This document shows, piece after piece, positions 1 through 64,000 of a stretch of 64,000 nucleotides of DNA. A program made the position numbers and the translations under genes. Source of the stretch: Tetrapyrgos nigripes (lineage: Eukaryota > Basidiomycota > Agaricomycetes > Agaricales > Campanellaceae). The stretch is taken from positions 62,001 through 126,000 of the forward strand of contig JAACJM010000071.1 of assembly GCA_013368315.1 (NCBI GenBank), given 5' to 3'. A model generated the notes under the pieces. It did not search any database, was not told where the DNA came from, and saw only the letters and a program-made list of their open reading frames with translations. How positions within the stretch are numbered: the first letter of the stretch is position 1; the number at the start of each line of letters is the position of its first letter.

Positions 1-267
1 CACAGCTCCACTTTCTGCTTCGCCGAAACAACTCCAGGTTCTGAATCCTTTCCCAATGCTTTAATCACTTCGAGTACTTGGGGGATATCGTCCCTGTCTT
101 CATGATCAGGAGGCGTCTCGTCGAGGATGTTTTTTAATAAGAGTTCGTAACGGAGGAGACGAGGGATGGGTCGGTTGATAAAGTTTTTCATGTCGAGACG
201 GTGGGCATCGGGGTGGCGGACTGCGTTCTGTACAACACAAAAAAAGGGTCGTCATCACATAAAAACC

Positions 268-300
<33 letters not shown>

Positions 301-3153
301 AAAAAAAAAGTAAAACCCAACCCACCTCAACAAACCCCTTAAACGCCGGATTACTCGCCATCTCATCATCAATCCTATACGCCGCAATCGGATAATTAGG
401 TATATACTCTATATACGCGTCTCTAAAAAACAACGCAGAGTCGAATACAGCTGCTGTGATGGACCGTATGATGGGATGTTCTTCACGTTGGATTTCGTGG
501 AGACGATCGATGAGACGACGGTGGTGGGCGTGGAGTTCGGCGAAATTGTGGAAGACGTCGTGGATAAACGAGTCGAGGCGGTCGGGGGGGATGATGGGAG
601 GGTCAGCAGAGCGGAGGGGGCGGATGTACATCTGTGTGTGTGTGTGGAAAAAGGGCATTAGAATTAGCTCAGGCCCAAGAAAAAAACCACTCACAACTTC
701 AATATTCTCCAAATCCTTAACATACGACATCTCTCCTTTAATAAGCTCAAATATAATCCTGTCATTCCCAATCATCAGTACGTGTCGGTGACAACCCAAA
801 AAGTAAAACAACCACTCACGCCTGCCTCTTCACCTCCTTCTTATCCAACCCCAACATCACCCTCGCTTCCTTCCCCACTAAATCATGCCACTCCCATTTT
901 CCAGGAACACCCGCCCCCATTGCATTTTGAAAAGTTTGTAACTGAGCTTGACTTTGTAGATTACTTATCGCTTCGATGGCAGAGGTTAGATAGGAGGCGT
1001 CTGGGTTACCGAATTCGGCTTGGTGGTGGGGCGAGGTGGAGGATGAGGCTTGGGAAGGACCGGCATCGGGAGTATTATCCTTTGCCTGATCAGTCGAATG
1101 AAGAATAGCTTCTAGCAGAATAGGATATTTGGAGAGATGGGAGGAGGGAAGGGTTAGGTAGTGTTTGAGGTCGAGGAGGCGTGGGGAACTTGATGAAGAT
1201 GAATCTGGAGAGGTGGATTGGGCAGAGAGTTGTCGGGAACAGTGCTAGGGGAAAAGGGTAAGAAAAAGAAAGAAAAAAACCCCCCGAAACTCAAAAAGAA
1301 AAATCACCTCAACCCACGTCCTAAACTCATAATTGCCCTCCATCTCCTCTCTCAACCTCTTCTCTGCCTGCTGTAATCCTCCTATATACGCTGGGTATGC
1401 CAGCCTAGAGCAAAACAAAAAAAAAAAGTAAAACGTCGGACCGAAAAAAAGAAAAAAATCCCCTCACCTAAACTCACTCGCAGCCTCCAAAAACAAATCC
1501 CCAATCCTCTGAATAACAGGAAACTGTTCTCTCTGTCTTACATACAACGATTCCAACAGCCTTCTATTACATTCTCGGAGATCGAGAATGTTGGAAAAGA
1601 CGATGTCGATAAAGTCGTCGAGCTCGGGGAGGAGGGGGGGACCGTTGGGAGTAGAAGAAGTTGGGTTGAGAGAAGGTCCATTAAGACCATTAGGATTGGA
1701 AGACTCATTAGAAAACGATGAAGGGGGATTTAAAGCAGCCGCCCTCAAGGGCCTAATAAACACCGTCTCAATACAATCCAAATCGGCAAGATACTGTTCC
1801 TCCTTTGCAATAAGCTTGTGTATAATCGTTTGTCGATTGATTTCGCTTTCTGGGAGGGAGCCCAAGACTTGTCGAGGTACTGTTTTGATCCACTCTTCTC
1901 GGGTTGAGCGGGATGTGGATTGGTATGGGAATTGGGATTGGGATTGGGAGGATGGGTCGGTGCCTTGGATAGGGCCGATGATTGAGTCGCCCTATGAAAA
2001 AGATGGTTAGACCTCTGTGAGATGGAGGAAAGAAAGGCGACCCACCCTCCTAGGACACCTAGGCGAATAACACGCCGAGCCTTCTACACAATCGGGAGAG
2101 TAACATTTCGTCAAAGCAGTGACCACTCCCGTTGGTAACTCTGCCCTTTCATTGCCACCACCTCCGCCACCAGATCCAGACGGCCCATCCTGGGGATCAT
2201 CCAAAAACATATAAACATCCTCCAAGCCATCCTGCAAGACTCTACCTCCCCATTCTACTTCGTAAAAGAAGAGCTGGGATTGGAGAGATCGGGCGACTTG
2301 GATTGCGGCGCGACGGTCAGAGGTTGAGACGTCGTGGTTGATGGCTAGTTCGCGTTGGATGAGGGATTGGATTGTGGACTAGAGGGTGGTGAGAGATGGA
2401 AGAGTGAGTGGGTGTAAAGACTGACCACAATGTCTCTGCCTGTAAACGCCCTCGGGTAGGGTATACTACCCTTTACATGTGTCCCTCTCGGCACCTTGTC
2501 CTTCAACTGAACAGCAATATGCGACAAGAGAGAGAAATTAACAAAACGACTCTCATCCTCTTCCTCGTCTTCCCAAAAGTAATCATCTTCGTCGTAAGGT
2601 TGATCCTCTCCTCCTCCTCCTACAACGATGTCATCCGGGGGCTGGAGGTTTTCGTAAGTATAATCCTGGGGAGGTCCAGGGTGGGTGTATATGCTGTCAC
2701 CGTTGACACCATGAGAGGAACCAGAAGCGACAGGTTGGTCTAATGGGGCATTAGTGTTAGCTATGATATCATTTATGGACAAGACTTGCGTTGAGAGGCA
2801 ATCCATTCAGCTGTATGAGTGGGAAGTGGTGGTGGTGGATAGTCGGTGATGGGCGGTCGTACAGGTGTGTAAGAGACGGGACTGTCTGGATACACTGGAC
2901 TGCCGTATCCGTTTGACTTGGGCGTCGGTAGCTGACGGGTGGTAGTAGAGGAGGGAAAGGATTCTATGCTTTGTTGGCGCGAAGGATTGAAATTGTAATC
3001 GGACGGAGGAAGAGTGGAGACGGGGGAGTTGGACATGGAGGGAGTTGGCGGCAAAGGCAGCGGTCGGGCTGAGCGGGAGCGCGAAGGCGACTTGGGAAGG
3101 TCGTAGCCTGACCAGACTTTGTCGTAGAGGTCGTCGAGGTCGTCATTGTTCAT
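1..3153 (-). CDS. Rho-type GTPase exchange factor (Rom1/Rom2-like), DEP plus tandem DH domains, 3' end outside window
   Basis: Exchange factors of this class load GTP on Rho1 at the plasma membrane and drive cell-wall integrity signalling. Nine exons can be traced on the minus strand: 3153-2790, 2739-2426, 2378-2046, 1991-1468, 1404-1308, 1244-820, 758-695, 631-326 and 227 to beyond base 1; phases join cleanly. Exon 1 begins MNNDDLDDLYD and is Ser/Pro rich. Exons 2-3 form a DEP-like domain (from FSLLSHIAVQLKDK to DVYMFLDD). Exons 4-6 form a first DH domain (IIHKLIAKEEQYLADLD, then FIRPLR, then LDLKHYLTLPSSHLSKYPIL). Exons 6-9 form a second (IIFELIKGEMSYVKDLE, MYIRPLR, then LDMKNFINRPIPRLLRYELL). 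The PH and citron-homology domains usual in the family would lie left of the window. Tandem DH is seen directly; whether it is typical of basidiomycete Rom2 I believe but did not check. The first intron has a GC donor. Confidence 0.88.
268..309. repeat. A-rich homopolymer tract in RhoGEF intron
   Basis: A run of 28 A (268-295) followed by GT and a further A-rich stretch lies inside the last visible RhoGEF intron. On the gene's strand it is a T-rich polypyrimidine tract. Nothing else marks it as a mobile-element tail. Confidence 0.8.
2740..2789 (-). other. GC-AG intron of the RhoGEF gene
   Basis: The reading frame from exon 1 (…ASQ) to exon 2 (QPVASGSSH) is only joined by an intron starting GCAAGT and ending CCATTAG. 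It is 50 nt long with a plausible GCTAAC branch site. Exon 1 ends in phase 1 and exon 2 supplies the other two bases, so the junction is in frame. GC donors are a known minor class. Confidence 0.65.
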
Positions 3154-4020
3154 GGTTAGAAATCAAAATTTGAATACGTTGCACAGGTATTACATCCGTG
3201 TTACTTGCTTTTACTACTTTGCGTCACTTTTGCTACTTTGGTGCTCTTTCTTCTGCAGTGGTCCCGCTGGCACTCAGACGTCCTCAAGGTATTATAACCT
3301 TGTTCACTGACAGTCGTGGTTAGGCCGACACTGACAATGAACTACGGAATGTCATCAATTGGTCACCAAGTTTCCGCAATGATGCATGTACATGTCCCGA
3401 CATGGACGGCTTGGACTGTATCCTGCCCGTCCTTTCAAGTTTACATCACAGACGGCAATCAACAGTGTCACATTCAACACGATGTCTTTGGCTTTCTTCC
3501 CAGACGACAACATAGTAGACTTGAACAACTGCGGAATGTAAATAAGACCTTCAGTAACCCAATCTGACCATGGGCTATATATAGAATCCCTCAGTGTGCC
3601 CACAAGTCTGCTTTGGAAACACCAGAAGATATCTACCTACTCGTACTTGCTGTAGGCTATAGCAGAGGTGACGAGGTGACGAGGCTGTGACCGTGCCAGC
3701 CTGATAGTGAGATGATACTATCAATGATAGCTGAAATGGCAAGTCGGGATCGGGAGGCGACTAGTACAGAACGTGATACTGTCAAATGTCAACAATTTAT
3801 TGGCCGGAAAGATATTCAAAGTATACTAAGAGGACTTTCTTTCTTTTGAAGCAGATTTGATATACACTCCCCATGAGGGAATTAAGTTAAAGTACGGTGG
3901 GAAAAGTTATTGAGGAAGTGACCGACGCATATAGCTCATACCGCAAGGAACGGATATAAGCGAGCATTTGAGAGCGGTTCACGACAAAAAGAAAGGGATT
4001 AGATTACCGAAGGACGGTCA
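3154..4020. other. intergenic, no gene recognised
   Basis: This holds the RhoGEF promoter side and the far 3' side of the kinase-like/zinc-finger gene. Only short open frames without recognisable motifs or coherent splice partners are present. A short direct doublet (GTGACGAG repeated near 3669) is the only repeat noticed. Confidence 0.6.
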
Positions 4021-6960
4021 TTACAATAGGATAACGAGGAGAGATGGTAGTTGAGTGAAACGATTGGCCTTGTCGCTTAAGGCACATTTGAGCGACTGGT
4101 CTCCAGGCTGCTTCGTAGCCACCTCGGATCTACACTGGTTTGGACCTACGTCTGACGATGAAGAAGATGGAGGCTGATAGCTTTGGTCTGACAGAATGGT
4201 TGCTGGATGTGACATCATGGTGCCTCCGGTGTGTGGAAGAGAAGGAGCAGAGTCATGAACGGTACTGACTAGCTCAACGTGCTGGTCAGAAAATGGAAGG
4301 GTCTCATTTCTGGCACAAATATGTCAGGTGTTACGACTGGCTGAAGTGGTAAAGGTAGACACCCCGAGCACATTGTCATCTTCGCCAGGAAGTGGATAGG
4401 GATTGAAGTAAGATGAAGGTGATCCGGGGGTGTATCCCTCCGGAAACGCCCATGAAAGAGATGACGTGGATGACTCTGAGGCAGTAGAAACAGATGGGAG
4501 CGGATTTCTGTCGAGAGCGTGAAATCCTGACGTACGTTTTCGTGCTATCCTCGGGCAAGTCGTGCGATGCCTGCTTAGAGCATGAGGATACGGAAAACCA
4601 CGGCGACAATCCTAGCACCAGAAGTCTTTGATGCCAAGATGCGAGTAGACATGGTCTTAAGAAACGTTAGCCAATGTGTGATTTCAGTATTCAGAATGAT
4701 GACATACATCGCAAGTGCTGGGAGGAAATGAAACTGTATCCACAATGAGGGCAGTAAACGAGCTTCCCATGGGCCTTATCCATCCTTCTGCTCTTCTCAG
4801 CAGCTGCTACAACTGCCCGAGTTGGCACCTCAAGCTTCTGCTGGTTTGGATTTATGTCTGACGGTGAAGATGGAGGCTGTAGGGTGGCTGGGTCGTACAT
4901 CGTGAAGAAATCCAGTTGGTTGGGACCTGGGACAACGATAGGCAGAAGGACTCTGTCAATGACAGTCACTAGGCTGTTGGCAGCAGGAGGGAATTCAGAG
5001 AGAAGAAGAGGTCAATGTCGAGTTAGTTCTTTGGTCAATTACGAGGTGCAAGATGATGAAGAGCTTACCCTTGCATATCTTCTGTCACTGAGAGGATTTC
5101 GTCACGGAATGACTGTTGGTCTGTCAAGAACTATGCGACGTCAGTTCAGATACATAAAAGAGTTGGGACAGATCAGCAAACCAACCTCGAGTGCGGTAGA
5201 TCCAAGCGCATCATCTGTCGGAAGAGGAGTAGAGTGGCATACCAAGCATACTTCACCAGATATGAGGGCACATTCTCTGATCACAGAAGTAAGCGTAATT
5301 TCTTCCTTTGAGTATCTGCTGCATCGATGATGTGTCGTCCCGGGTGCTCTTGTCGCTTTAAGTTTTCTGAGGCTAGAACGAGTTGGTTGGGATATACGGA
5401 TGTTATTCCGGAACTGCCTGGCAACTAGTGCAAGGGTCGACCTTTGCGAGGATCGTTTCCACTGCACCTCTCTTCTGGGGGCCATGGGTACTGGCTCTGC
5501 AGGAGAGCCGAGAGGTTGTTGAGAACCAGAACGAGAGTGGCGGGGTGCTGGACTTGATTCCTCGATAGTATCCGTAGTCATGTCATCTTCAACGATTACT
5601 GACGCCCCGAATAATGAGGACTCTTGTCCTTCCTTGTCTATAATGGCTGAAGGTCAGTCAAACTCGACTTTCTGAGATTAAAAGCAGCACTATTCACTGT
5701 ACAGTAGTCGGTTTGCATCCTCAAATAACTGGTATATTCTCGTTAGTACAGTGCATGTGGATGAATGAGCAGCTCACCTTGGTACAAAGATCGTTGAACA
5801 GTTCCCAATCAGCTACAGCATCCTTGCTTCCGCTTTCAAATTTGCAGCTGCCGAGTCCAACCTTCACTTGATCACCTTTAGTGATATATACTTCGAAATT
5901 CTGTTGCAAAGCTCCCAATTATATATTGATTCACACGCAATGGGAAGTCAACACTTACCTCTTTGCCAATTGCGCCGAGAGATACACCGACGACAGTCGA
6001 AAGATAGTCCAAGCCGGCCTGTATATATACGTCACTGTCAGACTCTCACATTTATAGGCACCACAGGCGTTCAAACCGTACTGAAAGTCCGCCAACCTGG
6101 GAGGACGGATGACAATAAGTCAATGTTTATTAGGCGTGAGCGGTGTAATGCATTACTCACAAGCTGGAATCCCAATTGCAAAATACGTGGAATACCTTCT
6201 GTGAGAGCAGAGGCCACACAGTAGTCAACAGGACCCCTTTCACAATCTTCCTAAAGGATCAGCTATTTGAACCAACATAGGCGTTGATTGGCTTACCATC
6301 ACCGTAAACGATAAATGGCGATTGAGATGCAAAAGAACACGCCGTCATCCGCAGCATGGAAGGATGTCTGTCTCAACCACTAGAATCGCATCCCTACAAA
6401 ACCTAGAGGAAGGACTTACAGCAGGCCCTCACTGAAAGCAACTGCAGCCTTATGATGCTAAATGAGTAGATAGCATAAGTATTTCATCAAGTTGAGGTGA
6501 AAATCTGTACACACTTCCTTGGCCCGCGACCCATGAAAAACTTTCACTAAAACAGCAACCCCTTTGTGCTTTCCTGAATGGACTCGGTAGTGCCCTCCGT
6601 CAAAAAGCTCGTCCAAAGCTTCAACATTTTCTCGACTAGTTATTTCCTATAAGCAGTCAATACAACTCAGTTGATAGCAAGAGTAAGGAGTTGCGATGAA
6701 CATACAATCGATGGTGAGCCTCTACCGCCAGTTACCAACTTCACAATGCCTTGAAAGCTCGTCCATACTATCTCGGAAATGGAACTGCAAGCCTTCATTC
6801 GCCAGCCATTCGGATCCTCTAGGATCTGGTAATAGTGATGGTTGTGAGTTGTTTGGTGTAAGTCTCGCCCAGCAGTGTTGATTTTGTTGTGAGATAAACT
6901 TGAAGACGATAGGTGGGCGAATGAGCTGATCGTTGCGCCACGGTCCAGCGGGGATGCCAT
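4021..6960 (-). pseudogene. kinase-like (degenerate N-lobe) protein with C2H2/C2HC zinc-finger tail, copy A, probably broken
   Basis: The start ATG is at 6960-6958 (MASPLDRGATISSF). Traceable exons are 6960-6706, 6647-6515 (ENVEALDELFDGGHYRVHSG, GVAVLVKVFHGSRAKE), 6457-6420 (HHKAAVAFSEGLL) and 6367-6297 (HPSMLRMTACSF, PFIVYGD). They continue through GPVDYCVASALTEGI, AGLDYLSTVVGVS, NFEVYITKGDQVKVGLGSC and a basic stretch ending HHRCSRYSKEEITLT. The pattern of a VKVF lysine followed by a HPSMLR segment resembles a kinase-like family expanded in agarics; no catalytic HRD or DFG is seen, so activity is unlikely. The tail has a perfect C2H2 finger (CPHCGYSF, C-x2-C-x12-H-x3-H across an intron). 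A C2HC finger follows in which one position is an in-frame TAG (4612-4614), and a TGA lies further down (4324-4326). The phase of the exon 4/5 junction does not close by eye. Confidence 0.55.
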
Positions 6961-7606
6961 TTAAGCGAGTCGACGAGATGGGTTTTCCAAGTTTTTCCGA
7001 GTCTAGTGCACTTTGTCAGTCAGTGGTATTCTTGAATTGATGGTCGTTCTCCGGGTTTGTTTGTCGAGTTTAAGGTACTTATCATTCGGAAAGTGCAAGG
7101 TGATCAAGGACTCGAAGGAGAACCTATTCGGTGGAAAACAGGTGACCTAAGTACAGCAACTTACGTCTCTGTTCCCACACGAGCGCACCGCCACTGTATC
7201 GAGGCTTCTGAGGGCTCTGGGCGATATAAGTAGTGCCGTTTCCTCACTGGAAAAAGGCTTTGCGAATTGTAGATAAGTAATTTGCATTTACACGCTGAGG
7301 AGAAAACTTGATTGCACAGTGTATATCGGACCGAAAGCCTACGTGCCCGACGAGGCTCAGGTTGGTTTGGGATCGAGCGCTAGAACTTGAAGAACACATC
7401 TGTATCATTTTTTAATGAGATTTCTACGTTCCAGGAGATTTGCGCTCTTATAGAAGGGGTGCAGCTCATTGTTGAAAGAACGACTGGAGAAAGACTCGAT
7501 CGGCATTGTTTTTTCTCTACAGCAGCGCTGGTAAAGCCCGTGGACAAGCTACTTAACGTTAGGGGTAAAAGTAAAGTACGGTGGGAAAAAATAACTCCCC
7601 TCACAG

Positions 7607-9120
7607 ATGTCCAAAGCCACTTCCTCAGTCCACGACGTCACCCAACAAAACCCCCCGTTTGGCTCCAGATTCCTCACAAACGAATCCGACGTCTGGTCTC
7701 ACAACGCCTGGGACCATGTCCCCCCTCCAAAAGACCAAGATCACATCATCGCCTCCTCCCTCTCAAAACAACGCCAATCCCCCATCCCACTCCTCGATCA
7801 CCCCAAATACAACTCCAAACCCTCTAAGCACTGGGACAATTTTTACAAATCAAACTCGGGCAATTTTTTTCGAGATCGAAAATGGTTACATCAGGAATTT
7901 CCTCAACTTGTAGATGCTGCACAACCAAATGCGGGGCCTATAAAAATCGCAGAAATTGGATGTGGGGCAGGGAATTCGGTGTTTCCTTTACTTGCTGCGA
8001 ATAAGAATCCTCAATTGAGTTTATACGCGTATGATTACTCTAATCATGCTGTTAAAGTCGTTCAAAATCACCCACTGTACCTCGACCCCCCGCTTGGCAC
8101 TCTCCATGCTTCAGTCTGGGACCTTACCTCCCCTGATACACTTCCAGACGGTCTGGAACCAGGATCTGTCGATATTATCATTCTGGTGTTTGTATTCAGC
8201 GCTTTACATCCTGATGAATGGGGTAGGGCGGTGAGGAATGTACACAAGGTGTGTTTCTTTGTATTTGACGTGTTTTTCCCCTTCTTACCACCATCTAGCT
8301 CCTACGCCCTACCACCGGCCTCCTTCTATTTCGCGACTACGGCCGATACGACCTCACTCAACTCCGATTCAAAGGCGGAAGAATGCTCAGTGATAATTTT
8401 TATATTAGGGGCGATAAGACTAGGGTTTATTTTTTCGAGTTGGGTGAGTAGCCTTTGCCTTTGGTTCTCTTTACTAAATATTCCAAACACCATACAGACG
8501 AACTCTCCCTCCTCTTCACCGGAAAACGTATCAACCCCGAAAAGGATGGAGTGACTGTGACTGATACGACTAAAGTAGAGGATGAAGATCGAACCAAGGA
8601 GACGCAAAATGGCGAAAAGAACGAGAACGACGATACGCCTACTGCTTCTGGTTCTGTGACTCCACATCCAGATGCAGAATCTTTGGTCATGACCTCGGGT
8701 TCGGGTTCGGGTTCGGGTTCTTCCTTACCTTCGTCGTCATCTAACCCATCTAACCCATCACCCAACGATTCCGAACCACCCAGCGAACCCAGCGAACCCA
8801 GTGAACCCATCAGTACCACTACCATTACCATCCACCCTAACCTCCTCTCCCCAACTTTCCCCTGGGGTCCGTTCCCCCCTTCCCCGTCCCAACCCTCGGG
8901 GCCTGACGCAGACGCAGACGCACACTCAAACTCAGCCCATGGTGCCTCAGATCCAGCCCACGTCCACGACTCAGACTCAGACTCAGGCCCAGGTGACGGT
9001 CATGGTCATGGTCTATTCACCACCTCCACTCTAGGCATCGACCGCCGTCTCATCGTAAATCGGAAGAGACAGTTGAAGATGTATAGGGTTTGGATGCAGG
9101 GGGTGTTTCGCAAGGTTTAG
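7607..9120 (+). CDS. TRM140: tRNA N3-methylcytidine methyltransferase, Trm140/METTL2 family, copy A
   Basis: The family transfers methyl from S-adenosylmethionine to C32 of certain tRNAs. Three exons, 7607-8248, 8299-8443 and 8498-9120, give 469 residues. The N-terminus has the family signature [20 protein letters not shown] and the segment [24 protein letters not shown] motif I is [16 protein letters not shown] near residue 115, followed by an acidic motif ([10 protein letters not shown]) and [12 protein letters not shown]. Exon 2 gives [17 protein letters not shown] and the motif [13 protein letters not shown]. The C-terminus [20 protein letters not shown] is characteristic. A low-complexity Gly-Ser/Pro/Asp insertion of about 150 residues precedes it. 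The gene is divergent from the kinase-like gene, about 650 bp between starts. Both this copy and the one at 50,870 look intact. Confidence 0.92.
8697..8720 (+). repeat. GGGTTC microsatellite in coding sequence
   Basis: Four tandem copies of the hexamer GGGTTC encode Gly-Ser repeats in the methyltransferase insertion. The second gene copy has one fewer hexamer pair in this segment, so length already differs between duplicates. It superficially resembles a telomere motif but is not one. Confidence 0.8.
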
Positions 9121-9592
9121 TGTTTACTAGTGTTTAGTGGAAGTTTTCATGAGAGGGTGGTGTACAGATAGAGATAGAGATAGAGGTAGAGATAAAAGTG
9201 TGTTGTGTTATTATTGTAACGTTAACTATACGAGGTGCTACGAGGTGGTCACCAATTCCTCCGTCCCGAGCATCCTGAAGATCAGATATCTAATGTCACT
9301 CAGGCTACAAACGTCGTTGGGCAACCCCTCACGCTGGTCAACAACTTCAACTTTTGGGCTCTGCTGGTTAGGAATGGCTTCAACAACTCAGTCTGGAGTG
9401 TGGATTCCCGCTTCACTTGAGAATTCCCTCATGTTTTTGAACATTTTGGATGACGTGGTGCCTGTTCCTGCGGTGACAGAGTGTTTGTCCAGCGTCAGAG
9501 ATCTTTTCTCGTCGCTTAAGGTCCAGGATGGTCAGTATGGTCACTACAAAGAGATCCCTTCTTGTTCTGATAGCTATTCTAGTATACGTCGC

Positions 9593-9840
9593 AGCCTTGC
9601 TTGCTGTATAAGTTTTCTTCAACGTGCAAATGGTGTGCAGATCACTTTGCACATTACTTATCTACAATTTTACTCGCAAAGCCTTTTCCCAGTGAGGAAA
9701 CGGTGTTTGTATGTTTAGTACTCCCAGACTCCAGCCCCCTGAACTTCAATGAAGACAAACATCGATGCAGTGGCGGTGCGCTCACGCGGGAATGGAACTT
9801 AGACGTTTAAGTTGCTGTACAGGGTTCCATGGGTCCTTGA
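9593..9840 (+). repeat. inverted fragment of the kinase-like gene's upstream region
   Basis: The stretch CGCAAAGCCTTTTCCCAGTG and its surroundings match, in reverse orientation, the 5' flank of copies A (7,230-7,330) and B (about 49,400-49,500). They also match, in the same orientation, 58,750-58,900. It is therefore a truncated remnant of a second, oppositely oriented kinase-like gene downstream of the methyltransferase, the arrangement still visible at 57.6-63 kb. Confidence 0.7.
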
Positions 9841-10127
9841 TACACCGAAATTTAGAAGAGGTCCGGAATTGAAGGAGACTGAGTTTTCGGACGAACAAAG
9901 TTGACAAGCACCACGATAAATATCTCTAGATGAGTTTTGACTACTACTGCTAAGCATTTGGAAGGGACAATGTGTCCGATGAAGACAATCTATTAAGAAA
10001 TCCTCTTATCGGCTGAATTTGAGTCCTTGGGACACTTGTCACATCAGCTGTGATTCCCATTTTAGGGCAGATCCGATTATCTCGCCTATTGCGATCCAAA
10101 GGCGGACTGACATCTTGGCCACTACCA

Positions 10128-10568
10128 ATGTCCAAACGTACTGGCGGCAGTGTTCCCTCCACCCCTGAACGCAAACGTGTTTGCACCTCATCTCATTCTG
10201 CGAGTCCTGAATATCCATTTTATCCAGGTATGTTATAACTTATATGCAATTTACGGTTCTCTTCTTACATTGCCTTTACAGACACTCCTAGTCCAGTCCG
10301 TGAAACCCATGGTGATCAGTGCTACAGACACGCCATCACCCTCATCGAAGGGGCAGAGCTTCTGCACGATCTTCTATTCAGTGATTACAAAGAACGAATG
10401 ATGGAAACCGCATGGACAATAAGAGGAGTGGACAGGCAGCTCTCTAGCATGCGGGATGCTCTCAACTTTGTAGAACTTGTGAGCCGGAAATTGGCTCTTA
10501 AAGATGAAGAGGACAAGGATACTGAAGACGAAGAGGACGAGGATACTAAGGAACTGACGACTGAATAG
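10128..10568 (+). CDS. small spliced protein of unknown function, convergent with the pogo-like transposase
   Basis: Two exons, 10128-10227 and 10282-10568, joined by a GTATGT…TTTACAG intron in frame, encode about 127 residues. It begins MSKRTGGSVPSTPERKRVC, has a short helical middle (HAITLIEGAELLHDLLFSD, then RQLSSMRDALNFVELV) and ends in an acidic Asp/Glu-rich tail. No family is recognised. Its stop lies only 41 bp from the stop of the transposase gene on the other strand, which suggests it may be a second gene of the same element, but no element ends were found to prove it. Confidence 0.55.
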
Positions 10569-10609
10569 AGCTAACCATTTGTAGTACTCAATACAAGGTG
10601 TTCTATTGA

Positions 10610-12979
10610 TTATTCATCGTCTGAGTGTCCATCACTGTCGTTGACGTTGCCGTTCACATCTGCTCCTTCATCACTATCATCACTATCCTCACTCCCTCCA
10701 TCATTATTCTGCTGAGCCTGAGATGGTGCCACTTGATTAGAAGGAGGGCCAGTGGTCCGAGTCCGTGTCTTTGACTTGACGAAGTCAGATTTTTTGGGTT
10801 TTGGTGTAGCTCGAAGGAGGCCATCATTCTTCGAGGTGGGCTTGGTAGGTTTCTTCCAACGTGGCCGTCGCTTTTCATATTTTGCATTGTCTTTTTCCAC
10901 CATCCACTTCTTCACTTCCTTTTCATAATCTTCCAGCCTCAAGGCATTCTTCGCAGCTCTCTTTTTTTCCTCTGTGTCCCACTTCTCCATCTCTTCCTTC
11001 CAAGCCATTTCTCCCTCCTTCCGTTCCTCTGCTTCCTTTTCCTCTGCTAACCTTGCATTCTCAGCATCCTCAACGAGGCGGAACATTTCATCATCTGTCA
11101 GCATCCTGGCACGGCCATCAGCTAGTAGATGTCGTGACTTTTTCCTTGTCTTGTTTTCATTGTGATCCTCCAACTGTCCCCGCACCTTCTGCACCCACTG
11201 GTCCTGTAGGACAGACTGTGCTTGAAGCCCCGTCATGACACCTTTCTGCACAGCATTGGCATTTTCAAGTTCTTGAACAGCGGCCTGGAGCTGAGCTTCG
11301 TACTCTGTCTGTGGCCCTTGTGCCAGCAGTTGCTCGTAACGACGCTTGTTTGGGGATATGAATGTCATGACCAAAGGAGGAGGGACTGAGGTGGAGTGTA
11401 GCGGCTGGGTGGATATGAGAAATTCGAAAGAGGGCGATAACGCAAGGCATGAAACAGTATGGGCTACTCGAACAGGTGTGGTAGGAAGAGGTTGTGTGTT
11501 TATGGGTGGAGTGGAAGGTGTGGCTGTAGAGTCACTACCTGAGGCCGATGCAGGTATGTTTTCATCTGATTGGTGTTTCTTTATTTCGCTGGTGATGAGA
11601 CCTGAGACATGTTTCGCAGAGGCTGTGAGGCCGAGAGGCATAGTACGTCGACTGGAAGTTGTTGTCTCCAGACTAGCTGCCATCATGGAGGCCGTTATCT
11701 TGTCGGGATTGAAAGGTACGACGCCGGTTTCTCGAAATGCTGCCTTGATGTTGTCTGACGTAAACGTTTCGACATGTGGTTTTGCATAGACTGCGAAGAA
11801 GTTCGATTTTGTGACCTTGTAACCCCGCCGTTCATAGTCATCTCGGGCAGAGCTCCAAGCTTTCTTCAGTGGGCTGAAGAGAACTACATCGAGGCCTTGA
11901 TAAACGTGGGTAGAGTGCGAGGGGTAACAGAGAACATGGATATTATTTTCTCGGGCATACTTGAGGAAGCCATGGGTGTAATGCGACGCATGTCCATCAA
12001 CCAGAAGCAGACGAGCACGACCTGCTGCCTTGCCCTTGGTCTGTTTGTCAAAGTCTTCCAGCCATGCAACTCCGATCTCTCCTTCAATGTATCCCTTCTT
12101 CGAGTATGAGAGCCTGTGCAAGTGGTGAGTTCTAATTTGGTGCACTTGACGGTGCTGACATTACCTTGCATCAATTGGATTATTTTGCAGCCATTTCGTC
12201 TGGTAGCCTTGTCCCTTGAAGATGATTGCTGGAGCAAGACAAGTACCATTGGCACAAATTGTAGGGAGCACGGTGATGTTTTCTCGGTCACCACTGCGTT
12301 GCTGGTGTACTATAGATGCCCCTTTCCTGCCTATAACGTATTCCTTGCTTCCTATCCCTGTCTGTAGCCCACTCTCATCAGCACCATACACCAACTCATC
12401 TGGTATATTGTACTTCTCGCGACATCCTTTCAATAGATTAAAATATTCCTCCTTTGTGACCGGATTAACAGCACGACCGCGTTTGTCATCGAGAGGTCGA
12501 GACCAATATCTCCCCAGCTTGTCATGGTGCTTGTTGATAAAGCGTGTGGCCCAGTCCTTCCCAAGACCCTTCTCCGGTGCTAGAGACCCCAGCCTGCACT
12601 TGAGTATATGCTCAGCATGCTGCTTGATCCTACGAGGACTGAGGGGAAACCCACGGTCTCCACACTCGACAGCAAAATTAACAATCTTTTGTTGTTCTTC
12701 GGGTGTAAGGTGGTGTTTTGTTGCATTGAATTCTGTAATAGTTTGGCCTCCTTTCACATGTCGTGCAAGAGTAGTCGAGCTTAATGCAATGCGATGTCCT
12801 GTCCTCTCGAAGTGGTCATCGGAGATGGCTCGGCAGACTTCTCGAAGACCTAGCTTCTTCTCTCCTCCGGGCTTTCCCAACTCGTCCAGGTATCTCTGCA
12901 CTGCCTTCTTTTTCAGCTCTGAGAGTTCATATGATGCGATGTTCTTCTTGACGGCCTGGGACTTGGCACGGCCTACCAT
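10610..12979 (-). CDS. pogo-like DDE transposase (DDE_1 / CENP-B type)
   Basis: Exons 12979-12165 and 12113-10610, joined in frame, give about 772 residues; an in-frame ATG at 13132 could add 51. Order of domains: an N-terminal psq-type helix-turn-helix region (LKKKAVQRYLDELG … LGLREVCRAISDD), a CENP-B-like DNA-binding part (GKDWATRFINKHHDKLG), then a DDE catalytic core. Catalytic Asp candidates are in VYGADESG, LLLVDGHASH and the third in PSHSTHVYQGLDVVLFSPLK, all present. A long charged, coiled-coil-like C-terminus with KEEMEKWDTEEKKRAAK and an acidic end (DSDDSDEGAD) follows. No terminal inverted repeat or target duplication was found by eye, so element borders are unknown. The open frame suggests a recent or domesticated copy. 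Confidence 0.85.
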
Positions 12980-13132
12980 GTCGAGGATTGGGAAGGAAAA
13001 TTTTTCATGTTTATCCTGCTGGTTGCGTGTTGCGACTCGCAATTTTGTTTTTTGCGACTCTTGAGCACGGCATTTCCATTCTGGGGTTGTCTCTCCTTTA
13101 GGAAAGCGTGATGTGACACCTTTCCTGAGCAC

Positions 13133-15732
13133 GATGTACTTCGAGTCCCTTTCGTCTATCCCTCCTCTTTCCGGAGCTCTGTTTTGCTACAGTATGTATT
13201 CCTTACATGGTATTCTACTTGTGTTGAAAAAATAGAAAGGTCAGATTGCATCTTTCGTTTGTTATTTAGCTATTTTGTACAATCTTAGCTTGATCCTCAT
13301 AGTTCTAGTATAGTAGATAGGTAAAATACCTTCGGACTTCTCATAGAAAGGTAAATAGATTGCTAATCTAGCTCATTGTCAAATGTCCGAGAGGAATACC
13401 TGAGAGGGACACCCCTTCCGAGTCAAATGTACCAAGGAGTGCGGTGTCCCACAGACCCATGGAACCCTGTATAGAATGCGACTACCTGTGTGAGGATTTT
13501 GACGGCTAATTAACCAAGTAAGGCACAAAGTCACGTGGTCTGCGCAACCTTCCGACGGAAACACGGCCACGCCTTACTGCCGCTATTTCCGTTGATGTGT
13601 CCTTTCTTCCCCGCCGCCGTTAGCTTTCTACTCGACACCACTCTCTGGCATTAGTACCACTTTGGCTTTACCTTAGTATACTATATATTAAGATAGGGCG
13701 GCACCTGAAGAAAGTTGATTATATAATAATTTTACCAAGCAAGGTTCCAGAACCAACTGCCATGCTTACTGCCGGTAATTAAGCCCCTGTCCATGTCTGT
13801 TTTCCCAGGCAAACTTCACTACCTATGTTCCACAGCATATATGCTACATACCTCAATGAATATAGCAAAAAGGTCCCTGTAAAATGTATGAAGGTGTTAA
13901 TAGCTCAAAAAAGCCTTAGATTCCACCATGCTGAGGTCAACTATCAGTAAATTGTAAGAAAGCATACTTTCTCAGGTGACTGTATGCAAGATCTGGAATT
14001 TTTGTCATCTAATAGGAATGGAGGAAGGTTTGGAGGTGTGAGTGGGAGGATGTGGGTAGATATGGGGGTGGCTGATAGTATCCTTGCACATCCTCAATGG
14101 TAAGTATGTAATGTACAGTGTATGTGATAAACACCTGGAGTTGCAGGGGTAGTATACTACAAAGGTCAGTACAGAGTATATGTACTTCATGTGAAAACAC
14201 TGAAACTAAACCAATGTAGGCTTGGACCAAGATCTCAAAAACTAATCCTCATAATAACTGTGTATATACCTTTTTTTGAGGTGCACAGTGCTGAGTGAGG
14301 GGAGTCCAGAGCTTAATAATAAAAAAGAGCAAGGGCCAAAGGTCCGAGTGGATTACAACTTGAGTTGGTTACAACGAGAAGATGGCATGTATACTGCACA
14401 CCCTCTCAAGAACAAGGCATACAGTGCTGAGTGAGTCATCATAATAAGTAATCATGTATACGTACTCTTTTATCGAGGACGAGGCGCCAGCCGAGTCAGC
14501 AGGGTCCAGGGGCGCAGCCCTGGCGAGCTGTGAATCCGTGCCATAGGCAGGTGCAAGCGATAGCCATCACAAAAAAAGCGAGTATCTTCTGAGCAAAGAC
14601 AAGCCGCATAAGCTGTCGTAGGTGATAACTATTATTCCAGACCTTAAACTGCTATCCAAAATCCTGTATTTAAGTACGAGGTCAAAAATAAAGTTCGGCA
14701 TCAAAATTATATTTGAAAGAACAATCTCGATATTGTATGCTTGAATTGCAGTATCCATGGATCTACCTACACTTATTGAAACAAAAAAGGATATGGAACC
14801 CATAGGAGGAAATAAGCTAAAGACAAAAGATGTTACATGTGAGATTCATAAGTGTGACTTGTCTTAGACTGACATCGGAAATCTTCCACTTGGGAAGAAC
14901 GTCGGAAAAGAAGTTGGGATTTGAGTGATTTGAGATAATCTTTGACACTACATGGCATGTCTTTCTGACATGTCTTAAAGAAGCTATCTATCTACTTACA
15001 GCTGGACGACAAAAGATCATTTCCAGAAGTACAAGCCAAGACTGAAAGATATCACTTACGAGAAAGACAAGGCTCACACACCTTAGATACAGTGAACTTC
15101 TACTAACCGTTGAAGTGCTCACTATTATGGCAAGAGTCAGATGTCACAGAAAAATACTGGGATATGTAGGACGACTTATAGTTCCTAAACTTAGGTACAC
15201 AGTAATTCTAGTAGCAGTGGTAAGCCCTGAACACCTCTCATTCTTGACAAGGGGCAAGTGTAATTTTGCCCTTAACCGCCTGGTTCATCTAAGCTGAACT
15301 GTGAGAAAAGGTATCCTTTCAGTAGCTGCAAGCTTCGTATTTCAAATGGTAAACTGCAAGGCGGACAAGTCATCTCCATGTCATAAGCAAGAAGATGCTG
15401 TTTGAGCCTGTCTGAGTCAACAGTCTGCTGGAGAATCTCGGCCATAAATTTATTATCGTACATAGCAGTGAAAAAAGTCTCAATCACATTGGAGGTGATG
15501 ACTACATTTACAAAACAGGTAATGATAATGATGATGGAATACTAGGTAGGATAGCAATAATAGGATAGTGGCGATGATAACATAGACGGATATGTAATCA
15601 AGGAGACAAAAAGGTATAGGCAATCACAGCAGATTTGGGTATTAGGCAATGAGATGATACGAAGGGTATAGAAGTGGAAGCAAAAGGGATGGATAGAGAT
15701 GGAGACAGGCGAAAACAAAGACCAAGAAGCAA
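13133..15732. other. gene-poor stretch, no gene recognised
   Basis: AT-rich sequence with many short stops. No ORF with a recognisable motif or coherent splice sites was found. At 14,527-14,574 (minus) there is a copy of a terminal motif (ending CACAGCTCG) that recurs at 44,981 and 45,695, suggesting a degraded repeat end here. Confidence 0.6.
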
Positions 15733-17652
15733 CTACACAGCCACTGTCCCTGTTGCCGCAGCGGTAGGATTGACGACACTGGATGAAGCACTAGGAGCGA
15801 CAGGAGGAGACAGTTCACTGGTAGCACCAGGGACAACGGCAACAGTGGATGTTAGAGTAGAGACAGTGGATGTTGAGTTAGTGATAGCAGTGGATGTTGT
15901 GATAGCAGTGGATGTCGAGGTAGCAATAGCAGTAGGTAAGCTTTTAGCAGCCTCTTCAGCTTCCTCAGCAGCAGCCATTTCCTTGGCAAGGCGCTGAAAA
16001 TGTTCGTTTTCATCTTCAGACTCGGCGTCAGAGTCTGTTGCATCATCGTCATCATCATCGGGAATCTTGCCAAAGACCTGTCTGCACAAAGTCACCAACT
16101 TGCAATGAAGAGGGGGAACAAATGATTTACTTATCCCACCATGTTAGCGTGTCTACAGCCCACTTTTTGCTACCAGTCTGAAATCTTGAGACGACATCCT
16201 TGTGGAAGGTGTCATAGCGAAATTTTCGATCCATGATTTCCCAGCTTTCTACATCAGAGAGTGCAAACCTTACCTATAAAGAAAGAGACATTAGCAGAAA
16301 GCCATGATAGAAGAACAGTACTCACTTGGCAGCAAACCATGGCAATGAAACCAGGCTCGATCCGTTTGATGCCATTGCTGCAGGCATTAGAGTTGCGAGG
16401 TGCCTTCAAGTAGTCACTGATACCGTTAATGGCACGGGACTCGCCAAATAAAAAAGCACGGGCAGTCTGTATATGACTCAGAGTATTAGTATGAGCTGAG
16501 CATAGAACAATTGGAGGAAGCTCACCCTGACCAAAATAGGAGAGCGAAAGAGACCTTGATACTTGTTTTTTGGTTGATACAGTTCTGGGTCGTAGCAAAA
16601 CCATGGAAGGCTGGAGTTGTCGACTTTTGAGGCACCATCCTTCATCTTAGTCCTCACCCTGTGGATAACGTTAGTACAGAGAACAAAAACAAGACAGAGT
16701 TGGGATCTACTTCTCTGGGTTTCTGACGAAGGCCTCTCTTAATTTCAGAGGGCAAAGGAGCATGCTGGTATGAGGGTGAGTGAATCCACGAGCAGACTTT
16801 GAGACTTCATCCGGGGACAGGGGAGGGTTGAGAAGATCAGAGAGAGGTTTTGAAAGCATATAAGATAGTATTTTCGACTTCAAAAGGTTGGTATCAGAGC
16901 ATCGAGCTTGGCTTGCTTGTTGTTCCAACTACAAGCTTACGTCAGAAACGAGAAAACGAAAGGCAAAGGCAGAAGGTAACAATGAGGGCGAAAACGAAAA
17001 GCAAAGGCAGAAGGTAACAATGATGGCGAAAATGAAAAGCAAAGGTAACAATGATGGCGATGACGACGTACCCATGTAATGAAGTGTTCAAGGTCAGCAG
17101 TCGATTCTCTACCCATTAGCTCCAAGAGGTGTTTTTGAAGACCAGGTACGTGGTTCAAAAACTTGTGATATACCTGCTTGTGCCACTCTTTATCGGCGTC
17201 TGATCTTTAACTTGTGTTAGTATACAATGGAAGGCCTGGACATGACAGGACTTACAAGTCTTCCAAGATTGGGTCGTCAGGGTTTCCATCTAGGGCCCAG
17301 CTGACATGGCAGACGTTACCAATGCCAGTGTAAGGAGACCTCATTCTGTAAAACCATTGAGCGGCATAGCGAAAGGGTTTCAGGGATTCCTGCCTTAAAG
17401 AAAGTAAGGCGTTACTAGATAATAAGTTAGAAGAAGAGTTGTGACTCACATTTGGTTGCGTTTGCGTTTTTTGGCGTTGCCGATGCGCTCTAATGCTTCT
17501 TGAGGTACTGATTGAACGTTGTTCTCCTGTTCCTGAGAGTCAGCATGTGAACGCTTGTGAGTTTGAAGCTCATTGAGAGCAGGTGTGGTTTGGGAATTGC
17601 TGGGGCGGAGAGGAATAGACGCAGGAGGAACAGACACGGGAGGAAGGCTCAT
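15733..17652 (-). CDS. DUF6698-like protein of unknown function
   Basis: A multi-exon minus-strand gene. Exon 1 (17652-17450) starts MSLPPVSVPPASIPLRPS and ends in a basic KKRKRNQM nuclear-localisation-like stretch. Further exons carry PFRYAAQWFYRMRSPYTGIG, EWHKQVYHKFLNHVPGLQKH, a segment reading FCYDPELYQPKNKYQGLF, then FGESRAINGISDYLKAPRNS, RIEPGFIAMVCCQ and WAVDTLTWWDKQVFGKIPDD. The order (a flexible start, an IAMV..Q helix, a WW-x-x-Q-V-F-G end) matches my memory of the DUF6698 family, common in agaricomycetes and often near transposons. The C-terminus is Ala/Ser/Thr rich with an acidic DDDDDDATDSDAESEDE run. Function is unknown. Confidence 0.6.
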
Positions 17653-18030
17653 GGTGGTTCAGTGTAAAGGACCAATAAGTCATGAGACCTTTAAATTTAC
17701 GGGCAAATCGGGCAATCGGGCAAAAATCGGGCAAATTGAGTTAAACGAATCAGGCGAAGATCAACATTGAGCGCCGAAGATCAGCAGTTCTTTGGTATAT
17801 ACAGTAGCGGTCAATATTAGGTATATAAGAGAGCATAGAGAGTAAAGAGTGGAAGATCAGTGGTCAATAGGTATATGAGAGTATCAGTCATTAGCTACGG
17901 AGGTATATAAATGCAAGTCATCAGCTATGGATGTATATAAATGCAAGTTGTCAGCGATCAATAGGTATAAGAGTGCAACGTAGTGCTAAGTCATTGGTAG
18001 TCCATGGAAAGAAGAGTCTACTACGCTCTA
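17653..18030. other. intergenic spacer with short GCAAATCGGGCAA and TCATTAG-type repeats
   Basis: Between the two minus-strand genes. It holds a short repeat of CGGGCAA-like words (17,700-17,740) and several copies of GGTATATAAATGCAAGT-like sequence (17,900-17,960). This is the upstream region of the DUF6698-like gene; nothing coding is seen. Confidence 0.5.
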
Positions 18031-19377
18031 CTAGAGTGATACCTTGGCCTTCTTGACCTGCCTAGCATCTCCTTCGTCATCATCATGGTATCGTTTGTGT
18101 GAGAACTTGTTTGAAGTTCCAGCAGAGCACGCTGAAGGAAATTGAGCGTTGGACTGAAAAAGATCGGTGAGCCAAGGGAAAGAAATGTCAAAAAATCTAT
18201 GTAAGAGGCTTACTTTCTTCTTTTGGCCAGAAGTTCTCTTGGGTGCTGCAGGCTTCGGCAATAGATCAAAAGTCAAGGAGCTATGAGGGCGCCCCAATTC
18301 CATCGTGTGCTGGTAACCTGGGATGTTAATCTGATGATGGTCGGCAGGGACAGGCTCTGGGTCGGAGTCACCACCATCCAGAATAGGGGCAACAAAGGCA
18401 TATGTGCGGGATAGGCCTGGGTAAGTGTAGAGCCCATCAGGCAAGTGATGGAATATGCAAGGATGGCCACCGTCCACTTCAATGGTAGTTGGTGGGGCTG
18501 TAGCGTTGAAAAAGGAAGGGTTCGTTGGGGGTAAGGAGGGGGGTGCAGTAGACAATATGCTGAGAATTCCATCATTCCAAGAAGAAACAATGAAGGGAGG
18601 TGCAGAGGCACTGGCAGAGGCACTGGCAGTCGGTGCAGAACCAGCAGCAATGGTGACGCTAGCAGGAGCGGTGGCAGGAGGAGTGGTGACGGTGGCAGGA
18701 GGAGCAGTGATGCTGGCAGGAGTGGTGACGGTGGCAGGAGGAGCAGTGATGCTGGCAGGAGTGGTGACGGTGGCAGGAGGAGCAGTGACGGCAGCAGGAG
18801 GAGCTCGAAGAGGAAGGACCGTAATGATCTGTGGTTGGGCCGGTGTATGGATGTGATTCGGTGGGGTCCAGACAATCACTGGCATCGGTATAGCTGGACT
18901 GGGAAGAAATTGTGGAGGAAGGGAGGCAGTCATGTTGGGGAGGCTGTTCAACCTCTCCATCATGACTCTAGTTGCCTCTTGGAGAACTCGAGTCGATTCT
19001 CGACTATACAAGTATATGTCCTCGTACAGCTGGTCATACTGTACTTGAGTCCGGGCGGGATTAGTGAGAATCCTGTCACTAACGTAGCCTGTACGCTCTT
19101 CGAGGTTGGGGAACCGAAGTGGGCCAGTCTGTGGTGGGTAAGAGGGTGGATAGGGGATAGGACGGCCTGAAGACGTGTAGACCCGTGAACTGTACCACAC
19201 CACTCTGTCCTCCGCCTTGTAGAGACGTTCATCTTCCAGTGCGATCTCATAGTTGTAATCTGGATCCTCGATATTGTCGCTATAATGTCAGTGAGAGAGG
19301 TAAGAGTCGACGAAGTTTTGAAATGACCACTGCACGGAGGCGTCCTGTCGAAAGGAGGGAGGGAAGTCTGACGCCAT
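18031..19377 (-). CDS. uncharacterised Pro/Ala/Thr-rich protein
   Basis: Start ATG at 19377 (MASDFPPSFRQDASV). A 51-nt intron (donor GTGGTC, branch CTGAC, acceptor ATTATAG) removes an in-frame TGA and joins exon 1 (19377-19331) to exon 2 (from 19279, DNIEDPDYNYEIALEDERLY). A second intron near 18,220-18,150 follows QKKK, and the last exon ends DDDEGDARQVKKAKVSL, a basic nuclear-signal-like tail. The centre is low complexity with the repeat APPATVTTPASIT. No domain is recognised. It sits immediately upstream of the DUF6698-like gene in the same orientation, so the two may be co-inherited, but no functional link is shown. Confidence 0.55.
18666..18800. repeat. 39-bp coding tandem repeat, about 3 copies
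   Basis: The unit around GGCAGGAGTGGTGACGGTGG repeats with a 39-bp period, keeping frame, and encodes the APPATVTTPASIT repeats of the protein above. Confidence 0.8.
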
Positions 19378-20487
19378 AGATAGAAATGAGTGAATGTGAC
19401 TAGTGAGGAGTAGAACGAGTGGTGGCTTGGAATCAAAGTTGAGAGTGAAGTTGGGGTGTATATCACCGAGCTGGCTTTTATACAGGAAATCCTCGATCTG
19501 TTGTTTTGCACCATTTTAGAAGAAATGGAGGCTCTACAGACCTTCTGAGGCTTACGAGCAGCCACTCGAGGGTTGAATGACCAGGTTAGTGGACATTGCA
19601 ACGACTGAACATTGATCAGCTCAAGCAGCTATTGGGCATTGACTTTGGAAGCTTCTTGTGAGAAAAGAAAAGGTCGAAAAACAAGTATGTATCGGCCATA
19701 CTTGTAGGACCAAGTTTTATGGACGAAGGAGACACGAAAAGAGGACAACAAGGAGAGGTGGCTTCAGGATAAGGATGGCTTTTAGAGTCTTCACCGCCGT
19801 TCCAGATCTGCAGTCTGTCTTTAGGTACGTGGTTTGAAATACCAAAAAAGCATGACATGACGCACTGAGTTACATGACGTTTAATGAAGGCGGGATTGCC
19901 ATGGACATTGGATCAACCTAAAAAGACCCTGACGACGACGCCCACAAAAACCAAAATTGTACGAGAATTTTGGAGCCATAATTAAAGCTGCTGCAGTGGT
20001 TGAGCAGTCGCTATCACGGTTTAAGTTTGTGTGTACGTACCAGATGCATGTGGTGTGCTCCTATATCAAAAAAGGTAGTACGGGGTCCTCGGAAAGACAG
20101 CGCCATTGACAGGGAATTACTAGAACACTATCCTGCAAAAATCCCTCGTCACCAATCCCAGTATAACCCCAGCACGTATAGCCATCAATGCGTTCTATGT
20201 TACTCTTGCATTTTTGGGAGAATCAATTACTGCCATCCAGAACTGTTCATCGGAACAATTTAACGTCTGAGAAATATACAAGAAAAAAAAGAAAGACAGC
20301 AAGACATAGGTGGCATAAGCTATGACTTCGGTATCAATAAGAGAAGAAAAAGGTGAAGGTGCACAAAGGAATGGGTCTCTCCATGGGACAAATCTGACTA
20401 GGAGACTACAAAAAGTGACGGCTAAGATAACCGGTCAACTTTTCGGGATAGAAGCTGATTATTAGAGAAGGCATCAAGTTTGGTAGT
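19378..20487. other. intergenic, no gene recognised
   Basis: Only short frames without motifs. Nothing repeat-like was noticed. It is the upstream flank of the Pro/Ala/Thr-rich gene and the 3' flank of the serine-rich gene. Confidence 0.5.
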
Positions 20488-22363
20488 TTATGAGGTAGCT
20501 ATATGCATTCGATTTGCTAGTAATGTAAGTGGAGTATTCTCAGCGAGTGCAGCGGGCACAAAAGCAGGTAAGGAAGGAGCAAGATGAGATGAGGAGATGG
20601 AGACAGAGTCATTGGGCCGAAGATTGGTCACAGCGGAAGAACCATCTTGCGTGAGTGCAGGATGCAGCAAGGAGATGGTAGTCGTCGTCGAAGCATGGGA
20701 TGGAGGGTTGTTCGAAATAATAGGTCTTGGAAGTACAAATTTCTTGTTAACGGGTTTGACTGGCAATTCGGCAGCTGTGGTTGCACCAGTTTTCGACAGC
20801 TCCTTCTCCTTCAGCTCCTTCTCAGCTTTACTTCTCTGCACCTTCTCTGCCTGCTTCTTGAGCCCATCGATGATGCTTCCTTTCACAGGTGCCGGTTTCG
20901 TGGGTGGTTGCAAGTGGGTGGTGGTGTTGGTGTTGGGTTTCGTAGTATGCGCATGCGACGAAGAGGAAGAGGAAGCAGAAGTAGAAGCATTCTCAGCTTT
21001 ACTAGCAGTAGCATTGGCATGAGAAGCAGTGTTTATCTTGGCAATACTGAAGGGGTTTGGTTTGTACTGGACAGATTCTTCGCGTGTAGAGAGGTCAAGG
21101 TCGTTCCAGAGCTTGGTGTCTGCAGAGGAGGGCTCAGTAGAGGAAGCAAGAGCAGATGAGGCTTCGTCATCAGAGGGTTCTGAGTCCGAGTCTGCATATG
21201 CATATCTGGACGATCTCAGGTTGAAAGACCAGACGTCACTAAAGTGGAGGAAGAGGAGTGGAAGGTGCTCCCATTGGACAGCTACCGAGATGTCCAGGCC
21301 CAGGACCAGAGGATCTCCATGAGCTGGCGTCTGAGTGGATGTCTGGGAAGATCTCCGAAAGAGGTGTTCTTCTCCTGCCCTCACAAGAGACACGTCTGGA
21401 ATCCTTTTCACCCTTCTTCCTCTTATTCGTCCCCCAGTCTTCCTGTTCCCGACTGAGCCTCTTAGTCTCCCTCTATCTTCTCCTCGTCTCCAAGCCTTCT
21501 TGATCCCATCTGATACTTGCCCCAGAACTACCGGACGATGTTCTCGAGTTGAAAGACGTGGTTGACAACGGTCTCAAGGATGACGCGGTCGACAAGCATG
21601 AACCAGAATGTGCACGAGCGGCCATCATAACAGCTGACTCGACAGAAAGACGGTTGTTGTCAATGTTGCTGTCAATGTTGCCTTCGATGGAGCTGGGAGC
21701 ACCGATAGAGGATGTCGTTGAGCCACTACGAACAGCTGGGAGTCTCATTGTCGACGGGAGACCGAGACCAAGAATACTACGTTTCTTCCTCATCATAGTC
21801 CGTGCAGCCTCAGGACCAGCTGTTAGAGCACCAGCCTCAAAGCTGCTCGACGAAGTGCGAACAGTCTGGGCACGGCCCTTCTTCTCCTTTTCCTTCTTAT
21901 CCTCCTTGTCCTTCCTTGTCTTCTTCTTCTCTCTGGTGGATTCATCCTCGTCCTTGAATTTCTTCTCGCCTTTGGCTTTAGTCTTCTTGTCGTTCTCCTT
22001 GCCTTTCCTCTCGTCTTTCTTCTCCATAGGAGCGTCATCACCAGGAGCGCCGTTCTTCAGCTGTGCCCAGCTGCTGATATGCGCTAGAGAACGCATGGAA
22101 CACATGGAACCCAAGGCAATGGAACCTTGGTTGTTGCTGGGTTCGGTGCCAGCAGAAGATGGTGGTGCAAGCAAGCCACCCATGGTTGGCATAGCAGAAC
22201 GAGAGGTGCTAATTGGTGCCGGACGACAGTCATCAGAGACTACTCGGTCAATGTTGACGTTGAGTAGCTGAGGATTTGAGATATTCCTGGCATCATAGGC
22301 AGGAGCAGCAAACGTAGGTGAGTTCAGGACAATACCAGAATCCAACTTTGTGTACACTGGCAT
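20488..22363 (-). pseudogene. serine-rich low-complexity protein gene, interrupted by in-frame TAG
   Basis: The frame starts at 22363 (MPVYTKLDSGIVLNSPTF) and runs through a Lys/Glu-rich coiled stretch (KKDERKGKENDKKTKAK) and a Ser-rich part to LETRRR, where TAG occurs at 21475-21473. The same frame then continues with clearly coding-like sequence (RETKRLSREQEDWG, then GRRRTPLSEIFPD) before it closes. A second long frame (20488-21411) carries a Ser/Asp stretch, a helical KKQAEKVQRSKAEKELKEKE and an Ala/Ser-rich end. The intron between the parts (acceptor CCACTTTAG) does not close in phase by eye. I read this as one gene with a nonsense codon and possibly a frameshift; function unknown. Confidence 0.45.
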
Positions 22364-22462
22364 CGACGTTTTGCAGGCAGAAAACGCAGAGAAATGACTT
22401 GCTAAGCGCCTTCTAAAATGTGTGATACCATTTTTCGAAATAATCGACTGGCGTCACATCAG

Positions 22463-22680
22463 ATTTGTGTTGGATGGCGACGGAATCACCACTGTCAGTG
22501 TGAAGGACCATTTCGCGATCAGCGTCATGAAAACAGTCGGTGGGGACAGTGGCGTTGGAGTGGATTTGTGTTGGATGATGCTGACGGAATCACCACTGTC
22601 AGTGCGGAAGACCATTTCGCGGTCAGTGTCACGGAAACAGTCGGTGGGGACAATGGCGTCGGAGTCAATTTGGCTTGGGA
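22463..22680. repeat. tandem duplication, two units of about 105 bp
   Basis: GTGTTGGATG … GACGGAATCACCACTGTCAG … CATTTCGCG … AACAGTCGGTGGGGAC occurs twice in direct tandem with scattered mismatches. No coding role is evident. Confidence 0.8.
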
Positions 22681-22912
22681 TTCGGACAAGGCAAGGAGGA
22701 GGGCGAAAGCAGACATATCTTCAGGAGACCGACACCAGATATCGTAAAGTCTGAAAAGGTCAGGCAACGCAACCTTGTTGGTTAAATCATTAAGTAAAAA
22801 TTGAAACAACCAGACTCACAAATCAACAATCCACCACCTAAACCGGCGTAAAACAGGCCCAACAGAACTTGCTTCCTCTCGGGGACTGCTCTTCACCCTT
22901 CTGCCGACTTCT

Positions 22913-23415
22913 CTAGTTCGCCACAAGCTTGGCCGTAGATTCCTTCTCTTTTGGAGTCAGATGAAGCAGAAGGAACACTTCTAGTGCGATGCATGCGGCG
23001 ATGAGGAAGAGTGCCCTGTGATTGGAATGAAGGTGAGGATGCGGGGCGATCCGCTTCACAGCAAGGAGAATGAGTTCGTGAATGAGGTCAAGAAGGCGGG
23101 TCGGCGTAAGGTGCATGGGTATGGAAATCACAATGAGCATGGCCTTATCGAATGAGGTGGTATGCGAGACCGTGTCCTTGCACAATGCGCTGAAGCGAAT
23201 AATGACGTAGAATAATAAAGAGAGTGTAATGGGAGTGGACGACATGTAAAGACCGTCGAGCAATGAAAAATGGACTCTGGAACTACGCAAGAAGGGGAGC
23301 TGGGGAAAGCCGCAGTTTCTTGTGCCGGCTGACTAAGAGGCAGCCGCAAATTGTCTCGATGTTCGCAGATTACCTTCACTGTTAGCTTCTTGACACGAAT
23401 CATATGGGCCTCCAA
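22913..23415 (-). CDS. possible small membrane protein, unrecognised
   Basis: A minus-strand frame ends at 22913 with three hydrophobic stretches: ITLSLLFYVIIRFSAL, KAMLIVISIPMHLTPT with LIHELILLAV, and ALFLIAACIALEVFLLL. It finishes KEKESTAKLVAN. An upstream exon beginning MIRVKKLTVK (about 23,400) followed by a GTAATC donor could supply the start. No family recognised. The hydrophobic pattern and clean stop favour a real gene, but splice structure is not settled. Confidence 0.3.
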
Positions 23416-24278
23416 TTATTAGCTGTGAAGTCTCAAAATATGGCCAATGGCAGAGCAGGATCATCACTTGATGAGATCCTTGTGACCATTCTTAGCGCTG
23501 CTAGCGCAGCATCCCCAACTCGAAGTAATGAAAGGAAAAGCATTTTTTATTGATTTGAGTACACCGGGAAAGTGTTGTAGTACATATGGTACACCCACCC
23601 ACCTCCCTGAATACGAGTACAGTTGTAAAAAGAAATGAAACGGTTCTTGTTTTCAACTACTACACTATAAACCGTACTCGATCTTCCAACTATCGCCTTT
23701 TTTTTTAAGAAACAGCAGCGCCAAGAGCCTGGGACTGCCACGTCGCTTGCAGCGGCTCTTCTGAAGCTGACTACAGCTAACATTGTCATAAGCCATCGTG
23801 ACCAGGTTTCTTTCCTAAAAGGAACCGGATGAGGTGCGGATCAATCATTCGACGACCTAGTCCCTCCTCTTCCCTTCGGTCCGAGTCGGGGATTTAATCA
23901 TCACTTGAGGAGATCCTTGTGACCATTCAAGTTGTCATATAACTAGAACCTCGATGGGTACATAGCGCTGATTCTTTCCTGCCCTTGTCTCAATTCCCCA
24001 GTTTTTAGAATTTCATCCCTATCCATCCTGAACTACATCCTTCTTATCAGCTCTTGTATACTTTCTTAACAGTGGCATTGTGGCTTTGCCAGTGGTGGTT
24101 CCTTGGTCATACATTGGTTTCCTGTAAGCTTAGGGGTAACCACAGCTACGCCCACATCAAGCCTTCCTCCAGGTCCTTTGTTTGGCTTTTGATTAAAATT
24201 GGTTTCTGACTGGAGTAGTATTAGTGCTGACATCCTCCACATTTCTTGAAACATTCCTAACAAAGCTTATCTTCAATA
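23416..24278. other. intergenic with a 30-bp direct repeat pair
   Basis: ATCATCACTTGA followed by AGATCCTTGTGACCATTC occurs at about 23,460-23,492 and again at about 23,896-23,925 with two mismatches, bracketing about 400 bp. No gene is seen. The left border of the Plavaka element should lie here but no terminal repeat was found. Confidence 0.55.
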
Positions 24279-27200
24279 ATGGCTGTAAGCTTTTCAAGAT
24301 ATTTCCTGATATTTCTTCTCACTCTTTTCTTTTTCCTTTATTAGGGGGGAACCTGTTCACATTGTGGAAGGCAGAATCTCAAGAACCTGAAGAAACACCA
24401 TAGTTCCTGCTCAGCATATGAAACTCATAGAAGCAAAACTATCAAGGGATCACTTCAATTTAATCAGCAAATGCAGGTAGTCACTATTCAGTTTTTTTTT
24501 TTTTTTGAGAAATAATGCTCATTGGGATCAGGCATCTGCATCTGGAACAACAGATTCTCCAATGGATGTTGACATTGAGGTAAATGTACTTCAGATTATA
24601 CAGTTTAAATCTGATCTAATTTTAACAATTAGCAACAACATGATGTACCAGGAGCAGTAACAACAGAAGATTTTATGTTAGATTCCCAGGTATTGCTAAT
24701 TTATATATGAGTCATCAAAAGGAATTCTGACACTTTGTGTGATTTAGAATGATCAAACTGCTATGCAAATTGATGAGCAGCCTCATACCCCTCCAGGCCC
24801 TCAGATACCTATTCAGGTACAATATTTTTAATTGGTTGATATCACCTACTTATGCTTTTTATAGCCTGATTATTTTCAGACTCCGGACCCCAATGAAAAT
24901 TTGCCACCCAGAACAAGAGCTCCTCCAAAGGTGCTTGAAGATTTCGGCATGGTACAGTCTATACCCCTCATCAAAAAAGTCCGAACAAAGCCCACTGCAG
25001 CCAGAACACCAAGTCCTAATCTCTTTGGATCCTCTCCCCTCTCCTCTCCTCCAGATTCTCCTCCTGCAGAACCAAAGCCCCTTCCTGCCCTCTTTCAGAC
25101 TGATCCAGATCAGTTTGGACTGTTCCGAGTCTATGATAAATCACCTAGTCATGATCCATTGGAAAACATCAATCTACAGGATCTTACAGACTTTCATATT
25201 CCAGGTGGCTCCAGTGATACAGATAACAGAAATCCTTTTTCTGGATTTGGCCCTAACGTCAATATCTCTTCTATTTCCAATCCAGACATCCTTTCCAAAG
25301 GGCCTTTCCGAAATACTAGTGTTTTTCGTCTCATGAAATGGCATCATGATGCTATGAAAAGAAAAGCACTGGGAAACTTGGACTCTTTGGTCACAAATGT
25401 CATTCTAGCCAAGGATTTTCAGCAGAAGGATTTCCATGGGTTTAATGGACAAAGGGAAGCTCATCGTATGGATCAGTATATGAAGGCTCAGGAACAGGCA
25501 GCAAAGGAGACTTTGTTACCGTGGAATGCTGCAGATGGTTGGACCAAAAGCTCTGTTTCACTTAAGCTTCCCAGAGCTAGATGGTCTTGAGAGAGAGAGG
25601 AAGATATTCCTACAATGAAAGTGGACAATGTTTGGCATAGAGATGTACAGGAGGTCATCAAGGCAGCATGGCAGAGTGACCAGGCTTGGAACTATCACCA
25701 TAAACCATTCAAGCTGATGTGGAAGCCCTCTGAAGATCAGCCTGCTGTTCGTATTTTTGGAGAAACCTTTTGGAGTGATCGGATGATTGAAATGGATAGG
25801 AAGCTGCCAGAGATCCCTGCTGGATGTGGACTGGAGAGAATAGTAGTCCCTGTGCAACTCTGGTCAGACTCAACTCATTTGACAACTTTTGGAACTCAGA
25901 AGATGTGGCCAATTTATATGTTTATTGGTAATCTCTCAAAGTATACTCGTGGACGCCCAAGCACTTTTTCAGCTCATCATATTGCATATGTGCCTGAGGT
26001 ATGCAATTTCTTTCAATATATGCAATTCCTAATAATTATCTCTTGTGTCAGCTTCCAGACAAGATTGAGGATTTCTACCATAGTCTATTCAATAGCCAAC
26101 ATCCTTCCAACAACGAAAAAACTCATTTACGAAGGGAGCTTCTTCATGCTGTTCTTGCTTTGATTTTCAATCCGACATTTCGCCAAGCATATTTAGAAGG
26201 AATTGTGGTTTTATGTGTGGATCAGATAATGAGAAGGCTTTTTCCCAGGCTGTTTTCCTATTCTGTTGATTATGTTGAAAAGTAAGCAGAGATTTATCTT
26301 CTTCTTGGTTGATCAACTATCTAATTATCCTTTATCTAAATATAGAGTGATGTTGGCAGCAATGATGTTTCTATCGGAATATCCTTGCACTGCTTGTATG
26401 ATTCTGAAGAGGCAGATAAAGTATGTTGGAACAAAGGTTGACCTAGAGAGGATAGTGAAGAAGCCAAGAGTAGATGATGATGTTAGGCAGGGGAGAGTTA
26501 TAACTGCCAGAAAGTTGATTTTCCATGATGGATGTGCTGTCAGAAGTGATAGAGTCTTGGCTCTTTTGAAAAATGGCTCATATATTCCCACACTGGTAAG
26601 GAACTTTGTAATTGTTCCAGTATTTATAACTTACTGTTTGCAGAGTCAACTATCTGTTTTTTTACAGGATGTTGGTGAAAATATGTTTGACCTTTTCCCA
26701 ACTGACATTCTGCATGACTTTGAGCTGGGGAAATGGAGAGATGTTTTTACACACCTCTGCCGGATCTTGCAATCTATTGGACATGAAAAACTGAGTGAAC
26801 TGAACCAGAGGTGAATATATGTGAATTTATACTTGATTATAAAGTTTTCTAATACCCTATTAGATACCGCAATATGCCTAGCTTTGGCCAGGGCACTATT
26901 CGCTACTTCAAAAGTAATGTCTCTGATATGAGACACTTTGCTGCCAGAAACTTTGAAGATTTACTACAGGTTAGCCATTTTGAGTCTTTTAGGCTAAGCT
27001 CTAACTTCATTGTTTTGTCTTAGCTTGCTCTTCCAGCTTTTGAGAATCTCATAAGTGATAAACAGCAAGAGACAATTGTTCAGAATCTGCTGTTTGACCT
27101 TATGACTTTCCATGCTCATGCAAAGCTCCGAATTCAGACAGAAGATACCTTGAAATCATTCAGACTGGCTACTCAGTCTCTGGGTCAATCTCTGCAACAG

Positions 27201-28802
27201 TTTGCTAACAGAACTTGTGCATTTTATGCCGACACCAAGGAGCTCCCTCGCGAAAAAGCTGCAAGACTTCACAAAGCTGCTAATCAGACTAAGAAAGCTA
27301 CAAACACAGCTGCAGCAAACACAGCTGTGGCAAGCACAAGTTCTGAAACAGCTACAATTAGAAGAAAGAAGTTCAATATGGAAACGTATAAGACTCATGC
27401 CTTGAGTCATTATCCAGACCATGCGGAGCAGTTTGGCACATATGACTCTATTTCTACAAGAGATGTGAGTTGCTGATTGTGTGATACTACTACAACACTA
27501 ATCAAAGTATGTTTTAGGGAGAAAGAGAACACTGTTACATCAAGTATATGTATGATCTTGTCAGCAAGAAAGACCATACAGCTGGAATTGCAGTGCAGGA
27601 ACGCTGTCATGATCTGTTGCGCAAGGTGGATGAGGATACTCTGAAACCAAAGCAGTCTTCCTATTCTAAAGCCCAGAAAATGCTTTTTACTCTGCCAACA
27701 CAAGAAGAGGATTCACAAATTCCTGATATTTCAAAACCATACCACATTGCTGCATCTCAGGTCAACTATCAAACTATCTATTCCTTGATAGAGGCAGGCA
27801 AAAAGGATCCTGCACTAAAGGTGAGTTCTAAATATACAAAAGACTATCAAGTTTGTCTCAAATATATCACAGAATTTCCAAGAAAAGCTAGAGTTACACT
27901 TGTTGCAGCAGCTTCTTCCTGAGGAAAAAGAGCTGGATCGAAATACTATTGGCATTGTATCTGGCCGACTCTTCATTCACAATACTGTTTCCTTTCATTT
28001 CACCACCTATGACTGCAGACGTGATCGGGATGTTGTGAATCCAAAGAGACACAATGATATCATGATGGTTTCTAATGACCCTGCTGCATCTCATCCATAC
28101 ATCTATGCCAGGGTCATTGGTATATATCATGTTAATGTTAGACACTTTGGAGAAAGGTCTCGAAGCACAACAAAGGAGCATATGGATGTTTTGCATGTCA
28201 GATGGTTTCAACATGTCACTTCATATCCTTGTGGCTTCAAGGCCAAGCGTCTTCCTAGGCTGCAGTTTATTCCTGAAGATGACCCAGATGCCTTCGGGTT
28301 TGTTGATCCTAAAGCAGTTCTCCGAGGGTGTTATACAATTCCAGCATTTGCACATGGCACTACCAAGGAATATCTTGATTTTCCTAATTCCATTGGAAGA
28401 CCTCCAAGATTCACTTCTGAAGGTCTAATCATAGATCAATATGATTACAAATATTATTACGTTGGAATGTGAGTCTCAGGTGGATTGAGAACCTTTGTGC
28501 TTTGCTAATTAAATTTTAACTTTAGAGCGGTTGATAGAGACATGTGGATGAGATATCGTGGAGGAGGTGTTGGACACATTACGACCAGGGAATACACCAA
28601 AGAGATGGAAGTTGAAGCACTGGGAATTGAGGTAGCTGAGGTAGTTGAAGAAGTGGAGATGGAGACTGATCATGATCATCCTATCTATCAAAGTGGGAAT
28701 GATGATGGGAAAGACGATATTGGCGATGAAAGTACTGGAGAAGATGATAGGTATGATGAAGAGTATAATGAGCCCTCTGATTGGGAAACAGACGAGAATT
28801 AG
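24279..28802 (+). CDS. Plavaka-type (CMC/CACTA-related) transposase, one in-frame TGA
   Basis: ATG at 24279 splits after MA (donor GTAAGC). The next exon has an N-terminal zinc knuckle CSHCGRQNLKNLKKHHSSC. Short exons and a Pro-rich linker precede the large exon 24,880-25,990. The catalytic region has VPVQLWSDSTHLTTFGTQK, FIGNLSKYTRGRPS, AHHIAYVPE, LIFHDGCAVRSD and the DLMHEFELG-like motif DILHDFELGKWRDVFTHL. Late motifs are YMYDLVSKKDHTAGIAVQER, HVRWFQHVTSYPCG and the diagnostic VDRDMWMRYRGGGVGH. The tail is acidic (DWETDEN). About ten short introns can be placed. A TGA at 25588-25590 between LPRARWS and EREEDIPTMKV interrupts the frame (CGA to TGA would explain it). The copy is therefore complete but probably non-functional unless an unseen intron removes it. 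Confidence 0.88.
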
Positions 28803-29143
28803 TAACTAAAACTACCCTTTGCAGAGAACTGAAGATAGCATTTACTTACTACTGCAGTTTCAGTCATATGTTCTATACATTTAATGTTTATATCCACGAA
28901 CCTTCGACATGAGTTGAATACCTGTAAGAGGCGGGTCATGGGTTTTAGGTGGGTTTGGATATGCTGACCCATACCCGTACCCGCCAACCCATGCTATTCC
29001 CTACTACTTGGCCCTTGGCCCTGCCCCACTGGATCTGCCTAGTAAATTGCATGGGTATCCCACAGGTACTTTTAGTGTGACCTGTGCACAAAAATATCTG
29101 TGGGTCGTTAACCATTACACCATTTCAATATTATAATGACTGA
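28803..29143. other. remnant of an older (ACCCGTA)-rich MITE
   Basis: Words such as GCATGGGTATCCCACAGGTA and TACCCGTACCCG recall the MITE described next. A matching right-hand remnant (GCCTGTGCTTTTCACT, about 29,510-29,528) lies beyond it. The intact MITE seems nested in an older relative lying between the two convergent genes. Confidence 0.45.
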
Positions 29144-29439
29144 AAGTGAACTGCACCAGTATTCCATGGGTACTTTTGAGGCTACCCGTACCCATGAGCC
29201 CTATGTACCCGCAGGTCTTGAGTTGATGAGGGAAAAATCAACAATTTGCATTTGAAAAAAGGTGAGAATTAATCGTTAGCCTGAGGCTATTTAATACATT
29301 GAACTAATACGTACAAAGCCTCATTGAAGTGTTTATGGCCCATCTGAGCCACCGTCAACCGGCATGGGTCTGGAAATCCGTACCCGTTAGACCCTTACCC
29401 GTGACCTGTGATAACCTGCCAGACCCGTGCTTTTCACTA
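29144..29439. mobile_element. hAT-like MITE, copy 1 (296 bp)
   Basis: Ends AAGTGAACTGCAC … GTGCTTTTCACTA, flanked by perfect 8-bp direct repeats ATGACTGA (29136-29143 and 29440-29447). An 8-bp target duplication is the hallmark of hAT-superfamily transposition. The body contains (ACCCGT) clusters. It lies between the Plavaka and TET/JBP genes and matches copy 2 at 60,967-61,274 throughout. Confidence 0.85.
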
Positions 29440-29614
29440 ATGACTGATTGCATACCATATCGAAGTCTCCAGAGCCACAGGTCTAGATATTACTACCCAT
29501 ACCCATACACAGCCTGTGCTTTTCACTGAAGGTGCACCTTCAGATGTCTATTCACTATTCAAATTCAAGGCCAGATCATCCACAATACATTATAAGTAGC
29601 ACATTTGAAGAAGA

Positions 29615-31381
29615 TTAAAATTTAAGCCTAGATTGTACCCCTTTGACATGAGAATAGATCATTCCTCTCCTTTTGAAAGCCTCCACTGCTTTTACACACT
29701 GCTGAGTGATTTGAATTGAGGTGCCAAATCGCATGACATTTTCTGGACTTTGTGACTGCATTGTAGAATGCTCATCTTCCTGTCCTCGCCAAATGATTTC
29801 GACGAGACCTTGTGCCCTGCTCATTGATATATTTCATAAACTGAATACTTCATAATAAATTACTGCTTACCTTTCAAAATCCACTGCACACTTGTACTTG
29901 CTAAGAAGAAAGGCTCCACCTTTCACAGAGCCATGATCATGCTGATCAGGATTGAACTGCCATCTTTGCCTGGGTGTTGGTCTGAAAGCTATCCACCACA
30001 TTCCATATGCAATATGGGATGCATCACGGTCTCGATGAATGAAGTTGGCAAAGTCATCATCAGTCACTGTGATTGAATTGGCAAGAGCACCAGGCATGAT
30101 TGGAGTCTCTTCAGTGATCTCTGTTTGTGAGATATCAGGAATGTTGGTTCTACAGAACACTTAAATCAGAGGAAAATGCACTACATAGAAAGCAAAGATA
30201 CCTGGCAGCAAGATCCATCATGGCTTTGTGCTCCATAGGAAACATGTTCTTCAAACCATCTGAATAAACTTTTGAAACAATATCGAGCTGAGAAGTACAA
30301 TTTTGATAACTAACACAATGATTAAACTGAGTGAAAAAAAGAACCGGCATATTGACTCACTCAGTTTGCTGCTGGAGACTCTGTTGTTTCCATGAATAGA
30401 CACCAATGTCTGTAGCTGTCTGACCACGTGGGGCATGCCACCCTGCAGCGACCATATGGCCATGCTTCTTGAAACTATCAGGAGAAGCATTGGCTTCATG
30501 TGTTTTTTGTGACTGAAGAGCATTTGAATGGGAGGCACAATGACAAGAACCAAATATTACTTACAGAGTTAATTTCGATGGAATTTGCAAGCTTTGAGTA
30601 AATCATGAGAATGTCAATTGAAGTTGTGACTTCATTATAGCGTTCCAGCTCCAGAGTGGCCAATTCGGACCATGGACTACAATATGACAATTAAATTCAG
30701 AGTAATTCCACTATTGGAAAAAATCAGACATACGTTATTTTGATCTGAAAGACGATCTCTTCTGTTTCAAGGTTGTACCCGATATGTAAGCCCTTCTCAA
30801 AGAAAAATTCTGTTTTGTCTCTTGGAAAATTGGGATCTTTAGCATCAAGAGGCTGTTGTTTCTGACGCTCGAGGTTCTTCAGTTCTTCTATATACTCTTG
30901 ATCGTTCCCGTCAACAAAATGAATGTGGACATCTTGCACCCCACTCAATGCCTGAGCAATCTGTAAGGGTCAATATTGATAGTTAGTGTCCTTCAAGTTG
31001 GAAAGATAATACAAGAAACACGCACAGCTTGGATGCTTGACTTGATCTTTTCCTTCTCTCTCTCCTCCTCTTGAGCCAACTTCTCTTTTTGGACACGCTC
31101 GCACTCTTCATCAGCTTCAACTTTGTGTTGCCTCCGCACATTTCTTTTTTGAGTTTTATTCAAAACCGGCCTCTACATGTGGGCATTAGTAAACTCCAAT
31201 AAGCTGAGAAAGTACCACTCACAGTTTGACCACTTTCCGATTGATCAGTATCTTTGGACTTGGAATTGCTGCAATCAGCAAAAAGTTTCAAAAGCTCAAG
31301 CAATAAAATAACTACTCTGGATTTCTTTCGTACCCTTGTTTTTGACATTTGTTGGGCAGGTCTCTGAGGGAGGGAATCCAT
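29615..31381 (-). CDS. TET/JBP-type 2-oxoglutarate/Fe(II) dioxygenase
   Basis: TET/JBP enzymes oxidise methylated pyrimidines in DNA. The gene starts at about 31381 (MDSLPQRPAQQMSK) and has about nine exons. N-terminal exons are charged and coiled (NVRRQHKVEADEECERVQKE). A middle exon reads KHGHMVAAGWHAPRGQTATD. The catalytic exon has the iron-binding HxD in FIHRDRDASHIAYGMWWIAF, preceded by ALANSITVTDDDF, and DHGSVKGGAFLLSKYKC. The last exon carries ARGLVEIIWRG-like sequence (AQGLVEIIWRG), the distal His in DEHSTM and the 2OG-binding Arg in VMRFGTSIQ. All key residues are present, so it may be active. It is convergent with the Plavaka transposase; TET/JBP genes in basidiomycetes are known to travel with transposons. 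The first splice junction is uncertain. Confidence 0.8.
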
Positions 31382-31522
31382 GATTGATATAGATGAAGTC
31401 GTCGATGGTCGAAGATAAGAGCCTTGCACCTACTGACGTCACTCGCATTTTTGACTAATCATGGACCCGAAAATTCCGCCCTTTTTGTCTCTTACACCCA
31501 CGAACGACTCTAACTCTCGTCT

Positions 31523-32515
31523 ATGGCGTCTCCAGGGCGTACCATTACTGCTGCTAGTCCACTTAGGCCTGGTGTCTCTTCTATGAACCCTCATGTACCC
31601 ATGCTTACTCTGGAAGAAGCTACTTCGGATGGACACGAACGGGATACTGACAGTGCTGTTTCGACGCCGGCAAGAAGACGTCCTCGTCCAGTGTCTGAGC
31701 AGATGTTGGGGCATAGCAGACCTCAACCTGTTTAGGATGAGGATGGTGAAGGTATGTGTTTCGTTACTTATAAAGTTTGTCACTATACTAAAACAAATCG
31801 CAGGTGTCATTTCTATTCTATCTGCTGCGACTAACGATCTCGCCCAACTCATCAACCACTTGGATTTGGAGGTGACACCTGGCACCACTCCCGGTACACT
31901 AAATATCTCTCCGTGGAGGCAGTAGATGTTCGCTGGTGCCGTTCCCCGTGTTCCCGATAATGATGAAAGCCCGACCAAGAAGACTTTGTGCAAGGACATC
32001 AGTTCCATCACTTCACTGCGACCTTACACCCAGTCTCAAAGTCCTACCAAACAGCCTTCATCCAAAGATCTTCTTGGTCAGCAGATTGCACCTTGGCCCA
32101 CACTCAACTCGATGTTCCCAAGAGACTCACCAAAGCCTTCACCACCAGTTGCATCATCGTCGGCACCAAGGACGCGTCCCAACCACAAGAGGACGTTATC
32201 ACCTCCAGCTCCCATGCTTGAGAACTCTCCTCCCATGATTCGTCCATTGCGTCCTGCCAAGTCAAGGTCAGGTATTGTCGCAATGAAATCTTTGGGTCCA
32301 CCACCATCTGAGGGCCTTCCGTCTATTGAACCCAAGCTCGATGCCGGTACTATCCGTGCTCCCTCAACGTTGACGTTTGGTTCTTGTACGTCCTCTCGAG
32401 GAGGTGATTCATCTATCAGTTCCATCGATGACACCAAGAACCGACCACCAGTCCCAGTTTTGCCTTCTGCATTTGGACATGCTAGGAACAGATCTTCGCT
32501 GCTTTCATCTCAATA
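31523..32515 (+). pseudogene. 5' half of a host gene split by the satellite element
   Basis: Begins MASPGRTITAASPLRPG. An intron (GTATGT…CGCAG, about 31,751-31,803) follows. The frame is otherwise continuous and Ser/Pro rich (SPTKQPSSKDLLGQQ, NHKRTLSPPAPMLENSPP, SRGGDSSISSIDDTKNRPPV) up to LLSSQY, where the 10.8-kb insertion begins. Two in-frame TAG codons (31733-31735 after PRPVSEQMLGHSRPQPV; 31923-31925 after NISPWRQ) interrupt it, so the gene was probably also damaged by point mutation. No domain recognised. The 3' half resumes at 43,352. Confidence 0.6.
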
Positions 32516-32934
32516 CACTGGAGGCAAATCCCTGTAAATCATCTGCCATACAGAGGTATTACAGTGACCTTACAACAAGTCATTCAATAAGTAATCCACC
32601 TTGTATTACAGAGGTATTACAGAGAGAAGAATTTTCCAGATCAATGCTGTAAGACTGCTGTAAGACAAGTTGTATTACAGGGAGATTTCAGAGGCCAAAT
32701 TCCTGTATATCCAGTGCCCTACATAGGGATTACAGGAAACTTACACCAAGCCATTCAACAAGTATTCTGCCTTAGATTACAGAAGTATTACAGAGAGAAG
32801 AAATTTTGGGAGCAATGCTGTAAGACTGCTGTAAGACAAGTTGGATTACAGGGAAATTTCAGAGTGACATGGTGTCACAGTAATACATTAGGTAATACAG
32901 CCAAGAAATACAGAAGTATTTCAGTGTGACAAAA
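32516..32934 (+). repeat. left terminal inverted repeat with subterminal ATTACAG motifs
   Basis: About 419 bp, matching the right end apart from two substitutions and an 11-bp indel (an extra TTCAACAAGTA-like segment on the left near 32,755). It contains about nine copies of (G)TATTACAG or GGATTACAG and two copies of a longer block with GACTGCTGTAAGACAAGTTG. Such clustered subterminal motifs are typical transposase-binding arrays of CACTA elements. Confidence 0.85.
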
Positions 32935-35900
32935 GTGCGCAGGTGGCGTCCAGAGTGCGGGCAGGTTGCGTCCAGGGTGCACGCAGGTTGCGTCCAGAGT
33001 GCGCGCAGGTTGCGTCCAGAGTGCGTGCAGGTTGTGTCCAGAGTGCGCCCAGGTTGCGTCCAGAGTGCGCGCAGGTTGCATCCAGGGTGCGTGCAGGTTG
33101 TGTCCAGAGTGCGCGCAGGTTGCGTCCAGGGTGCGTCCAGAGTGCGTGCAGGGTGCGTCCAGGGTGCGTGCAGGTTGTGTCCAGGGTGCGCGCAGGTTGC
33201 GCCCAGAGTGCACGCAGGTTGCGCCCAGAGTGCGCGCAGGTTGTGCCCAGAGTGCATGCAGGTTGCGTCCAGGGTGCGCGCAGGTTGCGTCCAGAGTGCA
33301 CGCAGGTTGCGTCCAGAGTGTGCGCAGGTTGCGTCCAGAGTGTGCGCAGGTTGCGTCCAGAGTGTGCGCAGGTTGCGCCCAGAGTGTGCGCAGGTTGCGT
33401 CCAGGGTGTGCGCAGGTTGCGTCCAGGGTGTGCGCAGGTTTTGCGCCCAGAGTGCGTGCAGGTTGCGCCCAGAGTGCGTGCAGGTTGCGTCCAGAGTGCG
33501 CGCAGGTTGCGTCCAGAGTGCGTGCAGGTTGTGTCCAGAGTGCGCCCAGGTTGCGTCCAGAGTGCGCGCAGGTTGCATCCAGGGTGCGTGCAGGTTGTGT
33601 CCAGAGTGCGCGCAGGTTGCGTCCAGGGTGCGTCCAGAGTGCGTGCAGGGTGTGTCCAGGGTGCGTGCAGGTTGTGTCCAGGGTGCGCGCAGGTTGCGCC
33701 CAGAGTGCACGCAGGTTGCGCCCAGAGTGCGCGCAGGTTGTGCCCAGAGTGCATGCAGGTTGCGTCCAGGGTGCGCGCAGGTTGCGTCCAGAGTGCACGC
33801 AGGTTGCGTCCAGAGTGTGCGCAGGTTGCGCCCAGAGTGTGCGCAGGTTGCGTCCAGGGTGTGCGCAGGTTGCGTCCAGGGTGTGCGCAGGTTGCGTCCA
33901 GGGTGTGCGCAGGTTGCGTCCAGGGTGCGTGCAGGTTGCGTCCAGGGCGCGCGCAGGTTGTGCCCAGAGTGCGCGCAGGTTGTGTCCAGAGTTTGCACAG
34001 GTTGCGTCCAGGGTGCGCGCAGGTTGTGTCCAGAGTGTGCGCAGGTTGCGTCCAGGGTGCGTGCAGGTTGTGTCCAGAGTGCGCGCAGGTTGCGTCCAGA
34101 GTGCACGCAGGTTGTGTCCAGAGTGCGCGCAGGTTGCGTCCAGGGTGCGTCCAGAGTGCGCGCAGGTTGCGTCCAGGGTGCGTGCAGGTTGTGTCCAGGG
34201 TGCGCGCAGGTTGCGCCCACAGTGCGCGCAGGTTGCGTCCAGAGTGCGTGCAGGTTGCGTCCAGGGTGTGCGCAGGTTGCGTCCAGGGTGTGTGCAGGTT
34301 GCGTCCAGGGTGCGCGCAGGTTGCGTCCAGAGTGCGCGCAGGTTGCGCCGAGAGGGCCCGCAGGGTGCATGCAGGTTGCAACCAGGGTGCATGCAGGTTG
34401 CGTCCAGATTGCGCACAGGTTGCGCCCAGAGTGTGCGCAGGTTGCGTCCAGGGTGTGCGCAGGTTTTGCGCCCAGAGTGCGTGCAGGTTGCGCCCAGAGT
34501 GCGTGCAGGTTGCATCCAGAGTGCGCGCAGGTTGCGTCCAGAGTGCGCGCAGGTTGCGTCCAGGGTGTGCGCAGGTTGCGTCCAGGGTGCGCGCAGGTTG
34601 CGTCCAGAGTGTGCGCAGGTTGCGTCCAGAGTGCGCGCAGGTTGCATCCAGGGTGCGTGCAGGTTGCGTCCAGAGTGCGCGCAGGTTGCGCCCAGAGTGT
34701 GCGCAGGTTGCGTCCAGGGTGCGCGCAGGTTGCGTCCAGGGTGTGCGCAGGTTGCGTCCAGGGTGTGCGCAGGTTGCGTCCAGGGTGTGTGCAGGTTGCG
34801 TCCAGGGTGTGTGCAGGTTGCGTCCAGAGTGCGTGCAGGTTGCGTCCAGGGTGCGCCCAGAGTGCGCGCAGGTTGCATCCAGGGTGCGCGCAGGTTGCGT
34901 CCAGAGTGCGCGCAGGTTGCATCCAGAGTGCGTGCAGGTTGCGTCCAGGGTGTGCGCAGGTTGCATCCAGAGTGCACGCAGGTTGCGTCCAGGGTGTGCG
35001 CAGGTTGCGTCCAGAGTGCGCGCAGGTTGCGTCCAGAGTGCGCGCAGGTTGCGTCCAGGGGTGCGCGCGCAGGTTGCGTCCAGGGTGCGCGCAGGTTGCG
35101 TCCAGGGTGCGCGCAGGTTGCGTCCAGGGTGCGCGCAGGTTGCGTCCAGGGTGCGCGCAGGTTGCGTCCAGGGTGCGCGCAGGTTGCGTCCAGGGTGCGC
35201 GCAGGTTGCGTCCAGGGTGCGCGCAGGTTGCGTCCAGGGTGCGCGCAGGTTGCGTCCAGGGTGCGCGCAGGTTGCGTCCAGGGTGCGCGCAGGTTGCGTC
35301 CAGGGTGCGCGCAGGTTGCGCCCAGAGTGCATGCAGGTTGCGTCCAGAGTGCGCGCAGGTTGCATCCAGAGTGTGCGCAGGTTGCGTCCAGAGTGCGTGC
35401 AGGTTGCGCCCAGAGTGCGTGCAGGTTGCGTCCAGAGTGCGTGCAGGTTGCGTCCAGGGTGCGCGCAGGTTGCGTCCAGGGTGCGTGCAGGTTGCGCCCA
35501 GAGTGCGTGCAGGTTGCGTCCAGAGTGCGTGCAGGTTGTGTCCAGAGTGCGCCCAGAATGCGTGCAGGTTGCGTCCAGAGTGCGTCCAGGGTGCGTGCAG
35601 GTTGTGTCCAGAATGTGCGCAGGTTGTGTCCAGAGTGTGCGCAGGTTGCGTCCAGAGTGCGTGCAGGTTGCGTCCAGAGTGCACGCAGGTTGCGTCCAGA
35701 GTGCGCGCAGGTTGCGTCCAGGTTGCGTCCAGGGTGCGCCCAGAATGCATGCAGGTTGCGTCCAGAGTGCGCACAGGTTGCGTCCAGGGTGCGTGCAGGT
35801 TGCGTCCAGAGTGCGCGCAGGTTGTGTCCAGAGTGCACGCAGGTTGGCCCAGAGTGTGCGCAGGTTGCGTCCAGGGTGCGCGCAGGTTGCGTCCAGGGTG

Positions 35901-38900
35901 TGCGCAGGTTGCGTCCAGGGTGTGTGCAGGTTGCGTCCAGAGTGCGCGCAGGTTGCGTCCAGGGTGCGCCCAGAGTGCGCGCAGGTTGCGTCCAGAGTGC
36001 GCGCAGGTTGCATCCAGAGTGCGCGCAGGTTGCGTCCAGGGTGGGTGCAGGTTGCACCCAGAGTGCGTGCAGGTTGCGTCCAGGGTGTGAGCAGGTTGCG
36101 CCCAGAGTGCGTGCAGGTTGCGTCCAGGGTGTGCGCAGGTTGCATCCAGGGTGCGCGCAGGTTGCGTCCAGAGTGCGTGCAGGTTGCGTCCAGAGTGCGC
36201 GCAGGTTGTGTCCAGAGTGCGCGCAGGTTGCGCCCAGATTACATGCAGGTTGCGTCCAGGGTGTGCGTCCAGAGTGCGCGCAGGTTGCGTCCAGGGTGCG
36301 CCCAGAGTGCGCGCAGGTTGCGTCCAGGGTGCGCCCAGAGTGCACGCAGGTTGCGTCCAGGGTGCGCGCACGTTGCGTCCAGAGTGCGTGCAGGTTGTGT
36401 CCAGAGTGCGCGCAGGGTGTGTCCAGAGTGCGCGCAGGTTGCGTCCAGGGTGTCCAGGGTGCGCGCAGGTTGCGTCCAGGGTGTGCGCAGGTTGCGCCCA
36501 GAGTGCGTGCAGGTTGCGTCCAGGGTGTGCGCAGGTTGCGTCCAGGGTGCACGCAGGTTGCGTCCAGAGTGTGCGCAGGTTGCGTCCAGAGTGCGCGCAG
36601 GTTGCGTCCAGGGTGCGTGCAGGTTGCGTCCAGAGTGCGCGCAGGTTGCGCCCAGAGTGTGCGCAGGTTGCGTCCAGGGTGCGCGCAGGTTGCGTCCAGG
36701 GTGTGCGCAGGTTGCGCCCAGAGTGCGTGCAGGTTGCGTCCAGGGTGTGTGCAGGTTGCGTCCAGGGTGTGTGCAGGTTGCGTCCAGAGTGCGCGCAGGT
36801 TGCGTCCAGGGTGCGCCCAGAGTGCGCGCAGGTTGCATCCAGGGTGCGCGCAGGTTGTGCCCAGAGTGTGCGCAGGTTGCGTCCAGAGTGCGCGCAGGTT
36901 GCGTCCAGGGTGTGCGCAGGTTGCGTCCAGGGTGCACGCAGGTTGCGCCCAGAATGCATGCAGGTTGCGTCCAGAGTGTGCGCAGGTTGCGTCCAGAGTG
37001 CGCGCAGGTTGCGTCCAGAGTGCGCGCAGGTTGCGTCCAGGGTGCATGCAGGTTGCGCCCAGAGTGCGCGCAGGTTGCGCCCACAGTGCGCGCAGGTTGC
37101 ACCCACAGTGCGCGCAGGTTGCGTCCAGAGTGCGCGCAGGTTGCGTCCAGGGTGTGCGCAGGTTGCGTCCAGGGTGCGCGCAGGTTGCGTCCAGAGTGCG
37201 CGCAGGTTGCGCCGAGAGGGCCCGCAGGGTGCATGCAGGTTGCAACCAGGGTGCACGCAGGTTGCGTCCAGATTGCGGGCAGGTTGCGCCCAGAGTGTGC
37301 GCAGGTTGCGTCCAGGGTGCGCGCAGGTTGCGTCCAGAGTGCGCGCAGGTTGTGTCCAGAGTGCGCGCAGGGTGCGTCCAGAGTGCGCGCAGGTTGCGTC
37401 CAGGGTGTCCAGGGTGCGCGCAGGTTGTGTCCAGAGTGCGCGCAGGTTGTGTCCAGAGTGTGCGCAGGGTGCGTCCAGAGTGCGCGCAGGTTGCGTCCAG
37501 GGTGCGCGCAGGTTAGGTTGCGTCCAGAGTGTGTGCAGGTTGCGTCCAGAGTGCGCACAGGTTGTGTCCAGAGTGTGCGCAGGGTGCGTCCAGAGTGCAC
37601 GCAGGTTGCGTCCAGGGTGCGCGCAGGTTAGGTTGCGTCCAGAGTGTGTGCAGGTTGCGTCCAGAGTGCGCGCAGGTTGCGTCCAGGGTGCGTGCAGGTT
37701 GTGCCCAGAGTGCGTGCAGGTTGCGTCCAGAGTGCGCGCAGGTTGCGTCCAGGTTGCGTCCAGGGTGCGCCCAGGGTGCGCCCAGAGTGCGTGCAGGTTG
37801 CGTCCAGAGTGTGCGCAGGTTGTGTCCAGAGTGCGCACAGGTTGCGTCCAGGGTGCGCGCAGGTTGCGTCCAGGGTGTGCGCAGGTTGCGTCCAGGGTGT
37901 GTGCAGGTTGCGTCCAGAGTGCGTGCAGGTTGCATCCAGGGTGCACCCAGAGTGCGCGCAGGTTGTGTCCAGGGTGCGCCCAGAGTGCGCGCAGGTTGCG
38001 TCCCGAGTGCGTGCAGGTTGCGTCCAGAGTGCGCGCAGGTTGCGTCCAGGTTGCGTCCAGGGTGCGCCCAGAGTGCGCGCAGGTTGCGTCCAGAGTGCGC
38101 GCAGGTTGCGTCCAGAGTGCGCGCAGGTTGTGTCCAGAGTGCGCGCAGGTTGCATCCAGAGTGCGCGCAGGTTGCGTCTAGAGTGCGTGCAGGTTGCGTC
38201 CAGGGTGCGCGCAGGTTGCGTCCAGGGTGCGCGCAGGTTGCGCCCAGAGTGCGCGCAGGTTGCGTCCAGGGTGCGTGCAGGTTGCGCCCAGAGTGCACGC
38301 AGGTTGTGTCCAGGGTGTGCGCAGGTTGCGTCCAGAGTGCGCGCAGGTTGCGTCCAGAGTGCGCGCAGGTTGCATCCAGGGTGCGCACAGGTTGCGCCCA
38401 GAGTGCGCGCAGGTTGCGTCCAGGGTGCGCGCAGGTTGTGTCCAGAGTGTGCCCAGGTTGCGTCCAGGGTGCAACCTGCGCGCACTCGGGACGCAACCTG
38501 CGCCCACTCTGGACACAACCTGCGTGCACTCTGGATGCAACCTGCACGCACCCTGGGCGCACCCTGGACGCAACCTGGGCGCACTCTGGACGCAACCTGC
38601 GTGCACTCTGGGCGCAACCTGCGCGCAATCTGGGTGCAACCTGCGCGCACTCTGGACGCAACCTGCGTGCAGGTTGCGTACAGGGTGTGCGCAGGTTGCG
38701 TCCAGAGTGCGCGCAGGTTGGGTCCAGGGTGCGCCCAGAGTGCGCCCAGGTTGCGTCCAGGGTGCGCGCAGGTTGCGTCCAGAGTGCGCCCAGGTTGCGT
38801 CCAGGGTGCGCGCAGGTTGCGCCCAGAGTGCATGCAGGTTGCGTCCAGGGTGCGCGCAGGTTGCGCCCAGAGTGCATGCAGGTTGCGTCCAGGGTGCGCG

Positions 38901-41900
38901 CAGGTTGTGTCCAGAGTGCGCGCAGGTTGCGTCCAGAGTGCGCACAGGTTGCGTCCAGAGTGCGCGCAGGTTGCGTCCAGGGTGCGTGCAGGTTGCGCCC
39001 AGAGTGCGTGCAGGTTGCGCCCAGAGTGCATGCAGGTTGCGTCCAGAGTGCGTGCAGGTTGCGTCCAGAGTGCGCGCAGGTTGTGTCCAGGGTGCGCCCA
39101 GAGTGCGCGCAGGTTGCGTGCAGGTTGCGTCCAGGGTGCGCGCAGGTTGCGTCCAGGGTGTGCGCAGGTTGCGTCCAGGGTGCACGCAGGTTGTGTCCAG
39201 GGTGCATGCAGGTTGCGTCCAGAGTGCGCGCAGGTTGCGTCCAGGGTGCATGCAGGTTGCGTCCAGGGTGCGCCCACAGTGCGCGCAGGTTGCGTCCAGG
39301 GTGCGCCCAGAGTGCGCGCAGGTTGCGTCCAGGGTGCGCCCAGAGTGCGCGCAGGTTGCGTCCAGGGTGCGTCCAGGGTGTGCCCAGAGTGTGCGCAGGT
39401 TGCGTCCAGGGTGTGCACAGGTTGCGTCCAGGGTGCGCACAGGTTGCGCCCAGAGTGCGCGCAGGTTGCGTCCAGAGTGCGCGCAGGGTGCGTCCAGAGT
39501 GCGCGCAGGGTGCGTCCAGAGTGCGCGCAGGTTGCATCCAGGGTGCGTGCAGGTTGCGTCCAGAGTGCGCGCAGGTTGCGTCCCGCGCACTCTGGACGCA
39601 ACTTGCGCGCACTCTGGACACAACCTGCGTGCACTCTGGATGCAACCTGCACGCACCCTGGGCGCAACCTGCGCGCACCCTGGACGCAACCTGGGCGCAC
39701 TCTGGATGCAACCTGCGTGCACTCTGGGCGCAACCTGCACGCAATCTGGGCGCAACCTGCGCGCAATCTGGGTGCAACCTGCGCGCAATCTGGGCGCAAC
39801 CTGCGCGCACTCTGGACGCAACCTGCGTGCACTCTGGGCGCAACCTGCGCGCACCCTGGATGCAACCTGCGCGCACTCTGGACGCAACCTGCGCACACCC
39901 TGGGCGCAACCTGCGTGCACTCTGGGCGCAACCTGCGCGCACTCTGGGCGCAACCTGCGTGCATTCTGGGCGCAACCTGCGCGCACTCTGGACGCAACCT
40001 GCACGCACTCTGGGCGCAACCTGCGCACACCCTGGACGCAACCTGCGCAGACTCTGGGCGCAACCTGGACGCACTCTGGACGCAACCTGCGCGCACTCTG
40101 GACGCAACCTGCGCGCACTCTGGACGCAACCTGCGCGCACTCTGGACGCAACCTGCGCGCACTCTGGATGCAACCTGCGCGCACTCTGGACGCAACCTGC
40201 GCGCACTCTGGACGCAACCTGCGCGCACTCTGGACGCAACCTGGACCCAACCTGCGCGCACTCTGGACCCAACCTGCGCACACCCTGGACGCAACCTGCA
40301 CGCACTCTGGACGCAACCTGCATGCACTCTGGGCGCAACCTGCACGCACTCTGGGCGCAACCTGCATGCACTCTGGGCGCAACCTGCATGCACCCTGGAC
40401 GCAACCTGCACGCACTCTGGGCGCAACCTGCACGCACCCTGGACGCAACCTGCGCGCACTCTGGACACAACCTGCGCGCACTCTGGACGCAACCTGCGCG
40501 CACCCTGGACGCAACCTGCATGCACTCTGGGCGCAACCTGCACGCACCCTGGACGCAACCTGCGCGCACCCTGGACGCAACCTGCGCGCACTCTGGACGC
40601 AACCTGCATGCACCCTGGACGCAACCTGCGCGCACTCTGGACGCAACCTGCATGCACCCTGGACGCAACCTGCGTGCACCCTGGACGCAACCTGCGCGCA
40701 CCCTGGACGCAACCTGCACGCACCCTGGACGCAACCTGCGTGCACTCTGGGCGCAACCTGCACGCACTCTGGACGCAACCTGCGCACACTCTGGACGCAA
40801 CCTGCGCGCACTCTGGAAGCAACCTGCGCGCACTCTGGACGCAACCTGCGCGCACTCTGGACGCACTCTGGGCGCAACCTGCACGCACTCTGGACGCAAC
40901 CTGCGCACACTCTGGACGCAACCTGTGCGCACTCTGGACGCAACCTGCATGCACTCTGGACGCAACCTGCGCACACCCTGGATGCAACCTGCGCGCACTC
41001 TGGACGCAACCTGCGCGCACTCTGGACGCAACCTGCACGCACTCTGGACGCAACCTGCACGCACTCTGGACGCAACCTGCACGCACTCTGGACGCAACCT
41101 GCGTGCACTCTGGGCGCAACCTGCGCGCACTCTGGACGCAACCTGCACGCACTCTGGGCGCAACCTGCGCACACCCTGGACGCAACCTGGACGCACTCTG
41201 GACGCAACCTGCGCGCACTCTGGACGCAACCTGCGCGCACTCTGGACGCAACCTGCGCGCACTCTGGGCGCACCCTGGACCCAACCTGCGCGCACTCTGG
41301 ACCCAACCTGCGCACACCCTGGACGCAACCTGCACGCACTCTGGACGCAACCTACGTGCACTCTGGGCGCAACCTGCACGCACTCTGGGCGCAACCTGCA
41401 CGCACTCTGGGCGCAACCTGCATGCACCCTGGACGCAACCTGCACGCACCCTGGATGCAACCTGCGCACACTCTGGGCGCAACCTGCACGCACTCTGGAC
41501 GCAACCTGCGCACACTCTGGACGCAACCTGCACGCACTCTGGAAGCAACCTGCGCGCACTCTGGACGCAACCTGCGCGCACTCTGGACGCACTCTGGGCG
41601 CAACCTGCACGCACTCTGGACGCAACCTGCGCGCACTCTGGACGCAACCTGCGCGCACTCTGGACGCAACCTGCGCACACTCTGGACGCAACCTGTGCAC
41701 ACTCTGGACGCAACCTGCATGCACTCTGGACGCAACCTGCGCACACCCTGGATGCAACCTGCGCGCACTCTGGACGCAACCTGCGCGCACTCTGGACGCA
41801 ACCTGCACGCACTCTGGACGCAACCTGCGCGCACTCTGGACGCAACCTGCGTGCACTCTGGGCGCAACCTGCGCGCACTCTGGACGCAACCTGCACGCAC

Positions 41901-42943
41901 TCTGGGCGCAACCTGCGCACACCCTGGACGCAACCTGCGCACACTCTGGGCGCAACCTGGACGCACTCTGGACGCAACCTGCGCGCACTCTGGACGCAAC
42001 CTGCGCGCACTCTGGACGCAACCTGTGCGCACTCTGGGCGCACCCTGGACCCAACCTGCGCGCACTCTGGACCCAACCTGCGCACACCCTGGACGCAACC
42101 TGCACGCACTCTGGACGCAACCTGCATGCACTCTGGGCGCAACCTGCACGCACTCTGGGCGCAACCTGCACGCACTCTGGGCGCAACCTGCATGCAACCT
42201 GGACGCAACCTGCACGCACCCTGGATGCAACCTGCGCGCACTCTGGACGCAACCTGCGCGCACTCTGGACGCAACCTGCGCGCACCCTGGACGCAACCTG
42301 CATGCACTCTGGGCGCAACCTGCGCGCACCCTGGACGCAACCTGCGCGCACTCTGGACGCAACCTGCATGCACCCTGGACGCAACCTGCGCGCACTCTGG
42401 ACGCAACCTGCATGCACCCTGGACGCAACCTGCGCGCACCCTGGACGCAACCTGCACGCACCCTGGACGCAACCTGCGCGCACCCTGGACGCAACCTGCG
42501 TGCACTCTGGGCGCAACCTGCACGCACTCTGGACGCAACCTGCGTGCACTCTGGAAGCAACCTGCGCACACTCTGGACGCAACCTGCGCGCACTCTGGAC
42601 GCACTCTGGGCGCAACCTGCACGCCCTCTGGACGCAACCTGCGCGCACTCTGGACGCAACCTGCACGCACCCTGGACGCAACCTGCGTGCACTCTGGACG
42701 CACCCTGGACACAACCTGCACGCACTCTGGACACAACCTGCACGCACCCTGGATGCAACCTGCGCGCACTCTGGACGCAACCTGCGCGCACTCTGGACGC
42801 AACCTGCACGCACTCTGGACGCAACCTGCGCGCACTCTGGACGCAACCTGCGCACACTCTGGACGCAACCTGTGCGCACTCTGGACGCAACCTGCGTGCA
42901 CCCTGGACGCAACCTGCCCGCACTCTGGACGCCACCTGCGCAC
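32935..42943. repeat. 22-bp satellite array in inverted arms, about 450 units
   Basis: The unit core is GCAGGTTGCGTCCAG followed by a GTGCGC-like variable part, 22 bp in total. Orientation is forward from 32,935 to about 38,470, inverted to about 38,668, forward to about 39,583 and inverted to 42,943. The variation is mostly CG to TG/CA. Because 22 is not a multiple of three and the unit lacks stop triplets, all six frames stay open for kilobases; these are not genes. Confidence 0.95.
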
Positions 42944-43351
42944 TTTTGTCACACTGAAATACTTCTGTATTTCTTGGCTGTATTACCTAATGTATTACTG
43001 TGACACCATGTCACTCTGAAATTTCCCTGTAATCCAACTTGTCTTACAGCAGTCTTACAGCATTGCTCCCAAAATTTCTTCTCTCTGTAATACTTCTGTA
43101 ATCCAAGGCAGAATGGCTTGGTGTAAGTTTGCTGTAATCCCTATGTAGGGCACTGGATATACAGGGATTTGGCCTCTGAAATCTCCCTGTAATACAACTT
43201 GTCTTACAGCAGTCTTACAGCATTGATCTGGAAAATTCTTCTCTCTGTAATACCTCTGTAATACAAGGTGGATTACTTATTGAATGACTTGTTGTAAGGT
43301 CACTGTAATACCTCTGTATGGCAGATGATTTACAGGGATTTGCCTCCAGTG
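42944..43351 (-). repeat. right terminal inverted repeat
   Basis: About 408 bp, the reverse complement of the left end. The match continues into the first satellite units, including the odd junction unit GTGCGCAGGTGGCGTCCAG, showing both arms derive from one sequence by inversion-duplication. Confidence 0.85.
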
Positions 43352-44275
43352 ATACAACAGCAACGACAACAACAACACTACTAGCCGTTCTCTCGTACCT
43401 GGAGCCAGGAGGATGCTCGGGATGAAGGGAACAATGGGAGGTTCTGATGTCTCAGCCTATGCTGTTGACGAATTGGATGCATCAGATCCTGAGTCAGACA
43501 TTCCTGATGAGCTGCAGAACATTTGGGCAAAGCGTCACAAAGACGACACCCTCTTATCGTCCTTCCAGTCCTTGTTCTGCGTCTCCCGAAGATGTTCCTC
43601 AGGACGTCTCTGAGATGGACTCTCTCAGTGATCCTCAGCCCTTGGACATACCCATGTTCCATCTCACTGACGTCAACAAGAATCAAATTGACATGGACAA
43701 TATTGATATGGACGATTTTCACTCTGACGAAGACGGCGACACCAAGAAATCCTTCGACTTCACCGGCAAACTGAAGTTGAACGAGTCCGGCGCCTCAGAC
43801 CGACAAAGCTTCATGGAACAGTTGGAGAATGCATTCCGTACCCCTGCGAAACTCGACCTTTGTTATGACTTTGGAGATTCTGATAGTGGTATGCTGAGTG
43901 TTGAAGTGCCCCCGCTTCCACCTTTGCCTTTGCTACCTGCTCAAGCGGAAACGTCGTCCAGCACTATCCAGACAGATCTCTCTACAACCTCACATGAGGC
44001 AGTCGCTCAGCTCAATTCGCTTCTGGTCAACGCTTACATGCAAGTAAGTAACACAATTTTTAACGCTGAGTTACTACCTACCTTTCCTAACCAGCTTCTT
44101 AGGGCGCCATCGTCACCGTCGCCGTCTGCTTCTCAACTGCGCCGTCGCCATCTGCTTCTCAACCGCGCCATCATCACCGTCGCCGTCTGCTTCTCAACCG
44201 CGCCATCGTCACCGTCGCCATCTGCTTCTCAACCGCGCCATCGTCACCGTCGCTGCCCGCTTCCGAGTCAATGAT
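43352..44275 (+). pseudogene. 3' half of the host gene split by the satellite element
   Basis: Directly after the ATA repeat, the frame that left 32,512 continues as SNDNNNTTSRSLVPGARR, MLGMKGTMGGSDVSAYAVDE and LDASDPESDIPDELQNIWAK. Around 43,540-43,560 the good frame shifts by one base to YRPSSPCSASPEDVPQD, followed by DVNKNQIDMDNIDMDDFHSD and SFMEQLENAFRTPAKLDL. A final intron (GTAAGT…AACCAG, about 44,043-44,092) leads to a repeat-rich end. The frameshift adds to the two TAG codons upstream, so the gene is best called a pseudogene. Acidic and Ser-rich; no domain recognised. Confidence 0.6.
44105..44270. repeat. about 35-bp tandem repeat, five copies
   Basis: The unit GCGCCATCGTCACCGTCGCC plus GTCTGCTTCTCAACC repeats five times with one shortened copy (about 26 bp) and a divergent last copy. 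It lies at the 3' end of the split host gene. Confidence 0.8.
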
Positions 44276-46084
44276 GCACAGCGTCAAGTCTTCATCACGT
44301 CTAAGACTTGCTCAATTACCTTTAGCTCTTTCTCTGTTATGACATCAATAGTTAATGGGATGGAGAGTTCTCTAATTTCTGTCTGGAAAGAAGTATAGAA
44401 CTTCTGTGAGTTATCAGTGAGCAGACAATGAAGACAATTGTATGGTGTGATACTCTGCCAGCATGTTTGTGTGGGCTTGTACAGTTCATTATAGATCTAC
44501 AAGTGATAGGCAGTCTGGACTTTCTGAGGAATATGAGTGATAATATCCTCCTGGCTTCTATATCCCCTCATAAGCTTCTCAGATGTACTCTGAGGCCTGA
44601 AAGGAAAACATTTCAATGCCATAGTAAATGATGGGATATTCTCACGGAACTTGCAGGCACGACTGAGCTTTCGGCCCTTGTACATGCTTGTGAGATGCGT
44701 GGCAGAAAGATGGATCTTCCCATTTACCCGGAATGATTCCACCTCTCTTGTATAGTTTTGTCGTTTCATCGTAAACCTTTTGCAAACCTTACACATCCCT
44801 AGAAGCCGCCGAAAATTATTTTGGCTGCTGCTATGTAGCAAAACCATTTCGCACAACTCACCAGCTATTGAAAGGCAACGAAAATAATTCCAGTGAAAGT
44901 ACAATAAACAATAAGTTGTCATTATGATTCTGAGACTTTACACAGGGTTATACACAGTTGCAATTTTTTTTGCATTTTTTGTGATGGCGAGTCATCGTGC
45001 CGAAGGCACGGGTTCACAGCTCGTTAGCCCTGATTAGCCTTGGGGGCCGTGGATGAGAGTAGACCCTATGGCTGGGGAACCTCGAGTTTGAATACTGCGA
45101 AGGTGACCGTGTGGGCCGGGACTTCCAGCCAGCGTAACCTGAAAAGTGCAGATCCTTCAGAGCCTGTCCTATACCATTTGCATGAAATTTCCGGCAGTGT
45201 CAGCTAAACCATCCATTTGGTTTGCGACGAACGTGGTGTAGGCGGAGCCTTCAATATGAAGGAACTAGTGAGTACATCTCAAGTACATCCGACTGATCCT
45301 CTGGAAATCGGAGGTGGAGAAAAGGCAGAAAGATGGTCCGTGATAGCCATCAGGATTTGGAGCCACTAGTACGCCAATGCTCTGCTGAAATTTAGGACGA
45401 GAAGACCAATGAGAATGAAGAGCTCAGAATTCACAAATGTACAGAACAACATACCATGAACTCACTTCATACGTCGAGCCAGCTGCTAGTGGTCCAGGAG
45501 GGCCAAAGTGGAGTCATTTGGCCATGGCGATTGCCATGATGAGACCGACTCGGACGCTCAAATTTTCTCATTCCAGACCGCGACACCACTAAAACCTGAC
45601 TAAAACCTCCCCGACCCGCCTGACCGACGATTACCCCTCCATTATAGTTCTATGGGTATGGTCAACCCCCTACCATTCTTTATCTTCGGCGGCACGATGA
45701 CTCGCTATCGCTCGCACCTACCACGGCTGGGTTCACAGCTCGTTCTTTATCATGATTTGAGGGACTGACTACATGTCAAGTTCTTGAGGACAGTCAGGCC
45801 ATGTCAGGATGATGAGCTATGATGAGCTTCGTCCCAATTTGAGAAAGGAAATTACTATAATGAGGGTATCAGCGGACATTCAATGTTCATTGGATTACAA
45901 ATTATCTTGGAGCACCTGAACTGCATACATTACGGCAGAGACTGCGGAGGAAGGAACTATGCACATACACAAAGAAATACAGATAACAACTAACATACAA
46001 CCTACTAAGCATACCACGCGCTAACAATGTAAAACGTGCATAGATACACAGCGTCAATCATAGTAAAAAGTCTAAACCATCGAT
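44276..46084. other. gene-poor region with a possible 727-bp TIR-bounded element
   Basis: A 20-bp inverted pair (GATGGCGAGTCATCGTGCCG at 44983-45002; its complement with one mismatch at 45690-45709) bounds 727 bp with no coding content and no clear target duplication. The words near each end (TTCACAGCTCGTT) also recur in direct orientation and at 14.5 kb. A minus-strand frame at 44,497-44,922 has no recognisable motif. Confidence 0.4.
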
Positions 46085-49000
46085 CTACCAAACAGACGCG
46101 GCAGCTCCAGTTCCTCGTTGTCCAAACGACTCAATCGCGTGCCACAATGCCTCTCCACCATCCCTATTCTTCTCCCTCTCAAGTCCCCTACCAACCCCAG
46201 AAAGTAATCTGCCTAACGTATCCGGTTCACCACCATATCCATTACCATAATAACTCTGACCACCATTCCTAGAAGGCTCATTCCCCCTAACAATCTTTTC
46301 CAACGAGTCCAACGCCAACAAGAACACATCCTGCTCTGACTCTGGTTCAGTATTTCTTCGATCCTGACGACCATAGCCAGGAGAACGAGCTGAGGCAGCA
46401 GACGGTGCCCAAGTAGCGTAGTCACCCGACCCAGATCCAGACTTCGAGCCCGAGGCTGAACCGGAATGCGCCTGCGCATGTGTATTCCAATCAAATGTAG
46501 GTTGAGATGACCATGACCGAGAATCAGGTTCAACGGGTTGACTGAATCCACCAGGTAACCAGATATCATTAGACTCTTGCCTAGGTCTACTTTGGGGTTG
46601 CGGTGTAGGTATCCAACGCTCGGGCCCTTGTCTTTGCCCTTGTGACTGACTGGGAGTCATGCTACGTGCATACGAATCCTGACTAGAGGACGCCATGACC
46701 TGATTCCACACACTATAGCTATCGTCTTCTTGCTGTTGTTTCTGTTTTTGTTTTCCGGAAGCACCAGAACCCCTCTCTACCGCACGACGGCTATGACTAC
46801 CGGACCCGGACTCCATATCCATATCCATATCCATATCCGACCCCTCCTCTGCAGGTTGCATAATATACCTCGAATCCGACGGAAGACGCTCAATGCCATC
46901 GGGAACTGGGTCTTCTCCTTCGTCATCTGATACTTCCTCAATCGTCACTTTCTTCTTTTTCGAGCCTTTAACTGTTTTGGATTTGGATGAACCAGGTTTC
47001 TTCAGGATGCTGGAAGAACCAGTAGAGGAAGGTTGACTCGTCGCTGGCTCCGGCTTTTTACCTGCTGCTTTTGATGTGGGGGACTTGGCAGATGAGCTGG
47101 GAGGAGGAGGACCGGTAGGCAGAGGGACTCGGTCAATGACAGTCACCGGGCTGTTGGCAGCGGGAGGGAATTCAGAGAGAAGAAGAGATCGATGTCGAGT
47201 TAGTTCTTTGGTCACTTACAAGGTGCAAGATGATGAAGAGCTTACCCTTGCATATCTTCTGTCACCGAGAGGATTTCGTCACGGGATGACTGTTGTTCTG
47301 TCAAGAACTGCGCGACGTCAGTTCAGATACATAAAAGAGTTGGGACAGATCAGCAAACCAACCTCGAGTGCGGTAGATCCAAGCGCATCATCTGTCGGAA
47401 GAGGAGTAGAGTGGCATACCAAGCATACTTCACCAGATATGAGGGCACATTCTCTGATCACAGAAGTAAGCGTAATTTCTTCCTTTGAGTATCTGCTGCA
47501 TCGATGATGTGTCGTCCCGGGTGCTCTTGTCGCTTTAAGTTTTCTGAGGCTAGAACGAGTTGGTTGGGATATACGGATGTTATTCCGGAACTGCCTGGCA
47601 ACTAGTGCAAGGGTCGACCTTTGCGAGGATCGTTTCCACTGCACCTCTCTTCTGGGGGCCATGGGTACTGGCTCTGCAGGAGAGCCGAGAGGTTGTTGAG
47701 AACCAGAACGAGAGTGGCGGGGTGCTGGACTTGATTCCTCGATAGTATCCGTAGTCATGTCATCTTCAACGATTACTGAGGCCCCGAATAATGAGGACTC
47801 TTGTCCTTCCTTGTCTATAATGGCTGAAGGTCAGTCAAACTCGACTTTCTGAGATTAAAAGCAGCACTATTCACTGTACAGTAGTCGGTTTGCATCCTCA
47901 AATAACTGGTATATTCTCGTTAGTACAGTGCATGTGGATGAATGAGCAGCTCACCTTGGTACAAAGATCGTTGAACAGTTCCCAATCAGCTACAGCATCC
48001 TTGCTTCCGCTTTCAAATTTGCAGCTGCCGAGTCCAACCTTCACTTGATCACCTTTAGTGATATATACTTCGAAATTCTGTTGCAAAGCTCCCAATTATA
48101 TATTGATTCACACGCAATGGGAAGTCAACACTTACCTCTTTGCCAATTGCGCCGAGAGATACACCGACGACAGTCGAAAGATAGTCCAAGCCGGCCTGTA
48201 TATATACGTCACTGTCAGACTCTCACATTTATAGGCACCACAGGCGTTCAAACCATACTGAAAGTCCGCCAACCTGGGAGGACGGATGACAATAAGTCAA
48301 TGTTTATTAGGCGTGAGCGGTGTAATGCATTACTCACAAGCTGGAATCCCAATTGCAAAATACGTGGAATACCTTCTGTGAGAGCAGAGGCCACACAGTA
48401 GTCAACAGGACCCCTTTCACAATCTTCCTAAAGGATCGGCTATTTGAACCAACATAGGCGTTGATTGGCTTACCATCACCGTAAACGATAAATGGCGATT
48501 GAGATGCAAAAGAAGAACACGCCGTCATCCGCAGCATGGAAGGATGTCTGTCTCAACCACTAGAATCGCATCCCTACAAAACCTAGAGGAAGGACTTACA
48601 GCAGGCCCTCACTGAAAGCAACTGCAGCCTTATGATGCTAAATGAGTAGATAGCATAAGTATTTCATCAAGTTGAGGTGAAAATCTGTACACACTTCCTT
48701 GGCCCGCGACCCATGAAAAACTTTCACTAAAACAGCAACCCCTTTGTGCTTTCCTGAATGGACTCGGTAGTGCCCTCCGTCAAAAAGCTCGTCCAAAGTT
48801 TCAACATTTTCTCGACTAGTTATTTCCTACACAATACAGCTCGGTTGATAGCAAGATTAAGGAGTTATGGTGAACATACAATCGACGGTGAGCCTCTACC
48901 GCCAGTTGCCAACCTCGCAATGCCTTGAAAGCTCGTCCATACTATGTCGGAAATGGAACTGCAAGCCTTCATTCTCCAGCCATTCGGGTCCTCTAGGATC

Positions 49001-49125
49001 TGGTAATAGTGGTGGTTGTGAGTTTCGTGTAAGTTTCCCGCAACAGTGGTGATTTTGTTGTGAGATAAACTTGAAGATGATAGGTGGGCGAATGAGCTGA
49101 TCGTTGTGTCCAGTGGGGATGCCAT
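46085..49125 (-). CDS. kinase-like protein joined to a Ser/Gly-rich disordered tail, copy B
   Basis: Start ATG at 49125-49123 (MASPLDTTISSF). The head repeats the exon layout of copy A shifted by about 2.18 kb in sequence offset, including VKVFHGSRAKE, NFEVYITKGDQVKVGLGSC and HHRCSRYSKEEITLT. The shared exon VTVIDRV then leads, instead of zinc fingers, into PLPTGPPPPSSSAKSP, a basic SKKKKVTIEEVSDDEGED, an MDMDMDMD repeat, Gln/Ser-rich sequence and an ordered-looking end (DVFLLALDSLEKIVRGNE, DTLGRLLSGVGRGLEREK), stopping at 46085. The tail frame is open for over 1 kb with no stop, so this fusion looks intact, apart from the same unresolved exon 4/5 phase as copy A. The tail may be another gene's 3' exon captured by the duplication. 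Confidence 0.6.
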
Positions 49126-50869
49126 TAAAAGAGCCAACCGGCGACGAGATGGGTTTTCCAAGTTTTTCCGAGTCTAGTGCGCTTTGTCAGTCAGTGGTAT
49201 TATTGAATTGATGGTCGTTCTCCGGGTTTGTTTGTCGAGTTCGAGGTACTTTATGATTCGGAAAGTGCAAGGTGATCAAGGACTCGAAGGAGAACCTATT
49301 CGGTGGAAAACAGGCGACCTAAGTACAGCAACTTACGTCTCTGTTCCCACACGAGCGCACCGCCACTGTATCGAGGCTTCTGAGGGCTCTGGGCGATATA
49401 AGTAGTGCCGTTTCCTCACTGGAAAAAGGCTTTGCGAATTGTAAATAAGTAATTTGCACACCATTTACACGCTGAGAAGAAAACTTGATTGCACAGTGCA
49501 TATCGGACCGAAAGCCTACGTGCCCGACGAGGCTCAGGTTGGTTTGGGATCGAGCGCTAGAACTTGAAGAACACATCTGTATCGTTTTTTAATGAGATTT
49601 CTACGTTCCAGGAGATTTGCGCTCTTATAGAAGGGGTACAGCTCATTATTGAAAGAACGATTGGAGAAAGACTCGATTGGCGTTGTTTTTTTATGACAGC
49701 AGTTTTCGGACAAAAATGTAATTGCTAGGTTACGTCAGTCGTGAGTTGAAAGTCGTAAGTTGTATTAGCTCCTGATAAATGCGTGGTCTGGTCCCGACAG
49801 ATACCAAATGTTCCTCGTAATGCCAAACCTGCATATGTCAAAGCTCACGTTGATGTAAGTCAGCTCTCAGATTGGTCTCTTTCAAAGTTGTATGCCTGCT
49901 TAGTCTATGGCATAGTCCGCGCGGCTTATTAGCACTGATACCTGACATCTGCAATCCGGACCTTCCCCCAGCCATAGACCGTAGCTCTGCACCAGCGGGA
50001 TCTCTATATTGGGCAGTTTCTTGAGACACAATGGTGCGGTCGCGCATCTCCGAGTCCATACCATGAGTCGCGATCGTGCAACCCCTGTCCCCATTTACTT
50101 TCTCACGCATCCCGACCCAGCGCCATCGGCCCTCCTCCTGGTGAAATTTCATTTCGTTCTTCCTCCTCCTCATCTTATTTATATCGAGTAGAAGAGGCAA
50201 TGGCTCTCAATCTTTATGACTCCAGTTGACTTGCCATGGCACCATTAAGTCTTACATGTCCATGAAGTAAAAAATCAAAGAAAACGAGGATATTTACGCG
50301 TAAAAACGCGGCCGACAGGAGATCAGTCCATTTGCGGAATGGCTGAGAAGCGCGCTGGCAGCTAAAAAAAGGCGCGGCATGTATATCGACAGTGCCGGTT
50401 TCATCCTATCCTATACTATCCTACAAGATATTATCTTTGAGTTACCATCAGCTCAACCTAGGTCTCTAACCATGTCATTCCCTAGACCTCACTCACTCTT
50501 GAATACCACTGATAGTCATTAGTGACAACGAAGATATAAATGACAACCACCTCAATTTCTGATTGAAGTCCTGCAAACCTTACACCTAACCAAGAGACCT
50601 TAAGATTCGCTGGCTTCGAGCATTGACTTTCGCGCAACAGACATTCATATTTCGTGCGTAACATTACTGATCCTCGGCAAAATTCGCCGTTCGTCGTGAA
50701 AACCACTCTCACGCAATTTAACATGCGCTAAGGCAATTGAAAATACTCATTTTGTCCGAGAAGTGGCTTCATATTTTTTCTACAGCAGCGCTGGTAAAGC
50801 CCGTGGACAAGCTACTTAACGTTAGGGGTAAAAGTAAAGTACGGTGGGAAAAAATAACTCCCCTCACAG
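49126..50869. other. divergent promoter region with 1.09 kb absent from copy A
   Basis: The outer parts match copy A's 6,961-7,606. About 49,685-50,770 is present only here; its ends share TTTTTT and ACAGCAG with the single junction in copy A. No gene recognised inside; short minus-strand frames lack motifs. Confidence 0.6.
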
Positions 50870-52377
50870 ATGTCCAAAGCCACTTCCTCAGTCCACGACG
50901 TCACCCAACAAAACCCCCCGTTTGGCTCCAGATTCCTCATAAACGAATCCGACGTCTGGTCTCACAACGCCTGGGACCATGTCCCCCCTCCAAAAGACCA
51001 AGATCACATCATCGCCTCCTCCCTCTCAAAACAACGCCAATCCCCCATCCCACTCCTCGATCACCCCAAATACAACTCCAAACCCTCTAAGCACTGGGAC
51101 AATTTTTACAAATCAAACTCGGGCAATTTTTTTCGAGATCGAAAATGGTTACATCAGGAATTTCCTCAACTTGTAGATGCTGCACAACCAAATGCGGGGC
51201 CTATAAAAATCGCAGAAATTGGATGTGGGGCAGGGAATTCGGTGTTTCCTTTACTTGCTGCGAATAAGAATCCTCAATTGAGTTTATACGCGTATGATTA
51301 CTCTAATCATGCTGTTAAAGTCGTTCAAAATCACCCACTGTACCTCGACCCCCCGCTTGGCACTCTCCATGCTTCAGTCTGGGACCTTACCTCCCCTGAT
51401 ACACTTCCAGACGGTCTGGAACCAGGATCTGTCGATATTATCATTCTGGTGTTTGTATTCAGCGCTTTACATCCTGATGAATGGGGTAGGGCGGTGAGGA
51501 ATGTACACAAGGTGTGTTTCTTTGTATTTGACGTGTTTTTCCCCTTCTTACCACCATCTAGCTCCTACGCCCTACCACCGGCCTCCTTCTATTTCGCGAC
51601 TACGGCCGATACGACCTCACTCAACTCCGATTTAAAGGCGGAAGAATGCTCAGTGATAATTTTTATATTAGGGGCGATAAGACTAGGGTTTATTTTTTCG
51701 AGTTGGGTGAGTAGCCTTTGCCTTTGGTTCTCTTTACTAAATATTCCAAACACCATACAGACGAACTCTCCCTCCTCTTCACCGGAAAACGTATCAACCC
51801 CGAAAAGGATGGAGTGACTGTGACTGATACGACTAAAGTAGAGGATGAAGATCGGACCGAGGAGACGCAAAATGGCGAAAAGAACGAGAACGACGATACG
51901 CCTACTGCTTCTGGTTCTGTGACTCCACATCCAGATGCAGAATCTTTGGCCATGACCTCGGGTTCGGGTTCGGGTTCTTCCTTACCTTCGTCGTCATCTA
52001 ACCCATCTAACCCATCACCCAACGATTCCGAACCACCCAGCGAACCCAGCGAACCCAGTGAACCCATCAGTACCACTACCATTACCATCCACCCTAACCT
52101 CCTCTCCCCAACTTTCCCCTGGGGTCCGTTCCCCCCTTCCCCGTCCCAACCCTCGGGGCCTGACGCAGACGCAGACGCACACTCAAACTCAGCCCATGGT
52201 GCCTCAGATCCAGCCCACGTCCACGACTCAGACTCAGACTCAGGCCCAGGTGACGGTCATGGTCATGGTCTATTCACCACCTCCACTCTAGGCATCGACC
52301 GCCGTCTCATCGTAAATCGGAAGAGACAGTTGAAGATGTATAGGGTTTGGATGCAGGGGGTGTTTCGGAAGGTTTAG
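50870..52377 (+). CDS. TRM140: tRNA N3-methylcytidine methyltransferase, Trm140/METTL2 family, copy B
   Basis: Exons 50870-51511, 51562-51706 and 51761-52377 give about 467 residues, nearly identical to copy A. Differences seen by eye include FLI for FLT near residue 24, one fewer Gly-Ser pair, a Val-to-Ala change nearby, and synonymous changes. SAM motif, IRGD motif and the [15 protein letters not shown] end are all intact, so both copies could be expressed. The last exon and 3' flank share bases with copy C at 57.6 kb that copy A lacks, so this copy is a mosaic. Confidence 0.92.
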
Positions 52378-52971
52378 TGTTTACTAGTGTTTAGTGGAAG
52401 TTTTCATGAGAGGGTGGTGTACAGATAGAGATAGAGATAGAGGTAGAGATAAAAGTGTGTTGTGTTATTACTGTAACGTTAACTATACGAGGTGTTACGA
52501 GGTGGTCGCCAATTCCTCCGTCCCGAGCATCCTGAAGATCAGATATCTAATGTCACTCAGGCTACAAACGTCGTTGGGCAACCCCCTCACGCTGGTCAAC
52601 AACTTCAACTTTTGGGCTCTGCTGGTTAGGAATGGCTTCAACAACTCAGTCTGGAGTGTGGATTCCCGCTTCACTTGAGAATTCCCTCATGTTTTTGAAC
52701 ATTTTGGATGACGTGGTGCCTGTTCCTGCGGTGACAGAGTGTTTCTCCAGCGTCAGAGATCTTTTCTCGTCACTTAAGGTCCAGGATGGTCAGTATGGTC
52801 ACTACGAAGAGACCCCAGGCTTCTTGTTCTGACGCGTTGAGCGATAGCTGTTAGTATACGTCGCAGTGCTCACTGTTCTCCCAGCTGACCACTGGGGGTC
52901 GTTGGCAGCCCAAGTTTCCCCAAAGTGGTTCGTTGGCGCGCGAGAGAGAGAGGTGCGAGCCGAAGGCGAGC

Positions 52972-53477
52972 ACCGAGCGAACCTTGAATGAAGTCTGGGA
53001 CTAGGGTAGTCTCAGAGCGAGGTGGGACCGCGACGTGTGGGCCAACGTTTCGTCTGGGAGAGACTCATCAGGCAGCGTGATTCCCAATATCACGTCAGAC
53101 TGTTTGGGTGTGAGGCTTTCGCCAAACAACGCCAATGTGCCAAGGTGAGTCGCGGATCCTCCTTTCGAGTACTCGACGCGTTTTAATCACCTCGGTCTGA
53201 CCTTTCCTCAAACCCAGGCACATACTAGTTTGGTGCCGGTTTATTGGGCTTGGGGATTACTGGCCTCAGGGCCATCCGTTGCATGAGTACCTTTAAAATC
53301 AGTGGTTCCCCGGTCAAGGGCTGATAAAATTTGAATTAAAAAGGCATCAACAACTTCCGTTTTCTCGGTGGCAGGTGGACTGCCAGCAACGAGGGATAGG
53401 ACGGGCTGGGCTAGTATTAGGTACAGACGACAGACGAGTACTTAGTATGTACTATGATTTAATCCTACTGATTTTTT
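52972..53477 (-). repeat. downstream pseudo-LTR of the Penelope-like element
   Basis: About 506 bp, starting ACCGAGCGAACCTTGAATG and ending CCTACTGATTTTTT on the plus strand, directly repeated at 57,078-57,584 with few differences. Contains the intact hammerhead fold. Confidence 0.9.
53024..53085 (-). ncRNA. hammerhead ribozyme (type I), apparently intact
   Basis: Read on the minus strand, the 62 nt contain CUGAUGA (53071-53065), stem II GUCU/AGAC with loop CUCCC, GAAA (starting at the G at 53051), stem III ACGU/ACGU with loop UGGCCCAC, and the cleavage triplet GUC (53034-53032). Stem I is inner CUGC/GCGG plus outer GGGA/UCCC separated by a six-base bulge. Every universally conserved core base is present. 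Cleavage would fall between 53032 and 53031. Hammerheads in pseudo-LTRs of Penelope-like elements are established; they are thought to process the element's RNA. Confidence 0.87.
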
Positions 53478-53560
53478 GACCCATCCGAAGCTGCCATTCG
53501 AGCGGAGCCCCAGAGGGGCGTAGTGTCAGAATGGTGGGCGAGGATGGGGAAAAAAGTGGA

Positions 53561-55519
53561 CTAAACGTCTGACACAGCCAGTTCTTCGTGAAAGACTCCC
53601 AAAGTGTCCCAGTTGTTTTTGTTCAACTGGTCACCCAGCGCGACTGGTTTCTTAAAAGATGATAGGAAACGGAGGTTGGGGTGGCAACTCCCATGCTCCT
53701 CCCATATCTCTTCTAGTGCACGCCACAAGGGTCCGAACTCTACATCGTCCCATAGTGGATTGTGGGTGAGTTTGAGGACATGTATCAGTTCATCGTCAAG
53801 TTGTTTAGGCTTGGGATCGAGTGCTGTTGGGCGCTCTACTGAATATGAAATCTCCTCAAAGATCTTTGAGAGCCATCTCCCTGGGTAGCCGCGAGCATGT
53901 AAGCGAATGCCAAATTCTTTCCAAATTTTCGCGAAATCCTCTGGCCGTGAAGAGATTCGTACGTAGCAAATCAATTCTCCTTTGACCCATGCTCGTTTAG
54001 AGTCATTGGAGTGGCAGGAGTTCCAGGGAATGTATAGGTAGGCATTTAACACTTTTTGGTAGACCCTGGTAACAACCACTAGTTGTGGATTGTATAATGC
54101 TGGAGTTCCTGGTGCAACCTCCAGGGAGACATCAACGTCAAGGTAGGGTAACCTGAAGTGGGAATGTGTCCATTCCATCCTCATTGAGGGGTGTAGAGCC
54201 CCGAACTGTTCCTGGAAGGCGAGTACATCCTCCATGCTCCCGACTATGACAGCAAAGACATCGTCAATGAAGCGTCTGTAGAAGAGGATGATATTACTCA
54301 GTTCCTTCAGGGGTTCAACCTCGTATCCAGCAAGGAACAGGTTCGCATATGTTGGTGCACATGCAGTACCCATTGCAGTTCCTATGATCTGGCACCAGGT
54401 TTTACCGGCAAAGCTGACATAGTTGAATTGAAGGATCAGGTGTAAAAGGACTACAATGAGTTCTTTTTGCGAGCAGATCTTCAGGTTTGCAGCTTCTGTG
54501 AGTGAGGAGAAGTGCATATCAGGCACTTGGAGTAGGCGTGCAATTTGTTGTACTCCATCTTCCATTGGGATGTTGGGGTACATTGCAACGACGTCTCCAG
54601 TGACCAGCCATATTTCTTTTCCGTGTGGAAGTTTAAGGACCAGTAATTCCCGACAAAATGTCTTCGAGTCTGGTAGGACCCAGGGGAATTTGTGGAGGAG
54701 AGGCTTGATCTGATAGTCAACCCAGCTCGACGCATTTGCCAACAGAGTATCAAATGTGGGGACAATCAGTCTCGCAGATAACGGCACTTTGTGTATCTTT
54801 GGGATGACTTTCAGTGTAGGTACTTTTTCAAGTCTTTCACTGTAGGGGTGGATTAGCCATCGACACTGTTGTTTCGTCAGATATTTGTAACATTTAATTA
54901 CAATATCTCTGTATGACAGGTGTAGCAGGTCGTGGTCTGGATCCTCCTCTGTATATGACGCATTTTGCAGTAGCTTGAGTCCGGCCTCGTGGTACCATTG
55001 ACTAGTGACCAGGCATAGGCTGAGGTTTTTGTCAGATGGGACAGCGAGGACATTGTTGTCCTTGAGTAATCCTAATAGGTCTCTGAGATGTTTCTCATTG
55101 ATATTAGGGTGGACGCGGATGGCTTGTCTGCTCAACACTTCAACCTCGAGTTGGTCACGGGTAACCCTCAGCGCTTTCTCAACTATGTCAGCGAGGAATG
55201 GGCCATGGGCCTCTGGTTTGGCAATGTGGAACTGTGGAACGTATTCACGTTGTCCACAGGTCATTTCCAGGAGGCCTAGCCACTTGCAGATAGTTTGCTG
55301 TGTGCCTGGTTCTTCATCTTCCCCATCTCGGCATAGACGAAGTCGTTGAACAAAGTCAACAAATGTGTCGTCTACAGATTGCCAGGAGATAGGTGGAGGG
55401 CGTGGAACAAACTTTGAGTTGAGCGCTAGCATTTTCTTCTGTTCATATGATAGAGCCAGGTCAGTCATATTATGGAATGCACGGTTTGTGATTCTGGTAT
55501 CATAATACAATTCAGACAT
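53561..55519 (-). CDS. Penelope-type reverse transcriptase
   Basis: From the first ATG (55519) 652 residues (MSELYYDTRITNRAFHN); the frame stays open to about 55,680, slightly overlapping ORF1's end in the minus-one frame. The N-terminal part has DNNVLAVPSDKNLSLCLV (DKN-type motif) and TLKVIPKIHKVPLSARLIVP. The palm has VTGDVVAMYPNIPMEDGV, GTAMGTACAPTYANLFLAGYE and the catalytic FYRRFIDDVFAVIVG, with both Asp of the DD pair. The thumb-like end has LHARGYPGRWLSKIFEE and SSFKKPVALGDQLNKNNWDT. No GIY-YIG motif follows before the stop at 53561. The frame is intact. Confidence 0.9.
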   Translation of the reverse strand: MSELYYDTRITNRAFHNMTDLALSYEQKKMLALNSKFVPRPPPISWQSVDDTFVDFVQRLRLCRDGEDEEPGTQQTICKWLGLLEMTCGQREYVPQFHIAKPEAHGPFLADIVEKALRVTRDQLEVEVLSRQAIRVHPNINEKHLRDLLGLLKDNNVLAVPSDKNLSLCLVTSQWYHEAGLKLLQNASYTEEDPDHDLLHLSYRDIVIKCYKYLTKQQCRWLIHPYSERLEKVPTLKVIPKIHKVPLSARLIVPTFDTLLANASSWVDYQIKPLLHKFPWVLPDSKTFCRELLVLKLPHGKEIWLVTGDVVAMYPNIPMEDGVQQIARLLQVPDMHFSSLTEAANLKICSQKELIVVLLHLILQFNYVSFAGKTWCQIIGTAMGTACAPTYANLFLAGYEVEPLKELSNIILFYRRFIDDVFAVIVGSMEDVLAFQEQFGALHPSMRMEWTHSHFRLPYLDVDVSLEVAPGTPALYNPQLVVVTRVYQKVLNAYLYIPWNSCHSNDSKRAWVKGELICYVRISSRPEDFAKIWKEFGIRLHARGYPGRWLSKIFEEISYSVERPTALDPKPKQLDDELIHVLKLTHNPLWDDVEFGPLWRALEEIWEEHGSCHPNLRFLSSFKKPVALGDQLNKNNWDTLGVFHEELAVSDV

Positions 55520-55659
55520 GCTAAGAAGAACAAAATTACTGCATAACAATGGAGGTGCATCAAAAAAGACAGGTGGATACAAGCTGGGCTTGAAGTGATG
55601 GAGTCTGGTGTCAGGCGACAGCCAGGTCGTCACTCGATGAGGGTCAGGTGGAGGGGGCT

Positions 55660-56875
55660 CTACTCGTTGTTGTTGGTGGACTCAGACGGTTTCTCCTTTG
55701 CCTTCCCTTTCTTTGCCTTCGCATTTCCGCTTCCTTCGGCAGCATTTCCGTTTGCGCCTTTTCTCTCCTTCGTCCCTTTCCTCTCGTTCTCCAACACCGT
55801 CTTCTTCTTCACCTCGGGTTTCTTCTTGGAGGAAGAGTCCGTGGTTGTAGATGTAGCAGGTTTGGCGTTCTGCTTCGACTTCGACGTGTCTTTCTCTCCT
55901 TGTAGTTGTTGTAGAACTATGGGGAGAGTTAGATATGTCAGGTACAAAGGGTGAGAGAGGGTTCAGGATTGGGGATGGAATTGGAGGACACGATAACTCA
56001 CCTAGTGCTTTAACCCTGGCATCAAAGTCACTGAGTTTTTCATCGATGAGTTTCCCAATGGGTTTAGTCGCGTCCTTCATCTTGACATCCTCGCGGGCAG
56101 TAGCAATAGCAGCCTGTTTGGCTTCATCTGCAGCTGCGGCGTTGTGGAGGGAGGCAGTGTACTCGTAACCAGCAGTTTTGAGTTTGTTTGCGAAGGCAGT
56201 GACGATAGATCAGATGTATGCATCCCAGATCTTGGTGTTATCACGTCCAGAGCTGGTGATGATTTGACTTGCGTAGTCTTCAAGCTGTTTTCGCAGTTTG
56301 GAGGCGCATCCGTCGACATCGACCCACTCGCGGTGAAGGGAGATGGAGGTCTCGTGACAGGCGAGGATCCATACAGTCGCCTTCTCTGCAGCAGCAGCAG
56401 CAGCTAGGTCAAGGGCTTCTCGGGCTTGAGTGACGTTTCCGTCGTTCTTCACATCCTCCAGAACTCCTTTTGGGAATTGGAATTGCGGGCCTTTGAAGTG
56501 ATTAGTGATGTACGTGGGGGTGCTAGTAGACGCTGAGGAGGAAAACTTGTGCTGGGCAAGAACAGCTTTCTGCAGACCATCCTGGGAGTACTTGAAGTCA
56601 CGAAGACCTGAAGTATACTTCTCCAGGAAGGCTTTGATAACGGCGGGTGGAGGTCCAACAGCAGTAGGAGGGAGCCATTGAACCTCTTTAACCCATGCAG
56701 GTGGCAGTTTTTGGGTAGAGGGTGTGAGGGTATTATTGATAGTGGTAGGGGTGGGAGTGGGAGTGGATGAAGAGGGAGTGGGGTTGGGGGCATCTGCACC
56801 AGAGGTATCAAGTCGTCGTCGTTTAAGCATGTGTTCCTTAGTTGAGGAAGGCAGATTCACATTCTGGTCGGACAT
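55660..56875 (-). pseudogene. ORF1 of the Penelope-like element, spliced, one premature TGA
   Basis: ATG at 56875 (MSDQNVNLPSSTKEHML), exon 1 to 56002, intron with donor GTGAGT and acceptor CCCCATAG, exon 2 from 55916 to the TAG ending at 55660. The N-terminus has a basic KRRRLD and a Thr/Pro-rich linker; the middle is helical (VIKAFLEKYTSGLRDFKY, TQAREALDLAAAAAAEKA); the C-terminus is Lys-rich (KKPEVKKKTVLENERKGTK). A TGA at 56212-56210 (DAYI then stop) interrupts an otherwise continuous frame that resumes SIVTAFANKLKTAGYEY. CGA to TGA would explain it. A nucleic-acid-binding role is guessed from charge only. Confidence 0.6.
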
Positions 56876-57077
56876 AGTGTAACAAGAAGGTTGCAAGCGA
56901 GAATGAAACAAAAGAGCCAGTAAGAGCGGAATTGAGGCCAAGACAGAGGAGATCGTAAACGGCGGGGGCGAGAAATGCAAGAAAACGTCAAGAGGATTGG
57001 AAATCAAGAGGATAGACAGCTGGGGAGGGCTGGGCTCGGTGGATTGCTTTGGGGTCAAGTAAACAGAAAAAGACTGC

Positions 57078-57584
57078 AACCGAGCGAACCTTGAATGAAG
57101 TCTGGGACTAGGGTAGTCTCAGAGTGAGGTGGGACCGCAATGTGTGGGCCAACGTTTCGTCTGGGAGAGACTCATCAGGCGGCGTGATTCCCAATATCAC
57201 GTTGGACTGTTTGGGTGTGAGGCTTTCGCCAAACAACGCCAATGTGCCAAGGTGAGTCGTGGATCCTCCTTTCGAGTACTCGACGCGTTTTAATCACCTC
57301 GGTCTGACCTTTCCTCAAACCCAGGCACATACTAGTTTGGTGCCGGTTTATTGGGCTTGGGGATTACTGGCCTCAGGGCCATCCGTTGCATGAGTACCTT
57401 TAAAATCAGTGGTTTCCCGGTCAAGGGCTGATAAAATTTGAATTAAAAAGGCATCAACAACTTCCGTTTTCTCGGTGGCAGGTGGACTGCCAGCAACGAG
57501 GGATAGGACAGGCTGGGCTAGTATTAGGTACAGACGACAGACGAGTACTTAGTATGTACTATGATTTAATCCTACTGATTTTTT
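57078..57584 (-). repeat. upstream pseudo-LTR of the Penelope-like element
   Basis: About 507 bp, direct repeat of 52,972-53,477. Differences include several CG to TG/CA changes. Confidence 0.9.
57130..57191 (-). ncRNA. hammerhead ribozyme, decayed at the cleavage triplet
   Basis: Same fold as the downstream copy, with CUGAUGA, stem II and GAAA kept and one stem I wobble replaced by a full pair. The cleavage triplet reads AUU instead of GUC and stem III loses a pair. Both changes (57138, 57140) are transitions at former CpG sites. Self-cleavage should be weak or absent. Confidence 0.6.
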
Positions 57585-57620
57585 TCCCCATCCTCGCCCA
57601 CCATTCTGACACTACGCCCT

Positions 57621-58438
57621 GGTCCGTTCCCCCCTTCCCCGTCCCAACCCTCGGGGCCTGACGCAGATGCAGACGCACACTCAAACTCAGCCTATGGTGC
57701 CTCAGATCCAGCCCACGCCCACGACTCAGACTCAGACTCAGGCCCAGGTGACGGTCATGGTCATGGTCTATTCACAACCTCCACCCTAGGCATCGACCAC
57801 TGTCTCATCGTAAATTGGAAGAAAAAAGTTGAAGATGTATAGGGTTTGGATGCAGGGGGTGTTTCGGAAGGTTTAGTGTTTACTAGTGTTTAGTGGAAGT
57901 TTTCATGAAAGGGTGGTGTACAGATAGAGATAGAGATAGAGGTAGAGATAAAAGTGTGTTGTGTTATTACTGTAACGTTAACTATACGAGGTGTTACAAG
58001 GTGGTCGCCAATTCCTCCGTCCCGAGCATCCTGAAGATCAGATATCTAATGTCACTCAGGCTACAAATGTCGTTGGGCTTGAACCCCCTCACGCTGGTCA
58101 ACAACTTCAACTTTTGGGCTCTGCTGGTTAGGAATGGCTTCAACAACTCAGTCTGGAGTGTGGATTCCCGCTTCACTTGAGAATTCCCTCATGTTTTTGA
58201 ACATTTTGGATGACGTGGTGCCTGTTCCTGCGGTGACAGAGTGTTTCTCCAGCGTCAGAGATCTTTTCTCGTCACTTAAGGTCCAGGATGGTCAGTATGG
58301 TCACTACGAAGAGACCCCAGGCTTCTTGTTCTGACGCGTTGAGCGATAGCTGTTAGTATACGTCGCAGTGCTCACTGTTCTCCCAGCTGACCACTGGGTG
58401 TCGTTGGCAGCCCAAGTTTCCCCAAAGTGGTTCATCGG
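57621..58438 (+). pseudogene. third copy of the methyltransferase 3' end and downstream flank
   Basis: Matches 52,123-52,938 (last part of exon 3 plus flank) with substitutions such as GACCACTG for GACCGCCG. The stretch cannot encode an enzyme. It abuts the Penelope-like element directly, so the element is bracketed by about 0.8-kb direct copies of the same host sequence. Confidence 0.8.
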
Positions 58439-59513
58439 CGCTTCTCGTAGTCTTGGTACAACCAGACTGACTTGCGCAGACTAAGCTTTTCAAGGGCCTG
58501 GCACAAACGTGGGAAGGAAACCAGCTTTTCCTATCCGAACAACTTGAGCTTGCATCCAATCCATAGTTGATCCATAGTTGATCCATAGCGTAGTTTCTGT
58601 ATAAGTTCCCTTAATATTTTTTTTCTCGTTTCCCCTGGCCAGCAAGATCACCCTCCACGTTTAAGATTCTGTTTGGGATACTACCCACACGTGTAGGCAA
58701 CGTGTAGGATTGCAATCCTATGTACTACATTCCGAGTTGCACACAGTGCAAACAAGTTTTCTTCTCAACGTCCAAATGGTGTGCAAATCAATTACTTATC
58801 TACAATTCATGAGCAAAGCCTTTTCCCAGTGAGGAAACGGCACTGTATCTGCAGTGTTTGTACGCCAAAAAACCCTCAAGGCTCGGATTCTTGTCGGATT
58901 CTGAAGCCTCGATGCAGTGGTGGTGCGCTCACGCGGAGACATAATATAAAGCTGCTGTACAAGGTCGCCTGTCTTCTACCTAGTATCCTCTCCTTCGAGT
59001 CCTTGTTTACCTTGCACTTTTCGAATTATAAGTACCTCAAACTCGACAAACAAACCCGGAGAACGATCATCAATTCAAGAATACCACTGACTGACAAAAC
59101 ACACTAGACTCGGAAAAACCTGGAAAAACCATCTCGTCGGCTCTCTTAATGGCATCCCTGCTGGACCGTGGTGCAAGATCAGCTCATTCGCCCACCTATC
59201 TTCTTCAAGTTTATCTCACAACAAAATCAGCACTGCCGGGCGAGACTTGCACAAAACTCACAACCACCACTATTACCAGATCCTAGAGGACCAGAATGGC
59301 TGGAGAATGAAGGCTTGCAGTTCCATTTCCGAGATAGTATGTACGAGCCTTCAAGGCATTGCGAGGTTTTATTGACTGCTTATAGGAAATAACTAGTCGA
59401 AAAAATGTTGAAGTTTTGGACGAGCTTTTTGACGGAGGGCATTACTGAGTCCATTCAGGAAAGCACAAAGAGGGTTCTGTTTTAGTGAGAGTTTTTCACG
59501 GGTCGCGGGCCAA

Positions 59514-60894
59514 CATCAGTACTTTCGCTTCTTTATATGGGGTATATTCTGTATACATGGTATATTGTCAACCCCATTTCCTTGTGTGTTATACACATAT
59601 ACACATATACTCACCTTATACACCTTTTACGGTCCAGTTGGAATCCCATATACCGTTATACCATATACATATGGCACCTACCTAAATACAGTTAAGGTTT
59701 GAATTCTCTCACTGATGAACAGGACACTGGTCCATATGCGACACGTTTACTCACTTGTGAAGTTGCTCACTGCATTCATATAATGAAATCTGCACCAAAA
59801 GCCGCAATGACAACTTGAGCCTGTATAATGTAAGCCTTGCCAGTGGAACAAGCAGCCAAGCATCATGCTGTGTACATGGTACAGTTTAATTTGCATAATG
59901 GTACAGTTCCATTGCTGTATGTGTACATCGAACCAATGGGTATGTGAACAGAAAACGCGTCGTCGAGCCAAGTTCATTTCAAACTCCGACACATGTGACT
60001 GTATAGTTTGTCAAGCTGTGCTTACATCATCATGTTGACTTTGTTCTAAACGTCAACGTCGTCAATGTCGCTCGACTCTTCTGGACTCGTTTCCCATCAT
60101 GTCCTCCTGTAACTTCCTCGTTCGGTCTTCAAGCACTTCGTCACCAACTACCTGCTCCTACTGTAAGGTTTCAAGGTCCTCAAGAGCCTCAATTATGCCC
60201 TCAAGAACGACTGCATGATGTCAAGTTCCTTACAACTCCTTTTTCCTCTTCAATGCTGAGGTCTTCCTGTGTGTATCCTTGGATTCTCTTTGTCTAGTGG
60301 TGATTCAGGAGCTGGTGATACACTGAGTAACTGTGGATACTGGTGAAGTTGTTTCTTGTTCTGGCTGTCTGTTACGCTGACTGAAGTCTCTAGGTATATG
60401 GAGGAGGACATTTGGTATAGTGAGCTGCCCGTGCGTAAAGTGTTTTTTTTATTACTTCAGTGCCTCATACCATCTGACTTGGGTTTCTTATCTAGGAATT
60501 TTGCACTTGCTCCCTTCATCATCTCTGATACAAGTATACAATGTCATTTCTTCTTTCAGGTGCATTCCCATACTGAATCAATCACCTATTGACAGTGGAG
60601 GCATAGGGTAGCATTACAGTGTAGGTTAGGGATTACTTTGTAGTAGATAGTGAAATACAGTCATTTGCCTTGCAATTCTCACTGTATACCAATGCAAATG
60701 ATAATTGGGAGCCAGAATATACCAGATATACAAGGGAATGGACAGTGTAAATGTATATGGTATAAGTGTATATTGGCCGTTCTGGATTTTTGAGGAGGTG
60801 TATCTGGAGATGCATGTTCCTTTTTCATATACACCAAAAAATGTGTATATGGAGCGTCTCAGACGCTCCATATACAGATGTCTACTTACTGATG
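59514..60894. mobile_element. unclassified 1.38-kb insertion with short inverted ends
   Basis: Sequence absent from copies A and B. Ends CATCAGTA and TACTGATG are an 8-bp inverted pair, followed on both sides by a TATATGG word. Flanking host bases are too altered to define a target duplication. The interior is AT-rich with CATATACAC words and no gene. Near its right end (60,844-60,876) is a perfect 16-bp-arm hairpin with a one-base loop, GGAGCGTCT C AGACGCTCC at its centre. Confidence 0.5.
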
Positions 60895-60966
60895 AAGAAG
60901 GCGTGTACAGATTTTCACCTCAACTTGATGAAATACTTACGCTATCTCCTCATTTAGCATCATAAG

Positions 60967-61274
60967 TAGTGAACTGCACGGGTATCCCGCGGGTACTTTT
61001 GAGGCTACCCGTACCCGTACCCGTGAGCCCTGTATACCCGCGGGTCTTGAGTCGATGAAGGAAAAACAACTATTTGCATACAAAAAAAGGTGAGAATTAA
61101 CCGTTAGTATATATTAATACATTGAACTAATACGTACAAAGCCTAATTGAAGCGTTTATGGCCTGTTTGAGCCACCGTCAACCGGCACGGGTCTGGAAAT
61201 CTGTACCCGTACCCGTACCCGTCAGACCCTTACCCGTGACCCGTGATAAACCGCCGGACCCGTGCTTTTCACTA
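60967..61274. mobile_element. hAT-like MITE, copy 2 (308 bp)
   Basis: Ends TAGTGAACTGCACGGGT and ACCCGTGCTTTTCACTA form imperfect inverted repeats. Perfect 8-bp target duplication ATCATAAG (60959-60966 and 61275-61282) within what was the HHKAAVAFSEG exon of the kinase-like gene. Runs of ACCCGT are expanded compared with copy 1. Confidence 0.88.
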
Positions 61275-63072
61275 ATCATAAGGCTGCAGTTGCTTTCAGT
61301 GAGGGCCTGCTGTAAGTCCTTCCTCTAGGTTTTGTAGGGTTGCGAATCTAGTGGTCGAGACAGACATCCTTCCATGCTGCGGATGACGGCGTGTTCTTCT
61401 TCTGCATCTCAATCGTCATTCATCATTTACGGTGATGGTGAGCCAATCAACGCCTGCGTTGATTCAAATAACTGATACTTTAGGAAGATTGTGAAAGGGG
61501 TCCTGTTGACTACTGTGTGGCCTCTGCTCTCACAGAAGGTATTCCACGTACTTTGAAATTGGGATTCCAGCTTGTGAGTAATGCATTACACCGCTCACAC
61601 CTAATAAACATTGATTTATCGTCATCCGTCCTACCAGGTTGGCGGAGTTGCAGTACGATTTGAATGCCTGAGGCGCCTATAAATGTGGGAGTCTGACAGT
61701 GACGTATATACAGGCCGGCTTGGACTATCTTTCAACTGTCGTCGGTGTATCTCTCGGCGCAATTGGCGAAGAGGTGAGTGTTGATTCCCCGTCGTGTGTG
61801 AATCAATATATACCTGGGAGCTTTGCAACAGAATTTCGAAGTATATATCACTAAAGGTGATCAAGTGAAGGTTGGACTTGGTAGCTGCAAATTTGATAGC
61901 GGAAGTAAGGATGCTGTAGCTGATTGGGAACTGTTCAATGATCTTTGTACCAAGGTGAGCTGCTCATTCATCCACATGCACTGTACTAACGAAAATATAC
62001 CAGTTATTTGAGGATGCAAACCGACTACTATACAGTGAATAGTGCCGCTTTTGGTCTCAGAAAGTTAAGTTTGACTGACCTTCAGCCATTATAGACAAGG
62101 AAGGACAAGAAGCCTCAGGCTCATTGTTCAGAACCTCAGTAATCGTTGAAGCTGCGGATACCATCAAGGAATCAAGTCCAGTTCCTGCAGAGCCAGTACC
62201 CGTGACCCTCAGAAGAGAGCTGCAGTGGAAACGATCCTTGCAAATGTCGGCCCTTGCACTAGTTGCCAGGCAGTTCCAGAATTACTTCCGTATATCCCAG
62301 CCAACTCGTTCTACCCTCAGAACATTTAAAGCGACAAGAGCACTCGGGATGACACCTCATCGATGCAGCACATACTCAAAGGAAGAAATTATGCTTACTT
62401 CTATGATCAGAGAATGTGCCCTCATATCTGGTGAAGTCTGCTTGGTATGTCATGGTGTCATGGTCGAGGAAGATACCTTGTCACTGTCCATTCGAGGTGC
62501 GTTCCTAATCATCTCGATGAAACGACATTGCTCTAATCGTTCACTTAGGACCGCGAGGAGGAGGAGGATGTACATATAGTATGTCTTACTATCTTTGTGG
62601 CGTATCAAGTGGCCACCCACCTCAACTTATGGAACTTTGCCCTTGCGGTCGTATGGGTTCGTACCGAGTGCGCAGCAATCGTCCTTGCCCCCGCCCACAG
62701 ACGATACTCATGACGATAAATCAATGGTGTGCTAGCCCAAGGTGTTCTCGGATACGGGGCTCAGCAGGATATGCCACACATCGGTGACACGAGAACAATT
62801 CTCTTGACCCATACTACGGCGAACTCTCACCCACGCCGTTCCACAACACCCTCTATTATCAATTAGTCGGCATCACTCTTCCTTTACTCACTCTCATACT
62901 ATCACTCTCCTTGATTTTCTCCCCGTTCATGCTGTTCAACCTCGTAGTCTTAGTCTCCAGTCTCTTAGTCTTGCCGCCGTATCAATCAAAGCTCTTTCAG
63001 GATGGAACTTTTTTGTATATTTTGGATTGGTCTTTGGCCATGTCGAGTGCGCGACTCAGAGAGATGGAATAA

Positions 63073-64000
63073 TCCTGAACAGCACTATGTAACCAAATTC
63101 ACCAGATTTGCGCAGATCTAGAGACGTTTGCCTGAGGCTAATAAAAACAACGAAAGAATGCGTTTGCAGAATCCACGAGCGTAACAGAAGTCAAATTTTT
63201 TGAACGGAGTATTCTATCTCGAGCTCTGGAGAAATAAAATCTGAGTATTATGCATCATCAGGTTGCAAACGAGGAAGAAAACGGTTGAAAACCTGACTCA
63301 AACTGCGCTCGGCACCTACGTTTTCAATGAATGTCACACTAGTGACATCTATCACTTCCCCAACCAATACGCAGTCACAGAACGTCCCCTCGCCAACCTT
63401 CCACAGCTTGTATCCTGCAAGTTTGATAAACTGGAGATTTATATCATAGACTTGAAATGTGCAAATTTGTCCGGACAACGGTAAAGATTTATGTGTGTAA
63501 GGAAGTGTGAGAGACTATACGTTGTGTACATTGTATTAAGTATCAAAGCATGTATGCGTCATGGTTTAACCAAACCGTCAAAGCCACATAGTAGCACACC
63601 TCCCAAGGAGGGGGTTACGGCAGGTACAGGAATATGACGCCGCAAGACCACCCTACATCAGCCCTCTCACCCAAATCAACGCCGTAGCGGACTCGGACTC
63701 GAGAACGAGCCAGGTAGCCCCACTTGTTCTCGTGAGCATCCCCCGCAAAGAGGACACCTCGCTCCGTCAACCAGAAAGGTTTAACATCAAACAGACGAGT
63801 TAACGTCTGCGCCCGCCTAAGGAGGCTGACGCTTCGAAAGGTTGAGGCGGACACTTGAAGAAAAGACAGTAAATTTTGCGAGCTTTTATGGAAAGGTTTT
63901 CAAACTCCGCTTCAATATGAGTCAGGTGACTGGTCGTTTGCGAGACGGTCTGACGCGCTTCCTTTTTGGGAAGGTACCCTTTCCACTCAAGCTAAATGTC
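63073..64000. other. no convincing gene
   Basis: Two minus-strand frames (63,248-63,478 and 63,615-63,854) and one plus frame (63,263-63,484) lack recognisable motifs and clear splice partners. One could be an exon of a gene continuing past the right edge (its ATG side reads MSASTFRSVSLLRRAQT), but this is unsupported. Confidence 0.4.

Follow-up and report, generated by a model that had tools for sequence, protein, structure and literature searches.

A satellite-filled transposon in a host gene of Tetrapyrgos nigripes, a probable non-autonomous member of the CACTA/EnSpm superfamily

The question of how satellite DNA originates, scatters and grows has long been asked and is usually approached in retrospect. 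Published DNA transposons already include foldback and satellite-bearing elements, among them CACTA elements of plants (PMC4079207, PMC3573991, PMC8978399). The CACTA element Jozin of Chenopodium is described as a 16,523-bp element with a 5,550-bp array of 171-bp units (PMC8978399). Tetris of Drosophila virilis is reported in three structurally complete copies, its repeat number differs between allelic copies, and the cited account gives no autonomous partner (PMC4079207). In fungi, EnSpm elements that bear TET are described with CAC..GTG ends and a 3-bp target site duplication (TSD) (PMC12730594).

The window analyzed here, a 64,000-nucleotide stretch of the T. nigripes genome, contains a single insertion of 10,836 bp at 32516-43351. 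The inserted element begins with CACTGGAGGC at 32516, ends with GCCTCCAGTG at 43351, and is flanked on both sides by a directly read ATA (32513-32515 and 43352-43354). Its end 26-mer, with up to three mismatches allowed, occurs exactly twice in the window, in inverted orientation, and is absent from 100 shuffles. The left terminal inverted repeat (TIR) lies on the forward strand at 32516-32936, begins with CACTGGAGGCAAATCCCTGTA, and includes two tandem 171-bp copies (32521-32864, forward strand). The right TIR, on the reverse strand at 42942-43351, carries an 11-bp deletion relative to the left one. Comparison of the first 425 bp from each side gives 3 differences in 414 aligned columns.

A 22-bp satellite unit occupies the entire space between the TIRs (32937-42941) in both orientations. 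The forward-strand array extends over 32937-38474 and continues at 38667-39583; the two stretches are separated by a short inverted block on the reverse strand, with approximate limits of 38475-38666. A reverse-strand array follows at 39584-42941. The two arms of the array are unequal, 6.6 versus 3.4 kb. The inverted ends, 3-bp direct repeat, TIRs of about 410 bp and inverted satellite named in the original prediction are thus all present, as CACTG, ATA, repeats of 421 and 410 bp, and the 22-bp unit.

The same prediction described a giant palindrome. This description applies to the TIR and the adjoining ~110 bp of array, which mirror each other clearly (about 0.53 kb per side), but not to the remainder. 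The in-register mirror identity of the arms is 96% in the first 110 bp of the array, above all 60 random registers. In the two blocks that follow, it is 88% and 85%, which exceeds the mean of the random registers but lies inside their range. Seven more blocks were tested, and their identities of 74-88% all lie inside that range. A foldback-type layout, which is a structural class and not a lineage, has long inverted repeats with internal repetition that account for most of the element. Here, beyond the TIR and the first ~110 bp, the two arms share a satellite that runs in opposite directions, without being mirror images. The term giant palindrome does not hold at the sequence level.

The ORF list for the element contains open frames up to 1,828 amino acids long. 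These long frames arise because the satellite is nearly stop-free, with one or two stops per frame over 10 kb, and the element was correctly said to contain no genes. Such a unit is a hazard for annotation, as gene finders may call the resulting frames, which exceed 1,800 codons. A scan for bacterial promoters and terminators found nothing; these are bacterial signals and not meaningful for a fungus.

The insertion into a host gene, as stated in the original prediction, is supported. The coding sequence 5' of the insertion (31926-32515, forward strand) comes from the ORF list and has the homologs P0001 and P0002, two predicted fungal proteins. Alignment with these proteins places the conserved part of the 3' coding sequence at 43355-43523 (forward strand), up to ...DELQNI. 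The alignments of both proteins continue from one side of the insertion to the other, apart from a short gap close to the junction, and no Pfam family was found in either. The 600-bp flank joined with a single ATA has six end-to-end matches in the same genome, three at 98-99% and three at 91%. The filled locus matches the joined flank as two halves that overlap by the ATA. End-to-end matches were also found for 9 of 14 other insertions tested, so that empty sites, which the original prediction had proposed to look for, exist in this genome. The window element is a transposon that inserted with duplication of its target.

The element belongs to a multi-copy family. The terminal 21-mer has 286 matches genome-wide (142 + 144), as against 1 for a control. 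Twenty further complete copies with the same TIRs and satellite lie at other loci of the assembly. A perfect 3-bp TSD flanks 19 of the 21 complete copies (chance of at least 19 of 21, ~1e-32) and three of five further long pairs, giving 22 of 26 in all; two complete copies and two long pairs have no perfect TSD. The triplets of the complete copies are varied and include CGT, TGG, CTT, GCA, TCA, ACT, GAA, TTT, and AAT. The TSD-checked copies span 1.5 to 14.5 kb, and 17.3 kb with a nested gene; the copies with other cargo lengths that the original prediction had proposed to look for occur at many loci. Exact satellite 22-mers number 878 (547 + 331), with none for a control. Of the first 100 listed, 96 fall inside located pairs and four beside a located arm; no free satellite array was found among these 100 of 878 exact units. 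The satellite copies display two architectures, in which the array is oppositely oriented relative to the TIR and the junctions are different.

CACTA/EnSpm elements are characterized by inverted ends starting with CAC (CACTA or CACTG), a 3-bp TSD, direct and inverted subterminal repeats, and a Transposase_21 element with the same ends. The window family has CACTGGAGGC..GCCTCCAGTG ends and 3-bp TSDs of varied sequence, confirmed by empty sites. The left TIR contains 13 TTACAG/CTGTAA hexamers in 421 bp, compared with a mean of 0.44 and a maximum of 4 in 2,000 shuffles. These direct and inverted hexamers are candidate subterminal repeats with a putative role in transposase binding.

A 15.4-kb copy, C34:14467-29856, has the same 21-bp ends and a TAT TSD, and holds a Transposase_21 domain (tnp2; PF02992) with an E value of 7.8e-19. 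Where read, its TIR agrees on either side with that of the satellite copies over the first 34 bp and over positions 364 to ~418. Past ~418, the inverted repeat extends further and is free of satellite. Because C34 was read in pieces, its transposase may have come in as a nested insertion; the lack of satellite at either TIR boundary and in two interior samples argues against this reading. Among 117 Transposase_21 matches, 18 share a contig with located pairs, and that of C34 is the only one inside a pair. Another match, C22:405072, lies between the outer C22 ends and was left uncounted, as this outer pair has no common TSD and was rejected as a single element; C170 was rejected for the same reason. 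Among the matches listed (100 of 286 ends), at least one gene-bearing copy, C34, has a TSD, and more may exist. Since C34 combines the same ends, the TAT TSD, a longer TIR, and Transposase_21, the satellite family is probably a non-autonomous CACTA/EnSpm family with C34 as its probable autonomous partner. The assignment to the CACTA/CMC group made from the window is supported by this tnp2-encoding copy, together with the subterminal repeats and the mixed 3-bp duplications.

A duplicated locus (L077/L079) provides a view of array turnover. Between its two copies, 4 of 400 flanking bases differ, while the difference over the whole alignment is 5.5%, a figure resting on a repeat alignment that is liable to register slip. 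The alignment contains 17 gaps, seven of which are 22 or 11 bp long. At this one locus, the arrays change faster than the flanks. The class A boundary pairs number 36, with C170 included. In class A, the mean difference is 1.67% between left and right arms and 1.72% between elements. As the two values are equivalent, homogenization of arms within each element was rejected as a rule. The arms are of one type in some copies only, the window copy among them.

Very probably, the window family consists of gene-less, non-autonomous CACTA/EnSpm elements that are moved in trans by a C34-like tnp2 transposase and whose array changes within the element. A tnp2-type transposase from a copy like C34:14467-29856 would recognize the subterminal repeats rich in CTGTAA along with the CACTG ends common to both. 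We infer that such a transposase moves the satellite copies by cut-and-paste, in which the element would be excised and reinserted at a target cut with a 3-bp stagger. The genes of the element would have been lost, leaving the 22-bp satellite in inverted halves between the TIRs. The array would move along with the element, and slippage, unequal exchange, or gap repair with errors may account for its changes in length and order. Both arms may sometimes acquire one type, as in the window copy, and so become symmetrical through recombination or conversion between copies. It is also conceivable, but unlikely, that the inverted array is under selection as part of the element and is more than dead filler. 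In such a self-amplifying mobile satellite, the arms would fold back while gaps are repaired or DNA is replicated, and this would regenerate, lengthen, and flip the array and rebuild matching arms. If so, the gene-less CACTA derivative would be a machine for satellite dispersal and growth, and the two architectures of opposite orientation would be independent outcomes of one process.

The transposon might be real but moved by Plavaka, KDZ, PIF/Harbinger, or another CACTA lineage, with C34 being an old relative or a nested copy. PIF/Harbinger elements have a 3-bp TSD with a preference for TWA, whereas the TSDs here include CGT, TGG, and GCA. Plavaka and KDZ are abundant (163 and 173 matches), and a KDZ gene resides inside pair C37. 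However, each group has 31 of its listed matches on contigs with located pairs, and among these no Plavaka and only the C37 KDZ are inside a pair. KDZ was rejected as a partner: the C37 gene was judged nested, as C37 has class A satellite arms and KDZ matches of nearly equal score are found on other contigs. Plavaka was likewise rejected. The sequence CACTACTGGTGGCAATTC near the two Plavaka copies L050 and L051 resembled a CACTA end, but is internal because the sequence is the same on both its sides in both copies. The CACTG..CAGTG ends with 3-bp TSDs also differ from the TGT..ACA ends and 2-bp TSD described for PlavakaA, the CATCA..TGATG ends and 2-3-bp TSD of PlavakaB, and the 7- and 8-bp TSDs of the KDZ elements Kyakuja and Zisupton (PMC12730594). 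On the matches listed, a different transposase is quite improbable.

We assign a low probability to capture of a pre-existing genomic satellite by the transposon family, perhaps repeatedly, in place of amplification inside the element. The two architectures, with their opposite orientations and different junctions, could mean two captures, but all 100 listed satellite units are in or beside family members. Assembly of 10-kb arrays with a 22-bp unit is difficult, and the array length given here is that of the assembly. An assembly artifact, of the inverted array or of the entire structure, is nevertheless extremely unlikely: the arms differ in length and sequence, which would not be expected of a read that had been folded or mirrored; the 20 other complete copies share its TIRs and satellite; and the borders are fixed by empty sites and the TSD.

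With the non-autonomous CACTA/EnSpm reading, a single genome offers many satellite-transposon copies, a probable partner, empty sites, a locus present in duplicate, and arrays in two orientations. The growth of arrays within a transposon thereby becomes measurable and testable, which makes the family suitable for studying the spread of satellites.

The original prediction regarded the element as apparently undescribed in fungi. No fungal element of this make-up was found among the matches listed in the literature searched, but the claim of novelty was overstated, as repeat-bearing foldback elements and satellite-bearing CACTA elements have been published (PMC4079207, PMC3573991, PMC8978399). 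The minisatellite within a non-autonomous inverted-repeat element of Porphyromonas gingivalis, a MITE, is a similar but bacterial case (PMC4596501). Galileo of Drosophila shares long TIRs with internal tandem repeats, recombinant or chimeric arms, and TIR extension, but belongs to the P superfamily, with a P-type transposase, a 7-bp TSD, and ~210-bp repeats within the TIR (PMC3573991). Tetris is a non-autonomous foldback element whose tandem repeats expand to satellite-like arrays; it differs in its 8-10-bp TSD, 220-bp repeats, and suggested Mutator affiliation (PMC4079207). Jozin likewise carries a kilobase-scale satellite array, but as an addition close to the 3' end, with the coding sequence of the element retained, whereas the array here is the whole core, in two orientations and with a 22-bp unit (PMC8978399). 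The fungal EnSpm/CACTA elements (CMC/CMCT) resemble the window family in their CAC..GTG ends, 3-bp TSD, and Transposase_21-type domain, here found in the partner copy (PMC12730594). CTGTAA-rich subterminal repeats are also common to CACTA/EnSpm and the window family. Unlike CACTA/EnSpm elements, the satellite copies are gene-less and consist internally of a 22-bp satellite that occurs in two orientations.

The assembly comprises 98 Mb in 587 contigs, and the window is part of contig C71. The satellite-filled element of the window is a 10,836-bp unit at 32516-43351 that begins with CACTGGAGGCAAATCCCTGTA and closes with the reverse complement of CACTGGAGGCAAATCCCTGTA. ATA is present on both flanks. 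As read from the sequence, the left terminal inverted repeat (TIR) spans 421 bp and the right TIR 410 bp, the latter being shorter because of a single 11-bp deletion. Aligned to each other over their first 425 bp, the left and right sides differ at 3 of 414 columns. The CACTG inverted ends, the ATA duplication and the inverted repeats of about 410 bp described in the original prediction are all borne out.

A 22-bp satellite with the consensus GCGCAGGTTGCGTCCAGAGTGC occupies 32937-42941. Up to 39583 its orientation is plus, apart from a block near 38475-38666 that is inverted; beyond 39583 it is minus, which gives arms of 6,647 and 3,358 bp. Mirror symmetry of the arms was assessed by comparing ten 110-bp blocks in register against 60 random registers. 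Block 1 shows 96% identity and exceeds all 60 random registers. Blocks 2 and 3 (88% and 85%) lie above the random mean but inside the random range, and the remaining seven blocks (74-88%) also fall inside that range. The array is therefore an inverted satellite with clear mirror identity over about 0.53 kb per side, and not a mirror palindrome; of the predicted palindrome of about 10 kb, the inverted orientation stands and the extended mirror identity does not. The satellite has a G+C content of 67% and only 1-2 stops per frame across 10 kb, so the long open frames in the unit (up to 1,828 aa) are meaningless and the absence of genes is upheld.

The unit is an insertion, and its history is visible in the same genome. 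A 600-bp probe that joins both flanks and keeps a single ATA matches six other places end to end (all 8 candidates scored): C352, C13 and C32 at 98-99%, and C273, C234 and C222 at 91%. At the filled site the probe matches as two halves that share the ATA. Empty sites of the expected form thus exist. Proteins homologous to the interrupted frame are present in Marasmius crinis-equi (56% identity) and Hygrophoropsis aurantiaca (44%), and both align across the insertion point with a short gap near the junction only, in agreement with the predicted insertion in a host gene. A Pfam search of these two homologues found no family. Counting the filled site, the assembly contains seven copies of the target stretch (32216-32515 plus 43355-43654), a number that points to several haplotypes or to a gene region that is repeated.

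The element belongs to a sizeable family. Genome-wide, at up to 3 mismatches, the end 21-mer has 142 forward and 144 reverse matches, against 1 for the reversed control; positions are listed for 100 of these 286 matches. A search with the 421-bp TIR gave at least 42 matches (best 40 of 473 candidates scored). Twenty fetched copies and the window copy make up the 21 complete copies analysed, 19 of which have a perfect 3-bp target-site duplication (TSD): ATA (window), TAG, CGT, TGG, TTA, TGA, ATA, ATA, CTT, GCA, TAA, TCA, ACT, GAA, TTT, TAG, TTA, AAT and TTA. The two others, L077 and L079, sit in a duplicated stretch on C33 and look like one insertion within it. Among five further long pairs of ends with junctions read, a perfect TSD is present in three (C34 TAT, C37 TAT, C80 TCA) and lacking in C170 and in the outer pair of C22. 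Empty-site probing took in 14 of the 20 fetched copies and gave at least one end-to-end match at 90-99% for nine (L062, L063, L065, L067, L069, L071, L074, L076 and L078); for L066, L068, L070, L075 and L080, zero such matches among the best 40 of 706 candidates do not amount to a negative.

The exact satellite 22-mer occurs 547 + 331 times genome-wide (control 0). Among the first 100 listed of these 878 units, 96 lie inside located pairs of arms, and the other four are on C27, 1.1-1.4 kb inward of an arm for which the listed matches include no partner. All 21 complete copies carry the satellite. Over these units and copies, the satellite belongs to the transposon family; that the family captured an already existing genomic satellite is an unlikely alternative, rated slightly higher in view of the 100 of 878 units listed.

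Two architectures are seen among the complete copies. Class A comprises 14 of 21, including the window copy; its array begins directly after TIR position ~421, in plus orientation on the left and minus on the right. In class B (six copies, with L067 a mixed seventh), the TIR extends about 270 bp further and the array orientation is opposite. Genome-wide, there are 84 matches to the class A boundary and 50 to that of class B and C34, a transposase-bearing copy (controls 0). Cargo length varies behind the same ends: the boundaries give 36 class A pairs with a median of 3.7 kb and a range of about 1.5-17.3 kb, and 18 pairs of class B/C34 of about 2.0-15.4 kb, a minority of all these pairs having been read for a TSD. 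C170, which lacks a TSD, is a class A pair. The largest class A pair is the satellite copy C37:383130-400388, which has a TAT duplication and contains a KDZ transposase gene, apparently a nested transposon. TIR pieces or a boundary also lie inside the satellite arrays of L070 (C133:42341-46204) and L075 (C209:37961-42103).

L077 and L079 form a natural test case in which change in the array can be set against change in the flanks. The flanks show 4 differences over 400 bases, and the arrays are of unequal length. The whole alignment has 5.5% substitutions, an upper guide because repeat alignment can slip, and 17 gaps, of which five measure 22 bp, two 11 bp, and the rest 90, 57, 40, 27, 10, 8, 7, 2, 1 and 1 bp. 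With this pair excluded, the longest exact stretch common to two interiors is 170 bp. The two longest stretches (170 and 135 bp) fall in the extended TIR of class B, and those common to arrays are about 107 bp or less. The best exact match between interiors has a median of 54 bp over all copy pairs, and left TIRs are sometimes identical between copies.

Eight diagnostic columns define the arm types of class A. Eight copies combine a beta and an alpha arm; the window copy, L069 and L071 have two alpha arms; both arms of L062 and L064 are of a third type; and L078 fits none of these groups. A one-base marker in the 36 class A pairs reads C/C in 16, C/T in 15, C/G in three and T/T in two. Since the mean arm difference is about the same within a copy (1.67%) as between copies (1.72%), matching arms are not the rule, and they probably arise through occasional exchange.

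One gene-bearing copy of this kind was found, C34:14467-29856, and read in parts (the first 34 bp and positions 364 to ~564 of both sides, and interior samples). It is 15,390 bp long, with the same 21-bp ends as the satellite copies and a TAT duplication. Its TIR, where read, agrees with the satellite copies to position ~418, beyond which the sequence retained in class B copies follows on both sides. The satellite was not found in the interior samples 21500-22500 and 24700-25600. A Transposase_21 (tnp2) domain is encoded at C34:24887-25273 (E 7.8e-19); of 117 such matches genome-wide, 18 are on contigs with located pairs and only that of C34 lies inside a pair. Sequence similar to C34:21500-22500 occurs at seven further loci, with 83% and 78% identity on C97 and 68-69% at the six others. 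All seven are accompanied by a Transposase_21 match in the same relative orientation, at ~2 kb in six loci, 2.4 kb in C34 and ~11 kb on C97. Because they recur together, the two constitute one module. C97 has a perfect family end 26 kb away; none is among the end matches listed for the other six loci. Given its ends, TSD, TIR agreement and tnp2 module, C34 is the probable autonomous partner of the satellite copies.

Most probably, a tnp2 transposase would act in trans on the shared ends, helped by the CTGTAA-rich subterminal repeats, and the element would move by cut-and-paste transposition with cuts staggered by 3 bp. Since no coding sequence constrains it, the array would grow, shrink and flip through slippage, unequal exchange or gap repair.

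Elsewhere in the window, the stretch 4936-9570, which holds a methyltransferase-domain ORF (7595-8554 and 50858-51817), is duplicated at 47113-52832 with 96-99% identity, and part of it occurs once more near 57621-58334. Two adjoining open frames at 10610-13186 (-), with HTH_Tnp_Tc5 and DDE_1 domains, look like a pogo/Tc5-type transposase split over two frames. A 706-aa open frame at 53561-55681 (-) has no Pfam match at 1e-3; we take it, by its motifs, to resemble a Penelope-like reverse transcriptase. Transposases of the Plavaka and KDZ types are numerous in the genome as a whole, with 163 and 173 matches respectively, some Plavaka copies being near-identical to each other.

Among the open-literature matches listed, judged by title and start of abstract and with subscription papers and Repbase outside the scope, there is no account of a CACTA element composed like this one in a fungus; array lengths here are as assembled. 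In the portions of PMC12730594 consulted, fungal EnSpm elements have CAC..GTG ends and 3-bp TSDs, and Plavaka, Kyakuja and Zisupton have other ends or TSD lengths. Excerpts of a review (PMC9659126) cover transposons of such repeat-bearing kinds. Extracts from further sources describe a plant CACTA element of 16.5 kb that carries 5.5 kb of satellite array close to its 3' end (PMC8978399) and fly foldback elements with expanding internal repeats (PMC4079207, PMC3573991).
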